NCBI GenBank assembly: GCA_022539475.1
Contig: VCMS01000128.1
Location: 180,476-244,475 of the forward strand
Length of the DNA stretch: 64,000 bases
Direction of reading: 5' to 3'
Origin: Gracilaria domingensis
Taxonomy: Eukaryota; Rhodophyta; Florideophyceae; Gracilariales; Gracilariaceae
Of this stretch, positions 1-64,000 are shown piece by piece (position 1 is the first letter of the stretch; every line of letters begins with the position of its first letter). The position numbers and the translations under genes are program-made. The notes under the pieces were generated by a model. It did no database searches, had not been told where the DNA came from, and saw only the letters and a list, made by a program, of their open reading frames with translations.

Positions 1-1
1 G

Positions 2-464
2 CGCGCGCCGCCGTCCACCGCCGCCACGGGCGGCGGCGGCGGCGAGCCGGACGCGCGCTTTTGCGCCGCGCTGTGCGACGGCCTGCTGGCGTTCCTGGCG
101 CGGCGCCCGGAGCGCGCGCGCGGCGAGGCGCGCGCGCAGCCGGCGCGGCGGCCCAGCCGCGCGGCGCTGGAGCGGCGCTACGAGGCGGCGTGCGCGGCGG
201 CGCAGGGCGCGCCGGCGCGCCACGCGCCGGCGGCGGCGGCGGCGGCGCGCGCGCGGCCGTGCGCGTTCGACGGCGCGCGCACGCACGCGCACATTGCGCT
301 GCGGCGCGGCGGCGGCGAGGCGGCCAAGGCGGTGGACGGGCTGTACCGGCTGGCGCCGTTCGCGGCGCGCTTCGGCCGCGGCGCCAACTACTACGCCGAG
401 CTACACGTGCGCGCGCTGCCGGCCGGCGGCATGCTGCTGGGCGCGTGCCGGCTGCGCGGCGACG

Positions 465-498
<34 letters not shown>

Positions 499-1027
499 GG
501 CGACGGACGCGCTGCTGGGCGCGGACGCGGCCGGGCTGGGCTTCCACAGCGACGGCTGGGTGGTGCACGGCGGGCGGTGGCGGCGCTACGACGGCGCGTT
601 TGGCGAGGGCGACGTGGCCGCGCTGCTGTGCCGCGTCGACGGCGCGTGCGCATCGCGCGCGGCTGCGGCTGCGGCCGCGCGCGCGGCCGGCGGCGGCGCG
701 GCGCTGTCGCGCGTGAGCTCGCGGCAGAGCGACAGCGACGGCGGCGGCGGCGGCGGCGGCGGCGACGCGCGGCGCTGCGGCTGCGCGCTGCGGCTGGTGG
801 TGAACGGGCGCGGCGGCGGCGAGGCGGTGCGCGCGGCCGGCTGCCTGCTGGGCTGGCGCTTCGCGGCGTGCCTGTACCGCCGCGGGCAGGCGGTGCAGGC
901 GCGCTGCTGCCCCGCCGACTGGCGCTTCTTTGCGGGCGCGGGCGCGGTGGACGCGGTGTGCGTGCGGCGCAAGGCGCGCGGCGGCGGCGGCGGCGGCGGC
1001 GGCTCGTGCTCGCGGCTGACGCCGTGA
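2..1027 (+). CDS. SPRY-domain protein, C-terminal part (5' end outside window)
   Basis: The frame is open from base 2 to a TGA at 1025-1027, so the gene begins upstream of the window. The C-terminal 200 residues follow the SPRY pattern seen in RanBPM-type proteins: a YYAELHV strand, a GMLLGACRL strand, LGFHSDGWVVHGG with a following YDGAFGEGDVAALLCRVD, then LRLVVNG and a late WRF-AACLYRRGQAVQARCC strand pair. SPRY domains are protein-interaction modules; many sit in E3-ligase or scaffold proteins, but the partner cannot be inferred here. Poly-Gly and poly-Ala tracts from GGC/GCG runs (about 465-500 and 738-762) interrupt the loops between strands. Codon use is extremely G+C-rich, as in the DP gene next door. 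An AGTAAA-like element lies about 25 bp after the stop. The family is fairly sure; any specific orthology is not. Confidence 0.72.
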
Positions 1028-1164
1028 GCTGCTCTTGCACAGGCGCGCAATGCAAGTAAATGGGAGGCGCGAGAGGATGCGTTTTTGTACTAGGCGTATG
1101 TAGAGCTGCCAACTGTGCGTGCGCAAAGCGGCGGCGCGGCGGCCGCGGCCGCCAGCGCGCGCAG

Positions 1165-1271
1165 GTCACATTAGCTCAGTCGGCAGAGCGCAGGTCTCAT
1201 AATCGCGCGGGCCATCCTGAGGTCGCGAGTTCAAGTCGCCGCCGCCGGCGCGGAGCCCCTCGCATGTGGCT
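1165..1271 (+). tRNA. elongator tRNA-Met (CAT) with two introns, one inside the T loop
   Basis: A full cloverleaf forms if two segments are removed. Acceptor 5' strand GTCACAT is 1165-1171 and its partner ATGTGGC is 1264-1270. The D arm is 1174-1189 (GCTC/GAGC). Anticodon stem 5' strand CAGGT is 1191-1195, loop CTCATAA contains CAT at 1198-1200, and 3' strand TCCTG ends at 1219. The variable loop AGGTC is 1220-1224. The T stem GCGAG (1225-1229) pairs with CTCGC (1259-1263). Intron 1 is 12 nt at 1202-1213 (canonical 37/38 place; the AT repeat leaves the edges ambiguous). Intron 2 is about 22 nt at 1237-1258, at the 3' edge of the T loop. T54 and the G1-C72 pair mark an elongator, not an initiator. 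The T31/T39 mismatch is also present in yeast elongator tRNA-Met. The A box (TAGCTCAGTCGG, 1172-1183) and the B box are intact. The discriminator base would be T, which is unusual for Met. Confidence 0.82.
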
Positions 1272-1451
1272 GCCCCCGGCGCGCCCTCTTTTTGCGGCGC
1301 CGCCGCCGCGAGGCGCACCGCCAGCGCCGCGTCGTTGATCAGCTGGAACGGCGCGCTCATCTGCAGCAGCAGCGTGCGCGCGTCGCGCGTCGCCTCGGCG
1401 CGCATCTGCGCGCCGCGCGCCACGCGCACCACCACGAACGGCGCGCGCACC

Positions 1452-1526
<75 letters not shown>

Positions 1527-1904
1527 GCGCCGCGCCGCCGCGCCGCCTCGCGCAGCGCCAGCAGCCGCGCGTGCGCCGCGCGCTTGCGCGCCAGCTGCGC
1601 GCGGCCCAGCGCCACCAGCCGCCGCAGCAGCACCACCCCCTCGCCGCCGCCGCCGCCGCCCACCCAGCGCAGCCGCGGCGCCGTCTCGATGAGCCGCAGC
1701 GCGCGCAGCACCTGCAGCGCGTCGTAGATGCGCCGCCGCGCGTTGCGCCGCGCGCGCGCGTCGTCGCCGCCGGCGTGCGCCGCCGCCAGCGCCGCCGCCA
1801 GCGAGTGCGCGCACGGCGCCGCCGCCGCCGCCGCGCGCGCCGACAGCAGCCGCTGGATCACGTGCAGCGTGATGCTGCGCAGGTTGCACCGCGCCGCGCG
1901 CGCC

Positions 1905-1950
<46 letters not shown>

Positions 1951-2029
1951 TGGCGCTGGCGCCGGCGTGGCGGTTGGCGCTGGTGCTCGTGGCCGCCGTC
2001 GTCGTCGTCGTCGTCGCGGTCGTCGTCAT
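1166..2029 (-). CDS. transcription factor DP (E2F dimerisation partner), 3' end uncertain
   Basis: DP proteins pair with E2F to bind promoters of cell-cycle genes in the nucleus. Read on the minus strand from the ATG at 2027-2029, the protein has a Thr/Ala head, a poly-Gly run, then a winged-helix core (residues about 49-126) with NLRSITLHVIQRL and RRRIYDALQVLRALRL followed by RLRWVGG, which matches the DP signature RRRVYDALNVL...IKWIG. A basic leucine-rich helix and a second, 24-residue-class poly-Gly run follow. Next comes PFVVV ... LLLQMSAPFQLINDAALAVRL, matching the DP dimerisation/marked-box region (typically PFIIVNT ... FDSPFEIHDDIEVL). Only after that, from about 1294 down, does the frame enter the antisense strand of the tRNA-Met gene; its nominal stop (1166-1168) is complementary to tRNA bases 2-4. 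The true C terminus is therefore doubtful: an unseen intron, or an unusual overlap. The DP assignment itself is strong. Confidence 0.75.
1289..1293 (+). terminator. pol III terminator of the tRNA-Met gene
   Basis: A TTTTT run starts 18 bp after the inferred 3' end of the tRNA, in otherwise nearly T-free G+C-rich DNA. This is the usual RNA polymerase III stop signal and supports the second-intron model, because it lies beyond the distal acceptor strand. The same bases are read as AAAAA in the antisense DP frame. Confidence 0.6.
1452..1523. repeat. (GCC)24 microsatellite coding poly-Gly in DP
   Basis: Twenty-four uninterrupted GCC triplets on the plus strand, read as GGC glycine codons in the DP gene. 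Further shorter runs of the same kind are at about 1908-1950 (DP) and at 465-500 and 738-762 (SPRY gene). Such long pure runs are prone to length change. Confidence 0.9.
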
Positions 2030-2595
2030 CGCGCCGCTGCAAGCCGCCGCCGCTGCTGCGCCGCGCCCCCGCGCGGCCGCCGCCGCTTATGGGCGCGCGC
2101 GCGCGCGCGCACCACGTACTACGTCGCGCCGGCGCGCGCGCGCGCCGTGCGCCGTCATCGCGCGCGCTTTGGCGCTTGTTTTGTGTGCGCCACGCGCGCC
2201 TTCACGTGGCTCGCCGCCGCGCCCGTTGCGCGCGCGCAACGTCTGAGCCGCCGCCGCGTTGCGCCGCCAACGTGCGCGCTGCTTTTGGCCCGCGTTTGAG
2301 CTTGTTCACACTGCGCCGCCGCGCTGTCAGGTCTCACACTCTCACCGGAGGTCGCCAAAGCAGTTGCGCCTTCCCGTCCCATCTCCGCCAGATTACAGCC
2401 CGCACCACGCATCCGCTGCACATGATGCGCATGATGCATGTGCTCGTGCCGTCGCATCTGCCACCACCGCTCCGCGCTCTCATTCCCGCCGGCTCTCCGC
2501 ACGAGCCGCCGCCGTTCCCGCCGCGCCTATAAAGAGCATGGCGCCGCAGCCGCCCAACGCCGCCATCGCCTCTGCGACGCACACCCTCGCCCGCC
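2030..2595. promoter_or_regulatory. divergent intergenic region between DP and the Ser/Pro-rich gene, TATA at 2528-2534
   Basis: The 566 bp between the DP start (leftward) and the Ser/Pro-rich gene (rightward) are G+C-rich with alternating CG/GC runs near 2095-2160. A TATAAAG box at 2528-2534 lies 62-68 bp upstream of the ATG at 2596 and is conserved, with the same neighbouring bases, in the duplicate copy (8310-8316). No coding pattern is seen; the open frames here are by-products of low A+T content. Confidence 0.6.
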
Positions 2596-4362
2596 ATGGC
2601 GCCCCCGACCCCGCTCACCCTCATCCTCATGCTCGTCTCCCCGCTGCTCACGCACTCCCTCGCCGACCCACACCCGCACTACCGCATTCACCCGCCCCGC
2701 CCGCTGCTGCGACCCGTCGCCTACCCGCCGCATGCCGCCCCGCACAAACAGCCGCACCCAACTCCCACCCCGACCCCATCGTCGCCGCCGCCGAAAACGC
2801 CGCCGAAAACAAACAACCGCGGACTTCGCGACACCATCTCCCTGCCCGGCTCACAGCCACAGCTGCCCGCAGAACCGTCCACCTCGTCGTCAGATCCAGA
2901 TCGCACCGCCTCCTCCGACGCCCCGCCGCCGCCCAACCTGCTGGCCGCCTGCCCCGCCATCTGCCTCGGCCTGCAACAAGCGCACGCAATGTGCGCGCTC
3001 TACGCCCGCCAACAATGCGAGGTGCAACCCTGTTCACAGCCGCCATCGTCGTCGCCGTCCTTGTCGGGCGGCCTGTTCGGCGCGCTCTTCGCGTCGCGTC
3101 AGCTCGTGCCCGCCCAGTTCATGTGCGCCGACAGGCCAAGCCCCACCATCACGCCCACCGTCACGCCGTCGCCCTCTGCAAGTGCCTCAATGTCCACCAC
3201 GCCCTCGCCCTCGCCGTCATTGTCTTCCGCTCCCATACGCGTGCCGTTTGGCCTTCCGACTCCGTCTGAGACTCTGTCGCCGAGCCCCAGTCCCTCCTCG
3301 TCTGCAGACGCGTCAACGCCGCCCTCTGCGCCCCGATCATCGCCGTCGGTTTCGTCCTCTCCGAGCGTGTCTGTGGATGCGTCTATTTCAGCCACACCGT
3401 CAATGTCGCCGTCGCCCAGCGATTCTGCATCGCCGTGGCACACTTCTACGGCAACACTGTCGCCCACGGCTTCAGCTTCAGTGTCACCGTCGCCCAGCGA
3501 ATCTACATTGCCGTCACCTAGCGAGTTTGTGTCGCCGTGGCCCACTATTACGGCAACACCGTCGCCCACGGCTTCAGCTTCAGTGTCACCGTCGCCCAGC
3601 GAATCTACATTGCCGTCACCTAGCGATTTTGTGTCGCCGTGGCCCACTATTACGGCAACACCGTCGCCCACGGCTTCAGCTTCAGTGTCACCGTCGCCTA
3701 GCGAATCTACATTGCCGTCACCCAGCGAGTTTGTGTCGCCGTGGCCCACTATTACAGCAACACCGTCGCCCACGGCTTCAGCTTCAGTCTCGCCGTCGCC
3801 CACAGCTTCAGTGTCACTGTCGCCCTCAGCTTCAGCCTCACCATCGCCTTCAGCTTCAGTGTCGCCACCGCCCTCAGCTTCAGCCTCACCATCGCCTTCA
3901 GCTTCAGTGTCGCCACCGCCCTCAGCTTCAGCCTCACCATCGCCCTCAGCTTCAATGTCGCCATCGCCCTCAGCTTCAATGTCGCCATCGGCCACTGCTT
4001 CAGTGTCCGCCTCACCATCACCTCCCGGGAATGAAGAGCCTTGCACACTGGACGTCGATGATAGTCAGCCCATTGTGAGGACCAAGTGCAGGTGTGCACG
4101 AGGGCGCGGAAATTCTCGCACTGTGCCGACGAGGGTGACCGGACCAGAACAATGCCTGAGTGGATGTTTGCGCGACAACAACGCCCTCATCACAGAATGT
4201 GAAGCTGCTGGAGAAGGCGATGACAATGGCTCTCGGTTTGATGATTTCTTGGCGTTGCTTGATGACTTTGCAGACGGCCCCCTCAATCAATGTTGTGAGC
4301 AAACTTGTGATGGCCAACTGACGAATCCAAGTGGTCCAAACTTTCAATGTACAATTCCTTAG
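2596..4362 (+). CDS. secreted Ser/Pro-rich wall-type protein, copy A (588 aa)
   Basis: Starts at ATG 2596, 62 bp after a TATA box. Residues 1-23 form a signal peptide (MAPPTPLTLILMLVSPLLTH core). A Pro/His/Thr-rich stretch follows, then a small Cys cluster around residues 118-145 (ACPAICLGLQQAHAMCALYA, CEVQPC). From about residue 180 to 475 the protein is almost only Ser, Pro, Ala, Thr and Val in SPSPSAS-type repeats with interspersed SPW motifs. The last 110 residues are a distinct Cys-rich domain (CTLDVDD, CRCARGRG, CLSGCLRD, CCEQTCDG) ending at a TAG. This layout is that of an extracellular matrix or cell-wall glycoprotein with an extended, probably O-glycosylated stalk between two folded ends; the role is inferred from composition only. 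No known family was recognised for the C-terminal domain. Copy B at 8381 is a close paralogue with a longer stalk. Confidence 0.78.
   Translation: MAPPTPLTLILMLVSPLLTHSLADPHPHYRIHPPRPLLRPVAYPPHAAPHKQPHPTPTPTPSSPPPKTPPKTNNRGLRDTISLPGSQPQLPAEPSTSSSDPDRTASSDAPPPPNLLAACPAICLGLQQAHAMCALYARQQCEVQPCSQPPSSSPSLSGGLFGALFASRQLVPAQFMCADRPSPTITPTVTPSPSASASMSTTPSPSPSLSSAPIRVPFGLPTPSETLSPSPSPSSSADASTPPSAPRSSPSVSSSPSVSVDASISATPSMSPSPSDSASPWHTSTATLSPTASASVSPSPSESTLPSPSEFVSPWPTITATPSPTASASVSPSPSESTLPSPSDFVSPWPTITATPSPTASASVSPSPSESTLPSPSEFVSPWPTITATPSPTASASVSPSPTASVSLSPSASASPSPSASVSPPPSASASPSPSASVSPPPSASASPSPSASMSPSPSASMSPSATASVSASPSPPGNEEPCTLDVDDSQPIVRTKCRCARGRGNSRTVPTRVTGPEQCLSGCLRDNNALITECEAAGEGDDNGSRFDDFLALLDDFADGPLNQCCEQTCDGQLTNPSGPNFQCTIP
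3250..4020 (+). repeat. SPSPSAS-coding repeat tract of copy A
   Basis: Imperfect tandem repeats inside the coding region. A first block (about 3420-3790) has a roughly 120-bp unit containing SPSPSES...SPWPTITATPSPTASASV three times; a second block (about 3830-4010) is made of the 48-bp Ala/Ser/Pro unit that is greatly expanded in copy B. Confidence 0.8.
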
Positions 4363-5501
4363 TAGCGGCTGTACATTCCTCGCTGTACCCTTCTTATGAT
4401 ACATGAAAACTAGTTTGTTCGTTCTCGCATCTGCGAGATTTTGTCACAGTTGTCGCAGAGACGAGAGCTGCGTTCTTGGGGAATGCCTCCCTGCTGATGG
4501 CGATCAGCCCTACAGCTGGCAATCCGACTGAAGGCCCGACATATACGACCGATTGCGTACCGATGCATATCGGGATTCGGCACCTCCCCTGGAGCATCCA
4601 GCTCCTGCTCCCTCCTTAACAGGCGACCAGCGCCACTCACAGTAAACACACCGCCTCAGCATTCCTGACACTCCTGACATACTCATTCGCTTCCACGCGC
4701 CTTACCTCTCTGCGAGCTAGCAGCCAGCATTCCACTAGGAGACCATCACCTGCCTCACCTTGGAGGTGCGTTCCGTGTGTTCCTGGCGACAAGGACTATT
4801 GTCGCTATTTGTCGCCAAGAACACACAGAGCGCGCATATGCTAGCTCCATCGTCAAGTCTTGCCCTTCGTTCCTTGTTGTAACGACCGCACTTGCCAACC
4901 GCGCACACCTGTTACGCTCGAATACCTCGAATATGGAGAACGGCAACACGTAATGGATCCGCGTCGCCAGCAACGCTGGCTGGATGAAGAACACAGCTGA
5001 CCAGGTCACACATGTGCAGACACAGCTGCTACTCTCCAGCATGGGACGGTACTGCACGACATGTCCCCCATAGCCGGCCAAACGGCTCACTGCCACGATG
5101 CGGGCAAACAGAGTCCGCGATTGAAGATTGCCGACGATGCAATGGAGCATCCAGCGGCCAAGTCTGCTCACTCTCGAGACTCGAGAGTGTACATACAGCA
5201 TTGCTGCCGGTGCTACGTAGCCTTAGATAATGAGCCGGCGTGACATGCGTCATCGGTACGGTACACATGTATTTCAAGACTTGCTTCGGAAAGCCGCTGT
5301 TTCCAGCAAGTAAAAAGGCGTAGGTTGTGGGCAACGTTACACGCACGGCGTTCACCAATGCTCCGGCTCGGCAAAGTTCAGCTCATGAGCGCCTTGCGCC
5401 GCCACAGCGCTCACCGTCGCTTCCCGCGAAGAGGCAACTAGCGAGCCTTGGGCGTGATGTCAGCGCCCAGCCTGCTCCACCTTGTTGGTACATACCGAAG
5501 C
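4363..5501. other. duplicated 3' flank of copy A, no convincing gene
   Basis: This stretch is nearly identical to 10787-12097 up to about 5240, then diverges. A minus-strand frame at 4755-5201 corresponds to the 163-codon open frame 11179-11670 of the other copy, but here a CAA to TAA change stops it near its start. An ATCTGCGAGAT-type short hairpin occurs near 4428-4438. No tRNA, TATA-ATG pair or domain was recognised. Confidence 0.5.
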
Positions 5502-5897
5502 ATGGACTGCGGCGTAGAGCTCAGAAAATCCGCCTACGACGGCGATCTGACTCGGGTGCGGCAGATTCTCGCAAGCGGCGCACTCGTGCACAAAGCAAAC
5601 AACGACGGTTGGAATGCGTTGCATTGCGCCGCACGCCAACGGCACATGGAGGTGTTGAACGAGCTGCTGCAGCGCGGCGCCGACTTGCGCAGCGCATACA
5701 AACAAGGTTAAAACTCGTTGCACCATACCGCTTCCAAGGCACACATGAACACTGTCGTCTCACTGCTACACAGCAGAGCCGACGTAAATGGCCAGAACAA
5801 TGATGGCGACACTGCGCTGCATCTTGCCGCACATCATGGGCATACGCAGCTCGCGGCCATGCTCCCGCGCGCCGGTGCTGACACGGGCTGCACAAGC
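5502..5897 (+). pseudogene. ankyrin-repeat gene A, interrupted
   Basis: The ATG at 5502 opens MDCGVELRKSAYDGDLTRVR, followed by ankyrin repeats with the consensus DGWNALHCAARQRHMEVLNE and LLQRGADLRSA. After 69 codons a TAA (5709-5711) replaces the Trp of a GWNSLHH motif, yet the frame continues unbroken with further repeats (LHHTASKAHMNTVVSLLHSR, DGDTALHLAAHHGHTQLAAM) to about 5897. Ankyrin repeats are protein-binding helix-turn-helix stacks. The in-frame stop with intact repeats behind it suggests a recently inactivated gene; a 69-residue product is still possible. The homologous start (MNCGQELRKAATDGELN) is seen in gene B at 12098. Confidence 0.65.
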
Positions 5898-7713
5898 AAA
5901 TGCACGCCGGACGCGTCAAGTCACCCAAGCTGCCGCCGCCTCCTCCAGCCGCATTCTCCCCCGCTACTCCTCTCTCGCCAAGACTCGCGACTGTTTCGCA
6001 TGCTTTCGAAACTTGGGCCGGCGGGCTGCATTGCGGGTCTGGTCGATGGCGGTAGCCGTATCGGGAGAGGGCTGCCTCGCCTGAGATATCTCAATAGTTT
6101 TGCGCGGGGAACGTGTATCTCCGACGTGCTGCTTTTCGCGCAAAGTGGAGTGAACTCACCGAGCGCTCGGGTACTGCAGCGAATGGGGTTACGCATGGCC
6201 TTCAGCTCTGTGCCACATGCGGAATCGAGATGTTGCCAGTCACCGGTGACATCGAAAACGGGTGAGAGAGGAGAAGCACAAATGAGGTGGGCCATGCTGT
6301 GCTGAAGCGGTCTGCGAAACTGAGGGAAGCACACCGAGCGTCCGGGTCGTACTTTGAGGCGAGTAGCGTACGGCCGTGCTGCGAAAGATACGAAGGCGAA
6401 ACTTTTGCGAGGTCTCCCTTTTTGCAGCTGGCGAGAGACAGCCTTACCGAGTGGGAGCTAGCTACTTGGTTCGATTGAACGACATTGGACCACTGGTGGG
6501 GTCAATAGTGTTGACCTTCAATCCCTTTGATTGGCAGTTGATAACCGTTGTAGACATTTTGTGCGACTCGTTTTGTCTTCCCCCGGGACTATCGGGATGG
6601 CCAAAAACACTCCTATGCGCACACGATTTCTTTCTCGCCGCTCGATGAATTCGGCCGTTCCCTGCGACAGACTGGCGACACGCGCAATCAGCGAATGCGG
6701 TTGAAGATCGCTAACAAGCAATAGTTTATTGTTCGCCTTCAGCTTGCTGACCTTTATTAGTTGGTAGAAGTGGGATTGGACGACAAGCAGCAGCTTGTCG
6801 TCGAGAGAAAGGCGTTTGCCTTTCTCCCACAGCAAAATCCAAATAGATAGAGCTGTAGCCAGGGAAATGGGTGGGCGGGAAAAGAAAGAAATACAAACAA
6901 CCAAGAAAGAAAGAGACGAGAAACCAACCAACCTGAATCGAACCTGACCGATCGTGAAGGGCAACAGATCAGTTGTTTCGTCAGCTGTTGTTTTCTTGTC
7001 TCGCCAATCTTTCGGCTGAAATAAATTAACTTCTCCAGTGCCTTCGAAATGCTATTCTTTCCCAACATTACATTACTGTATTCAAGTGACTTTCAGTCTG
7101 TTTACACTGTAAACTTTACAGCACGCGGCTGGCTTTGGTATCTTTACCTTCGCTGTGCAGCGATGCACATGGCGAAGGTAATGCGATGTTCAAACATCTG
7201 TTGGTCCACGCATTTCTGTCACATGCGGGCATCCAGGCTGTCCCACACCTTGGCTCTCGCATACCTCAGCTGTCATCCTCCGTCATCACACCGTTGTGCG
7301 TCCATGCCCTAAGCGTGTTCACAGTTTGGGCCTCAGTTCTGGCTCTGCTACCTGCCCCATCATTGCGTCGAAACATGCAATTACGTGAACACACATCTTT
7401 CATGTGGAAAACTCTAACATAGCACAACAAGACAGCACAATCTGGCCGGTGTTCGAAAGCATATTGAGCCAAAAAGCTATGGCCAAATTGAACAAAGTTC
7501 TATTGGGATAGGTAGATTCTGGTTCTGTTGTTTTCTGGATTTGTTCTTGTGGCGTAGAGCATATCCTGAGTTATCATACAACAATTCAAGTCTTTCAGCC
7601 ATGGCCAAACAACGAATCTTACAACGTAATTTCTCAGAGTTGGGACAAACCCAACTTGGCACCTGTAATCCAGGGAGGATGATTCAATGCGCACTGAGTA
7701 CAACTATTTCTAT
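5898..7713. other. decayed sequence shared with 13.1-15.2 kb and 17.2-17.7 kb
   Basis: No intact gene. Blocks at about 6195-6320, 6525-6640, 7060-7290 and 7400-7740 align by eye with 13180-13310, 14200-14380, 14470-14690 and 14790-15210 in the same order, so this is the distal part of the tandem duplication unit. A purine-rich strand near 6870-6940 is simple sequence. The short open frames here are not conserved between the copies. Confidence 0.55.
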
Positions 7714-7762
7714 GCCCAGCTAGAATTTATGCAATTGTTCATCTCCGCAAAGGTTTTTAAAG
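7714..7762 (+). promoter_or_regulatory. promoter-proximal module, copy 1 of 3, at a duplication junction
   Basis: A block beginning CCCAGCTAGAATTTATGCAA and running to a T-rich end (TTTTTAAAG) occurs three times: here, at 15196-15247 and at 17676-17724. The other two copies lie about 230-280 bp upstream of the Cys-rich secreted protein genes, so it is probably upstream promoter DNA of that family. Here it is abruptly joined at about 7762 to a fragment of the DP gene. Confidence 0.5.
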
Positions 7763-7850
7763 CGCCGACAGCAGCCGCTGGATCACGTGCAGCGTGATGC
7801 TGCGCCGGTTGCACCGCGCCGCGCGCGCCGCGCCGCCGCCGCCGCCGCTT
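7763..7850 (-). pseudogene. DP gene fragment at duplication junction
   Basis: On the minus strand this repeats the DP winged-helix start (LRSITLHVIQRLLSA region, compare 1837-1890) and a shortened poly-Gly tract, then jumps directly to the DNA upstream of the DP start (the CTTATGGG block near 2088). The DP N terminus and ATG are deleted, and nothing of the remaining DP gene is present, so it cannot be functional. It marks the left border of the second duplication copy. Confidence 0.7.
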
Positions 7851-8233
7851 ATGGGAGCGCGCGCACCACGTACTACGTCGCGCCGAGCGCCGTCATCGCC
7901 CGCGCTTTGGCGCTTGTTTTTCGCGCCGCGCCCAATGCAGCGCGCGCGCCTTGACGTGGCTCGCCGCCGCGCCCGTTGCGCGCGCGCGCGCAGAAGGCGC
8001 CTCCGCCGCGTAGCGCCGCAACGTGCGCGCCGCTTTTGGCCCGCGTCGGCGCGCCGCGCCGCAGCCGCCGATCGCCGACGCGCCGTTTAACCTTCTTGAG
8101 AGCCAATAATCCTGACACTGCGCCGCCGCGCTGTCAGGTCGCCAAGTCGGCGCCGCGTTCCCAGCCGCGTTCCCAGCCCCATCTCCGCCAGATTACAGCC
8201 CGCACAACAGCAACAACGACTGCACATGATGCA

Positions 8234-8264
<31 letters not shown>

Positions 8265-8380
8265 TCATATCTGCCGCCCGCCGCGCCGCGCGCTCATTCC
8301 CATCGCCTCTATAAAGAGCGTGGCGCCGCCGCCGTCGCCCAATGCCGCCATCGCCTTTGCAACGCACACCCGCGCCCGCC
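7851..8380 (+). promoter_or_regulatory. upstream region of Ser/Pro-rich copy B, TATA at 8310-8316
   Basis: Diverged counterpart of 2088-2595. A TATAAAG box lies at 8310-8316, 65-71 bp before the ATG at 8381, as in copy A. A GTGCTC tandem repeat (about 8236-8262) has expanded relative to copy A. Compared with the coding regions the two promoters differ by many indels. Confidence 0.6.
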
Positions 8381-10786
8381 ATGGCGCTCCCGACCCCGCT
8401 CATCCTCATCCTCATGCTCATCTCCCCGCTGCTCACGCACTCCCACGCCGACCCACACCCGCCCCGCCCGCTGCTGCGACCCGTCGCCTACCCGCCGCAC
8501 GCCGCCCCGCACAAACAGCCGCACCCAACTCCCACCCCGACCCCATCGTCGCCGCCGCCGAAAACAAACAACCGCGGACTTCGCGACGCCATCTCCTTGC
8601 CCGGCTCGCAGCCAAAGCCGCCCGCAGAACCGTCCACCTCGTCGTCAGATCCAGATCACACCTCGTCGTCAGATCCAGATCACACCTCGTCGTCAGATCC
8701 AGATCACACCTCGTCGTCAGATCCAGGTCACACCACCTCCTCCGAAGCCCCGCCGCCGCCCAACCTGCTGACCGCCTGCCCCGCCATCTGCCTCGGCCTG
8801 CAACAAGCGCACGCAATGTGCGCGCTCTACGCCCGCCAACAATGCGAGGTGCAACCCTGTTCACAGCCGCCATCGTCGTCGCCGTCCTTGTCGGGCGGCC
8901 TGTTCGGCGCGCTCTTCGCGTCGCGTCAGCTCGTGCCCGCCCAGTTCATGTGCGCCGTCAGGCCAAGCCCCACCGTCACGCCCACCGTCACGCCGTCGCC
9001 CTCTGCAAGTGCGTCAATGTCCATCACGCCCTCGCCCTCGCCGTCACTGTCTTCCGCTCCCACACAGCAGCCGTTAAGCGATCCGAATCTGTCTCAGACT
9101 CTGTCGCCGAGCCCCAGTCCCTCCTCGTCTGCAGACGCGTCAACGCCGCCCTCTGCGCCCCGATCATCGCCGTCGGTTTCGTCCTCTCCGAGCGTGTCTG
9201 TGGATGCGTCTATTTCAGCCACACCGTCAATGTCGCCGTCGCCCAGCGATTCTGCATCGCCGTGGCACACTTCTACGGCAACACTGTCGCCCACGGCTTC
9301 AGCTTCAGTGTCACCGTCGCCCAGCGAATCTACATTGCCGTCACCTAGCGAGTTTGTGTCACCGTGGCACTCTTCTTCGGCAACACCGTCGCCCACGGCT
9401 TCAGTCTCACCTTCGCCCACAGCTTCAGTGTCACCGTCGGCCAGCGCATCTACGTCGCCGTCACCTAGCGAGTTTATGTCTCCGTGGCACGCTTCTACGG
9501 TATCACCGACGCCCACGGCTTCAGCTTCAGTGTCACCGTCGCCCACGGCTTCAGTGTCACTGTCACCCACGGCTTCAGCGTCACCATCTCTCTCAGCTTC
9601 TGCCTCACGATCGCCCTCAGCTTCAGCCTCACCATCGCCCTCAGCTTCAATGTCGCCACCGCCCTCAGCTTCAGCCTCACCATCGCCCTCAGCTTCAATG
9701 TCGCCACCGCCCTCAGCTTCAGCCTCACCATCGCCCTCAGCTTCAATGTCGCCACCGCCCTCAGCTTCAGCCTCACCATCGCCCTCAGCTTCAATGTCGC
9801 CACCGCCCTCAGCTTCAGCCTCACCATCGCCCTCAGCTTCAATGTCGCCACCGCCCTCAGCTTCAAAGTCGCCATCGCCCTCAGCTTCAATGTCGCCACC
9901 GCCCTCAGCTTCAGCCTCACCATCGCCCTCAGCTTCAATGTCGCCACCGCCCTCAGCTTCAGCCTCACCATCGCCCCCCTCGCCCTCAGCTTCAATGTCG
10001 CCACCGCCCTCAGCTTCAGCCTCACCATCGCCCTCAGCTTCAATGTCGCCACCGCCCTCAGCTTCAGCCTCACCATCGCCCTCAGCTTCAATGTCGCCAC
10101 CGCCCTCAGCTTCAGCCTCACCATCGCCCTCAGCTTCAATGTCGCCATCGCCCTCAGCTTCAGCCTCACCATCGCCCTCAGCTTCAATGTCGCCACCGCC
10201 CTCAGCTTCAGCCTCACCATCGCCCTCAGCTTCAATGTCGCCACCGCCCTCAGCTTCAGCCTCACCATCGCCCTCAGCTTCAATGTCGCCACCGCCCTCA
10301 GCTTCAGCCTCACCATCGCCTTCAGCTTCAGTGTCGCCACCGCCCTCAGCTTCAGCCTCACCATCGCCCTCAGCTTCAATGTCGCCATCGCCCTCAGCTT
10401 CAATGTCGCCATCGGCCACTGCTTCAGTGTCCGCCTCACCATCACCTCCCGGGAATGAAGAGCCTTGCACACTGGACGTCGATGATAGTCAGCCCATTGT
10501 GAGGACCAAGTGCAGGTGTGCACGAGGGCGCGGAAATTCTCGCACTGTGCCGACGAGGGTGACCGGACCAGAACAATGCCTGAGTGGATGTTTGCGCGAC
10601 AACAACGCCCTCATCACAGAATGTGAAGCTGCTGGAGAAGGCGATGACAATGGCTCTCGGTTTGATGATTTCTTGGCGTTGCTTGATGACTTTGCAGACG
10701 GCCCCCTCAATCAATGTTGTGAGCAAACTTGTGATGGCCAACTGACGAATCCAAGTGGTCCAAACTTTCAATGTACAATTCCTTAG
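8381..10786 (+). CDS. secreted Ser/Pro-rich wall-type protein, copy B (801 aa)
   Basis: Paralogue of the gene at 2596, same signal peptide design (MALPTPLILILMLISPLLTH), same N-terminal Cys cluster and an identical C-terminal Cys-rich domain. It differs by an insertion of Ser/Asp repeats around residues 85-110 (four SSSDPDHT-like units) and by a far longer stalk: about 17 copies of a 16-residue Ala/Ser/Pro unit (SASASPSPSASMSPPP) where copy A has about four. The start at 8381 was chosen over upstream in-frame codons because the signal peptide and the TATA spacing match copy A. Likely an extracellular matrix or wall glycoprotein; the stalk length presumably sets the distance between the two folded ends. 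The downstream 1.2 kb is nearly identical to that of copy A. Confidence 0.78.
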   Translation: MALPTPLILILMLISPLLTHSHADPHPPRPLLRPVAYPPHAAPHKQPHPTPTPTPSSPPPKTNNRGLRDAISLPGSQPKPPAEPSTSSSDPDHTSSSDPDHTSSSDPDHTSSSDPGHTTSSEAPPPPNLLTACPAICLGLQQAHAMCALYARQQCEVQPCSQPPSSSPSLSGGLFGALFASRQLVPAQFMCAVRPSPTVTPTVTPSPSASASMSITPSPSPSLSSAPTQQPLSDPNLSQTLSPSPSPSSSADASTPPSAPRSSPSVSSSPSVSVDASISATPSMSPSPSDSASPWHTSTATLSPTASASVSPSPSESTLPSPSEFVSPWHSSSATPSPTASVSPSPTASVSPSASASTSPSPSEFMSPWHASTVSPTPTASASVSPSPTASVSLSPTASASPSLSASASRSPSASASPSPSASMSPPPSASASPSPSASMSPPPSASASPSPSASMSPPPSASASPSPSASMSPPPSASASPSPSASMSPPPSASKSPSPSASMSPPPSASASPSPSASMSPPPSASASPSPPSPSASMSPPPSASASPSPSASMSPPPSASASPSPSASMSPPPSASASPSPSASMSPSPSASASPSPSASMSPPPSASASPSPSASMSPPPSASASPSPSASMSPPPSASASPSPSASVSPPPSASASPSPSASMSPSPSASMSPSATASVSASPSPPGNEEPCTLDVDDSQPIVRTKCRCARGRGNSRTVPTRVTGPEQCLSGCLRDNNALITECEAAGEGDDNGSRFDDFLALLDDFADGPLNQCCEQTCDGQLTNPSGPNFQCTIP
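9600..10440 (+). repeat. 48-bp coding minisatellite in copy B
   Basis: About 17 tandem units of 48 bp coding SASASPSPSASMSPPP, with few substitutions (for example one AAAGTC variant near 9860 and one 12-bp partial insertion near 9977). The near identity of the units indicates recent expansion by slippage or unequal exchange. Because the unit is a multiple of 3 and lacks stops in most frames, several other frames are also open here without being genes. Confidence 0.9.
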
Positions 10787-12097
10787 TAGCGGCTGTACAT
10801 TCCTCGCTGTACCCTTCTTATGATACATGAAAACTAGTTTGTTCGTTCTCGCATCTGCGAGATTTTGTCACAGTTGTCGCAGAGACGAGAGCTGCGTTCT
10901 TGGGGAATGCCTCCCTGCTGATGGCGATCAGCCCTACAGCTGGCAATCCGACTGAAGGCCCGACATATACGACCGATTGCGTACCGATGCATATCGGGAT
11001 TCGGCACCTCCCCTGGAGCATCCAGCTCCTGCTCCCTCCTTAACAGGCGACCAGCGCCACTCACAGTAAACACACCGCCTCAGCATTCCTGACACTCCTG
11101 ACATACTCATTCGCTTCCACGCGCCTTACCTCTCTGCGAGCTAGCAGCCAGCATTCCACAAGGAGACCATCACCTGCCTCACCTTGGAGGTGCGTTCCGT
11201 GTGTTCCTGGCGACAAGGACCATTGTCGCTATTTGTCGCCAAGAACACACAGAGCGCGCATATGCTAGCTCCATCGTCAAGTCTTGCCCTTCGTTCCTTG
11301 TTGTAACGACCGCACTTGCCAACCGCGCACACCTGTTACGCTCGAATACCTCGAATATGGAGAACGGCAACACGTAATGGATCCGCGTCACCAGCAACGC
11401 TGGCAGGATGAAGAACAGAGCTGACCAGGTCACACATGTGCAGACACAGCTGCTACTCTCCAGCATGGGACGGTACTGCACGACATGTTCCCCATAGCCG
11501 GCCAAACGGCTCACTGCCACGATGCGGGCAAACAGAGTCCGATATTGAAGATTGCCGACGATGCAATGGAGCATCCAGCGGCCAAGTCTGCTCACTCTCG
11601 AGACTCGAGAGTGCACATACAGCATTGCTGCCGGTGCTACGTAGCCTTGGATAGTGCGCCGGCGTGACATGCGTCATCGGTACGGTACGGGCACGGTACG
11701 TGTAGATACCGGTAAGTTACACATGTATGATATTTCACGACTTGCTTCGGAAAGCCGCTGTTTCCAGCAAGTGTAAGAAGGCGTAGGTTGTGGGCAACGT
11801 TACACGCGCGACGTTCGCCAATGCTCGGCAATGTTCAGCCCGTGACGCGCGTTTTCCAAGGAGCCTCATTAGGTTATGAACCATAGATATCTGGGATATT
11901 TTGCAGTACAAGGGCTAAGAATAGCCCTTAGATACGCCCTCTTTGTATGTAGAATCTACTGTAGCCCAGAGGGCTCATACCCTGAGGCTCTGGCGCCGCC
12001 ACAGCACTCCCCGTCGTTTCCCGTGAACAAGTAACTAGCGAGCCTTGGCGTTGCGCCGTCGCCCAACCCGCTCCACGTTGTTGGTACATACCGAAGC
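10787..12097. other. duplicated 3' flank of copy B
   Basis: Nearly identical to 4363-5240 (offset 6424 bp) up to about 11660, then contains an insertion of about 30 bp and diverges before the ankyrin gene. Apart from the minus-strand frame listed separately, no gene, RNA or promoter was recognised. The segment 11830-11960 is unique to this copy. Confidence 0.5.
11179..11670 (-). CDS. hypothetical 163-codon frame, possibly membrane-associated
   Basis: An ATG-started frame (MSRRRTIQGYVAPAAM) with a central hydrophobic stretch (TWSALFFILPALLVTRIHYV) that could be one membrane helix. No family was recognised. It exists in both duplication copies, but the copy at 4755-5201 has lost the start-proximal Gln codon to TAA, and most differences between the copies change the amino acid. 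That is not the pattern of a conserved protein, so it may be a chance frame. Confidence 0.25.
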   Translation of the reverse strand: MSRRRTIQGYVAPAAMLYVHSRVSRVSRLGRWMLHCIVGNLQYRTLFARIVAVSRLAGYGEHVVQYRPMLESSSCVCTCVTWSALFFILPALLVTRIHYVLPFSIFEVFERNRCARLASAVVTTRNEGQDLTMELAYARSVCSWRQIATMVLVARNTRNAPPR

Positions 12098-12893
12098 ATG
12101 AACTGCGGCCAAGAGCTCAGGAAAGCCGCCACCGACGGCGAACTGAACCTGGTGCCGGAGATTCTTGACCGCGGAAACGTCGTGCAAATCAAAGAGCAAG
12201 ACGCACAAAATGCGTTACACCAGGCCGCCATGGGCAACCACGAGGAGGTGGTGCCGACCTGCACAGCGCAGAGAACAAACGGTCAGAATGCTTTACATTG
12301 TGCGGCTGGCAAAGGGCACACGGAGGTGGTGAACGAGCTGCTGCTGCGCGGTGCCGACTTGCACAGTATAGACAACAAAGGATGGAATGCGTTGCATTGG
12401 GCTGCTTGCGGCGGGCACATGAAGGTGGTGAAAAAGCTGCTGCAGCGCGGCGCCGACCTGCACAGCGCCGAAAAGGATGGCATGAATGCGTTGCATTTTG
12501 CCGTCATTAAAGGCCACATGGAGGTGGTGAGCGAGCTGATGCAGCACGGCGCCGATATGCACAGCGCAGACAAGGATGGCATGAATGCGTTGGATCATGC
12601 CGTCATCAAAGGGCACATGGAGGTGTGGATCGAGCTAGTGCAGCATCATGCGCCATGATGGCGCCAACTTGCACAGCGCAGACAACGACGGTTGGAATGC
12701 GTTGCATCATGGCGCCCACAATGGGGACATGAAGGTGGTAAATGAACTGCTGCGGCGCGGCGCCGACTTGCACATCGCTGACAAAAGCAGTTGGAATGCC
12801 GTGCATTGCGCCGCACGTCAAGGGCACATGGAGGTGGTGAATGAGCTACTGCAGCACGGCGCCGACCTGCACAGCGTAGGAAACGACGATTGA
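12098..12893 (+). pseudogene. ankyrin-repeat gene B, frameshifted
   Basis: Starts at ATG 12098 with MNCGQELRKAATDGELNLVP, the counterpart of gene A. Six or more ankyrin repeats follow with the pattern GWNALHWAACGGHMKVVKKL / LQRGADLHSAEKD. At about 12640-12658 the frame ends (HHAP then TGA) and the same repeat pattern resumes in another frame (DGANLHSADNDGWNALHHGA) to 12893, where a TGA stands at the Trp position of a DDWKALHC motif. So one small insertion or deletion and one Trp-to-stop change interrupt a gene that once had at least nine repeats. If the N-terminal part is expressed it would still make a 186-residue ankyrin protein. Confidence 0.68.
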
Positions 12894-12904
12894 AAGGCGT
12901 TGCA

Positions 12905-13069
12905 TTGCAGATTGCCTTGGAACAATTGATTGAGGACAGGCTGGGAGGAGAAGGGACGGAGTCGGGGTATGAGACCAAGCTCACCCCTTTTCGTGAAGAC
13001 GTTCTCGCAAGATGGTTGAGAGAGCGCGCACTGGACAACAAGCACAAACATTGGGGCGAGGGTCGATGA
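12905..13069 (+). pseudogene. fragment of an unassigned conserved protein
   Basis: An open stretch reading ALEQLIEDRLGGEGTESGYE, KLTPFREDVLARWLRERALD and ending NKHKHWGEGR then TGA. The same peptide pattern recurs at 17095-17250, where part of it lies in the hypothetical gene 16849-17202 and the rest in a shifted frame. It immediately follows the ankyrin frame and may have been its C-terminal domain. The family is not recognised. Confidence 0.4.
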
Positions 13070-15195
13070 AAACATACGATGATATGTAAATATGGCAAGG
13101 AGGGCAACCACGGAGTGTTCATCGCGACGTGCCCGCGCGAAGTTGAATGACCACTCCGACCACTCGGGTCCTGCGCAGCGAATAGTTTTCAGCTCTGTGC
13201 CACATGCCGAGTCGAGTTGTTGCCATTCACCAGTGAGACCGAAAACGGGTGAGAACGGAAGAGGACAAATGATATGGACCATGAGATGCTGAAGCGGTTT
13301 GCGGGGCTGGGGGAGGCGCTGGTCGAGACGGCAGTGGGAGGCAACGTGTTGTGGAGCGGATGTCGAGGTGGCCAGGGAGGGGCGGCAACGTTGAAGATGT
13401 GCTGCGCGCAATGATCGATCAGCTGCTGTTGTGCGCAGTGGACGGAATGGCGGCGGTGATGTGGCAAGTGCAGATCAAGCGTGCGCAGCCGGCAGATGAC
13501 CCACTTGCTGTTCCCCTCGTCCTGTGATCCGCGACGAGGAGAAACTAATGTGGCGAGAAGGTATCACACGAAATGCGTGGAGGACGTGGTACGTTGAATG
13601 TATCTAAGCTCAACTGAGTGCTTGGCGTGATGCTTGTAATGGAAGCAGCGCAGTGACCGCCGCTGCGTCCAATACGCGCTTGGTGGGAGCGTCGCAGAGT
13701 CAACCTTCCTGGCCCAGGAATCCTGGGGCTTCCTCTAGGTAGCCGCCGTCGACGGTGGCGACTGTCGACGGGGGTCGCTCTCAACCTGCAAGTGGTACGC
13801 GAGCACATTGGGGTACACGTGTGCAGCTGGTCAGCATGCCACATGTGGACACGCATCCAGAAGTCTTCGGCTGACGGCAAGCATTTGGCGATGGAGACGA
13901 AAGTGATCCACGCTCCTTCGCAACTCCCTCAATCGCGTCGCTGCCTCTGCTACGTGTACACGCAGATATCTCTCATCTCCGATACCGCTGCGACTCTTGC
14001 TCGGAAAATATAGAAAAAGGAAAAATATATTCTGCACGACTTGGCCATCTCTGACGACGGTAGTATCGACTACGATGACCGCAAGGATGGGAGCGACGAC
14101 GAAGAGGAAGAACTCCAGATTGGCTTTAACAACACCGCCAAGGCAGAGCAAGCTCAAATGTCGCTGAAGCTCTCCCCTACCTGAAACACGCTTCGCTAGG
14201 CAGTTGATACCGTTGTAGACATTTTATGCGACTCGTTTTGTTTTCCCCCGGGACTATCGGGATCGTCAAAAACACTCTTATGTGTGAAACACAAGGTTGA
14301 CAAGCACATGTGCTTTTCCTTATCATGAAAGCGCACTGCACACGATTTCTTTCTCGTCGGTCGATACAAAGTCGGCCGTTCTGCGACCGACTGGCAAAAC
14401 GCGCAACGAGCGTACCAGGGGTACGCAACTTCAATGAAGTTCGCTAACAACCAATAATTTCTTTCAGAACATTACATTACTGTATTCATAAAGGAATTTC
14501 AATCTGTTTACAGCGCTCGCCTAGCTTGACGTTACCTTCGCCATACGCAGCAATGCATATTGTTTGTCGACGCATTTCTGTCCCATGCGGACAACCAGGC
14601 TGTCCCACACCTTCGCCTTCGCATACCTCAGCTGTCATCCTCCGTCATCATACCGTTGTTCCTCTGTGCAAGAGGCTAAATGTGCGTTCATGCCCTGAGC
14701 GCGTTCCCAGATTGGGCCGCATTTCTGGTCCTGCTATCTGCTCCATCACTACGTTGAAAATATACAATGACGTAAACACGCATCCTTCACGTGGAAAACT
14801 CTAAAATAGCTCAAGAAGACAGTACAATCTGGCCAGTGTTTGAAAGCATAATAAGCCAAATAGCAATGCCCAAATTGAAGAACTTTCAACTGGGATCGAC
14901 CTATCGATAGGTAGATTCTGGTTCCGAAGTTTTCTTCATTTCTTCTTGTAACGTAAAGCATATCCTGAATTATCATACAATAATTCCAGTCTTTCAACGG
15001 TGGCAAAAGGACGAATCTTATAACACAATTTCTAAGAGTTGGGACAAACCCAACCTTGCCCCTGTAATCCAGGGATGATAATTCTTTGGCCTGCAGTCAC
15101 AACCAGTTAAATAATAGAGAGTGGGACAATGTGTACTGAGTAAAAATATTTTTTGACTGTCAACCAGCGGCCGTGGAACTTAATGAATACTGTCC
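13070..15195. other. decayed duplicated DNA with a small acidic coding trace
   Basis: Blocks align with 6.2-7.7 kb (see there). Near 13980-14184 a coding-like trace reads YRCDSCSENIEKG in one frame and, after a one-base shift, DLAISDDGSIDYDDRKDG and DEEEELQIGF to a TGA at 14182-14184; the CxxC pair and the acidic run suggest a degraded zinc-binding gene piece. No intact gene, TATA-ATG pair or RNA is visible. Confidence 0.4.
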
Positions 15196-15476
15196 AGGCC
15201 CAGCTAGAATTTATGCAACTGTTCATCTCGGCAAAAGCTTTAAAGCTCTGCTCTACCTTCTGCTGACCCGTAAGCAAGCCAGGTAGATCGGGCCATCAAA
15301 AAGTGTCTTTCACCACACTTATTGACATATCCAGCACATCACCTTCCTCGGCTCTCTTAGATATAAATTTGCATCGCTGCACATACGACTATTCCATTGT
15401 TTCAAGTCATCCTACACCAAGTTCTGCGCTTCGAATCGCAGAACTCTGCAGGAAGACGCTTCTTACCAAAGACGTA
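15196..15476 (+). promoter_or_regulatory. promoter region of Cys-rich gene 1, TATA at 15362-15368
   Basis: Holds the second copy of the CCCAGCTAGAATTTATG module (15196-15247) and a TATAAAT box 109-115 bp before the ATG. The corresponding region of gene 2 (17676-17950) is clearly homologous, with the TATAAAT box at the same distance from the ATG. Confidence 0.6.
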
Positions 15477-16475
15477 ATGAGTTCGTCGACAATGTCTCTT
15501 CTCCCTTTTCTTTTGCTTTCAATACTCTTCCACGGCTTGTATGCCAACAATTGTTGTGAAATGGAGAAAAACCAGTTAGAAACCATGGAAGGACACGAAA
15601 ACTGCCCAGGAGGCCAATTTGCAGTTCCGGGTGTTACAGACAAATGCTCGTCATGTCCTGTTGGGACTTGTCGTGTTGACAAAAGGTGTTATTGTCCGGA
15701 TCATTTTCTTTTATCTCAATTAAGGCAGGGCGAATGCGAATACAGCTTCAAAAATGTTTGGCCTAGTTCTATTGGAAAGGAAGATCGTCACTGGAGAAGT
15801 TGTAATCCTGAGCTGAGCACACCAAAGCCTACGACAAAATCATGCTGCGAAATGACTTCTACAGAACTAGAAGAATTAGTTGGCACTTCAAAAATGTGTC
15901 CAGGAGGCCAATTTGCAGTTCCGGGTGTTACAGACAAATGCTCGTCATGTCCTGTTGGGACTTGTCGTGTTGACAAAAGATGTTATTGTCCGGATCATTT
16001 TCTTTTATCTCAGTTAAGGCAGGGCGAATGCGAATACAGCTTCAAAAATGTTTGGCCTAGTTCTATTGGAAAGGAAGATCGTCACTGGAGAAGTTGTAAT
16101 CCTGAGCTGAGCACACCAAAGCCTACGACAAAATCATGCTGCGAAATGACTTCCACAGAACTAGAAAAATTAGTTGGCACTTCAAAAATGTGTCCAGGAG
16201 GCCAATTTGCAGTTCCGGGTGTTACAGACAAATGCTCGTCATGTCCTGCTGGAACTTGTCGTGTTGACAAAAGGTGCTATTGTCCGGATCATTTTCTTTT
16301 ATCTCAATTAAGACAAGGCGAATGCGAATACAGCTTCAAAAATGTTTGGCCGAATTCTATTGGCAAGGAAGATACAGATTGGAAAAGCTGTCATGGGTCT
16401 GGCTCACCAGATATCAGCTCAAGTTCATGTTGTACGATGAGCGTATCAGAATTTACAGAGCTGTGCAGCGTTTGA
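15477..16475 (+). CDS. secreted protein of three Cys-rich repeats, paralogue 1 (332 aa)
   Basis: Start at ATG 15477 gives a clear signal peptide (MSSSTMSLLPFLLLSILFHG), shared with paralogue 2. The mature part is three tandem repeats of 98 residues, each with about ten Cys in the order CCEM ... MCPGG ... DKCSSCPVGTCRVDKRCYCP ... GECEYSF ... WRSCNPEL, ending in a short SSSCCTMSVSEFTELC tail. The even Cys number and lack of a membrane segment point to a disulfide-rich extracellular protein. No known domain family was recognised. The three repeats are more alike to each other than to those of paralogue 2, with GGQFAVPG and SQLRQGE typical of this gene. The gene is 1.5 kb upstream of its paralogue, in the same direction, with a homologous promoter, so the pair arose by tandem duplication. 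Confidence 0.8.
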   Translation: MSSSTMSLLPFLLLSILFHGLYANNCCEMEKNQLETMEGHENCPGGQFAVPGVTDKCSSCPVGTCRVDKRCYCPDHFLLSQLRQGECEYSFKNVWPSSIGKEDRHWRSCNPELSTPKPTTKSCCEMTSTELEELVGTSKMCPGGQFAVPGVTDKCSSCPVGTCRVDKRCYCPDHFLLSQLRQGECEYSFKNVWPSSIGKEDRHWRSCNPELSTPKPTTKSCCEMTSTELEKLVGTSKMCPGGQFAVPGVTDKCSSCPAGTCRVDKRCYCPDHFLLSQLRQGECEYSFKNVWPNSIGKEDTDWKSCHGSGSPDISSSSCCTMSVSEFTELCSV

Positions 16476-16848
16476 TAAGCTATATTTGCAATTTCTCACT
16501 AAGCATTATACACAGATGGGTGGTTTAGATTTTGGTTGCTGGCTGATTAGGTATTTTGCAGGTGTAGACAATATTTGAGCGTAAGCCACACGGACACGTT
16601 CGGAGTTTGCGTAATAATTTCCATTTGTATTTACTAGAACATTGCATTTGCATGGATAATTTCATTTCCATTTTGGGACATATGACACGCAGACGAAGTG
16701 CATAATGCACTTCGTATTCATTAGGAGTGAACAGTGGAACGAAATGCTTGGAAATCATTATGTACGTTTTCGGAGAGAGCGTCACGTGAAGTAGTATAAG
16801 AGAAATGTAACCTCACAACCCAGTGCCCAAATCGGACATAGGTTGAGG
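16476..16848. other. 3' flank of Cys-rich gene 1
   Basis: A+T-richer DNA homologous to the flank of paralogue 2 up to about 16700 (GACACGCA near 16690 corresponds to 19152-19159). A short inverted repeat, GACGAAGTGCATAATGCACTTCG near 16693-16715, could form a hairpin. No gene seen. Confidence 0.45.
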
Positions 16849-17202
16849 ATGGTTCAATTTGTGCATCAATACGTTGAGCAGCATACCGATCAACCGGCTC
16901 TAGCTTCGGGCAATTCACAGGCGGCAGTAATGGACATGGCAGGCGAATGGACCCAGTTCGTTTTCAGTTCAAGTGATTCGGAGACTCGATTGCGATCTCG
17001 TTTGAATGATTGCTTGGTTCAGTTTCTGGAAGAATACAGCATTTCTCCGCCTTCGTTGAAGTTCGGGTCGACGTCAGACATTGACGAGCTACAGGATGCT
17101 GTAGACCAATTTGTGGAGTACAGGCTTGGGGAAGAAATGACGGAGTCGGGATATTATTTCAAGCTCACCGATTTCGTGAAGAAGTTCTCGCAAGATGGTT
17201 GA
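16849..17202 (+). CDS. hypothetical protein, possibly truncated (117 aa)
   Basis: From ATG 16849: MVQFVHQYVEQHTDQPALAS, then FLEEYSISPPSLKFGSTSDI and YRLGEEMTESGYYFKLTDFV, ending KKFSQDG at a TGA. The homologous fragment at 12905-13069 reads on in a different frame as LARWLRERALDNKHKHWGE, and the same residues occur here one frame over (17185-17250), so this copy has probably lost its end by a small indel. The acidic, helical sequence resembles no family I can name. Because the sequence is shared with the ankyrin region it is part of the local repeat family. Confidence 0.4.
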   Translation: MVQFVHQYVEQHTDQPALASGNSQAAVMDMAGEWTQFVFSSSDSETRLRSRLNDCLVQFLEEYSISPPSLKFGSTSDIDELQDAVDQFVEYRLGEEMTESGYYFKLTDFVKKFSQDG

Positions 17203-17675
17203 GAGAGCGCGCACAGGACGACAAACACAAACGCTGGGGCGAGAGTCGATGAAAACGTACGATGATATACATAACTGGCAAGGAGGGCAACCGCAGAGTG
17301 TTCGTCGCGACGTGCGCGCCTTGGATGTTGTAAAGCAGGCTGGAAGCCGGTCGGAATGGGAAGAGAACCTGTCTCTCGCGTGGCACATGGCCGTCAAAGA
17401 TGCTCAACACTCTACCGCGTGCGTTCGTGACTTTGGCGGGTGGGCTGCAATGCGGGTCGGCCACGAGGTGGACGTTCTGCTTGGTGGCGGCAGTGGTGGG
17501 AGGTTTCATCCCTGTCCAAGATACCTGCACGACACTACTTGGCGCGCAAAGTTGAGTGAACACACCGAGCATTTGGGCCATACAGCGAGTAGGTTCGGGC
17601 CCTGGACAATGTGCACTGAGCTGAAATATTCTTGGCTTTCAAGCAGCAGCTTTGGAACTCAATGAATACTGTCTA
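17203..17675. other. decayed repeat-family DNA upstream of Cys-rich gene 2
   Basis: Matches pieces of 13080-13190 and of 5990-6200, including a GGCGCGCAAAGTTGAGTGAA block near 17540. Open frames here are not conserved in the other copies. No gene called. Confidence 0.4.
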
Positions 17676-17950
17676 GGCCCAGCTAGAATTTATGCCATTG
17701 TTCATCCCGGCAAAGTTTTTAAAAATCTTATTGCTGCCGACCCGAAAGCAATCCATGTAGATCCAGCCATCAAAAAGTTTCTTTCACCACACTCAGCGAC
17801 ATATCCGGCCCATCACCTTCCCCTGCTCTCTTACGTATAAATTTTTATCGAGGCACATACGAGTGTTCGATTGTCGCAAGTCATCTTGCACCCAATTCTG
17901 CGCTTCGAACCACAGAAATCTGCAGAAAGAGGCCAATTACCAAGGACGAA
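17676..17950 (+). promoter_or_regulatory. promoter region of Cys-rich gene 2, TATA at 17836-17842
   Basis: Third copy of the AGCTAGAATTTATG module (17676-17724), followed by a TATAAAT box 109-115 bp before the ATG at 17951. Similar throughout to 15196-15476. Confidence 0.6.
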
Positions 17951-18949
17951 ATGAGTTCGTCCACAATGTGTCTTCTTCCTTTCCTTTTGCTTTCAATACT
18001 CTTTCACGGTTCAAATGCCAACAATTGCTGTCAAATGGAGAAGAAGCAGTTAGAAACCATGGAAGGACACAAAAACTGCCCAGGACACCTGTTGAGTGTT
18101 CCGGGTGTTACAGACAAATGCTCGTCATGTCCTGCAGGAACTTGTCGTATTGACAAGGACTGTTATTGTCCGGATTACTTTCTTTCGACTACAGCAAGAC
18201 ACAAGCAATGCAAAAATAGCTTCAAACAGGTTTGGCCTAGTTCAGTTGGAAATGAAGATCGTCACTGGAGAAGTTGTAATCCTGAATTGGACAAACCAAA
18301 ACCTACAGCAAAATCATGCTGCGAGATGACTTCCACAGAACTGGAGAACTTAGTTGGCACTTCAAATAAGTGTCCAGGACACCTGTTGAGTGTTCCGGGT
18401 GTTACAGACAAATGCTCGTCCTGTCCTGCAGGAACTTGTCGTATTGACAAGGACTGTTATTGTCCGGATTACTTTCTTTCGACTACAGCAAGACACAAGC
18501 AATGCAAAAATAGCTTCAAACAGGTTTGGCCTAGTTCAGTTGGAAATGAAGATCGTCACTGGAGAAGTTGTAATCCTGAATTGGACAAACCAAAACCTAC
18601 AGCAAAATCATGCTGCGAGATGACTTCCACAGAACTGGAGAACTTAGTTGGCACTTCAAATAAGTGTCCAGGACACCTGTTGAGTGTTCCGGGTGTTACA
18701 GACAAATGCTCGTCCTGTCCTGCAGGAACTTGTCGTATTGACAAGGACTGTTATTGTCCCGATTACTTTCTTTCGACTACAGCAAGACACAAGCAATGCG
18801 AAAATAGCTTCAAACAAGTGTGGCCGAATTCTATTGGCAAGGAAGATACAGATTGGAAAACCTGTCAGGGGTCTGGCTCACCCGATACGCACTTAGGTTC
18901 ATGTTGCGCGATGAGCGTACCAGAATTTAAACAACTATGCGGCGTTTGA
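17951..18949 (+). CDS. secreted protein of three Cys-rich repeats, paralogue 2 (332 aa)
   Basis: Same length and plan as the gene at 15477: signal peptide MSSSTMCLLPFLLLSILFHG, three 98-residue Cys-rich repeats (DNA period 294 bp) and a SCCAMSVPEFKQLCGV tail. Within this gene all repeats carry GHLLSVPG, RIDKDCYCPDYF and STTARHKQ, while the other gene has different residues at all these places. Repeats 1 and 2 are almost identical at DNA level. This is the signature of repeat homogenisation within each gene after the duplication. Secreted and disulfide-rich; possible roles are wall, adhesion or defence, but nothing in the sequence decides. The Ty3 element inserted about 226 bp downstream. Confidence 0.8.
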   Translation: MSSSTMCLLPFLLLSILFHGSNANNCCQMEKKQLETMEGHKNCPGHLLSVPGVTDKCSSCPAGTCRIDKDCYCPDYFLSTTARHKQCKNSFKQVWPSSVGNEDRHWRSCNPELDKPKPTAKSCCEMTSTELENLVGTSNKCPGHLLSVPGVTDKCSSCPAGTCRIDKDCYCPDYFLSTTARHKQCKNSFKQVWPSSVGNEDRHWRSCNPELDKPKPTAKSCCEMTSTELENLVGTSNKCPGHLLSVPGVTDKCSSCPAGTCRIDKDCYCPDYFLSTTARHKQCENSFKQVWPNSIGKEDTDWKTCQGSGSPDTHLGSCCAMSVPEFKQLCGV

Positions 18950-19175
18950 TATGCTATGTCAGCAAATTTCTCACTAAACACTAGATTTGGATGGATGATT
19001 CTGGTTTTAGTTTCTGGTTGATACGATACTTTGTAGATTGTTTGGGCGTAAGCAAAACAAACAGATACGGAGTTTGCGAAATAATTTGTATTTGCATTTA
19101 TTTGAATATTACATTTCTCGTGGAGAGCCTCATATCCATTTTGGGAGATATGACACGCAATATGTTCGTCGAATT

Positions 19176-21318
19176 TGTGGAGGCGGATGCAGGGGAGTGT
19201 CCCGCCACCCCAGGGACACTCCCGAACAATTTTTTTCTATATCTCCGACACCTTCCACCCCTGGACTGCGCCGTCACTCCCGCCGTCTGCGCCCACCGCT
19301 GCGCGCCGTGTGCTGCGACGCGGCGGCAAGGATGATGAGGTTTCGCGCCGCGCGCCGCGGCGCGCCCCCGACGGAGATGAAGAAGTCGCGCGCCGCTCGC
19401 TGCGGCGCGCCTGAAGAGGAGTATAATGAGGTTGCGCGTCGCGCGCCGCTGGCTGCGGCGCGCCCGCCGCTAAGCAGTCTTTGGAAGCTCGCGCCCCGCA
19501 CGTTGCGGCGCGCCAGCTGCAGGGTAGGAAAGGAACGTGCGCGCAGCATCTGACGCTGGAGGACAGTGAGTGGAGCGCTCTCTTCGGAGAGCTCAGAAAG
19601 TTGTGGCGCGCTCTGTCGCGCGCGTCGGAACACATACGACCAGGGGATACAAATCAATTTAATCGAGAAGCAGGAGTTCTATGACAAAGAGGCAATCGAA
19701 GATACGAGAAATGGATATCAATCAGAGGACAACAAAGCTTTCACAGCGTCATGAACGAGATGAAGCGCCCGTGCGCGGGAGGGAGAGCGTAGCACCATCA
19801 TGGAAAGCGCCAACCCAACACCAATCCCGCGCACGAACAGTACTGGGAGCTCGTTAAGATTGTCTTTGAGCTCATCCATCGATATTCCACGCTTGAAGAG
19901 GAAGTCATATAGAGCCTCCTCGCAGGCGAAAAGTTGCGCTTCGGTACGTTCTTCGGTGGCAACATCGTCTTCGTTCGCAAATGCGGCGTCCTCCTCGAGC
20001 TGAATGGTGTCCGCAGTAACTTCTTTTGCTTCGCTCTCGATCAGGACGGTTGATTTGGCACGCGGAACATCGGAATGGTCGGTATCGTCGTCGGTCATAG
20101 TAGCAATAACTTCGTTTGGAGTTGACATCGTTCAAAAGATGGACACCTGAAAGGCGGTGGTAAGATAGGGGAAGCATGGCAGACCTGAGAGGCACCGAAG
20201 GGTAACTATAATATCGAATATACCGCCATGATAACTGGTCACGCACGCACAATCGTGATAGTGCCACGATGGCACGACATGGAAGGTGGATGTCATCCGG
20301 AGGACTAGTTGAAAACCTAAATAGCCAGAAGAAATCTGGCCAACCACCGACCTACATAACGAAGAACCGTACGTTGACATTATTACCTATTATGGACATG
20401 GTGAGCAATATTAAGTTGTTTGTCACAAGACGACAATCGGCGCACCGTATCACCAACAGCCAATGAACAGGAGACATAACGAAGAACCGTATAACGGTAT
20501 CACAACCAAGTATATGACCTGGTGAGCCGTTCTGAATGCCTTGGTGAAAGATGATATTAGGTGTTCGCTTGCGGTGACCATGCATTATCACAATTGTAGA
20601 TATAAACCCCCGAGTTCGAGCGCTCGCTGCAAACTCAACTCGGGCAGACCACTTCCCCTCCGGACGACTTCCCCCATCCTTGCCTCTCTCGCCTTTCTTC
20701 CTCCCCTTCCGTCGTCGCCAACCTTCCTTCCTTTGGCAATCCCATCTTCCCTTAGCGCAGTCTGCGCCTCCCTGCCACCAGCCTTTCCCCCTACATTTCC
20801 TTATTCCCGGCGGCCCGGTCTCCCGCCGTTCCCTAGCCAGTCGCCTTGTGCTGCCCTCCATTGGGCTCGTTCGCACACTGCGACCATCACCCATCACTAC
20901 GTCTCCGTTCTCCCAGACGGACGTTGGCAGTGTTACGCATTGCGCTGGTTTTATTTCTGTCGCTACCTCGCCTGGTTGTTAGGTTCGTGGTGGCATCGAC
21001 GACAGACTCTATCGCTTTAGTCCTACCACACTATTGTCCCGCCGACAGCTCTTGTGTGTCTTGGTCTGTTGGCCCTGCTTTCTGTTGTTGTGTTGGCTCT
21101 CGGTATCGGACGCTGAGCCATATCCTCGGTTGATTCTTACCCCTGCTTTCAGTTTGCGGGGAGTTTCCATCTATCTTGGGGTTATCTTGTCTGCTCCTGC
21201 AGGCATCTGAGCTACGTGAATCTGTCGCCCTTTGGGCTGGTACTCTCGAGCATTTATTGTGTCGCTCTCCTTGGGTTTGTCACCACCCGCGCTGTTTCCC
21301 CCAAAAATGGCGTCCACA
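19176..21318 (+). repeat. 5' LTR of element I
   Basis: Unusually long LTR. A G+C-rich part (about 19300-19530) has three or four GCGCGCCGC...GCGGCGCGC inverted repeats at 60-70 bp spacing. It carries a minus-strand frame of 136 codons (19718-20128) and a pyrimidine-rich part (about 20640-20840). The last 12 bases already contain the Gag ATG (21307-21309). Confidence 0.92.
19718..20128 (-). CDS. antisense acidic ORF inside the 5' LTR (136 aa)
   Basis: ATG-started minus-strand frame: MSTPNEVIATMTDDDTDHSD, then an acidic middle (QLEEDAAFANEDDVATEERT) and a helical C-terminal half (ALYDFLFKRGISMDELKDNL, LPVLFVRGIGVGLALSMMVL). The same frame is intact in the 3' LTR (28968-29378). No family was recognised. 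Retroelements with extra antisense LTR genes are known, but with only two nearly identical copies here selection cannot be judged. An alternative is that the frame is a captured host fragment or chance. Confidence 0.35.
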   Translation of the reverse strand: MSTPNEVIATMTDDDTDHSDVPRAKSTVLIESEAKEVTADTIQLEEDAAFANEDDVATEERTEAQLFACEEALYDFLFKRGISMDELKDNLNELPVLFVRGIGVGLALSMMVLRSPSRARALHLVHDAVKALLSSD

Positions 21319-24300
21319 TGGTACTCTCGAGGAGGGTCTGGTTCTCCTGAGTCTGGTGTGATTTCCTTCGATGGTTCTGCCGTCGACGTAAGGAAGTTTC
21401 TGTTTTACTTTGAGAATGTCGCTACCCCCAACGAAGAGGATAGTGTTCGAGCTATGAAGTTGCTCGGCTATCTTGAGGGGGAAGCGTTTGACTTCTACTA
21501 TGACAACTATGCTGTTGATGGCTCTCTTTCGATTGAAGCAAAGGAATATCAGAAGGTGAAGTTTGCTTTGATCGAACGTTTCGGTGCAATCGAGGAACCG
21601 GCGGAAAGGATTCGTCGGGCAGTTTCGGCGCGTTTAGATTATGTCGATCTGCTAGGGTCCTTGAAGAAGATGGACTCTTTCTTCGATCAGGCTGGTTTTA
21701 ACTCGAAAGCTAAGTTCGGGTTACTACGAAACGCTGTCATGGAGTTTGCAGATCTTGCGCAGTTTGTCATATTCCGTGGAGCAGATGACTATGAATCCTT
21801 GAAGGCCCTCGTTAAGGACTTTGTTGGCGGAAAGAAAGCTCTCGGGTCGTATGGTACCCTTAACGCTTTCCCACCGGCAAAGCACATTCTTCAACGTGCT
21901 AAAGAGCCCGCTCGTCCAAGTCCGCTGGAGTCGAAAGTGGATCAGTTGGCTGACCAGATGGCACAGTTGCACCTCCTAGTGAAGAAGACTCAGAGCGCTG
22001 CGACAACCATTGGACGTCAGGATACGGAGAAGGTTTGTTCGTATTGTAGCCAACCTGGTCACTTCGCAGCACGATGTGAGCTTAACCCGCATCGAGGCAC
22101 ACGATGTAGTGTTTGTGGCAAGTTAGGTCACTCTGCAACTACGTGCTGGAGAAGGAATAATGATGATACTGTGCGAAAAGTGTCATTCGAAGATGTGAAG
22201 TCTGAATCAGAAAGGGAGAAGTTGCTCAAAGAGAAACGAGCTTCTCAGAAGACAGACGAGAACCAAGTCTCAGTTGTCATTGCTGACCCTTCAGATGATG
22301 AAGACCCCGTTGCAACCGCGAAAAGGGACGCAGATGGGGAGCCTCTGCCCAAGCAACCTCGAACTGGTCCTCTCTCGGGAATTTCTCCCGTAATGTTCCC
22401 CGACTCGCATACCACCAAGACTCCTTCGCAGCAAGCCAAGAACCTTCCTAAGAAGTCGCCAAAGACTCGGAAGGGCGCTGGAAAGAAGTCGAAAGGGAAG
22501 TCGCGGAGGGTGAAGATCGAAGAACATGTTGGAAAGTACAATATTTACGAAGAGTTGGCGAGAGCTCCTTCTGGCATCACTTTTGGTCAACTAGTCCGCG
22601 GTGATGCGGACGAGGCCAAGAAACACATTCGGCGCATTCTTTCCGGAGGTTTTTCGTCAAGGCGTGTCAGTTACGCTCATACTCATTCACTCCCTCAGAC
22701 TCTCAAAGTGGTGAATGTTACTGTCTATGGCACTAGTTCCCAGGCGCTGCTGGACTCTGGTGCTATCCCTAATCTTATGTCTATTGCGTTATGCAACCGG
22801 TTATCGTTGGAGATGAAACCGTCGAGTAGGAGAATTGTCGTTGCCGACGGAACCAAATCCTTAGTTCGCGGAAGCCTGCACGATGTTCCCCTCGAGTTTG
22901 GTTCTCTCCGCGTCCCGTTGGATTTCCTGGTCGTTGAGAAGCCTCCCTTCAATGTGATCGTTGGCTGTCCTGCTCTTGAGTCACTCCAAGCCTGCTTGGA
23001 CCTCGGTACTCAGCAAGTCTCTATGCAATTTGACGGCGCATCTGTTGTTTTGTCTCTCGATTACCATCGCCCTAGTGTAGTGTTCGACGAAGAGAATGAA
23101 CACACCGATAGTGAGGATTTCACTTCCGCTTCAGAGTCGTTCTTCTCTGAGAGTTCGGAGAGCGACTACGAAGGATACGCGATCACTTTCTCGAAAGACA
23201 AAGTTGACACGTCAGTATATGCTTTGAATACTATGAATGAAGAACAAGACTCCTTACAACCACTCGAAGAGGAATCCGCGAACGAACTGGAGAATATTGG
23301 TGCTACGAGTCTCGGTCAGGAAAGCCCCTCCCCTGCTGATCCTCAGGATTTGGAGGAGGGCATTAGGCAATTGCGTGTGAATGATGTTGAACCAGAACCT
23401 GCTATTACTACTCCTCACGCCACTGGGGAAGCAAGTAGAGAATTTGAGAACGATGAAGAATCGGAGGAAAGCGCAGACGACAACGACTCCGAAGGTTCTC
23501 CATCGGATGGAGGACACGAACGCGATCTCGTTGTCCCAGTCAGGGATGACGTTGTTCTTCTACGAGCCGAAGATGTGAGACGACAGCCTGATTATCTTAT
23601 CTTTCGAGTCTACCGTCGTTACCCTCAGCCACCGGATAGAGAACAACTTCATCCACACACCTCTGAACTTCCGTACGGAGAAATGGGTGTCCTAGAGCTG
23701 GACAACAGCTCCGAACCAGTAGTCCGTTTCGGAGTAGGCTGGCCTATACCTGCACCGGCTGATGGAGAAACCCTCGCGGTTCCATCGCAAAGTGAAGCTC
23801 ATGAAGACCATGTGATGGTTATAAGTCTTGACAACACTAACGATGAGGCCGATAACCAGCTGAGCGGTTTAGCTGAGCCGAATGACGATCAACGACGATC
23901 GGTCTATCACACCCCGAATCCCTCGTCTTTTCAGAGTTCCATGACAGACACTAGCCTTCAACCACCTGACCCTCCCCTTTTGTCAACTGACAACGATAGA
24001 GGAGCTGAAGAGAGGAACTCTGGAAGGGACGACGAAGAAGATGAAGATTGTGTAGAAGTAGAAGCAGGAGTTCATGAAGCAGAAGTAGAAGTAGAAGAGG
24101 AAGTGGTGAATAATGGAAATGAAGATGATCATGAAGAAGATGATCATGAAGAAGATGAAGATGGTTCCTCACCAGAAGAAGTCCAGCTGTCTGGTACCCC
24201 TCTCTACCGCGACCCTGTCCTCACCATCCCGATTACGGACGAGGTCACTTTGCTACCACCTGAAGAAGGGGAACTTATTAGCGACTTTCTTTTGGTTCGT

Positions 24301-25383
24301 GTCCAGATTCGGTACCCTGTACCCACTCCAGCGCACCCCCCTCACCTCGGCGTGCACAACATGCCTTTTGGTCGTACCGGGCTACTAGAGGAGGATGACG
24401 ACGGCCGCTACGTGATTGCTTTCGAGGAAGAGCTCCCTCAAGAAGAGTTCTCGACGCAGGTCCCCCCACCACCTGTTAGAGAGTTGGAAGATCAACCCGA
24501 CCCCTCGCAAACAGAGCCGCGTACCACTGGCTCTGGTGAAGGACACTCTACTTCACGTGATAATGAGCCGACGGTTGCGTGTCCCGCCCCTGAGATCGAA
24601 TACTCCCTATTAGATCCGGTCGCGATTGATGGCAAGGGTCGTATACTGGATCGAAGAGATTACCCTCCTGACACGAGTCACGAAGAAGTCATCCTCAAAA
24701 GGCTTTCACACTTGCCCAGCAGGGAGCAACAGGAACTACTTCGTGTTTTACTTGACCTTGGTGTGGTCGCCTGGTCTTTGTATGATCTTCGACCTGCAGA
24801 TGTACCAGTCATGCATGAGTTCTCACTGACGACCCAGACTCCGATACACTCAAGAGTTCGTAGGCTTCCGCCGCGACATGACGAAGTTGTCAAGAAGGAA
24901 CTCGGTAAAATGCTTGACGCTGGGATAATCCAACCTTGTACCTCGCCATGGTCCTTTCCGATCGTCATTGCGACCAAAAAGGATGGCAAGCCAAGGTTCT
25001 GTGTAGACTACCGAGCTCTGAACCGAGTTATGAAAGCGGACAGATGGCCCTTACCTCATATTGAACAAATCTTTGATGACTTAGGCGGCTGTTCGTTTTT
25101 CACTACGCTTGACCTTTTCTCTGGGTACTGGCAGATCAGAATGTCACCTCGGTGTAAGAAGATGACCACCTTTGTTTGCCGTCAAGGAACCTATCAGTTT
25201 GAGGTCATGCCCTTCGGCTTGATGAAAGCCCCCTCAACATTCCAAAGAATGATGGACTCTATCCTCAACAAGTATCCGTTTGTAAGGGTCTATCTGGACG
25301 ACGTGGTTATCTATTCAAAAACCTTAGAGGATCACGTCGAGCACATCAAGTTAGTACTAAGGACAATTGCCTCCCATGGTTGA
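21307..25383 (+). CDS. Ty3 Gag-protease-RT (first part of Gag-Pol, frame broken in RT)
   Basis: ATG 21307 lies within the LTR end, and the next codons (TGGTACTCT...) are also the likely primer-binding site. The capsid-like region is followed by two CCHC knuckles (CSYCSQPGHFAARC near residue 244, CSVCGKLGHSATTC) and a Lys-rich linker. The retropepsin motif LLDSGA is near residue 481. Between protease and RT lie two related acidic-flanked modules (DDVVLLRAEDVRRQPDYLIF ... and DEVTLLPPEEGELISDFLLV ...). RT follows with LPPRHDEVVKKELGKMLDAG, KPRFCVDYRALN, FFTTLDLFSGYWQI, MPFGLMKAPSTFQ and the catalytic YLDDVVIYS (25291). The frame ends at TGA 25381-25383 in the RT thumb, and RT sequence goes on one base back in another frame. 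This is most simply a one-base loss (or an assembly error). Confidence 0.88.
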   Translation: MASTWYSRGGSGSPESGVISFDGSAVDVRKFLFYFENVATPNEEDSVRAMKLLGYLEGEAFDFYYDNYAVDGSLSIEAKEYQKVKFALIERFGAIEEPAERIRRAVSARLDYVDLLGSLKKMDSFFDQAGFNSKAKFGLLRNAVMEFADLAQFVIFRGADDYESLKALVKDFVGGKKALGSYGTLNAFPPAKHILQRAKEPARPSPLESKVDQLADQMAQLHLLVKKTQSAATTIGRQDTEKVCSYCSQPGHFAARCELNPHRGTRCSVCGKLGHSATTCWRRNNDDTVRKVSFEDVKSESEREKLLKEKRASQKTDENQVSVVIADPSDDEDPVATAKRDADGEPLPKQPRTGPLSGISPVMFPDSHTTKTPSQQAKNLPKKSPKTRKGAGKKSKGKSRRVKIEEHVGKYNIYEELARAPSGITFGQLVRGDADEAKKHIRRILSGGFSSRRVSYAHTHSLPQTLKVVNVTVYGTSSQALLDSGAIPNLMSIALCNRLSLEMKPSSRRIVVADGTKSLVRGSLHDVPLEFGSLRVPLDFLVVEKPPFNVIVGCPALESLQACLDLGTQQVSMQFDGASVVLSLDYHRPSVVFDEENEHTDSEDFTSASESFFSESSESDYEGYAITFSKDKVDTSVYALNTMNEEQDSLQPLEEESANELENIGATSLGQESPSPADPQDLEEGIRQLRVNDVEPEPAITTPHATGEASREFENDEESEESADDNDSEGSPSDGGHERDLVVPVRDDVVLLRAEDVRRQPDYLIFRVYRRYPQPPDREQLHPHTSELPYGEMGVLELDNSSEPVVRFGVGWPIPAPADGETLAVPSQSEAHEDHVMVISLDNTNDEADNQLSGLAEPNDDQRRSVYHTPNPSSFQSSMTDTSLQPPDPPLLSTDNDRGAEERNSGRDDEEDEDCVEVEAGVHEAEVEVEEEVVNNGNEDDHEEDDHEEDEDGSSPEEVQLSGTPLYRDPVLTIPITDEVTLLPPEEGELISDFLLVRVQIRYPVPTPAHPPHLGVHNMPFGRTGLLEEDDDGRYVIAFEEELPQEEFSTQVPPPPVRELEDQPDPSQTEPRTTGSGEGHSTSRDNEPTVACPAPEIEYSLLDPVAIDGKGRILDRRDYPPDTSHEEVILKRLSHLPSREQQELLRVLLDLGVVAWSLYDLRPADVPVMHEFSLTTQTPIHSRVRRLPPRHDEVVKKELGKMLDAGIIQPCTSPWSFPIVIATKKDGKPRFCVDYRALNRVMKADRWPLPHIEQIFDDLGGCSFFTTLDLFSGYWQIRMSPRCKKMTTFVCRQGTYQFEVMPFGLMKAPSTFQRMMDSILNKYPFVRVYLDDVVIYSKTLEDHVEHIKLVLRTIASHG

Positions 25384-28370
25384 AGCTGAAGATCTCTAAG
25401 TGCGACTTTGCCCATCCCAAGATTGAACTGCTCGGACATGTTGTCGACCAGAGCGGAGTTGCAGTGGACGTGAAGAAAATAGAGGCCATCAAGGCGGCTC
25501 CGATCCCTAAGACAACCACTGAATTGAGGAGCTTTCTTGGGCTCGCTGGTTACTACCGCCGGTTTATCAAGCACTTTGCCAAAACTTCGGCAGTTCTCCA
25601 TGCAGCAACGTCCGGAAATCGGAAGCTGGAGTTCAACAATGAGATGGTTGAAGCCTTCAAAGACCTGAAGGAGAAGCTAACTAGTCCTCCAGTGTTGGCC
25701 TTTCCCGACTTCGACAATCCGTTTCGGGTCGAAACCGATGCTTCTTCATTTGCGTTAGGCGCCGTTCTCGCTCAGAAGAAATCTGATGGCATGTTTCACC
25801 CAATTCAGTATGCCAGCCGGACTATGACTGCCGCTGAAAGGAACTACGCGGTCTGTGAGCAGGAGGCGCTTGCTGTCATCTTTGCGTTCAAGAAATTTCG
25901 GCTATACCTTCTTGGATCAAAGCCATTTCAATTGATTACAGACCATCAGGCGCTGAAGTATGCGTTTCAGAAGAAGGATGTACATGGGCGATTGGCCAGG
26001 TGGCTCGATTTCCTAGCTGAATACGAGTTCGAGGTTGTATACCGCTCAGGGGATAAGAATTGCGCTGCTGATTATCTTTCTCGCTACTCCACAATAAGGG
26101 GGCATCATGCTCCAGAGGTGGCGACTACTGTTTCTTCCCCTACATGTGAAGCTTTTTCAGGCCTCGAACCTTATTATGCAAATATTGGTCGATATCTGAG
26201 CGCCCTTCCGGTCGATGAGCCCAACTCGAGCCTCAGAGGGGCGATCAAAAGGAATTCTAAGAAGTTTATGGTATGGAATGGGCAGTTGTATCGTAGAATG
26301 GGGTCCGGGTTACGACTCCTTCCTAACGTCAATGAAAGGCGTAAACTCTTGAAAACATTTCATGACGATGTGGGACACTGGGATGTCAGGGCGACCAGAA
26401 GGCACGTCATCGATCGATTCTGGTGGCCCAATATTCACTCTGATGTCACAACCTACGTCAAGAGTTTTGATGGCTGCCAGTTCATGGGATCTTTTCTTGC
26501 TTACCGAGCGGGGCAACGAGCCCCGCTGACGGATATCTTCCACACGTTTTCAATTGATTTCGCCGGACCCCTTAGGGTGACAAGGAACGGAAACCGATTC
26601 TTGCTCATTGGGGTCGAGCACCTCACGGGATGGCCGATCGCAGTGGCAACTCGAACATCTACTGCAGTCGATGTAGTCAACTTTATTAGAAGGAAGATCG
26701 TCGCGCCCTTCGGCTATCCCCACACGATTGTCTCCGATAACGCTACCTCCTTTCTCGCATCAAGTGTCCAAGCTTATCTAATGCGTCATGATATCACTCT
26801 GAAACCGGTGCTCGCATATGCACCTATGTCTAATGGACGCGCAGAAAGAAGGGTAGGGACGATCAAGAGGGCGATCGCGAAAACGATTCATGATCAGAAC
26901 TCCGATTGGGATGAAGTACTCCCGGAGGTTCTCTATGGTTATCGCACTCGACAAATGGCCGAAGGATATTCTCCATTTCAGCTCATGTATGGAGTACGGC
27001 CCCGAATGCATCCATCAGATCCTCCTTCCCTGATAGCCACGCCATCACTTGGTCATCGTGAGGTGGAACTACAAGCCTCCACTCTTGGGAGGGCCACAAG
27101 GGTATTGCAGCAGCCTCACCGTCAAGACGATGAGCGTCGTGGACATCGGTTCGCTGTTGGAGACCAGGTACTGGTAATGCGTGGTGAAGCCCTTAATCTT
27201 TCGGTGAAATGGCCATCATTCAAATCAAAATTTTATGGACCATGCCACGTCGTTCGGGCCAATCATCTTCGGTACATATTGGTTTCTCCACACCGACGTA
27301 TGTCGAGAAGGGGCATTCATGCGAGACGCTTAAGACCTTACCGTCCTAGACCAAGGCATATGACCCCGAGAACAGTACGATATGAAAGAAATAATCAGCC
27401 CGAAGCGGCATGCCCGGTCGTGGTACAAGGAGGACCAAATCCAACCAGACCCCCTGCTGACTATCTGAGGATAATTGTGGCTGGATGGAGACTTTCTGAA
27501 TGGCTTTCCCCTGTCAGCACGAGTACAAACGATCTACAGAAGGTGGCATGGAACCTATTACATGTTTACCTTGGGACTTTCAAACGACATGGACCCTACA
27601 TAACCGAGGGTCTTCTTACTAAGCTGGTCTCATTGACAGGAAGGGTGAACCCTTTCATTATACCGCTTGTGGGTCAGCAGTTTGTCTTTTACTACTATCA
27701 CTTTGCGGTGGCTCGCTATGGACATCTTCCCCCGCAGAGAACTTACGGAGTGGAGGTGTCAAGCTTCCTGCAGCGGATTGAAGCTGGAGAGGCTTTCGAG
27801 ATCGATCTGGCATATGACCAAGATCGCGGTGACGTACCTCCTCCGCTCCAGATTGAAGAAACCACCCCAGTAACGCCGGCTCTTCTTGCAATGCCGATAA
27901 TTGTTGACTACGAAGTCTACAACCAGGACGTGAACTACTTGGAAATGGAAATCGGTGGGCGCACACTTGAGAACTGGCTCTCCCCACTAGAATGTGAGGA
28001 CTGGGAGAAGCATTCTATTGTTTGGAATTGCTTTCATCTCTGCTTGAGTATTCATCTCGTATACGGTCAGTATTTTACACAGTATGCCCATGTGATGCTT
28101 GGCAGATTGGCTAGAAGGCTCCATCCGCAGATGAACAGGCTTGGCGCGGATAGGACGATATTCTTTCTATATCACTATGTCATTGGAAAGTATGGACATC
28201 TACCAGCTGCTGCGACGCACGAAGAGCAGGTGGAAGACTACATTCGTCGTATTGAAAATCATGAAGAGTTCCTCATTGACTTTGAACCAGATCCTGAGTA
28301 TCCAGAACCTCCACACCCTTTCAGGTATACTACCGAAGAGATTTCGCGGGACGGACCCTTGGAACATTGA
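25380..28370 (+). CDS. Ty3 RT thumb-RNase H-integrase plus duplicated C-terminal module
   Basis: Continues Pol without its own ATG. RT connection motifs (CDFAHPKIELLGHVV) are followed by RNase H (ETDASSFALGAVLAQK, AVCEQEALAVIFAF, LITDHQALKYAF). Integrase: HDDVGHWDVRATRRHV starts the zinc-binding region, but the usual CxxC is FDGC, so one ligand is missing. Catalytic D,D,E are in SIDFAGPL, IVSDNATSF and NGRAERRVG. A GPC-H-V type C-terminal domain (27237 on) follows. After that come about 320 residues not usual for Ty3 Pol: two related modules (27450-27850 and 27900-28330), each with W(L)SEWLSP/LENWLSP, an HVYLG/HLCLS helix, VFYYYHFAVARYGHLP or IFFLYHYVIGKYGHLP, and an IEAGE/IENHE plus acidic end. 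Stop TGA at 28368-28370. Confidence 0.85.
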   Translation: MKLKISKCDFAHPKIELLGHVVDQSGVAVDVKKIEAIKAAPIPKTTTELRSFLGLAGYYRRFIKHFAKTSAVLHAATSGNRKLEFNNEMVEAFKDLKEKLTSPPVLAFPDFDNPFRVETDASSFALGAVLAQKKSDGMFHPIQYASRTMTAAERNYAVCEQEALAVIFAFKKFRLYLLGSKPFQLITDHQALKYAFQKKDVHGRLARWLDFLAEYEFEVVYRSGDKNCAADYLSRYSTIRGHHAPEVATTVSSPTCEAFSGLEPYYANIGRYLSALPVDEPNSSLRGAIKRNSKKFMVWNGQLYRRMGSGLRLLPNVNERRKLLKTFHDDVGHWDVRATRRHVIDRFWWPNIHSDVTTYVKSFDGCQFMGSFLAYRAGQRAPLTDIFHTFSIDFAGPLRVTRNGNRFLLIGVEHLTGWPIAVATRTSTAVDVVNFIRRKIVAPFGYPHTIVSDNATSFLASSVQAYLMRHDITLKPVLAYAPMSNGRAERRVGTIKRAIAKTIHDQNSDWDEVLPEVLYGYRTRQMAEGYSPFQLMYGVRPRMHPSDPPSLIATPSLGHREVELQASTLGRATRVLQQPHRQDDERRGHRFAVGDQVLVMRGEALNLSVKWPSFKSKFYGPCHVVRANHLRYILVSPHRRMSRRGIHARRLRPYRPRPRHMTPRTVRYERNNQPEAACPVVVQGGPNPTRPPADYLRIIVAGWRLSEWLSPVSTSTNDLQKVAWNLLHVYLGTFKRHGPYITEGLLTKLVSLTGRVNPFIIPLVGQQFVFYYYHFAVARYGHLPPQRTYGVEVSSFLQRIEAGEAFEIDLAYDQDRGDVPPPLQIEETTPVTPALLAMPIIVDYEVYNQDVNYLEMEIGGRTLENWLSPLECEDWEKHSIVWNCFHLCLSIHLVYGQYFTQYAHVMLGRLARRLHPQMNRLGADRTIFFLYHYVIGKYGHLPAAATHEEQVEDYIRRIENHEEFLIDFEPDPEYPEPPHPFRYTTEEISRDGPLEH

Positions 28371-28425
28371 TCAAAACCGTAAGTTCATGGTCGCCCAGGC
28401 GTAGCGACCGCTGAGTTGGGGAGTG

Positions 28426-30568
28426 TGTGGAGGCGGATGCAGGGGAGTGTCCCGCCACCCCAGGGACACTCCCGAACAATTTTTTTCTATATCTCCGACA
28501 CCTTCCACCCCTGGACTGCGCCGTCACTCCCGCCGTCTGCGCCCACCGCTGCGCGCCGTGCGCTGCGACGCGGCGGCAAGGATGATGAGGTTTCGCGCCG
28601 CGCGCCGCGGCGCGCCCCCGACGGAGATGAAGAAGTCGCGCGCCGCTCGCTGCGGCGCGCCTGAAGAGGAGTATAATGAGGTTGCGCGTCGCGCGCCGCT
28701 GGCTGCGGCGCGCCCGCCGCTAAGCAGTCTTTGGAAGCTCGCGCCCCGCACGTTGCGGCGCGCCAGCTGCAGGGTAGGAAAGGAACGTGCGCGCAGCACC
28801 TGACGCTGGAGGACAGTGAGTGGAGCGCTCTCTTCGGGGAGCTCAGAAAGTTGTGGCGCGCTCTGTCGCGCGCGTCGGAACACATACGACCAGGGGATAC
28901 AAATCAATTTAATCGAGAAGCAGGAGTTCTATGACAAAGAGGCAATCGAAGATACGAGAAATGGATATCAATCAGAGGACAACAAAGCTTTCACAGCGTC
29001 ATGAACGAGATGAAGCGCCCGTGCGCGGGAGGGAGAGCGTAGCACCATCATGGAAAGCGCCAACCCAACACCAATCCCGCGCACGAACAGTACTGGGAGC
29101 TCGTTAAGATTGTCTTTGAGCTCATCCATCGATATTCCACGCTTGAAGAGGAAGTCATATAGAGCCTCCTCGCAGGCGAAAAGTTGCGCTTCGGTACGTT
29201 CTTCGGTGGCAACATCGTCTTCGTTCGCAAATGCGGCGTCCTCCTCGAGCTGAATGGTGTCCGCAGTAACTTCTTTTGCTTCGCTCTCGATCAGGACGGT
29301 TGATTTGGCACGCGGAACATCGGAATGGTCGGTATCGTCGTCGGTCATAGTAGCAATAACTTCGTTTGGAGTTGACATCGTTCAAAAGATGGACACCTGA
29401 AAGGCGGTGGTAAGATAGGGGAAGCATGGCAGACCTGAGAGGCACCGAAGGGTAACTATAATATCGAATATACCGCCATGATAACTGGTCACGCACGCAC
29501 AATCGTGATAGTGCCACGATGGCACGACATGGAAGGTGGATGTCATCCGGAGGACTAGTTGAAAACCTAAATAGCCAGAAGAAATCTGGCCAACCACCGA
29601 CCTACATAACGAAGAACCGTACGTTGACATTATTACCTATTATGGACATGGTGAGCAATATTAAGTTGTTTGTCACAAGACGACAATCGGCGCACCGTAT
29701 CACCAACAGCCAATGAACAGGAGACATAACGAAGAACCGTATAACGGTATCACAACCAAGTATATGACCTGGTGAGCCGTTCTGAATGCCTTGGTGAAAG
29801 ATGATATTAGGTGTTCGCTTGCGGTGACCATGCATTATCACAATTGTAGATATAAACCCCCGAGTTCGAGCGCTCGCTGCAAACTCAACTCGGGCAGACC
29901 ACTTCCCCTCCGGACGACTTCCCCCATCCTTGCCTCTCTCGCCTTTCTTCCTCCCCTTCCGTCGTCGCCAACCTTCCTTCCTTTGGCAATCCCATCTTCC
30001 CTTAGCGCAGTCTGCGCCTCCCTGCCACCAGCCTTTCCCCCTACATTTCCTTATTCCCGGCGGCCCGGTCTCCCGCCGTTCCCTAGCCAGTCGCCTTGTG
30101 CTGCCCTCCATTGGGCTCGTTCGCACACTGCGACCATCACCCATCACTACGTCTCCGTTCTCCCAGACGGACGTTGGCAGTGTTACGCATTGCGCTGGTT
30201 TTATTTCTGTCGCTACCTCGCCTGGTTGTTAGGTTCGTGGTGGCATCGACGACAGACTCTATCGCTTTAGTCCTACCACACTATTGTCCCGCCGACAGCT
30301 CTTGTGTGTCTTGGTCTGTTGGCCCTGCTTTCTGTTGTTGTGTTGGCTCTCGGTATCGGACGCTGAGCCATATCCTCGGTTGATTCTTACCCCTGCTTTC
30401 AGTTTGCGGGGAGTTTCCATCTATCTTGGGGTTATCTTGTCTGCTCCTGCAGGCATCTGAGCTACGTGAATCTGTCGCCCTTTGGGCTGGTACTCTCGAG
30501 CATTTATTGTGTCGCTCTCCTTGGGTTTGTCACCACCCGCGCTGTTTCCCCCAAAAATGGCGTCCACA
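28426..30568 (+). repeat. 3' LTR of element I
   Basis: Copy of 19176-21318 at an offset of exactly 9250 bp with about three substitutions. It includes the same antisense ORF (28968-29378). The Gag ATG equivalent (30557-30559) runs into unrelated flanking DNA here. Confidence 0.92.
28968..29378 (-). CDS. antisense acidic ORF inside the 3' LTR (136 aa)
   Basis: Identical in translation to the frame at 19718-20128 in the 5' LTR; see there. Its promoter, if any, would be in the same LTR, downstream of it on the plus strand (20.1-20.3 kb equivalent). Confidence 0.35.
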   Translation of the reverse strand: MSTPNEVIATMTDDDTDHSDVPRAKSTVLIESEAKEVTADTIQLEEDAAFANEDDVATEERTEAQLFACEEALYDFLFKRGISMDELKDNLNELPVLFVRGIGVGLALSMMVLRSPSRARALHLVHDAVKALLSSD

Positions 30569-31095
30569 GTATTCAGGCCCGGTCTTAACCCTTGTCAGGT
30601 GGACATGGAATAGGTCAAAAATTGCTGAAAACGTAATTAAATTACGTTTTCAGCACCAAAAGTTTTGCACAAAGCACCATCCCTCAAAAAATTTCCCGAT
30701 GCGGGTGAAACTATGTGCATATGAAAGATCTTTGTTGCGGGTTTCGATCAAGTACATTACCACTTAACATGTAAGAGTAGTTTGGAAGATATGCATGGAA
30801 AGATACACACCTCTTTTTTGCCCTGCTACAGACTTTTACGTGGAATTTTAGTCCAATTCTTTTCGAAGAGCACCTCTTCCAAACGGAAGAGGCCCTATTT
30901 CAAATGAAAGAGCAGCTCTTCCATGTAAGTAAAAAGCGCTGAAAATGTAATTCTGCTCTTGTATTCTTCTAGCTGCCAGAACATCCCGTGGGGATATGTT
31001 GGTTTTATTTGGTGTAAAGCAAGAGATTCCTTGCTTTGGTCGCTGATTGAGCGACCGATTCAAAAGCTCTCAAGATTTTGAGACACCCATCCCGA
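30569..31095. other. 3' flank of the DIRS element, with a perfect hairpin
   Basis: Noncoding, A+T-richer DNA between the Ty3 3' LTR and the last DIRS gene. A perfect inverted repeat with 14-bp arms and a 3-base loop lies at 30624-30654 (arm GCTGAAAACGTAAT). A related GCTGAAAATGTAATT block recurs near 30938, and AGAG(C/G)... hexamers with TCTTCC repeat at 30870-30920. These could belong to the DIRS terminal repeats. Confidence 0.5.
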
Positions 31096-32316
31096 TCAAC
31101 AACGTCGAGTTTCGGCGTTGGTTTGTTCTGAGTTGGAGGATTGTGGAAGACAAGCCAGCAGCGAAGCTTCATAATTATTGATGACCTGATCTGCTTCGCT
31201 TTTAAGCTTCAATTTCAGTACTTCAGACCTCCCATTTGTTAAATAAGTTCTTAGCGAGCCGAGAGATTTCCATCGCCCCGTAATAGCGATCGTTTCGGCT
31301 GACTTTCCATGGAAATAATCGTGTAGAGCTCCGCCGATACTAGCAGAGTGAGACGTTAGCTTCACGGAGCCTAATCTTAGCGCTTGGGCAGTAACCTTAA
31401 TATGAGATTCATATGTCTCGTATCCAATCGTGAACAGTGGTAAAGGTTCGCCGGTGGTATAATTGCGCATGTATTTAGATATTAGGCTTACTGCGTGCTC
31501 GTCCGTTATCAAGACAAACTGGTTGGGACCAGTCTTTGTCTCCTTGATCACCACTCCGGCTGTGCGCTTCGGCAACCCAGATAGCCTAGGATCTCCTGGG
31601 ACTGCCACTAGATCTGTGGAAAATGAAAGAACTTCTCTTGCCCGCAACTACCCTGCCCATGCAACTAAAAGTGCTATTGCTGATTGTCCCTTCTTTGACT
31701 GCAGCATATGGGAAACCATTGCAAAACACAAACGTTTTGTCAATGGAAAAGCTGCTTGAGGTTTCAGCTGTTTCTCCCAACCTCGGAGCGCTCTATGCGT
31801 GTAGCCAAGCTTGTTCCTAGCCGAGGGGATCATTATGTGTGTCATACATAGCAGGTTCACCATTTGCTGCCTCATTCCAGCGCGGGGGTTTTTGTCGAAC
31901 GCACGTTCTATGTGCGCCTGCATAGCAATGTCGAGTTCGACTATGGAACTAGGCCAAGAGTGTAAGTCTTTCTGAAACTCTTTCATTGCTGTGCAGTACT
32001 TCCGCATCGTTGGGGGAAGTACAGAGGAGGATCCGAGCCTGCCCCTTTCTGCGAAGCAGAATGGGTCTATCCGAATCGGGTCCAGTATGGAAACATTGAA
32101 TGCTTTCGGAATGCGCTGCAGCGCGGCTTGTTCGGTGATTGGTTGGGCTGGTATGACATTTTTGCCAAGATTATCACGAGACTGAAGTTCTCCGGTCATG
32201 TTTCTGGCCTCCATGATGGCGTACAAACGCGCGGATGGGCTCAGAGCAGAGAACTGTTTATCCTTGCGGTTCTTAGTAATTCCTTGCGCCCGAACGGGAT
32301 GGTCGCGACGGCCCAT
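31096..32316 (-). pseudogene. DIRS tyrosine recombinase with in-frame TAG
   Basis: Likely start at 32316 (MGRRDHPVRAQGITKNRKDK), overlapping the RNase H frame. The helical N-terminal domain runs to KKGQSAIALLVAWAG, where a TAG (31648-31650) interrupts; the same frame continues to 31096. The catalytic domain has TSHSASIGGALHDYF and IAITGRWKSLGSLRTYL, matching the HxxR ... GRW ... Y blocks of tyrosine recombinases. The Arg of HxxR appears to be Ser here, so even with read-through catalysis would probably be lost. Confidence 0.7.
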
Positions 32317-34860
32317 CGGCTGGGTTTGCGTGTGTAGGAATGTGGAAGAACTCGGCTTGTATGTGGTGTGCGGTTGCCACCGCGGCAAACCGACCGCAAG
32401 CTAGAGCGATTCCGGGACTGGATGACCGCCATTTGCGTAGCGCTCCTATTGCCACAAGGGAGTCCGAGAGGAAAATAACTCGCTGCTCTGAATGCCTCTT
32501 GAAACGGCCCACTCTAGGGCCAGGTAAGCGGTGGTTGCTTCAAGGACGTTGATATGGTCTGGAGTTCGCCACTTGTGCACGAGAGCGGTTTTCCATTTGT
32601 GGCTTGCAGCGAAGTTTGTAACGGGCACAACGGATTGGTTTTGTACTGTGTTGTTGGCCTGAGTGAGCTCCTGGAAAATTTTGTTGCTCTCTTGATACCC
32701 GATGTCTGCGAACACTATGGCCCCTGCTACCGGAGATGCGTCAAAGGCTATGACGCAGGGTGCCGTTTTGAGAGAAAGATTCACGACTGAAAGAGGTAGC
32801 ATGTCTGCCAGGGTGCATATCTCACGTCTTGCGAACTCAAGCATTTTTGCGGTCTGTTTACCGCTAGCGTCGAGTTCGAAATAGCGATACACATTAAGCA
32901 GCGTTGATAGCAGTGGTCTTCTCCCGAGAGCGTTCCATACGAGTTTCCCAGTAATTTTGCGAAGTTTGTGGATGTCTACGTTGCTTCTTTCTCGTACACT
33001 AGCAACATCCCGTATGAGACGAGCCGTCTTGATGGGTTCTGGGTATGCTGCGAGATGCGAAAGGTTTACAATCCAGCCGATGAAAGGCATGGTGTGACGA
33101 GAGATCGCGCCAATTGCAGAGGACTTGCTCATCTTGACTGGCAGACCCAAGCTTCCGCACTTTCCATACAATACTGCTCGGAAGGCAGCGATGTGATAGT
33201 CGAGCCATCCCCGGAATATGAAATTGATATCGTCTATTATGTGCATGAGCAAAGCGTCTGTTTGGCCTTCTTGTCGTGTGAATACATTTCGTCGTAATGT
33301 GTGGAGCTGTGGCATTGGGGAAGGGCACATTGGATGGTGGGTGAACGTTTCAAAGGTATTTCTGATGATCGTTGCAGCCCAAGAGTGGGCAACATACACG
33401 GCCCATTTGTAGCCCATAGGCATTGTTTGTTGCAAGGGACGCAACAAAGTTTGTGGCTCCAGATCACGCCCGAGCTCTTAAGATAATAGCTACTGCAGTC
33501 TAAATGGGAGATCTCCGAACGTGACGGTTTGGAAAGGGAAAAGGAGAGACATTTCCGGCGGGAGACCGATATTGTGAAACATATTCTCGATGTCCATAAA
33601 GAACCCACTGAGTTGTGTCGGCGGAGGCAGGTAGTACCTGAAAGCGTCTGGGGTCGGAAGTTCCGTGTGCGGGGGATCAGGGAGAAAAAGATTCTGCAAC
33701 AAGGGCCAGCTGATAAGCCGGTCGCGTTCTGGAGATTTGGATATAGCGAAGCTTCTCATCGTGATGAGATTTGCGATTTCTTTGTAATCCATGGTTTCAT
33801 CTGAGACGACTGACCAAGACAACATTCCGGCGAGATGCGCTTTCTCGAGCAGTGCAAGGTACTCACTCGTGCTCCCGTGGATATGTGGGGTGCGGTTTGG
33901 GTGCTCTTTGGAGGTTGCTGAGGCTTGAGAAACGTGTTCTCGAATCGCCTGTGCGTCCAGTTTTTCTACGCTAAGAACGGCTGTCGTACCCCCTTTGAAC
34001 ATATGCTCCAACTTGATTCGCTTTCTTGCGGATGACGGGGGTGGAAGATCGATCCGGGACGCTATGATTGGACGGAGGGTCCCTCTAGATGACGCGTCAG
34101 TGGCATGTTGGAAGGTTTTTTCGAAGAACTGTGCCCAACTCTCTCCAGCTTGGGGCATTTGGTCGTCCTTTAGAGGATTATCTGGTGAAGTGCCTCTGCC
34201 TTTATCAAGTTGTAGAGACTCGGATGACACGAAGGTTTTCCACAGCGTTACTTGTTTCAGAACGGATTGGATGCCACACTGTGATACTTCGGATACGTTT
34301 TGAATGTTCGTTGATGCAAGAGGTGCAGGCCCTTGGTACAGGTGATTTAGCGATATGAGCGTAGACCCAAGTATTGAATCTGCACTTTGCGTAATGTGCA
34401 TTGGAAAAGTAGGGAGGCGCGCTACTGCGGTTTGGGGTTCTGGGCTTGGAAAGCTTGCTGCTGGTCCGGTTGTTTCCCTCGACGGCGCTTTTTCCACCTT
34501 GAGTTTTTCCTGTCTGATCGTGCCGTAGCGAGAGAGGCTTCGGCCTTCACGTTTGGCGCAAACTGCCTCATGAGTTTGTTTTCCATCTCTGGTAGTGAGG
34601 CTGCTGCTGTTGGGAAGATCTCGAGCACTGGCATCACCATTTCCCAGGCCTGTCTTCTCGTTGCGCCCATTGTGCCGCATAGTCGTTCGACGTACTGAAG
34701 TGCGAAAAGCCGGCGAAGCTCCACTTCGAGCCACGCTCCTTTTTCCTCTAGGGCGGCACGTATAGTGTCGTTTTCCAGCAAGTACAGATGAATCATTCGT
34801 GCCAGCGTGTGTGCTTCCGCTTCGGATGCCAATATTTCTCCGTTGTCGCCTTTTTGCCAC
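32273..34860 (-). pseudogene. DIRS reverse transcriptase-RNase H, interrupted
   Basis: From 34860 a basic N-terminal region is followed by RT blocks: AGMLSWSVVSDETMDYKEIA, FAISKSPERDRLISWPLLQN, FFMDIENMFHNIGLPPEMSL (first catalytic Asp) and FGDLPFRLQ. In-frame TAG (33490-33492) and TAA (33478-33480) follow, after which the frame resumes with TMPMGYKWAVYVAHSWA, catalytic IIDDINF, a long connection and RNase H (VIAFDASPVAGAIV, NVLEATTAYLALEWAV). Near 32490 a shift leads to FLSDSLVAIGALRKW and HIPTHANPADGPSR, the RNase H end, at 32273. At least two nonsense changes and one indel, so this copy cannot make a full enzyme by normal decoding. Confidence 0.75.
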
Positions 34861-35636
34861 TGTATGTCGCGGACCACCGACACCAGGCTGGATCCTCTTT
34901 GAAGGAATGACTGAAGGATTTCCCCTCCCTTCAACTCTTTGACTCCGAGTTTCGGGAGGGACGTTCCTTTTCCCGGGTATGCAGAGAGGTCTGGAGGCCG
35001 TTGTGCAGTGCTTTTACCATCGGCGTCGATAATGACAATGCCTCCGATTGCTTTGGTGTTCTGGTTGTGACTTTTGGGCCCTTGCGAACCGGAGATATTT
35101 AGAAGGGAGTCTAGAAGGTTTGGGTTGGGGAGAGCCCCATGAGCACCTTCCGAGAACCCTGGCTGCCCTGATGGATTTGGTGGTGGAGGTGGAGGTTGAT
35201 CTGGAGCAGGAAACGCAGATTGCCCAGGCTTCCTTTTCATGTATGCCTTTCACTGCATCGTTGTTATGATGAGATCTTTGGTGTCAGCGTTTGCTGGAAT
35301 CGACGGCAGTGTAGGGTCAAACGCGATGCTCGCGTCCATCAGCGCTCGCAACTGTTGCGGATGTTGATCCTCCATGGCTTTCACCTCATCGAACGTGAAC
35401 TGAATCAGTTTTTGGAGTGCTGACGCTGAATCTGTCTGCAAATTGTTCAACAGCTTCGCCCGGGTAGCATATATGAGCCAAAGCTTTTGAGAAAAGGTGC
35501 TTTGCTCGTTCGTTGTCTCTTTTTCAGCCGTTGGGAAACTGTGTATTACTTGGTCTACTTCAGCTGGAGACAAAGACGTTATTTCTTCCTCTGTGCAACC
35601 CTGCAGTGTTGCGTACGATATAGGGGTTTCGGACAT
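34422..35636 (-). pseudogene. DIRS Gag-like gene with in-frame TGA
   Basis: The frame opens at 35636 (MSETPISYATLQGCTEEEIT), runs to a TGA at 35250-35252 and continues in the same frame as KAYMKRKPGQSAF with a Pro-rich stretch, a helical middle (EAHTLARMIHLYLLENDTIR, LRRLFALQYVERLCGTMGAT) and a basic tail (RKNSRWKKRRRGKQ). No zinc knuckle was seen. Helical, basic-tailed proteins of this kind are the usual first ORF of DIRS elements. The second part alone (34422-35240, 272 aa) might be the functional protein if a downstream ATG is used. Confidence 0.6.
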
Positions 35637-36735
35637 TTTGATGGCACCGTGAGATTGTCAATTGAGTCAGTCTTGCGTAACAGCGTATTTGGCGAAGCTG
35701 AACAGAAACGTGCAAATTGGAAGCCGTGCGCTGAGCTCAACAGTTGAGCAATTGCGGCGCACTAGACAGACGATGATAGATCGACTGCGAGCAGTCGATG
35801 CTGTCCCAGCGGTGCTCGCATAGCGATAGATGATCGCCGGTGATGCCGAAGCACTCCCAACTGGTTTCCTGGTATCAGAGACAGTTGGGAGCTCTATCCT
35901 TACGTCGTGACATACAAACCGCGTACTGCGTTACGTCAACAATAGCGCTTTTCCATACAAAAATCATATTCTCGTGCCTCCAATTTCCATGGCAAAGCTC
36001 CTTCTCTCTAGATACTGAAGCAATCTTAATCTAATTTCGAGCTAGTCTCGAAAAAAATGTTGTTTGAAAACATCTTATTGTAAAGCGCACATGCAACATA
36101 TTACAGAAGCATTACAAGATTATTCCAGAATGCACTGTAATGGTGCGGACGTTCTAGAACTTTTGTAAAAAGTTCTAGAAAGCGTTACAAATGCCCATGA
36201 TCAGATGTTAGACTAAGGTACTTTCTACATTTAAGACGCCGAGATGCTTCTGAAAATCTCCGGATGGAATCTTTAGAAGTCTTCGGACTAATCTAGATGT
36301 TCTAGAAGACCCCTGAAAAGATGACATCTAGAAATGAAGCGCTACAAAATGCAGAGAAGGAACTAGTAAAGCATTACTAAAACGGTAAAGTGTCTAAAAT
36401 TAATCTTGAAACAGAGTAAAAATTGGAAACGCGTAAAAATAATTTCTACGATTTGCTACTTTCACAAAAAGCTAGATTTAAGAGAGTCATTTGTTAACAT
36501 AAGCTAAAGTGTAGTCGACCTAACCCATCCTCAGTTCTCTCCAACTACTTACCACCCACCGCACCTCGACATAAATAGCAACACCTACTGGTCAACATTT
36601 TCCTCAAAGTTTTTTTTCTTCTTTCCCGTAGTGAGATGAAATTTCTCCTATTATTATTCACCGCCCCTTTTCCTTGGCCACTTAGTAGTTCTGGCCTTTC
36701 CAGCCCTTTTTCTTCTCTTCTATCATAATTATTGT
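35637..36735. other. A+T-rich noncoding DNA
   Basis: No gene. A CTCCCAACTG/CAGTTGGGAG inverted repeat (about 35855-35885) encloses TGGTATCAGAG, the sequence complementary to the 3' end of initiator tRNA-Met that many LTR elements use as primer site. Three TTCTAGAA palindromes (36152-36159, 36173-36180, 36300-36307) fit the heat-shock element core TTCnnGAA. An A+T-rich tract leads to a pyrimidine-rich part at 36590-36720. Confidence 0.45.
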
Positions 36736-37932
36736 AGAGCAAAGCGCCTTTGGTGGGGATGCACCAAAGTGTTTCTCGTAGTTTGTTGATCCGTTACCGG
36801 CTTCAAGACCTCATTCTATCAGAGGTTACTGTAGTGGTGGCCAAATTTTGAAGTACGCCTAGGAAGGGTAGTTTTTCTGCACAGGTGTGCTGAGTTGGCC
36901 CGATGCCGGGTGCGCCGTAGCAAGCCTGTCTCGGTTCCACACATATAGGATGTTGGCCGGCAGTGCCGGATAGATAGATATTTCTAGTTCCTATTTTCAA
37001 GTGCCCTATATAGGTGGCGGCACTTGCCGCCACCAGACGGGAAATAAAACTCAAGCAGGCTTCTAGCTCTGACTTTCTTGCCGCTTGTGAACGGTCTTCG
37101 TCCCTAATCCGGCAGGCCGCCGTAATTCTGGGCTAGTCATCCGATTTTTACCACTGAGGAGTTCTAGACCGTCGTGACGGCATCTTTTGTTGTTTCTTGT
37201 TATTATTTTTGTCAAACGGCTCTCATTTCTCTGTCCTGTGATACAGGGTTTTGCCCACTAGTCTCGGGAGTTATTCCCGTTTATCACGAGTCAGTGCTCC
37301 GCAGTGCGCCTCGCTTGCTGGTCCCCTGTTGCTCCCTACCGTTAGGCTGGGTACCTCCACTCGCTGTGGCTTGCCGGAACAACCAAATACCTACGCCGAT
37401 TCTTCCCCTTCACCTCTGACGGCACGTTCAGATCGGAGCCACCCGGACTTACACCCGGCATCGCGCCGGCCCTATCAGAGGGTTCTACTGCTGCATTTAC
37501 CCTTATAAAGAGCAGGTTTCGAACACCCTGTCGGTGCGCTTTCCGCGACGCCGCTCTTGTTTGCGCACTCGTGCGATTGCACCACAATTATTGCCTACGT
37601 TTGGGGATTGGCTCCCACTTGTCTTTTAAGTCTTTTGGAGCTTGGGTCTGAAGTTTGGCACAAGCTTTTGCCGTTTTTATTCGAGTCCTCGTCTGGAGTT
37701 GGCGTGGGCTTTAGCCGTTTGGTTTTGAATCTGTGTCTGAAGTTTGACGCAGGTTTTAGCCCAATTATTTCGAGTCCTCGTCTACAGCTGGGATGGGCTT
37801 AAGCCGTTTTTATTTATTGTTTATTTTATTGTGCATATCTGCACACTGCCATTAATTTGGCTGGTACCCATTGGCACTTCCCTTGCGTTTGTCACCACCC
37901 ACGTCATTCGGTTAAGAAAATGATGTCCACAT
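36736..37932 (+). repeat. probable 5' LTR of Ty3 element II
   Basis: Begins TGTAGAGCAAAGCG, like the starts of the insertions at 38047 and 40027, and ends GATGTCCACA, like the end of the element I LTR. A TATAAAG box is at 37504-37510. Two imperfect copies of a block with GAGTCCTCGTCT lie between about 37640 and 37805. The last bases carry the Gag ATG (37924-37926 region), followed by the TGGTACTCC primer-site-like sequence, exactly as in element I. The start is less certain than the end, and no 3' LTR partner was found in the window. Confidence 0.55.
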
Positions 37933-38046
37933 GGTACTCCCAGCAGGGCCCCGTGCCGCGTGAAGCACTTATGTCATTCAATGGGCCTTTCACGGATATC
38001 AAGAAGTTCCTGTTCTATTTCGAGAATGTTGCTACTTCTGGCATGG

Positions 38047-39027
38047 TGTAGAGCAAAACGTACTCGCCCGGTACACGGGGAAGGATTTCATGAACCCCTG
38101 GTAAGGATGATTCCGGGCACTCGGAAGGTATGAGTATTGGCCCACGGATGGAATACTTTTTGGCAGTATTGAGATATGGCACCCTGAGAAGTCGGCCAGG
38201 ACGTGGCGCAGATGAGTATTGGTGGTGTGTACGCGTGTGTAGGAATGGGTGTGTTCACATATGTCTTGTTATGATTGTCGGATATTTTACTGGCCGCTGC
38301 CGCGGGTTGTCACGTGCACCACGTGTATGGACCTGCTTAGGTGTGCACTAGATTATTTAATTTAGTTTAACTAATTTATCGGTTACGATATAAAAGCTGA
38401 CCTCCCGGTCACCTCCTCCTTCAGTAAAGGGTAACCGAGTTCGGCTCTGAACCAAGTTCGCCGGCGCGAAGTGTACAACTCCCTTAGGAGGGTCACCGCG
38501 TACGGTACGGACTGGATTCATCCCCCGGGATCACTCAGGCAATACTGACCATTGTGGCCTTGCCTTCGGGCTTATTTATTCCGTGTCTTCGGACTTCCTA
38601 TTTCTTTTACTGTGCAGTTGTACTGCTTTCACCACAATTGGTAGTGTTTCCGTCTCTGTATAGAATTGTGCCGCGTGGGCTTAATACACATCGTCGTCTC
38701 CCGGTGCCGGGTCTGTTGCCGCTTGCCGCACGTCCCGCCGCGGGATTCCTCTCTTTCCCTCCTTTGTTTTCCATTCTTTCTCCCCCTTTAGCCTAGGGCT
38801 TACACCGCTCTACGGTACCTTTCTTCTCAACCATTCCGTCACTTTTCGCCGGATTCCTGGATCAGGCCTGTTCACCCCTCAACCTATGTAGGTATATCCC
38901 GTACCACGGGCGGTCTTACACCCGCACTATCCGTGTTCGGAGGGCTCACCACTGAGTTCACCTCGTCTAGAGGGCAAGGACTCGAACGCCTTGAGAGACG
39001 ATCCCATCGCTGGGGTTTTGCTCTACA
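38047..39027 (+). mobile_element. solo LTR (or LTR-like insertion) in element II gag, 981 bp
   Basis: Starts TGTAGAGCAAAAC and ends GTTTTGCTCTACA, a 13-bp perfect terminal inverted repeat with TG...CA ends, and is flanked by the perfect 5-bp duplication CATGG (38042-38046 and 39028-39032). Removing it restores the Gag frame context. A TATAAAA box at about 38390 suits a retroviral-type promoter. No coding sequence inside, so most likely a solo LTR left by LTR-LTR recombination. Confidence 0.85.
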
Positions 39028-40026
39028 CATGGATGACTCTGACAGAGCTCTAAAGCTTCTTGGCCACCTGGAAGGAGAAGCTTTCGACTTTTAATGCGAC
39101 ACCTATGCCATGAATGGGTCTCTGACGAGCGAGGCTCATGATTACGAGGGAGTGAAGTAAGCCCTCATCGACCGCTTTGGGGCTGCTGAGGAACCGGTAG
39201 AGCAGATCCGTTGTGCTGTCACTGCTCGTCTGGACTACGGGGACCATCTCGGTTCCCTGAAGAAGATGGAAGCCTGCTTCAATTTTACAGGGTTCAATGA
39301 GAAAGCGAAGTTTGGCCTACTCCGTAATGCTGCTATGGAATATGGGGATCTGGCCCAGTTCGTGATCTTTGGCGCGGCTGACAGTTATGAAGCCCTCAAG
39401 CGTCTCGTCAAGTCCTTCGTTGCTGGAAGGAAAGCTCTGGGTTCCTATGTAGCATTGAGTGCGCTTTCGCCGCCCAAGCAAGTACTGCAGAGGCCAGGGA
39501 AGTCGAAGACGGCACGCCCGAGTGCAGCGCCACTAGAAGACAAAGTTGAGCGACTGGCTGAGCAGATGGCGGAGCTTCATCTCCTTTTGAAGAAGAACCA
39601 GAGTCGTGGACCTCGGCAAGACAAGGATCAGACCTGTTCGTACTGTCAGCAACCCGGTCACTTCGCGAATCGTTGTGAGTTGAACCCACACCGCAACACC
39701 CGTTGCGGTCGTTGTGGAAGGATGGGACACTCCGCTGTGACTTGCTGGTCGAAGCCTAAGGCCGAAGGAGAACGCAATGTGTCATTTGAAGGCGTGAAGT
39801 CAGAGTCAGCTGCCGAGAGAGCCTTGAAGGAGAGGAATGCCCTCAGCAAGGCTGAAGAGAATCAAGTTTCAGTTGTTGTTAATGACTTCGATGATGAGAA
39901 AGTTGTCACTGCAACGAAGAGAGATTCAGATGGTGCTCCTCTACCGAAGCAATCGCGTATGGATGCGCTACCCGGTATCTCACCAGTGATGTTCCCACCG
40001 AACCAAGGCGCTGGACCGGCCCCTAA

Positions 40027-41044
40027 TGTAGAGCAAAACCCTGCGATAAACGCTATGGGGAATATCCACTAGAATATCCGAGTCTTACTCCCTATGAGAG
40101 GTAGACTCAGCGATAGAACCCTCTGTCCGTACTCGAGTCGAGTGACAAGCCGGGTGTAAGACCGGAGACGGTGACTGGCTATACCTACAGAGGTGGGATG
40201 CAAAGAACGGTGCAGATCCAGTGATGGAGTGTGATCCGAATCTGAACAAAGGGAAGAAAAAGGAGACCTTGTAAACGGGGGAGAGCTTGCGGTAGAAACC
40301 ACCGGAGCGGAGCTACGGACCGTGCCAACCGGCGGGAACAGGCCCGACAGCGGAGCGACGCATTCAGAGGCGCCAAAAGTAAACCCAATACTGGGGCGGA
40401 AGCAATACCTGAACCAGGTGAACAAGTGTAAACAACGAGACTCAACAGAGGGACAACAACAAGAATTGACAACAAAAACAGAACAAGAAACGACAAAAGA
40501 TAACCGACACAACGGTAATGACAATCAAAGATCCAAAGATGGCGAGACAAGTGCTTCCTTAGTGACCCTGAGGGGTAGTAGTGCCGATACCAGTCGTGGT
40601 TACTCTCCAGATGGAGTCGTAGACCTACGTAGGCAGCAAGCTACTATAGCCCGATCCTGAACAAGATTCGACTTGAGTGTCGACTCAGTTGTCCATTTAC
40701 TTGGGGGCTCAAGGGTGAGATCACCCGAGCATATATACTACTACTACGTCTACGGTGCACACCTCCAGAGGGTTCTATACGTGGACAACCCACTGTCAGG
40801 GGGTGGGGTAGTTCCCAGCGGGTGTGGCAGAACTATCTGCAGGCCAACCTCCACACGTGTCCAACTATTCCACTTACTATACACTTCCTATAGAGGATTC
40901 ACCTATCAAGATTCCGTTAGAACCCTCCAAAACATTACCCAAAATTAAACGGAGTTTTCATAACTTCGCCACGTCACCGGCCATCGGTACCATCTCATTA
41001 TGAGCGACATGATGCATCCGATAGCGGAGAGCCGTTGCTTCACA
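40027..41044 (-). mobile_element. second LTR-like insertion, opposite orientation, 1018 bp
   Basis: Begins TGTAGAGCAAAACCC and ends GCTTCACA, flanked by the perfect 5-bp duplication CCTAA (40022-40026 and 41045-41049); excision rejoins the element II Gag sequence. The left edge matches the reverse complement of the right end of the 38047 insertion, and a GTGTAAGACC block matches inside, so it is a diverged relative in inverted orientation. A TATATA stretch near 40728 reads on the minus strand. No coding sequence. Confidence 0.8.
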
Positions 41045-42439
41045 CCTAAGCCTCCAGCGGGAAGCTCAAAGTCCAAGTTCAAGCCGCGTAAGGCGACGGC
41101 CGCCAAATCAAAGGCCAAGCCTAGGAAAATCAAGATCGAGGAGCACATCGGCAAGTACAACGTCTACGAGGAACTTTCCAAAGCCCCGTCGGGTATTACC
41201 TCCGGACAGTTGGCCCGTGGCGATGCCGACGAAGCGAAGAAGGATCTACGAAGAATTCTATCTGGCAGCTTCACTGGAAAGAAAGTTGCTTTTGCTCAAG
41301 CTCTGGCACTACCAACGGCGCTAAAGGTTGTCAATGTGGCCGATTGCACTGGCATTGTTGGATTCGAGGGCCATCTCTAATCTGATGTCGACGGCCCTCA
41401 GTCATAGGCTTTCACTCGAGCTGAAGCCTTCAAACAGGAGGATAATCGTTGCAGATGGTACGAAGTCCCTCGTTCGAGGAAGCCTGCAGAACATCCCGGT
41501 AGTCTTCGGAACCCTTCGAGTACCGCTCGACTTCTTGGTTGTTGAGAGTCCTCCTTTCCATTTAATCATTGGATGCTTTGCTTTGGAATCTCTTCAAGTT
41601 TGTCTGGACCTCGGTACACATCAAGTGTCCATGCAGTTTGACGGACATTCAGCTGTTTTACCACTTGGTCATCATCGCCCTAATCTGGATCTAATTGATG
41701 ACACGGTTCAGACCGACACGGAAGATTTCACGTCGGCTTCCGAATCTTTTTTCTCTGCCAGTGAAGGGGAAGAGAACGAAGATCTAGAGGCAAGCCGGAC
41801 ACTTCCGCTTACGCCTTGGCTACAATGGGTGATTGGGAAGTCCCAGCCTTTAGGCAGGGCGCTTCAGATGCATTTCCAGACCAGGACGCCGTGGAACGTA
41901 TTGCAGAACTCAATGTCACTGAAAATCAACGCGAGCCGGTGGTTCCTCAGTCTCAAGTGATGGAAGAAGAGCGACGCAGGTTCGAAGATGCCGAGGAGAG
42001 TGAAGAGAGTTCAAGTGAAGAAGATGACGAAGGCTCTCCGGCACCTGAGCAGACCCTTGTGCTTCCGATAAGAAGTTATGTTGTCTTGCTCCGACCTGAA
42101 GACCCTGATCGTCGCCCGGACTATCTAATCTTCCATGTCTACCGCCGCTACCCTCAGCTGGCTCCAGGAGATCCGATTCATCTCCACGTTACTGAGTTGC
42201 CATATGGCGAGATGAGTGTCTTGGAACTCGACCGGCGAGCGGAGCAGGTGGTTCGCTTTGGTGAAGGATGGCCGATCCCAGAGGCCAGTGTTGAAGAAAC
42301 TCCTGCCCAGCCAGCTGGAGCAGAAGAGACTGAAGAGCACGTCACCTACGTGGGAATTGAAGATTCTGATGATTGTCTGGAGGGTCGAGTGATCAGCTTC
42401 GGAAACCCCCCTAGGCACGATACCTCGATGATCACCACC

Positions 42440-42863
42440 TGTAGCGCAATGGGATGCACCTCCCGATGGGTGCATAATAGTAGGTTGTAGTAGTTAGTGT
42501 GCACAGGGTGCTCCTCGGGTCCCACACGTGTAGGGTTGTGACAGTTGTCGTGTCGCCCTTCGGGACCCCCCTTATAGGTAGATATTTATTATTTTCGACA
42601 CGTGGCTACTGCGCGTGGGAGGTGCACTTAATCATCTCCCGCCGGGTAGAGCTCACCGTGGTAAACCTCAAGCACCCCCTAGCCGATTCTTCCATCGTCT
42701 AGTTTCCCACAAGGGTCATCCTGCCGTCACTACCGGTGCTGCGCGCCTATCTCGCGCCCCGTTGTTAGCGTCCGCTGAGTGCTCCTTCGTCCCCGCTTGG
42801 GTGCTGCGCAATTTGTTCCTTTACCAGGGCATAGTACGTCGTCACAGCCGACGCTTTACTACA
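42440..42863 (+). repeat. putative 5' LTR of Ty3 element III
   Basis: Similarity to element II stops at about 42439, where TGTAGCGCAATGGGATGCACC begins, resembling the TGTAGAGCAAAG...GGGATGCACC start at 36736. A CTTTACTACA at 42854-42863 could be its end. An imperfect hairpin (GGGATGCACCTCCC/GATGGGTGCAT) lies at the start. No second copy was found, so the boundaries are tentative. Confidence 0.45.
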
Positions 42864-43097
42864 ACTTGTCTCCCGACTTAGAATTACCCTCTCGGGTCTT
42901 TTCTGGTTAATTTGACCCTCACGGGATTCGCTTCGTCGCTTTCGAATCGTTTCTTCCCTCTCGGGCCTTTCCGAAAGGTCGCGGATCATTTGGTTTCATC
43001 GCACCGTTTCATTTTCCCTGTAGGGTTTTCTCGAACTTGCCCGCATTTGGGTTCATTTTGTCGCGAGCCGGACGAAAATTCCTTTCCGCCTACCGTT

Positions 43098-44033
43098 ATG
43101 GCCACCCCACCGGGATCATCTCATGGACACGCCGGTCCTGCTCCACCCCATCCGAATAACGGCACTGACGAAGTGCCGCCTGCTCCCGGTTCAGGGGCTC
43201 CGAGCACCCAAAGTACCCATGGTGGGATTCTACCACGTGTGGAGGACCCGGAGCGCATACTCCGTCAGTCCTTCCTGACCGACTTTCGGAACCGTCTTGA
43301 GGCCATGCGCCAGCATGCCTCTCGAGAAGCGACTCCGCAGCCGCAGACCTCCAGGGTAACAGCGCCTGAGACACTCGTTGGGACTCCGCAACAACCCGCA
43401 GAGAGTGAGGTTCAACCCGTTACGGGAGAGCTACTCATTGCCCTGAGGCTACTTGTAGAGTCTATGGTGACACTCGAGGTTAAGCGCCGTATTCCCTACA
43501 TGGTTAATGCTGAAGTAGAAGGCCTGCTGGATACCCTTGTCCAGCGGGTCGCTTCTAAGATGACCTTCACCGGAATTTTGGACGGCGCTATTGCCACCAG
43601 TGTGCACACTGAGGTACAGCGCCGTCTTCAGCTCGCTCTCATTGAGTACGAGCAAACTGTCAACATTGAGCTGGCCGTCTCGGTATGGCAACCGACCACT
43701 ATCCCTGCCGACCATGAAGCAGATTCCAGACCCGGCAGGGACCCCAGTATTGATAGACCCGACTTGGGAACTGCTCCTCTAGGGAAACAGAAGAGTACCG
43801 GTTGCGTGACCCAATTGGGACGCGACAAAAGGGGAAGAAGGAGACGCCCAGGCCGAAGTCGGAACCGGAGGAAGTCATCTCTTTCGGGTTCTGACTTTTC
43901 CGACTCGGACGACTCTCACTCGAGCTCAGATATGCCCGAGTGGAGCGACTCGGATTGTTCCGACCCTGAGCCGGACGAATTGCGACTTGCGAAGCATTCT
44001 ACCCAAACACGGGAACTAATTGAAGACGCTTAG
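43098..44033 (+). CDS. Ty3 element III Gag-like protein (311 aa)
   Basis: ATG 43098 (MATPPGSSHGHAGPAPPHPN) starts a Pro/Gly-rich head, followed by a helical region (ILRQSFLTDFRNRLEAMRQH, LLIALRLLVESMVTLEVKRR, TLVQRVASKMTFTGILDGAI) and a basic Arg-rich then Ser/Asp-rich tail (KRGRRRRPGRSRNRRKSS, SGSDFSDSDDSHSSSDMPEW). Its place between an LTR-like start and an integrase makes it a Gag candidate; no zinc knuckle is seen. The upstream in-frame open stretch back to 42912 lacks a good start. Confidence 0.5.
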   Translation: MATPPGSSHGHAGPAPPHPNNGTDEVPPAPGSGAPSTQSTHGGILPRVEDPERILRQSFLTDFRNRLEAMRQHASREATPQPQTSRVTAPETLVGTPQQPAESEVQPVTGELLIALRLLVESMVTLEVKRRIPYMVNAEVEGLLDTLVQRVASKMTFTGILDGAIATSVHTEVQRRLQLALIEYEQTVNIELAVSVWQPTTIPADHEADSRPGRDPSIDRPDLGTAPLGKQKSTGCVTQLGRDKRGRRRRPGRSRNRRKSSLSGSDFSDSDDSHSSSDMPEWSDSDCSDPEPDELRLAKHSTQTRELIEDA

Positions 44034-44653
44034 CTCCAAGCTCTGCTCTTCGAAATGCAGAAGTATCAAATGTATGCTTCTGTCTCTCCCTCTTAATCTA
44101 ACTCCTGACAATTCTAACCTGACTTAACTAGGACATTGTCACCACCGTTCTGGAACATGGATCGGTTTGGAACCCATATGGGACAAGGACTGGTCCTACA
44201 CCTCTTAACTTTTCTCGCGCAGGTACCGTCATGTGGGAATCGTTTACACTTGTTCCACAAGTTAATCGAATCCCCATGTCATTCTGGGATCACCCTGTAC
44301 GGGATACTCGCCCATCACTAACTGCTTTATTATGTTCTCGACAACGTTTTCCGGTTGCGAGGAACACCCCTCTCTGTGAACGTGCTTGTCCACTACTTGT
44401 TCCTTAAAGGAAAACAACCCTGGCTGGGACAGTTTGTGTTGTTCGTTGGACAACGTACACGTTTTGAGAGTCTTGACTACCCTCACGGGACTCTTCCTAT
44501 GCTCCGCTCCACTTCTATTGAAGTCGTGCAGGATTTTGCGCACTGGGTCCTTTCCGTCCGTTGCGCTCACGCACTGCGCTCGCCCAAGAAGTGGAGTGGT
44601 TGGTTGAACATGCGTTACGGTCGTGAATTTACCGAAACGGTTCAAGCCCCGGT
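44034..44653. other. noncoding gap inside element III
   Basis: The region where protease, RT and RNase H should be is only about 600 bp long and shows no RT motifs in any frame. It is probably the scar of a large internal deletion. Confidence 0.45.
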
Positions 44654-46045
44654 TTGGGAATCGAACTAATCTCAACCTGTTTTTCGTTGAGTCTTCGCAT
44701 TAGTTTCTGCTTGGAAAGGACACCCTTCTGGGATTTAATCTTTTTTCCTTTACTTTCTTGTCGGGCAACGCGGTTATTCTTTTCCGTTTTCCCTGATGGG
44801 CTTCCTTTCCTTTTACCTATGACGAATTATTTAGAATATCTGATATTCATACCGGTTATTTTGTCTATCCACGAAGTGCTCTCATCCGAGACGGATGTAC
44901 TTCCAATCCCATCGGGGGAGTTCCTGGAAGAGAAATCCCAAAACCCGTGGTATGTGGGTGTTACCGAGTCTGTCGGAACGCCACACTCCGGCTTTGAGTA
45001 CGACCATTATGGATTACTCCCGAGAACGTCATCCCTCTACGGTGCAATCCAAGGCCTGGTTCCAGCCATACTACGGGACCGCGTACTCTACTTGTCGAGT
45101 TGTCCAAGAATGGCTGATCACCCTGGAGGGAGGAGGATGTACATTACCCTCAGACGCGATTTCTGTTGGCCTTTTATGGCCAATGAAGCCTATCGCATGG
45201 AGAAAGAGTGTCGCTCGTGCACGACCATATTCCCATACAGAGCTACTCAGTATCCGCTGACAGACAACGGATCGCGGTTCGTCGCTAAATTCTTTGAAGC
45301 CCTTTGCGGGGATCGAGGTTTGCGTCATTTGCTAACAGCGGCCTACCACCCGCAGACCAACGGGCAGGCCGATCGTTTTAATCGAACCCTTGTGGGACGC
45401 CTCAGGCATTACGTGTCAGAGCACGGGCAAGACTTGGATGATTTCGTCCAGCCCTTGGACTTCGCGTACAACTCCCAGGTTCATGGAACCACAGGGACGA
45501 CATCTTTTGACTGGGTGTTAACACGACACCCACCTGGGATGGTCGTGGACGCCCCAACTACTGCTATCTCCCCAGCTGGGTCTGGCAATCCGAGTTCGGT
45601 CACAGTGAAACGTCAGACACGCGCGCGTATTCGGTACCTTCTTTCGAAGGCCAAAGCGACAATGGACCGTGTCCAGCGGCGCTACAAAGCCGACTTCGAT
45701 TCCCGTGTACGGGCTCAGCTTTCGTTTTCCCCTGGGGAGTACGTCTTTTTGGACCGTCCCGCGCGAAAAACAACGGAGACTGCAGAGGAAGAAGGTATCT
45801 CCCGCAAGCTCCTTCCTAGGACAACTGGTCCCTTTCGGGTTGTCAAAGCTACAGACACAACCGTGACCATCTTGGACGGCGACCTGCACAACACGGTCTC
45901 CATCGACCGTATCACGAAAGCCCCACGGGGTCCTGACGCGGCCGAGTCACCGACGACACAGCCAGAGTCGCCTCAGCCGGCATCAGCCCCACTTCTGTGT
46001 TCTGCAAAGTGGAATATAGTCTGTTCGCGTTGGAAACTAAGCTAG
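44654..46045 (+). pseudogene. Ty3 element III integrase, internally deleted
   Basis: After a weak N-terminal part, a zinc-binding-like stretch (DHPGGRRMYITLRRDFCWPF ... KECRSC) runs directly into PLTDNGSRFVAKFFEALCGD, LTAAYHPQTNGQADRFNRTL and a GPF-type C-terminal domain (LLPRTTGPFRVVKATDTTVT). The second Asp and the Glu of the catalytic triad are present; the segment with the first Asp (about 50 residues) is missing. The NGQADRFNRTL motif differs from the NGRAERRVG of element I, so this is another Ty3 lineage. A G-rich GTGAGGGGGTGACA at 46068-46081 may be the polypurine tract and 3' LTR start. Confidence 0.72.
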
Positions 46046-46459
46046 TTTTGGGGCTATTTGGGGCGCGTGAGGGGGTGACAGAGGCTGGCACTCAAAAAGT
46101 TAAGAAATTTAGGAATATTAAATTCCATCTCGCGCAGTTTAATTCTTGGGTCTCCTAGTTTTTGTAGAGGTTCTACTTCGCCGCACCACCGCATTCACTC
46201 TTTTGTGCGACCCTCTCTCAAAACTGCGCTCGTGCTAGTTTGCGTTTCCATTTTCTTCCATGTTGCAATGCCAATCGCAACTCATCCCACCTCAATCATC
46301 CCATCACTTCTTCCCAGTCCACACCACCCCCGCTCTTTACCCATTTCTCGCCCATCACGCGTTCGCATCCTCCCTCTCCGTCTCCGCAAACGTCATTTTG
46401 TAGAAGTCAGGTTGGCAACTCTCCCCATTCTCGTATACCCGCCTCGCCACAAAACGGCT
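46046..46459. other. right end of the retroelement nest, noncoding
   Basis: Contains the possible polypurine tract of element III and then pyrimidine-rich sequence that is the 3' flank of the minus-strand coiled-coil gene. No further gene seen. Confidence 0.4.
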
Positions 46460-47383
46460 TCAAATCCCTCCCATCCTTCTCTCCTCCCGTCCCCTCATAA
46501 TCCCCTTCGCAGTCCTCGCTACCTCCGCCGCACTCCTAAACCCACTCACCACTGGAGCTCCGACTCCCTCCCGCGGCACCTCCTCCACCACCTTCTTCAT
46601 CTCCTTACGCCTCTTCTTCAGATGGCTCTTCCCATCCCCAATCCCACCACCCTTTGTCTTCGGTGTCACAGGGGACCCCTTCTGCAGCGCCACCTTTCCC
46701 GCACTTCCCTTCTCCGTCTTTCCCTCCAAACCTCCTTTCACCGTCTTCTCTTCCACCAATCTTTGCCTCTTGCCCAGCTCCTTCATCTCCTTCTCCAGCA
46801 TGTCCAACCTCTCGTTCAGAAACATATTCTCCTCCAGCAACTCTCTAACCTCCCTTCCCGCACACTCCACTATCCCATACACATGATTCCTCATCTCCAC
46901 TCCCAATACCGACAACGAATTCCGCAGGCTCGAAATCGCCTCAACCGAAGCACCACTACCACCCCCACTCAGCACCACACCGCCCATTTCCGTTACAATC
47001 TCCACAATTCCATCGTGCAGTCGCTCCTTCATCACCAACCCCAACATCCCCACCCTCGCCTTCATCTCCCCCACAAACCGCATCTCCCTGTCACTCTCTC
47101 CGCCCCCACTCTCCATCTGGTCTCCAACCTGTAACTGACTCAAATGCACCGCACCCCTTCTCTCCATTGCGACCCCCTCCACCTCCAATTTTACCCCCTT
47201 CTCCACCTCATCACCATCCCCTCTCCTTGCCTCACACTTCTTTCCTTCATCGGTCACTTCCTTGTTCTGCGACATCCGACCAGCCGCCGTAACCACGTCA
47301 TCTTCCCGCTTTGGCGTCGGCGGTACCTCCTTCGCCTCCAACAGCGCCAACAGCTCCTCATCCTTCACGTATCCGTTCGACAT
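46460..47383 (-). CDS. coiled-coil protein of unknown function (307 aa)
   Basis: Start chosen at 47383 (MSNGYVKDEELLALLEAKEV), the first ATG with a charged, gene-like sequence behind it; the open frame extends further up but without support. The protein is rich in Glu, Lys and Arg. A central leucine-heptad segment (LLEENMFLNERLDMLEKEMK, residues about 190-215) predicts a coiled coil. A basic tract (SHLKKRRKEMKKVVEEV) could be a nuclear localisation signal, and the end is RSAAEVARTAKGIMRGREER. A TTAAATA-like box (minus strand, about 47567-47573) lies 185 bp upstream. No family recognised. The plus-strand frames over the same DNA are pyrimidine-rich shadows. Confidence 0.6.
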   Translation of the reverse strand: MSNGYVKDEELLALLEAKEVPPTPKREDDVVTAAGRMSQNKEVTDEGKKCEARRGDGDEVEKGVKLEVEGVAMERRGAVHLSQLQVGDQMESGGGESDREMRFVGEMKARVGMLGLVMKERLHDGIVEIVTEMGGVVLSGGGSGASVEAISSLRNSLSVLGVEMRNHVYGIVECAGREVRELLEENMFLNERLDMLEKEMKELGKRQRLVEEKTVKGGLEGKTEKGSAGKVALQKGSPVTPKTKGGGIGDGKSHLKKRRKEMKKVVEEVPREGVGAPVVSGFRSAAEVARTAKGIMRGREERRMGGI

Positions 47384-47599
47384 CTTCAGAAGAAGAAGTA
47401 GTAGTTGGATCGAAGTTTTCGCAGCGATACAGTGCAGTCGAGTTAAGCTGTGCTGTCCACCCCCACTGTCCAACCACACGGGCTATATCTAGCACCATGA
47501 TTGTCCCTGTTTCCCTAATCCCATTTCCCGCCAAAACATCTACTGTACACCTCCGCACCTTCCACTATTTAAGCGCCCCCCCTCTGTCCCCTCTTTCGC

Positions 47600-47990
47600 G
47601 CTCACATAGTCCGCACCCACCTCGCCTCGACCGGCGATATTTTTCTCTTCCGCCATAACCTCAATCGGTGGTTATGGCAAAACAGGAAGATATCGCCAGT
47701 GGAGGCAAGCTGGGGACTAGTGATTGTACTTAGAGTAGCTCACCCTCCGTCTCGAGTGGGGGCACCTTCTTCTTCTGTCACATCCTTTTTAGGTTGTGAC
47801 AAAAAAAGAATATGTCACCACTCGACACCGGAGGGGTAAAAATGATAGCACGTAGAGTAGTTCATCCTCCCTCTCAACATCCACTGGGAATATATTGATG
47901 TTCTCTCACATCTTTTCCCGGTTGTGACACTAGAAAAATACATCTCCAGTAGAGATGGAGAATATAGTCGTGATAACACGTAAAGGTAAC
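47600..47990. repeat. array of three diverged fold-back units
   Basis: Three successive imperfect inverted repeats of about 100-120 bp each. Unit 1 centres on GCCATAACC/GGTTATGGC with outer arms GGCGATAT (47633-47640) and ATATCGCC (47690-47697). Unit 2 pairs about 47745-47790 with 47795-47840 around TGTCACATCC/GGTTGTGACA, with arms of some 45 bp. Unit 3 centres on CACATC/GGTTGTGAC near 47910-47930. Units 2 and 3 share a leader (GAGTAGCTCACCCTCC, GAGTAGTTCATCCTCC). No coding content. Confidence 0.65.
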
Positions 47991-48023
47991 AATGTAATAA
48001 ACAATAATTTTATGCTACTATCT

Positions 48024-48731
48024 CTAACCAACCTTTCGAAAACCAGCTATGACATGAGCTGGGTTACTCGAGCCAAAAATGGCAGATCCTGCAACTAAAA
48101 TGTTTGCACCGGCCTTCACTACTCCTTTCACAGTACTCAGTCCAATACCTCCATCCACCTGTATCCCTATTCTTGGGTACAACTCCCTTGTATTTCGCAC
48201 CTTATCAAGAACACCCTCCATAAACGCCTGTCCTCCAAACCCTGGCTTTACCGTCATGGACAATAACATATCTAGAACTCCTTCCTTCATAAGTGCTTCT
48301 ACGACCTTTATAGACGTATTCGGGCGCAACGCAACTCCAACCTGCATTCCCATCCTTTTAATTCAGTTACATAATTCCTTCAACACCACGTTCTATTCCT
48401 CAGTTGGTACCTCGCACTTTTTTAGTCCCTTAGCCACACTCTCGATATGAAATGTGACTCCGTCTGCGCCTGCTTCTGCAAGCTCTTTTATCCATCGCCC
48501 AGGATCTGATACCACCAGATCACAGTCCAAAAAAAATTTCGTATGCCTCCGCAACGCTTTCACAACAGGCGGTCCAGCAGTAAGGTTCGCCACAAAATGA
48601 CCATCCATTACATCTACGTGCAGCCACTCCGCTCCAGCCTCTTCCATTGCACTCGCTTTATCTGAAAGGCGAGCAAAGTCTGAAGCCAAAACTGATGGCG
48701 CTATAATTAAACGAGAATCCATACTGAACAT
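48024..48731 (-). pseudogene. ribulose-phosphate 3-epimerase, with two in-frame stops
   Basis: The enzyme interconverts ribulose 5-phosphate and xylulose 5-phosphate in the pentose-phosphate and Calvin cycles. Family blocks are clear: LIIAPSVLASDFARL, HVDVMDGHFVANLTAGPPVV, GADGVTFHIE, GMQVGVALRPNT, MTVKPGFGGQAF, IQVDGGIG, GANILVAGSAIFG. A TAG (48393-48395) and a TGA (48363-48365) stand in the same frame between FHIE and GMQVG, without a shift. The metal-ligand His of the usual D(C/V)H(L/M)MV block is Asp (LDCDLVV) and the PGFGG block has Lys for Glu. A TATAAAA box (minus, 48779-48785) is still present. No transit peptide is visible. Most likely a recently dead paralogue. Confidence 0.75.
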
Positions 48732-49186
48732 CGATAACTTCAGTAACGCCAAACCCGTCCCTCCCAGACATACTCCTCTTTTATACCTCAATAAAAAAAG
48801 AAGATTATGGCAATCCGAGTGAAGCTATAGAACCCGTTCACGTCATTTATGAAGCCAAAATGGCTCCTCTCATCCTGTACTCAAGCTCCCCGTAACTCGT
48901 AATTTACAACTCAGGTTCGAATTCTGTTTCATTCATTGTACACTTTCTACTCTTCCACCTCCTTTTCATAAAGCATCACCACACTTTGTGGCATGTCATC
49001 TCATACAAGCTTTATCATTCATTCAGTACCAATACATATCATACATTTCGCTCACTTTCACAAGGTGAACCATGTTCCCGTTCTGCGCTTTCCAACCGTT
49101 TGTACCTAAGTATCACTCTTTACCCCAGCAGTTTTCCGCCCTATCTTCCATTTTTATCGTCACACAAAAACAATCGAACACTTGCA
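48732..49186. other. divergent intergenic region
   Basis: Carries the TATA box of the epimerase pseudogene (48779-48785, minus strand). The remainder is pyrimidine-rich A+T DNA leading to the ATG at 49187; no other feature seen. Confidence 0.4.
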
Positions 49187-50087
49187 ATGAACTCCCAGTC
49201 CGACATGCCTCCGACTCCGCCTCCGAGTCCCAGATACTCTGACGTCCCTCAGGCCTCATCTCCCACCCGAAGGACTCTAGCCGTTATTGTTGGAAGGGGG
49301 CGTATAGGTACCATGCTGGCGAACGAACAAGATATGGTCATTTCCGCACAAGAATTCTGCAGCATGGCTGCTACCTCTCATCTTTCTGATGTACCGATAT
49401 AGTTTGTGAAAGAACGAACACCCTGGAGACCGTAATTCAGGCTTGCCCTTATTCGCTCAGAGCGAATCTCGTTTTCTTCCAGAATGGAGACATCATACCA
49501 TTGGTTTCGAAGCTCGGTGTGGACAAATTTTCAAAAGTTGTCCTATACGTTGGTGTCCTTTCAAGAAACGCAGCTCCGCAGGATGGCTTCACTCCTCAAA
49601 GTCCAGATGTCTCACTGTCGCAACAGGAAAGTGGGCCTCCAACGTTGCAGACAGGTTTAGATCTATGGGTCTCACTTGCGGGGTTGTCGACGAAGACACA
49701 TTTCTTGTAAGCTATTATGAGAAGCTCGTGTGGCTATCAGCGTTCAACATCGTCGGGGCCTCAACAAGTTTCATTCCTATGGACTTAGTCGCTACGGATT
49801 GCAGTACGGTTGTGCTCACAATAATGAAAGAGCTTTTGAAGATAGTTACGCTTAAGACAGGTACTACTTTCAACCTAGAAGAGACCTTTGGGCGAATTCT
49901 TGCATATGGAAATACTCTCGTTGGCTTCCCTACTTCTTTCTCCGACTTTCAGTTTAGGAACGCGTACTTCTACGACTTTTCCCGCCAAGAAAGAAACATC
50001 GTAGGCGGTGACCCCGCTCCTTTTCATACAAACTACGTCAACGTTGTTAAGGAAAAGTTATCCCCCTCCCCATTCCCCCAGCTTTGA
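49187..50087 (+). pseudogene. ketopantoate-reductase-like protein, broken by two frame changes
   Basis: From ATG 49187 (MNSQSDMPPTPPPSPRYSDV) a Pro-rich head leads to LAVIVGRGRIGTMLA, a Rossmann GxGxxG motif. At about 49400 the frame ends, but coding pattern continues one frame over: TDIVCERTNTLETVIQAC, LVFFQNGDIIPLVSKLGV (compare the QNG block of 2-dehydropantoate 2-reductases), KVVLYVGVLSRNAAPQDG. Near 49610 it returns to another frame: ADRFRSMGLTCGVVDEDTFL, YYEKLVWLSAFNIVGAS (the EKL-W-N block), and a C-terminal helical domain to 50087. The superfamily is fairly clear, the substrate is not. Introns could in theory repair the frames, but no convincing GT-AG pairs were found, so a pseudogene is preferred. 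Confidence 0.5.
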
Positions 50088-50713
50088 GGTTAGAACACAT
50101 GACTTTTCGGTGTTCTAAACCTTTTAGAGAGAGTTAAACATAAAATTTACTTTATCGAAATGACATGTTCCTATTATATTACTTATATTGTTCGTCCTTC
50201 TGTGGTTCAAATACGCCCTTTTAAATCCTACATCCCTTATCACTAATACCTCGCGAAGTTTTTGCTAGATGGAAAAGGGTCATTCCACATCATTAAAGTG
50301 CACGATACTAGTAACAAAACAAGTACAAAATTGTGATATTTCTGAAGAACTAAGCCTTCGCAATACTTGGGGCACCCGTATAAAGTAAGGTAAACCTTTT
50401 ATGGGTTTCAACCCTTAATGGAGGTTGTTTTACTGTTCTTGATTTCTAAGCTCATGTTGAAGATATTCATAGCTTTCTTTACCCACTTGAACCCGTACAT
50501 TTAATTTATGACTAAATCATCCTTTCTTTACTGCAGATCGATGCAAAATCTTCTCGTTCTAGTAACGTTTTAAAACAGTACTACAATACTCGTATATGGT
50601 CGTCCTTAGACTCTTTTTATACTACGAAACACCTTGTGAACATCAATCACATCCTTCTCATTCGTATACTCACACCCATTTACAAAACGAACCATTTCGA
50701 AAGCTTTCAAAAC
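50088..50713. other. A+T-rich intergenic region
   Basis: No gene, repeat or RNA recognised. A TTTTTATACT TATA-like box at about 50614-50623 lies roughly 95 bp before the ATG at 50714. Confidence 0.4.
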
Positions 50714-51577
50714 ATGTATAACTCAGAAGTTAGAGCCCAAGAAGTAACTACTCAGCAGCTGGCTAACGAAATATTCGAAAATGGCTACGTCGTGATTAGT
50801 GATATTGACGGTTCTCTAAAAAGAGCTGGGGACAACATTCCTGCCGAAACAGTCAAATGTATGAAGTACATCAATGCACGCGTTGGTTTCGGAATTGCTA
50901 CTGGGCGAGATATAGAGGATGCCGAGAGTTTCATGGAGCACCTGGGTGGCTACACTTTTGGCATCTCTGGAAACCAAGGCGCACGGGTCAGATTATCGAA
51001 TGGTACCGAAATTGATCAAGACCTTGACAGGGAAGGATACGAAAGATGTGCAGCCGAACTTGAGAGACTTGCACTCTCCTTAAATGAATCGCACGGACTT
51101 CACGAAGAGCGTCAACAAGCAGTTGTGAGCACTAGAAAAGACAGTGGACTCCCTAACTTCACGTACAATGGACTGTCGAAGTGGAAAACAAAAGTTAACT
51201 CCGGTATTTCAAAAGTGTTGACATCCTTTCCGAACCTGCTTGCGTACCCTCAAGATGAAAACTGTGACATAGGGGACATTCGTTTCACGAAATATAGTGG
51301 GGCGCTAGCCTTGGTTGAAAACGAACCCCAGTTCGACACACATTTAATCGTTGCTTTCCGGAATGCTTCCAATGATGGCCCTCTATATGAAATGGCAACC
51401 CTGGCAGTTCATGTGAAGGGAGACGACCATCCAGCAGCGGTAACATATCTTGTTGATGGGGTGGAGGACGTGCATGAGACCATCAGAAGGGTGGCAGAAC
51501 TGTACGCGTACACAAAATGCAAGTGTCAATGGTTTAGAAATGGTCTTGGAATTTCTTACGATGCCTGTAATACTTAG
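50714..51577 (+). CDS. HAD-superfamily, trehalose-phosphatase-like protein (287 aa)
   Basis: Start ATG 50714 (MYNSEVRAQEVTTQQLANEI). HAD motif I is SDIDGSL (nucleophile Asp and acid/base Asp), motif II is FGIATGRD. The sequence then follows the trehalose-6-phosphate phosphatase plan, with FGISGNQGARVRLSNG (compare the GxHGa strand) and an end ATLAVHVKGDDHPAAVTYLV / VEDVHETIRRVAELY like the final strands of that family. The conserved GDDxTDE metal motif is not recognisable at its expected place (EPQFDTHLIVAF), so activity is doubtful, or this is a divergent subfamily. Cytosolic, no signal peptide. It ends 52 bp from the end of a convergent, dead paralogue. Confidence 0.6.
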   Translation: MYNSEVRAQEVTTQQLANEIFENGYVVISDIDGSLKRAGDNIPAETVKCMKYINARVGFGIATGRDIEDAESFMEHLGGYTFGISGNQGARVRLSNGTEIDQDLDREGYERCAAELERLALSLNESHGLHEERQQAVVSTRKDSGLPNFTYNGLSKWKTKVNSGISKVLTSFPNLLAYPQDENCDIGDIRFTKYSGALALVENEPQFDTHLIVAFRNASNDGPLYEMATLAVHVKGDDHPAAVTYLVDGVEDVHETIRRVAELYAYTKCKCQWFRNGLGISYDACNT

Positions 51578-51629
51578 CTAGGATATGAGATCTCAGTCAT
51601 GAAAGGGTCGTATATATCTCAATACCCTT

Positions 51630-52624
51630 TTATGATTCATGGTGGTTTTTATCGTGCTGCTTTTCCTTGTAGCCGTACAACAGAGCCACCAGCATAATTG
51701 TCGAATGTACATCCTCCACGCTTTCGAACAGGTTGTGTACTCCACCCGGGATACAATCTTCTTTGACGTGAACGCCGTACACGTCTACCTCTTGCAAAAG
51801 ACCGTCGCTCAAAGCACTTCCGAACGTCACGACGTCATCCGTATCAATAAATCTCGGTTCATTATCCACAAGATTTGCTCCTCCGCTTCCTTTTCTGTAT
51901 CGCTTGTCCACAATTTCGCAACTTTTATTGCCGGGATAGATACAAACGCATCCATCTTCTGCAATGGGTCCCCAAAAGCAGAATCTACTTCTTCTCTCCA
52001 CTGCCACAGTTTGTTGTACACGAAATTGGGAAGGCCACTATCACTTCTGGTCTCCACGAACCCCTTCTCATCATCATTCACAATACCATGCCTCCTATTC
52101 AAATCCCTTGCCAGGAACAGTAGTCTGTCAACAGTGTGGTCAAGGGTATGATCATTGAACGCAGCCTTAATTTCTCTCTCGTCAGAGAAACGGAGGAAAG
52201 CTCCATGATTCGCCGACACACCAAACTTATACTCTCCGAGTCCTTCCATTTTCCGCTCCACGTCGCCCACATCACCCCTTGTGACAAGTCCGAAACCAAC
52301 ACGTTCGTCAATGAACTTCATACACTTCACAACTTCTTCTGGAATTGACTCTCCTTCTCTTCTCAACGTTCCATCAACGGAACTTAATATACCGTAACCA
52401 TTGGCATATATGAACTTAGACAAGGTAATGGCTGAAATTCCCGCCAAGTCTCTCTGTTCCTCTTCCATTTTTCCTGATACAGTCACCATGGTGCCACAAG
52501 TACCGCACAGACAGGAACTGTATAGACTTCTCAGTTTCATACTTCTCTTAAAAGCAACCTTAAGTGCAGTTTCAGAAGTGGTAGGACGTTTCATGTTCAA
52601 TTGCGAATTGAATGGTGCCACCAA
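51630..52624 (-). pseudogene. convergent paralogue of the HAD protein, frameshifted
   Basis: Minus-strand relative of the gene at 50714: LSKFIYANGYGILSSVDGTL, VKCMKFIDERVGFGLVTRGD, SGLPNFVYNKLWQWREEVDS, then (other frame, from about 51945) YPGNKSCEIVDKRYRKGSGG, VDNEPRFIDTDDVV and GVHVKEDCIPGGVHNLFESV to 51630. HAD motif I has lost its nucleophile (SSVDG instead of SDIDG) and the reading frame shifts once near 51940-52000. The N terminus to 52624 is longer than in the intact paralogue and may not be real. Inverted tail-to-tail placement suggests an inverted duplication. Confidence 0.7.
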
Positions 52625-52804
52625 TGATGTTAACGATACCGAGCATGTTGCATGTTGAAATTAGACGCAACTGGACCAAAGACGTATGACATTTGTTCAA
52701 ATACCAGCCTGCCGCACCTTTTCTATGTTCATATGTATAGCCTTACAATAGTATACTACTCTTAATACTCGCAAGACACTCATAATTTACTAATCATCTC
52801 ATTC
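52625..52804. other. left edge of the modification island
   Basis: A+T-rich DNA between the dead HAD gene and the dioxygenase gene stop. No terminal inverted repeat matching the right side (63.6-64 kb) was recognised. Confidence 0.4.
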
Positions 52805-55789
52805 TCATCCACTTCGAGGCGCTCGCAGCCTCATTATTGGCAAATCGTCATCACTACTGCTCTCGAGCACTTCGGTTCTACCGGCCTCCGCTTCCACACC
52901 AATCTTCACGACCACTTGGTCTTCGTCCATGTCAACCGCCCCACCCTCCTTATCGGACAACTGTTCATCCTCCGCCTCCTCCTCCTCGTCACCATTGACA
53001 AACGTGGGTCGGAAATCCTGCACCTGATGAACAGCATCAGGTAGTGCGTAGCCCTCTGGTACCATGTACATGTGGTATCTAACCAGCAAATCCATAGACT
53101 CGAGCCTATCCACCTTGTCCTTCCCACTTGCTCCAGCATGTGTCACATCACCACGGCCCACGAATACAGAGTACGGTGGGATGATTATCTTCTTCGCTGG
53201 ATACACCTCCGACATCACTCGCAACTGTTGGTTGTTCATCCCCACCAGTTGATGGCTTCCAGCGCTCACCCAGAGAGGAAAGCGCTCTTTCCCAGAGGCC
53301 ATTAAAAAGTATCCGGGGTTACCAGTATTCATTGTTTCCTTCGTAACCAGACCACTGAGGTCGGTGTGCAGCGTCTGGCGCTTGCACTTTCTCGTGGTCC
53401 CCAGAAATCGACCACCAGTTTTCGGAGTGTACATCTTCACAGCTTCCCTTTCACTGTCCCATAGTCCCAAAGCCGCAGCAATTGTACCCATTCGAACATC
53501 AAGTAAAGCACGCCATCTTACAACCCACCTGAGCTCCTCATTATCCTCCGGCTTCTCCACCGTACCCCAACGTGTCGACATCACTCTCCCCTCAAATGGT
53601 CCATCGCTCCGGTCCTTCCATTCTTCATCATCGATGATGATTTGAACAAACGACTTCTGTTCCTCCCCTTTCGGTATATCCTGCATCGCTCCATACTCAT
53701 TCTCGAAGAATTCCACCAACTTCCCCGACACATCTCCGAACTCCCGAACTTCTTCCCACTCCTCCCATTTAGAGACACCATTATCCGTCGCAAAGCCATC
53801 AAGCACGCAATATCCATTCTGCCTTAGCTCAGCTTGCATTCGGGCGAAGAACATTTGCCCAAATTCGTCATGCTCCTTCGCAGCAACCCACAGCACCTCT
53901 TCATCATCCATACCTGTCGGCCGAGTACGAGGATACTGCATACCAAATGTCTCCGCCCGTAGGCGATGTTCAGCCCTTGCACCGTGCCAAAACACAAGAT
54001 GGTGTGCATCTCTGAGATCTGAGACACTTAGCAGCTCCGACCTATGTGCCTTCGGCAAGTGAATGACTCTGAGCCAGGGGTCCTTGTGCTCAATTATGTT
54101 CTTCCCTTGCCATTCTTGCGGTCTCAGCCTGACATACCCGCACCATGATGGGTTCGCTGGGCCATCATATGGGTCTCCTCGAACAAGTCCGTGCTCTTCA
54201 GATTCCTGAAGAGCTGTAGGTAACTCGTCATCAAATGACCCCCCACCTGTCTCTTGCTGTTCGTCTGGCGCAGCATCTTTTTCGAGGGTGATAACCCGTG
54301 GAACTGTCACAGCAAGAAGCTCTTCGTCATCCACAAATGCAGAACTGCCTGCGTTCTCTGCATTCCGTCCCTCTTCCAATGCCACGAACTGAACCTTCAT
54401 CGACCTTCCTCTCAGCACATGTTCATTTATTTGAGACATCAGGTCATCCGCTGTCATGTTGTTCAGAGCAGATCTCATCTGTTGTGTGAAAGACTTTCTC
54501 TGTTTCTTTCTCGGCGGACCCCGCTGTTCTTCTTCAGAGCTATCCAGAACTTTTATGGCACCTCCATTTCGGCCGTGCTCAATTTCCCTATAACTCAGCT
54601 GCGCCCGTTCTCTTGCACTTCTTCGCGGCTCCCCTTCTTCACTGGTAGATGTTACAGCAGCAGCAGCGGGAGTTCTTCTCTTCGTCACGGACTGCTTCAC
54701 TGGCGCGGGGGGCGCAATTACCTTGAGCATCGTCCGCAATCGATTCTGAACGGAAGTTGTTGCAGTTCTAATTGAGTTCGTCCTGCTCCGAACACGCGGT
54801 AATGTGTTGAAGTGCACAACTTGTCCCAAAGGGAACTGATACACAGCTGCGTTGTTTTCTGGGTCTTCAACGTCATCTTCATTCGATGGAGCAGAAAGAC
54901 TGACTTCGCGTTTCTGGAACACTTCCATGGACTCTTCATCGTTCAGTTCATTCCTCACTGCTCGAGCCGCGCGGAACAGAGACACTGCTCTATCATAAAA
55001 GAAAGCTCGAACCTCTTCAAAGCTTTTCCATTGCTTTTTCTTCGTCGACTTGCCCTTCAATAGAAACATCTGAAGACAGTCTAGAATGAAGGAAAACTCC
55101 TCGGCATCCAAAACATATGGCGTAGTATGGGACAGATGTGTGAGACCTATCTCACTCACAGTCTCACATATATCCTCGAAATGGGCCAGCACTCTCTCAC
55201 GAGACATGAGTTGCAGGGCGACATTGGCATATCTCAGATACTGACGCTCTTGCACGGTCCCAATCAGTTGGCTCTCCTTCAACACTTCTGTCACTTCTGC
55301 AGGATCCACGTATGCCGGCGTCACCCCCTCAATATCTTCAATTAGAATGGCGACCACACTAACTGTAGAGTGTATCTTGTCTGCAAACATCATCCTTTGC
55401 ATGGTACTCGTCGACTCATTGAGGTACGAAGCAACACATAACAATTCCTTCATCCCAATGGGCCTCCCATCTCTTCGTATCAGCAGATTGCAACGCCAAA
55501 ACCTCGCTAATCGCTTCCAATTCGGTGCACCAGTCGCTGCCAAATATTGTACAGCTTTCAGACGATACAAACCATCTACAATGAAGCACTTCTTCGTTAG
55601 AGGTCCCTTGTCAGTATCCCTCTCTCCCGTAGTAGCATCTTGTGAGGCCACCACTGGAGAACCCATCGACTGCAATATCCCCTGCTCCTCCATACTCTTC
55701 ACAAGGGCTTCACCGTGACGTTTAATTACTCCACGGAGTAAATTGGGCGGAGTGTCCACCAGAGTGATGTCAACAGTAACAACAACCAT
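52805..55789 (-). CDS. ParB/Srx-like domain fused to a 2-oxoglutarate/Fe(II) dioxygenase (994 aa)
   Basis: First good ATG at 55789 (MVVVTVDITLVDTPPNLLRG); the frame is open further up to a TAG at 55838. Residues 1-95 fit the ParB/Srx fold: a VTVDITLVDTPPNLLRG start, HGEALVKSMEEQGI helix and FIVDGLYRLKAVQYLAA (compare VIDGxHRxxAA). A long linker has acidic runs and a basic NLS-like PPRKKQRKSFTQQ near residue 426. The C-terminal 350 residues contain a dioxygenase core: NGYCVLDGFATDNGV strand, LHTDLSG (HxD, near residue 808), GRGDVTHAGASG (distal His, near 884) and VRYHMYM (Arg, near 900), the iron and 2-oxoglutarate ligands. An acidic tail follows. ParB-like domains bind or cleave DNA; such dioxygenases oxidise nucleic acid bases or proteins. 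Together with the methyltransferase gene at 58893 it suggests a DNA-modification role. The exact subfamily is uncertain. Confidence 0.72.
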   Translation of the reverse strand: MVVVTVDITLVDTPPNLLRGVIKRHGEALVKSMEEQGILQSMGSPVVASQDATTGERDTDKGPLTKKCFIVDGLYRLKAVQYLAATGAPNWKRLARFWRCNLLIRRDGRPIGMKELLCVASYLNESTSTMQRMMFADKIHSTVSVVAILIEDIEGVTPAYVDPAEVTEVLKESQLIGTVQERQYLRYANVALQLMSRERVLAHFEDICETVSEIGLTHLSHTTPYVLDAEEFSFILDCLQMFLLKGKSTKKKQWKSFEEVRAFFYDRAVSLFRAARAVRNELNDEESMEVFQKREVSLSAPSNEDDVEDPENNAAVYQFPLGQVVHFNTLPRVRSRTNSIRTATTSVQNRLRTMLKVIAPPAPVKQSVTKRRTPAAAAVTSTSEEGEPRRSARERAQLSYREIEHGRNGGAIKVLDSSEEEQRGPPRKKQRKSFTQQMRSALNNMTADDLMSQINEHVLRGRSMKVQFVALEEGRNAENAGSSAFVDDEELLAVTVPRVITLEKDAAPDEQQETGGGSFDDELPTALQESEEHGLVRGDPYDGPANPSWCGYVRLRPQEWQGKNIIEHKDPWLRVIHLPKAHRSELLSVSDLRDAHHLVFWHGARAEHRLRAETFGMQYPRTRPTGMDDEEVLWVAAKEHDEFGQMFFARMQAELRQNGYCVLDGFATDNGVSKWEEWEEVREFGDVSGKLVEFFENEYGAMQDIPKGEEQKSFVQIIIDDEEWKDRSDGPFEGRVMSTRWGTVEKPEDNEELRWVVRWRALLDVRMGTIAAALGLWDSEREAVKMYTPKTGGRFLGTTRKCKRQTLHTDLSGLVTKETMNTGNPGYFLMASGKERFPLWVSAGSHQLVGMNNQQLRVMSEVYPAKKIIIPPYSVFVGRGDVTHAGASGKDKVDRLESMDLLVRYHMYMVPEGYALPDAVHQVQDFRPTFVNGDEEEEAEDEQLSDKEGGAVDMDEDQVVVKIGVEAEAGRTEVLESSSDDDLPIMRLRAPRSG

Positions 55790-55837
55790 CCGGTACTGAT
55801 TGAGGTTCACCTTTGGTACCTTCTGACGAATTCGTCT

Positions 55838-56335
55838 CTACGTCTTGCTCCGAGTAGGTGTCCCTTGTGTTCCAGACCGCTCGCCAGAAACACTTGAACG
55901 TGCCATTCTTGCGGACAGAAGCACAACGTCATCGTCCTGCTGCTCCGCAGTTTTTGGTGCAGTTTGGGGTACAAATGGACCAGCTCCTTGTGCGGATTGC
56001 GCATCCGCGTCTGGAAGGGGACCTTTTATGATCTCATCTTCCTCTTCTTGCACAGCCGTCCCGTGCTGAGCAGTCTGTTTCGACACAGAAGTTTCCCTTG
56101 TGCCGACGGTCTGATTCATCGCAGGAGATGCCCTTTTCGACGCAGTGGGCTTCGTAGCGGAGGTAGACTTTGTTTGGCCTGTCCGCTTCGTAGCTGGAGA
56201 TGATCTCGTCTCCATAGTCCGCTTCGTAACAGACGACGGACCGGCCTGCGGAGGTGCTACTGATGCGTTACCTCTCGGTGTTGATGAACTTCGAATTGGC
56301 TCCGTGCGGCTTGTCGGCGTCATCACCTCACTCAT
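55838..56335 (-). CDS. hypothetical Ser/Thr/Lys-rich linker-like protein (165 aa)
   Basis: ATG 56335 (MSEVMTPTSRTEPIRSS) begins a low-complexity, basic sequence with repeated SxxTKRT motifs (SSVTKRTMETRSSPATKRTG, QTKSTSATKPTASKRASPAM), then an acidic patch and GPFVPQTAPKTAEQQDDDVV. It ends at TAG 55838-55840, but the same frame continues into the dioxygenase gene (RRIRQKVPKVNLNQYR). It may therefore be the disordered N-terminal region of that protein, separated by a stop codon or a missed intron. Function unknown. Confidence 0.4.
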   Translation of the reverse strand: MSEVMTPTSRTEPIRSSSTPRGNASVAPPQAGPSSVTKRTMETRSSPATKRTGQTKSTSATKPTASKRASPAMNQTVGTRETSVSKQTAQHGTAVQEEEDEIIKGPLPDADAQSAQGAGPFVPQTAPKTAEQQDDDVVLLSARMARSSVSGERSGTQGTPTRSKT

Positions 56336-56350
56336 AGCGCTCACCGTTCG

Positions 56351-56722
56351 TCACTTGGACGCCGGAATGCTGACTGCCCCCGGTTTCATAATTTTTTCAT
56401 CCCAAGTAGCGGCCTTCCGGAGATCCTGGATGTATTTTGGAAGATCCAGGACCTCCGCCTGGTAAGGGTAGAACGTCTGACCGCTTCGATTGATGAGAAT
56501 ATTATAAACCACCACAAGACCTGGGTCCAATTGCTTCCCGTTCAACTCGCGGCGTAGAACACTTCCAATTCCATGCAACAACGCTTCCCCGACTATCACC
56601 TTTCCTTCATTCTCAATATCCATCTGCAGAGAAACCAGCATTCTAGCTTGCAATGATCGAGTGCTCCGCCGAGTGCGAGGAGTCATGCTTTGCGTACGCT
56701 TTCGAACAAGAGTTGGCTTCAT
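56351..56722 (-). CDS. hypothetical basic protein, first leftward frame (123 aa)
   Basis: ATG 56722 (MKPTLVRKRTQSMTPRTRRS) lies about 80 bp from the ATTTAAAG box of the left inverted-repeat arm (56798-56805). A basic N terminus is followed by a compact alpha/beta-like stretch (NEGKVIVGEALLHGIGSVLR, LDPGLVVVYNILINRSGQTF, YQAEVLDLPKYIQDLRKAAT). It ends at a TGA in the same frame as the two following leftward frames. No family recognised; possibly the first exon of the large leftward gene. Confidence 0.45.
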   Translation of the reverse strand: MKPTLVRKRTQSMTPRTRRSTRSLQARMLVSLQMDIENEGKVIVGEALLHGIGSVLRRELNGKQLDPGLVVVYNILINRSGQTFYPYQAEVLDLPKYIQDLRKAATWDEKIMKPGAVSIPASK

Positions 56723-56793
56723 GTTGAACAGCTATTGCAGTGAAATTTGTATATCAACGATACGCTCGCTCTGGACGATATAATAACGGAGTC

Positions 56794-56885
56794 GAGCCTT
56801 TAAATGGCGACTTACGCTGGGCACCCCCGATTTCGGCAGCTCCTCCTAGCGCACTGCCAGTCTCGTCCGTGTCCTGTCCGTGGCC
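56794..56885 (-). promoter_or_regulatory. left copy of the mirrored promoter
   Basis: About 90 bp here are the reverse complement, with few mismatches, of 58783-58870. The block includes GAGCCTTTAAATGGCGACTT (TATA-like TTTAAA) and a CGTCCGTGTCC repeat. It lies just upstream of the first leftward frame; an additional ATATAATA is at 56779-56786. Confidence 0.7.
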
Positions 56886-57089
56886 GCTCTCACGCTGATT
56901 GTACGCTTTAGAGTGGTGGAGTTCGCGCAGTGATCACTCACGCGAGCAATGGTCGCGCTCTCTAATCGTGCTCTTCAAATCCTTTCCATAGTAGTCAAGA
57001 GTACACTCATTCACATTCATGTACAGCCTACTCCCGCCAATACACGTGGACAGCGGCGCCAACGTACTGGCGGCCGGGTGTAGCGAAAT

Positions 57090-58605
57090 CACTGCGGGGG
57101 GGCGTGTTTTGGAAGGTCCCAGGATGGCGCCAGAATGTGGCCAGAACGTGCCCGTGGGCGAGGGGGGGTCGGTCGTGTTAAGGTAGGTACCCTAACACGA
57201 CCGGTATCCCCCGCCCGCGGTCACGTTTTCGGCGATTTTTTGAAAAATGTGCGATTTTATGCCCGCGGGCGCTGGGGTCCGGTCGTGTTAGCGTACCCTA
57301 ACACGACCGACCCCCCCCCCCCCCCTTCCCCCCCCCTCCCCGCCCGCGGGCACGTATTGGGCGCATTCTGGCACCCTCTGGAGACCTCTCAAAACACTCC
57401 TCCCGGCACTTCCGGCACCCACCGCGTCACCTCAATGCACCAACGCGTCTTCTCCATCCTTCAAACGCTCCCCAAATTCCCACGCGCACCACACCTACCC
57501 TCTCTGCGATCACCATCTCCCTTCCGAGGTGCTACACTTCACTGAATCAGTGACCGAATCTGTATAATTGAGTGGTTTCCATCTGTTCTACACGCTGCAG
57601 CAGTATATGCACCAGGCTGCCCTAATTATGCAACATGGCACTTGACCGGCGAGCGCGCGAGGGAGGTGTCCCACCACAGAATCCCCGGGAGCAAGCCAGG
57701 CTGCGATAGAGGCTACGGACTGTGACGCTTTGTGTTTGTGTCACAAAGGTGGTGAGAGGAGAGGGAGAGCACGTACGGAAGGGTGTGAAGCGCGTTCGCA
57801 ACGCCCTTCACACCCTGGTGTCAGCAGCGGTCGGTGTCGTGGGTTTGGAGTGAGACTGTTGTTGGGCGCGGTCGCTGGCGAGCACAGCGGCGGCCCTCCG
57901 ATGGGCTGCATGATCGTAACGAACTTACGGCTCCGGGATGGAATTGCGTCGTGTACAGTCTATGACTGGCGTAAAGATTAGTTTACAGAAAGTTCTAAGT
58001 TGTTTCATACCTTACCACTAGACTACAAAAGACTGCTATCGATGGCACTCTTAAGTATTGCTGCGCCAGAGGCGGCAGCCGGGCCATCGGCGGTGCATCC
58101 AGTATATCAGCCCCCGTCGTGGAACACGGCGCAGAATGCATAGAGTCCCCTACATCATTGACTCTCGATACCATCCTCTTCTCTAGGGTAGGTGTGGGGC
58201 GCGTGAAAATTAAGGAGTTTCTGGAGGGTTTAGAAGACGGGATGGTGCACTGAGGTGACGCAGTGGGTACAGGAAGTGCCGGAGAGGGGGGTGTTTTGGG
58301 AGGTCCCGGGAAGGCGCAAGAATGTGCTCAAAACGTGCCCGCGAGCAGAGGGGGAGGCGGGGGTCGGTCGTGTTAGGGTACGTACCCTAACACAACCGGA
58401 ACCAACCGCCCGCGGGCATAAAATCGCACATTTTTCAAAAAATCGCCCAAAACGTGCCCGCGGGCGGGAGGGTCGGCTCGTTTTAGGGTACCTATCCTAA
58501 CACGATCGACCCCCCCCCCCGCACGCGGGCACGTTCTGGCCACATTCTGGCACCCTCCGGAGACCTCCCAAAACACTTCTCCCGGCACTTCCGGCAGTGC
58601 TTTCG
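57090..58605. repeat. large inverted repeat with four near-palindromes
   Basis: 57090-57530 and 58190-58605 are inverted copies. Each arm itself contains two near-palindromes of about 28-33 bp built from GGTCGTGTTAGGGTA and its complement: 57171-57202, 57281-57308, 58366-58397 and 58475-58507. They are separated by GCCCGCGGGC palindromes and poly-C/G runs (for example 57309-57330). The palindrome cores contain TTAGGG and CCCTAA back to back. The outer parts share GAGACCTC(T/C)CAAAACACT and CACTTCCGGCA. No coding content. Confidence 0.8.
57546..58189. other. unique centre of the inverted repeat
   Basis: About 640 bp without an inverted counterpart. An 83-codon frame (57730-57981, MCLCHKGGERRGRARTEGCE) has no recognisable domain and biased composition, so it is not called. 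A GGTGTGAAG...CTTCACACC short inverted repeat lies near 57781-57820. Confidence 0.45.
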
Positions 58606-58782
58606 CTGCACACGGCGTAAACATATATCAAACTAGAGAAAACCAGCGCTTCACACCCACTTGGACCGCGACTATTAGCACAATACGCGACCTTTGTAAT
58701 AGCTCCGAATCGCGACGTGGCCGACACGCGACGCTTTCGCACCCGCTTAAAGCGGCACAGACACCGACCTCAGAAGGGAGCG

Positions 58783-58892
58783 GACACGGACACGGACGAG
58801 ACTGGTAGTGCGCTGGGAGGAGGTGCCGAAAGCGGGGGTGCCCAGCGTAAGTCGCCATTTAAAGGCTCGCCTCCGTTCTTTGCGCTGAAGCG
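58783..58892 (+). promoter_or_regulatory. right copy of the mirrored promoter
   Basis: Reverse-complement partner of 56794-56885: GGACACGGACGAGACTGG, GGGTGCCCAGCGTAAGTCGC and ATTTAAAGGCTCG. The TTTAAA box (58860-58865) is about 30 bp before the ATG at 58893, a tight TATA spacing. Confidence 0.7.
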
Positions 58893-61800
58893 ATGGATTC
58901 CACCGATGATGGAGAGAAGATACATCCTATCGACATGAGTGCTCCGCCTCCGGCGTTCCATGCATATGTCAGACTTTTATTGGTACTTCGCGATGCTTTG
59001 GCAAACAGCGATGGAGGCCCTGATCAGCCACAGGACGTGGGGTTTAGAGGGCTAATAGAGTTCTGCCCCGAGAACTATAAGGATATTCCGGAGGCAAGGA
59101 AGATGTTTGAGGAGTCCACTAACTCCAAGAACCTGCAGAACTTGAAAGTGCAACAGCTGCGAAAGAGTGTTGTGAATAACAAACCTGTGGAGCAACAATA
59201 TCTTGTAACGAAGCTTCTTGACAAGAAGGACGGGGATGAGGACCAGAGACTCCCCGATTATTTACTCCTCTCTATGGATATGGGTATATACCTACCGGTG
59301 CGATGCCTGGTTGGTTATTTCATGACCAGGAGAAAGCAGGTTCTGAAGACGACAGTGTTCATCTCACCAACAGCTGCGAACCCATTTGAGGTCGTTAAAT
59401 ACTTATCATACCTCGGCCACATAATGGGAGAGAACGACAACATCAGAATGATGAAGAAGAAACAACCGAAAAAGAAACGAAAATTGAACCATGCACCATC
59501 TGTGTACATACCCACTTTTACGACGTTCTCCAAATACAACTATGATCGACTGGGATTCGCTATCAGTGAGGTCGTATGGGCATGGAGTTGTTTTGCGGCT
59601 CATCTTGGATACACAAACGTTCAGCACATGGTATAACCATACATTTACATGAATATGCAGACTTCGAAGTATACAGCGCTAGAGACACGGGAGTCTGGTT
59701 ATGCCCCGCCGAGCCAGAGTACTCGATTGAACACACAGGATGTGCCACAGAGCAGTACTAGTGGATCGGTGGAGACCTTGAGTGATGAATGCGATACAAA
59801 CCTCCGAATACTGGCTAAGGAATTTTTGACAGACCTCGAAACCATATGCACCCACGATAGCCTCTATAGCTTACGGGCTGATCAGATGAGGAACTGGATA
59901 GAGTTCTCGGAGATGCGGATGGATACCGTATCTGGTTCTGACTCCGGTGAATTGCCTGCACGATTTCAGAACTTTTCGGAGTTGCTATGGAAACCGATAC
60001 AGGATATGCGTCATGCGGCAGGGTTCAATGTGGGCATTCATGGGAAACCCGATATTGAACTGACGGAAACTCCTAAAACTTCCGGTAATGCCGAACCTTC
60101 TTCGACCAAGTCTGCCCCAGCCCCACCTCGTCGAGAGTATATAGATCTCGTGAGCTCCGATGGCGACGACTTCGAGAAGCCGGTGAATCGTGCGGAGCAT
60201 GAATCTCGGGTTGCCGGGTACAACATCCAAAAGACTGGTATTGAGCCGCCCATGAAGGGGATATCCAGTCTCCTTCGAATGAATATGGACAAGGTGTGGA
60301 AGGGGATGAGAAAGTCACACTTTGTAGCATACAACTATGACATGAAGGACCTGAGGCACACACACGAAACGTTTGTGAATCAGAGTGAGATTTTATGGGG
60401 TGAGGCACAGCTTGTCCTAACAGACCCTCCCTTCAACACTCGAAGGAAGAGGAACAAACGGAATAGTTCTCACGATGTCTTCAGTGAGGATGACATGATC
60501 CGTACGGCTGACTTAATAAGTTCCGCGCTTCGGTCAGGTGGGCACTTCATCATATTCTGTGCCATGGCACAGTTTCATGTTTGGCACAGGATACTTTCGG
60601 AAACGGCGAGTACGAAAGATGAAGCTGGAAGCGAAGGTAAACCAGAACTCATTCCTTCGTTTAAAGTGGATGGGAATCCACTGGTGTTCATCCGGGATCG
60701 AAGTAATGTTGGAGGGAATCCACGGAAGTTTGGGATACAGCCCGTAACGGAGTACGCCGTTCATGGGGTGAAGCGTGGATTGCGACCATCGGAGGAAGCC
60801 AGTCTTACTCCATTTGAGGAGAATAATTTCATTCCTTCTTTTTTCCCGGCTAACAGGAATGTAATTGACCGGGTGCCAAAACCGAGAGCGGGTGAGTGGT
60901 TGAAATGGAAGGTAAATGAGCCAGGTAGTTGAGTACCACGTGCGCAGTACATAAGACCGGAGCAGAAGTCCAGGAAGTTGATGAAAGAGTTGATATGTCG
61001 GTTCACAAGACCGGGTGATCTTGTCATGGACATGTTCGCGGGAACGTTTTCTACGGGTATGGCGTGCCTATCGCTGACAAAATATTGGACGTTCTTGGGG
61101 TGTGAGAAGAATAGGCCATGTTTCAGCCATGCGGAGCACCATATAACGACTCTTATGGCCGAAGTTCTTCGCGGGGGGAAGAATGATATCGTAGTTGAAC
61201 AGGAGGTGGTGGATGCTGATTCAACGACTTATGAACGGGTTCCACATCGGGACCGAGGTCGGCTTGAATGGGAGGCTCTATTTGGATACCCCCAGTACCA
61301 AGTGATTCCTGCACATATTACTCAGTTCCTAGGAAGATACTGGAAGGACTGGGAGTTTGTCGACAAGTGTGGACAGCATACTGTAGATCTTTGGGACGAG
61401 AAGTACCGAGGAGCTCTGAATCTAATGGATATGCATATGCTGTTGACTGTTGAAGCCAATCGCTATCGCTTACATGTAGCATCTTCTAAGATTCGACATC
61501 CCCGTGCCGGTGTGGGGGTATTCACAGAACATAAGATATTGGCGGGGGAAACTATCTGTCATTTTTATGGAACTTTGGTATACACGGATCTGACGAACCG
61601 GAAGGAAAGACACTCAACGTATGGAAGTGGCTGTCTCGGAGCAACCCCTGTGCGGTACAAGTTGTTTTCTATGATGGTCACTGTGACTGGTTCGGAGTTT
61701 CTGCCCCTGAGGAACAGACCAGGACAGGCTCAGGATAGAAAGGAGAGCAAAGTCTACATTGTCCCGGCGCCTTTCTGTATCGGGGGCTTCATTAACGACG

Positions 61801-62031
61801 CCGGATATCATGCCGGGGATCCCGATTTATCGCAGCCCCGGTCGAACAGAACTCGAAGTGCTAATGTGAAGATGGTGGAAGCAAAAGTCCGTGATACAGT
61901 TTAAGTCCGGCCTTTCTAACTATGCTCTACTTCGTTGTAGAGCAGTAAGAGATATTGAGAGGGGCAAAGAGTTGTATTTCAACTACGGAGAGCAGTACGC
62001 CTGGGACTGGGCTTTGACATTGGAGCAATAA
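58893..62031 (+). CDS. DNA amino-methyltransferase fused to a SET domain, with inferred small introns
   Basis: Start ATG 58893 (MDSTDDGEKIHPIDM). The unknown N-terminal region has a KKKQPKKKRKLN NLS. The TAA at 59634 and the TGA at 60930 are in-frame and each sits inside a possible GT-AG intron (59631-59660, 30 nt; 60912-60947, 36 nt). The methyltransferase has motif IV AQLVLTDPPFNTRRKR, SALRSGGHFIIFCAMAQFHV, then motif I RPGDLVMDMFAGTFSTGMAC and FLGCEKNRPCFSHAEHHI: the IV-before-I order of beta-class N6-adenine/N4-cytosine enzymes. The SET domain begins HPRAGVGVFTEHKILAGETI, has GGFINDAGYHAGD and NVKMVEAK; a 55-nt intron (61891-61945, with CTAAC branch-like site) would join it to LRDIERGKELYFNYGEQYAW, the normal SET end, and a TAA at 62029-62031. 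The resulting protein would be about 1005 aa. If the small introns are wrong, the gene is split or damaged. Confidence 0.7.
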
Positions 62032-62272
62032 ATGAGTGCAGTACCGAATAGAAAGTAAATATGCTTGCGAATGTTGCAGCTGCCTCCAATACGCGTTGTA
62101 AATGTACACTGGAGCTCTTCCTCTATTTGTAACGGCGATATTTGCGACCCATTGTGCACCTCAAATTCCTAAAAAGCAGGAACTGCTGAGTCCCCCGGAA
62201 TATCTGAACCATGCACATCCCCTACCCCCTCCCCCCAACAATTTCGTTCATTACCCCGTTTATCTCCACAAC

Positions 62273-63562
62273 ATGGGTATAACGCCGAGAAAGCGAAATA
62301 GTACGCAGCGGAACAAGAGTGGACAGAAGAGGAGAAGAGCATCAGATGATACGAATCAATCTACAAGCACGGCAATTCCTAAACGGAAGTCATCCTCGAC
62401 GAAGGAGAGAGTCAGTGGGTGTCCTTCTACAGTACTCTCTCGCCCATCTCGCAGCGGAGTGTCTTCCAGGATTGCGTCAAGAATTCGTGGATCAGCCAAC
62501 GATATCATTCCGTCAACTGCCGATAATGCAAATCGTGCATCTGTCTCTGCTCCCCAAGATGATGAGGTAACTCGGCCCAGCGGGTCAGGACAGGAGGGCA
62601 TGACAACTGGAACTGAAGAGGTTCGTATGACACCAAAACCTTCACGTCCCCCGCCGATATCGAAGACCGGAGCTACTGGAGCGCGGGTTACGCCGCCCAG
62701 TGGATCTGGAAAACAAGGGACATTGACGAGAAGTCGTAAGAACCCTAGTATGTTAAGATCGTCACGTCCCTCTCTGCCTTCTAGAACTGGGGCCACTATG
62801 AATCGTATTATGCCTCGCAATGGGTCCGGACAAGGGAGAAAGACAAAAAGAAATCGAGAGACGACTGATCGGGGAGCTATTTCTCGACCTTCCCCTCTTT
62901 CCAGAACGGGGGCCGTTGCAGCTCGTACGAGGCCCAATTCATCTGATATACGATGTTATGGAGGAGGACAGACACGGGAGTTGGAGCTGGGAGCCGTGCC
63001 AAGGGTGGAGACAGAAAGCCTGCAGCCTCTCGTTCCTAAGGGTGTAGCACATGAGGATAGTTCTGATAACGAAATAACACCGAATCCTGCGGCATTACCG
63101 GAGCCTATCGCCGAAGAGGCTAGAGAAATACCGGAAAATATCCACACTGGTGTGAATTCAACCTCTATGAACAGACGTGATCTTTTAAATGAACTGAATT
63201 GCTTAAAAGAAAAGGTTAAGACGCGACAGGAGGACTTGATGGTTCGGGGTATTCTAGTGAAGGTCGCCCAAGAGCATATTACGGCTTTGAAAAAGAGGCT
63301 TGAGGAGAAGGATCTAGTCATTGAAGGGCTAAGGGGGGCACTGAAACAGGAGAGAGATAGGATTACACGTGCTGGTGAACCTGGGCAGACAGGTCGAAAG
63401 ACTCTATGGAGAATCCGGGATCATTCCAAGGCTTTACGGAGTTTCAGGCGGAGGAACGAAGGAATGAGAGATATGGATTGTGAACGCATAGAGTATCGCG
63501 AGATTCCTCTCCCTCGCAGACGTGGAGTCTTTCTGCTTGTCCTTTTGGCATGTTTAACATAA
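62273..63562 (+). CDS. basic repeat protein with coiled coil (429 aa)
   Basis: Start chosen at ATG 62273 (MGITPRKRNSTQRNKSGQKR), which begins the basic region; the frame extends up to 62102 without support. Residues 50-230 hold about four diverged 35-residue repeats of the form (S)RPS-P-S(R/K)TGA---R--P-(S/N)GSG(K/Q), rich in Arg/Ser/Gly. An acidic linker follows, then a predicted coiled coil (RRDLLNELNCLKEKVKTRQE, ITALKKRLEEKDLVIEGLRG; residues about 300-370), and a hydrophobic end (RGVFLLVLLACLT). No family recognised. The chromatin-like composition and position 240 bp after the methyltransferase-SET gene, same strand, suggest it belongs to the island. Confidence 0.55.
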   Translation: MGITPRKRNSTQRNKSGQKRRRASDDTNQSTSTAIPKRKSSSTKERVSGCPSTVLSRPSRSGVSSRIASRIRGSANDIIPSTADNANRASVSAPQDDEVTRPSGSGQEGMTTGTEEVRMTPKPSRPPPISKTGATGARVTPPSGSGKQGTLTRSRKNPSMLRSSRPSLPSRTGATMNRIMPRNGSGQGRKTKRNRETTDRGAISRPSPLSRTGAVAARTRPNSSDIRCYGGGQTRELELGAVPRVETESLQPLVPKGVAHEDSSDNEITPNPAALPEPIAEEAREIPENIHTGVNSTSMNRRDLLNELNCLKEKVKTRQEDLMVRGILVKVAQEHITALKKRLEEKDLVIEGLRGALKQERDRITRAGEPGQTGRKTLWRIRDHSKALRSFRRRNEGMRDMDCERIEYREIPLPRRRGVFLLVLLACLT

Positions 63563-64000
63563 TATGTTGTCTTTGGATGCCTTTTCTGTGCTTTTGAGAA
63601 CATCCGTGAATGAGGGACAGAACGCATCAAAAGAGTGAAGCGAGGGGGTTTGTATATATTACAGGGCTTTCCGTTTGGTCCAGAGAATGGACAGAATTTC
63701 TTAAGCCTAGAATATCGACAATATACTTGCAAGCGAGAATGGACACTCGACTTAGTTTGTCTTGCGATTGAACTGAAATTTCTGGTGAAGATTTAAAGAA
63801 GGGTCAGGACTTGAGCGAAGAGGTTTCAAGGATTGGCTCTGGACTGCGTAGAGACTTGCTAGAACGAATGGCATTGCGTCTGCATTCAGAATGCGGAAAC
63901 TCGATCAAGTGTATAGGGAAGTATGCACTACGTGAGGTCATCGGATGCCTTGGCGTAGCTCGTCGGAGAGTTGGAATAATGAGGTGAAAGAGGATAGGCG
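63563..64000 (+). other. right flank with a short coding-like frame
   Basis: From 63772 to a TGA at 63985-63987 the frame reads TEISGEDLKKGQDLSEEVSR, LRRDLLERMALRLHSECGNS and YALREVIGCLGVARRRVGIM, an amphipathic helical sequence without a start ATG at its beginning. It may be an exon of a gene that continues outside or a chance frame. A TATATATT stretch is near 63652-63660. Confidence 0.3.

What the first reader, a model, noticed from the sequence alone, without database searches (positions are those of the whole stretch)
52805..63562. Divergent island joining a ParB-dioxygenase and a DNA methyltransferase-SET fusion
One side encodes a ParB/Srx-like domain fused to a 2OG/Fe(II) dioxygenase (HTD...H...R); the other a beta-class DNA amino-methyltransferase fused to SET. 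ParB-like domains are joined to such methyltransferases in phages, and dioxygenases that oxidise bases accompany some eukaryotic transposons. A compact eukaryotic unit able to write DNA methylation, oxidise bases or proteins and methylate histones, driven by a mirrored promoter, looks like a new selfish or epigenetic system, perhaps a large DNA transposon or endogenous virus.
Basis: partly seen in the sequence, partly recalled or inferred. Interest (0 to 1): 0.88.

Follow-up and report, generated by a model that had tools for sequence, protein, structure and literature searches.

The report
Giant algal transposon carrying chromatin-modifying genes
The two odd genes belong to a jumping DNA element of up to about 23,000 letters, with hundreds of matching ends in a red-alga genome, that carries a transposase together with enzymes predicted to methylate DNA, methylate proteins and oxidise bases or proteins, which suggests a selfish element that handles its own chromatin marks.

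Summary
The minus-strand gene has an HxD...H...R dioxygenase pattern (PhyH below cut-off) after a DGxHRL, ParB/Srx-like stretch that no model confirms. The plus-strand gene is a beta-class DNA amino-methyltransferase fused to SET; a copy without stops scores PF01555 3.8e-15 and SET 1.7e-7. Both window genes are broken. In the window's genome (77.9 Mb) the dioxygenase gene has at least 45 matches and the methyltransferase at least 97. Where listed as neighbours they sit head to head behind an inverted 100-bp promoter repeat, inside an element whose longest copies are about 19-24 kb. It has defined ends (CGTCTGT...ACAGACG; 573 left, 562 right pattern matches), 2-bp target duplications (7 of 11 perfect; one empty site) and a Plavaka transposase (PF18759, 9e-19). 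HAD genes ride along. Two copies are 99.9% identical over 10.7 kb. Fungal Plavaka elements carry TET/JBP and oomycete elements carry SET; a methyltransferase-SET fusion plus a dioxygenase without TET/JBP match in an algal Plavaka was not met in ten open-library paper searches. Best reading: anti-silencing or self-marking cargo; biochemistry untested.

The parts
45992..46027 (+). Left end of the element; TCTGTGTTCTGCAAAGTGG... from 45994 (the outermost CG of 11 copies examined reads CT here)
   Evidence: Homology to copies C50, C323 and C19 stops here; 573 matches to this end pattern in the genome, reversed control 0; position rechecked
46460..47482 (-). ORF of 340 aa, no known domain, inside the element
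   Evidence: no Pfam; region shared with C50 and the C19 copy
48344..48803 (.). Extra stretch in the window copy, absent from C50 and the C19 copy
   Evidence: Gap between aligned blocks
48804..50087 (+). Coding-looking stretch of unknown function inside the element (last ORF 49410-50087)
   Evidence: no Pfam match above cut-off
50516..51577 (+). HAD-like phosphatase gene 1 (PF08282)
   Evidence: 6.2e-10; 115 scored matches in the genome, 102 without a stop in the matched stretch
51630..52660 (-). HAD-like gene 2, split over two frames in the window copy
   Evidence: 319-aa open frame in copy C91 with PF08282 9.5e-6
52805..56722 (-). ParB-like(?)-2OG dioxygenase gene, about 1305 codons, stops at 56351-56353 and 55838-55840 in this copy
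   Evidence: 45 scored genome matches
53033..53950 (-). Dioxygenase-like region with HTD...H...R
55055..55831 (-). Putative ParB/Srx-like region (DGLYRL here; DGLHRL or DGNHRL in P0001, P0003, P0004)
   Evidence: not confirmed by any model
56782..56880 (-). Promoter arm of the minus gene, inverted copy of 58781-58880
   Evidence: 93% in the window; 98-99% in C238, C163, C91, C164 (74 nt) and C465, 93% in C169
57073..57501 (.). Palindromic unit of about 430 bp, inverted relative to 58185-58616 (78%)
58185..58616 (.). Second palindromic unit
58781..58880 (+). Promoter arm of the plus gene
58893..62031 (+). DNA amino-methyltransferase-SET gene; stops at 59634-59636 and 60930-60932 and a frameshift near 61.9 kb in this copy
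   Evidence: 97 scored genome matches to its methyltransferase part
60408..61115 (+). Beta-class N6/N4 methyltransferase domain (DPPF ... DMFAGTFST)
   Evidence: PF01555 2.2e-14
61509..61989 (+). SET domain (approximate, transferred from the C465 copy)
   Evidence: P0006 7.8e-6; C465 copy 1.7e-7 over profile 1-105 of 105
62273..63401 (+). 5' half of gene 3 (834-aa open frame in copy C50), cut by a deletion
63399..64000 (-). Fragment of the Plavaka transposase gene; the contig ends here
   Evidence: About 81% to the transposase region of copies; full gene PF18759 9.4e-19 in C50 and 1.2e-18 in C28

Best explanation
The island is the middle of a large Plavaka-type cut-and-paste DNA transposon (longest copies about 19-24 kb) of a Gracilaria-like red alga. 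Shown: defined ends, 2-bp target duplications, an empty site, a transposase gene inside, hundreds of ends, very young copies, and joint presence of the dioxygenase and methyltransferase-SET genes with their mirrored promoter in several copies. Inferred: the transposase moves the whole element; the shared promoter arms express the two cargo genes together; the methyltransferase (DPPF motif, so probably N6-adenine) marks element DNA, SET methylates histones or another protein there, and the dioxygenase oxidises methyl marks or proteins, so that the element escapes or resets host silencing. The window holds a broken copy. Confidence 0.9 is for the transposon identity; for the chromatin role about 0.5.
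For: Copies: 45 scored for the dioxygenase ORF, 97 for the methyltransferase, 115 for HAD gene 1, lower bounds by the tool's own statement. Ends: 573 left and 562 right pattern matches with up to 3 mismatches, reversed-pattern controls 0. Different flanks begin at one point in six copies. 2-bp duplication in 7 of 11 copies (P=1e-6; control 9 of 110 mismatched pairs) and an empty site in C465 for the C27 copy. Plavaka PF18759 9.4e-19 and 1.2e-18. C50 and C323 99.9% identical over 10.7 kb. 15 of 45 dioxygenase matches have a listed methyltransferase within 8 kb in the divergent arrangement, 0 of 45 in another arrangement within 12 kb. dN/dS of methyltransferase-SET 0.33-0.38 between window or C169 and eight young copies. 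Fungal Plavaka with TET/JBP and oomycete transposons with SET are precedents (PMC12730594: abstract, passages and section 4.2 read).
Against: No activity of any cargo protein was tested. ParB has no support beyond a motif, the dioxygenase only sub-threshold. The dioxygenase gene is weakly constrained: dN/dS 0.59-0.76 between the window and seven copies, 0.32-1.11 among those copies, and window/P0001/P0002 differences are nearly as common at columns conserved between P0003 and P0004 (8.2-10.5%) as elsewhere (8.6-14.4%). Among young methyltransferase-SET copies against C465 dN/dS runs from 0.17 to 0.70 on few changes. 30 of the 45 dioxygenase matches had no listed methyltransferase partner (both lists are capped; some lie at contig ends). 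2 of 5 one-sided right ends lack the terminal CG (C28, C238), as does the window's left end. Termini differ from both described fungal Plavaka groups. 4 of 11 target duplications have a mismatch. The transposase copy number was never obtained (search tool busy). The one 10-kb copy examined lacks most cargo.
Confidence: 0.9

Rival explanations
1. An endogenous virus or virus-like element rather than a transposon.
For: Length of about 23 kb, few introns, SET and methyltransferase genes such as giant viruses also have (recalled).
Against: No relative of the two cargo proteins in four scans of viral contigs; no capsid or packaging gene among the element proteins scanned (not every stretch was scanned); a Plavaka transposase and short 2-bp target duplications instead.
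Confidence: 0.03
2. A repeated host gene cluster spread by segmental duplication, with a transposon nearby.
For: C169 and the window share 12.4 kb at 98.2%, with no codon difference in 1053 methyltransferase-SET codons compared.
Against: Copies share exact ends with different flanks, 2-bp duplications and an empty site; 573 and 562 end matches.
Confidence: 0.02
3. The cargo genes are passengers or serve transposition mechanically (for example DNA-binding and coiled-coil proteins in the transpososome) and not chromatin silencing.
For: 11 of 49 end pairs are 10.1-10.8 kb long; the one examined (C19) keeps the left part, promoter and most of the transposase but lacks most cargo, so cargo seems not needed in cis; weak constraint on the dioxygenase gene.
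Against: Methyltransferase-SET under purifying selection (dN/dS about 0.36); its domains are chromatin writers. The fungal precedent for anti-silencing is itself not experimentally validated.
Confidence: 0.25

Closest known systems
Fungal Plavaka (PlavakaA/B) DNA transposons, some with TET/JBP (Kojima 2025, PMC12730594; abstract, passages and section 4.2 read)
   Same: Plavaka transposase, 2-bp (or 2-3 bp) target duplications, a 2OG-type dioxygenase as cargo
   Different: Red alga; termini CGTCTGT..ACAGACG instead of TGT..ACA or CATCA..TGATG; dioxygenase without any TET/JBP match; added methyltransferase-SET and HAD genes; up to about 23 kb
Amoebidium 'Plavaka giant repeats' (PMC11244446, passages seen)
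   Different: There many genes encode tyrosine recombinases in tandem clusters; none was seen in the proteins scanned here
HarbingerS and MuDR transposons of Phytophthora with SET (cited in PMC12730594)
   Same: SET methyltransferase carried by a DNA transposon
   Different: SET here is fused to a DNA amino-methyltransferase; different transposase
Bdelloid N4CMT (PMC8885841, passages including the abstract seen)
   Same: Beta-type bacterial amino-methyltransferase joined to a chromatin domain in a eukaryote
   Different: Chromodomain reader rather than SET writer; described as a captured gene, not as transposon cargo
Retrotransposon DNMTs of dinoflagellates and charophytes (PMC5890265, outline and abstract seen)
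   Same: Mobile element encoding a DNA methyltransferase
   Different: C5-cytosine DNMT in retrotransposons

Membership tests
Plavaka DNA transposons | Plavaka transposase | tested here: met
   PF18759 9.4e-19 (C50) and 1.2e-18 (C28), scores 68.2 and 67.9 against cut-off 26.3
Plavaka DNA transposons | 2-bp (or 2-3 bp) target duplication | tested here: met
   7 of 11 perfect, 4 of 11 one mismatch; one empty site
PlavakaA or PlavakaB subgroup | Termini TGT..ACA or CATCA..TGATG | tested here: not met
   CGTCTGT..ACAGACG in 11 of 11 full copies examined; TGT..ACA lies four bases inside, so neither subgroup is claimed
Plavaka DNA transposons | C(2)C and H(3-4)H motifs with catalytic D, D, E | tested here: inconclusive
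   CHRC is visible in the ORF; catalytic residues were not aligned
Beta-class DNA amino-methyltransferase | PF01555 match with DPPY/F before FxG | tested here: met
   best phage enzymes about 24-27% identical
SET methyltransferase | Full-length SET profile | tested here: met
   1.7e-7 over 1-105 of 105 in the C465 copy; 0.19 in the broken window copy
SET methyltransferase | NHxCxPN motif | tested here: inconclusive
   FIND/YIND at this place in window, P0006 and C465; motif recalled
2OG-Fe(II) dioxygenase | HxD...H...R | tested here: met
   (HTD read in 7 of 8 copies, H and R in 8 of 8)
2OG-Fe(II) dioxygenase | Profile or fold match | tested here: inconclusive
   PhyH 0.045 below cut-off in 1 of 3 members; model pLDDT 29.8
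TET/JBP | TET/JBP profile match | tested here: not met
   No such family listed in the Pfam scans of window, P0001, P0003, P0004 and pieces; that Pfam holds a TET/JBP model is recalled
ParB/Srx | Profile match | tested here: not met
   Only GmrSD_N 0.17 in P0001, below cut-off; ParB is therefore not claimed

The most novel reading that the evidence does not exclude
A eukaryotic DNA transposon that carries a matched writer and eraser: a single protein that methylates both DNA (probably N6-adenine) and histones, expressed from a mirrored promoter with a dioxygenase that removes or converts marks, so that the element sets its own chromatin state and thereby reached hundreds of copies in the genome.
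Probability: 0.35. Interest if true: 0.92.

Novelty: new variant of a known kind. Interest (0 to 1): 0.8.

Why it matters
It adds a red alga to the hosts of cargo-bearing Plavaka elements and joins, in one mobile unit, a DNA amino-methyltransferase-SET fusion and a dioxygenase. With hundreds of ends and some very young copies in one genome it makes the open question of whether transposons edit their own epigenetic marks directly testable with long-read methylation data.

Tried and rejected
A CpG-specific target site was my first reading (CG on both sides in 11 of 11 copies); the empty site and the bases outside the CG showed that CG belongs to the element's ends. Short introns for the in-frame stops were rejected after comparison with homologues: P0002 runs through both minus-strand places, P0001 through the second (its model has a gap beside the first), P0006 through both plus-strand places, and copies C465 and C164 are open over 1055 codons of methyltransferase-SET. 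Structure prediction failed twice, so no fold search was made. Five phage records were fetched to look for a ParB-methyltransferase fusion; in the four with annotation the methyltransferase stands alone, the fifth (L001) has none and was not translated. Phage search with P0004 gave nothing. The profile search A3 returned only P0001 and P0002. The C50 empty-site pattern gave 0 matches. Gene 3 and transposase copies were not counted in the genome. Novelty rests on paper searches in an open-licence library, some with capped lists (8 of 114 papers shown in 52, 15 of 376 in 117); no subscription papers or Repbase entries were searched. In one search the comparisons with L011-L013 were on the wrong strand and are replaced.
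Full report
Check of the observation. The window holds two long divergent genes as described, but both are interrupted. The plus gene carries a beta-class amino-methyltransferase and SET: PF01555 2.2e-14 and a sub-threshold SET (0.19) in the window copy read through its stops; 9.9e-19 and 7.8e-6 in homologue P0006; 3.8e-15 and 1.7e-7 in the C465 copy. The minus gene has HTD...H...R with PhyH at 0.045 in 1 of 3 members scanned. ParB rests on a DGxHRL motif and a sub-threshold GmrSD_N match in one homologue. Both AlphaFold jobs gave unusable models.

First relatives. Protein search found two Gracilaria domingensis proteins (88 and 84% identity, named as a Mediator subunit 15-like protein and SasA by a source) and two ENA proteins (37 and 43%) for the minus gene, and one ENA protein (40%) for the methyltransferase-SET gene. 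At the places of the window's stops these homologues have residues, with one exception (P0001 has a gap beside the first), so the stops are read as lesions of this copy and not introns.

The genome. The window is C128:180476-244475 of a 77.9-Mb, 680-contig genome and ends at the contig end. The dioxygenase ORF has 45 scored matches out of 947 first-look candidates, 21 without a stop in the matched stretch. The methyltransferase part has 97 scored out of 611, 68 without a stop. HAD gene 1 has 115 scored out of 951, 102 without a stop. The tool calls such counts lower bounds; the stop tallies were counted by hand from the tables, the window's own copy included.

The element. Ten methyltransferase loci of 16.8-20 kb were compared, nine of them from the 14 that share one top score, plus C169; several contain assembly gaps. 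To the left of the methyltransferase, homology to the window continues past the dioxygenase gene to the edge of what was fetched or nearly so in C163, C164, C211, C238, C28, C91 and C169; C323 and C465 are rearranged there and C50 has a gap. On the right, homology stops at one sequence, followed by different DNA in C50, C28, C211, C91, C238 and C164. On the left it stops at window 45.99 kb in C50, in the C19 copy and, inverted, in C323. Between gene 3 and the right end lies an open frame of 1051 aa (C50) or 1100 aa (C28) on the minus strand that matches the Plavaka transposase (9.4e-19, 1.2e-18). The window lost about 2.9 kb at 63.40 kb, including the second half of gene 3 and part of the transposase gene.

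Ends and target. The left-end pattern has 573 matches and the right-end pattern 562, with 0 in the reversed controls. Of the first 100 listed left ends, 49 have a listed right end on the same strand within 30 kb (a few share one right end); lengths run from 6.4 to 24.3 kb, 11 of 49 at 10.1-10.8 kb, 15 at 12-15 kb and 15 at 19-24.3 kb. Mean length times copy number gives about 11% of the genome, a rough figure that may be too high. The ends of 11 copies with both ends read CGTCTGTG... and ...GACAGACG. Outside them 7 of 11 have an identical dinucleotide on both sides (P=1e-6; 9 of 110 mismatched pairs agree) and 4 of 11 differ at one base; one empty site, in C465 for the C27 copy, has the dinucleotide once. 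Of five right ends seen from one side, C28 and C238 have another first base pair instead of CG.

Arrangement. 15 of the 45 dioxygenase matches (the window included) have a listed methyltransferase within 8 kb in the head-to-head order and 0 have one in another order within 12 kb; the other 30 had no listed partner, both lists being capped and some matches lying at contig ends. The inverted promoter arms are 98-99% alike in C238, C163, C91, C164 and C465 and 93% in C169 and the window. The one 10-kb copy examined (C19) is an internal deletion that keeps the left part, a piece of the dioxygenase gene with its promoter, and most of the transposase.

Age and selection. C323 and C50 are 99.9% identical over 10.7 kb. 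Methyltransferase-SET dN/dS between the window or C169 and eight young copies is 0.33-0.38; between C465 and the other seven young copies it is 0.17-0.70 on few changes. The protein was thus kept working while the two lineages parted. The dioxygenase gene is less constrained: 0.59-0.76 between the window and seven copies, 0.32-1.11 among those copies, and P0001, P0002 and the window differ nearly as often at columns conserved between P0003 and P0004 as elsewhere. HTD was read in 7 of 8 copies and DGLHRL in 6 of 8; the window itself has DGLYRL.

Mechanism. Most likely the Plavaka protein excises and inserts the element (inferred from family), while the two divergent genes act on chromatin. DPPF suggests N6-adenine as substrate (a PMC8885841 passage lists DPPY/F for N6AMT2; otherwise recalled). 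Whether the dioxygenase acts on DNA or protein is open. Kojima 2025 argues for escape from silencing in fungi, says this is not experimentally validated, and notes that one fungal TET also acts on 6mA; the present element adds a methyltransferase to such a dioxygenase, but with no TET/JBP match.

Known or new. Plavaka with TET/JBP in fungi, SET in oomycete transposons, giant Plavaka repeats in Amoebidium, and retrotransposon-borne C5 methyltransferases are in print. The combination found here was not met in ten paper searches of an open-licence library (listed under Tried and rejected), which does not exclude Repbase or subscription papers. I file it as a Plavaka-type transposon by transposase and target duplication, not as PlavakaA or B, and not as a TET/JBP or ParB carrier.

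Noticed in passing
window 19171-30228: A young Ty3/gypsy LTR retrotransposon: a long repeat pair 9250 bp apart, 99% alike over the 300 nt reported, with protease, RT, RNase H and integrase domains.
   Followed up: partly
window 57073-57501 and 58185-58616; L064 1-1070: Palindromic units of about 430 bp around GGTCGTGTTAGGGTACGTACCCTAACAC fill the mirrored promoter; more pieces are piled up in the C19 copy.
   Followed up: partly
G000:C169:162001-182000 (L040, L041): This copy matches the window over 12.4 kb at 98.2% with no difference in 1053 methyltransferase-SET codons compared; its matched methyltransferase ORF is 100% identical over 431 aa with the same open-frame length, so a broken copy seems to have been duplicated.
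   Followed up: partly
window 2533-4362 and 8315-10786: Two related genes with long SPSPSAS-type repeats.
   Followed up: no
window 15267-18949: Two cysteine-rich proteins built of tandem repeats of about 98 residues.
   Followed up: no
window 1166-2086 (-): E2F/DP-like gene in an 82% GC stretch.
   Followed up: no
window 31648-35249 (-): Long ORFs that look by eye like a reverse-transcriptase element but match no Pfam family.
   Followed up: no
P0001, P0002: The Gracilaria domingensis copies bear misleading names (Mediator subunit 15-like, SasA) and their models skip the dioxygenase core at the same point.
   Followed up: partly
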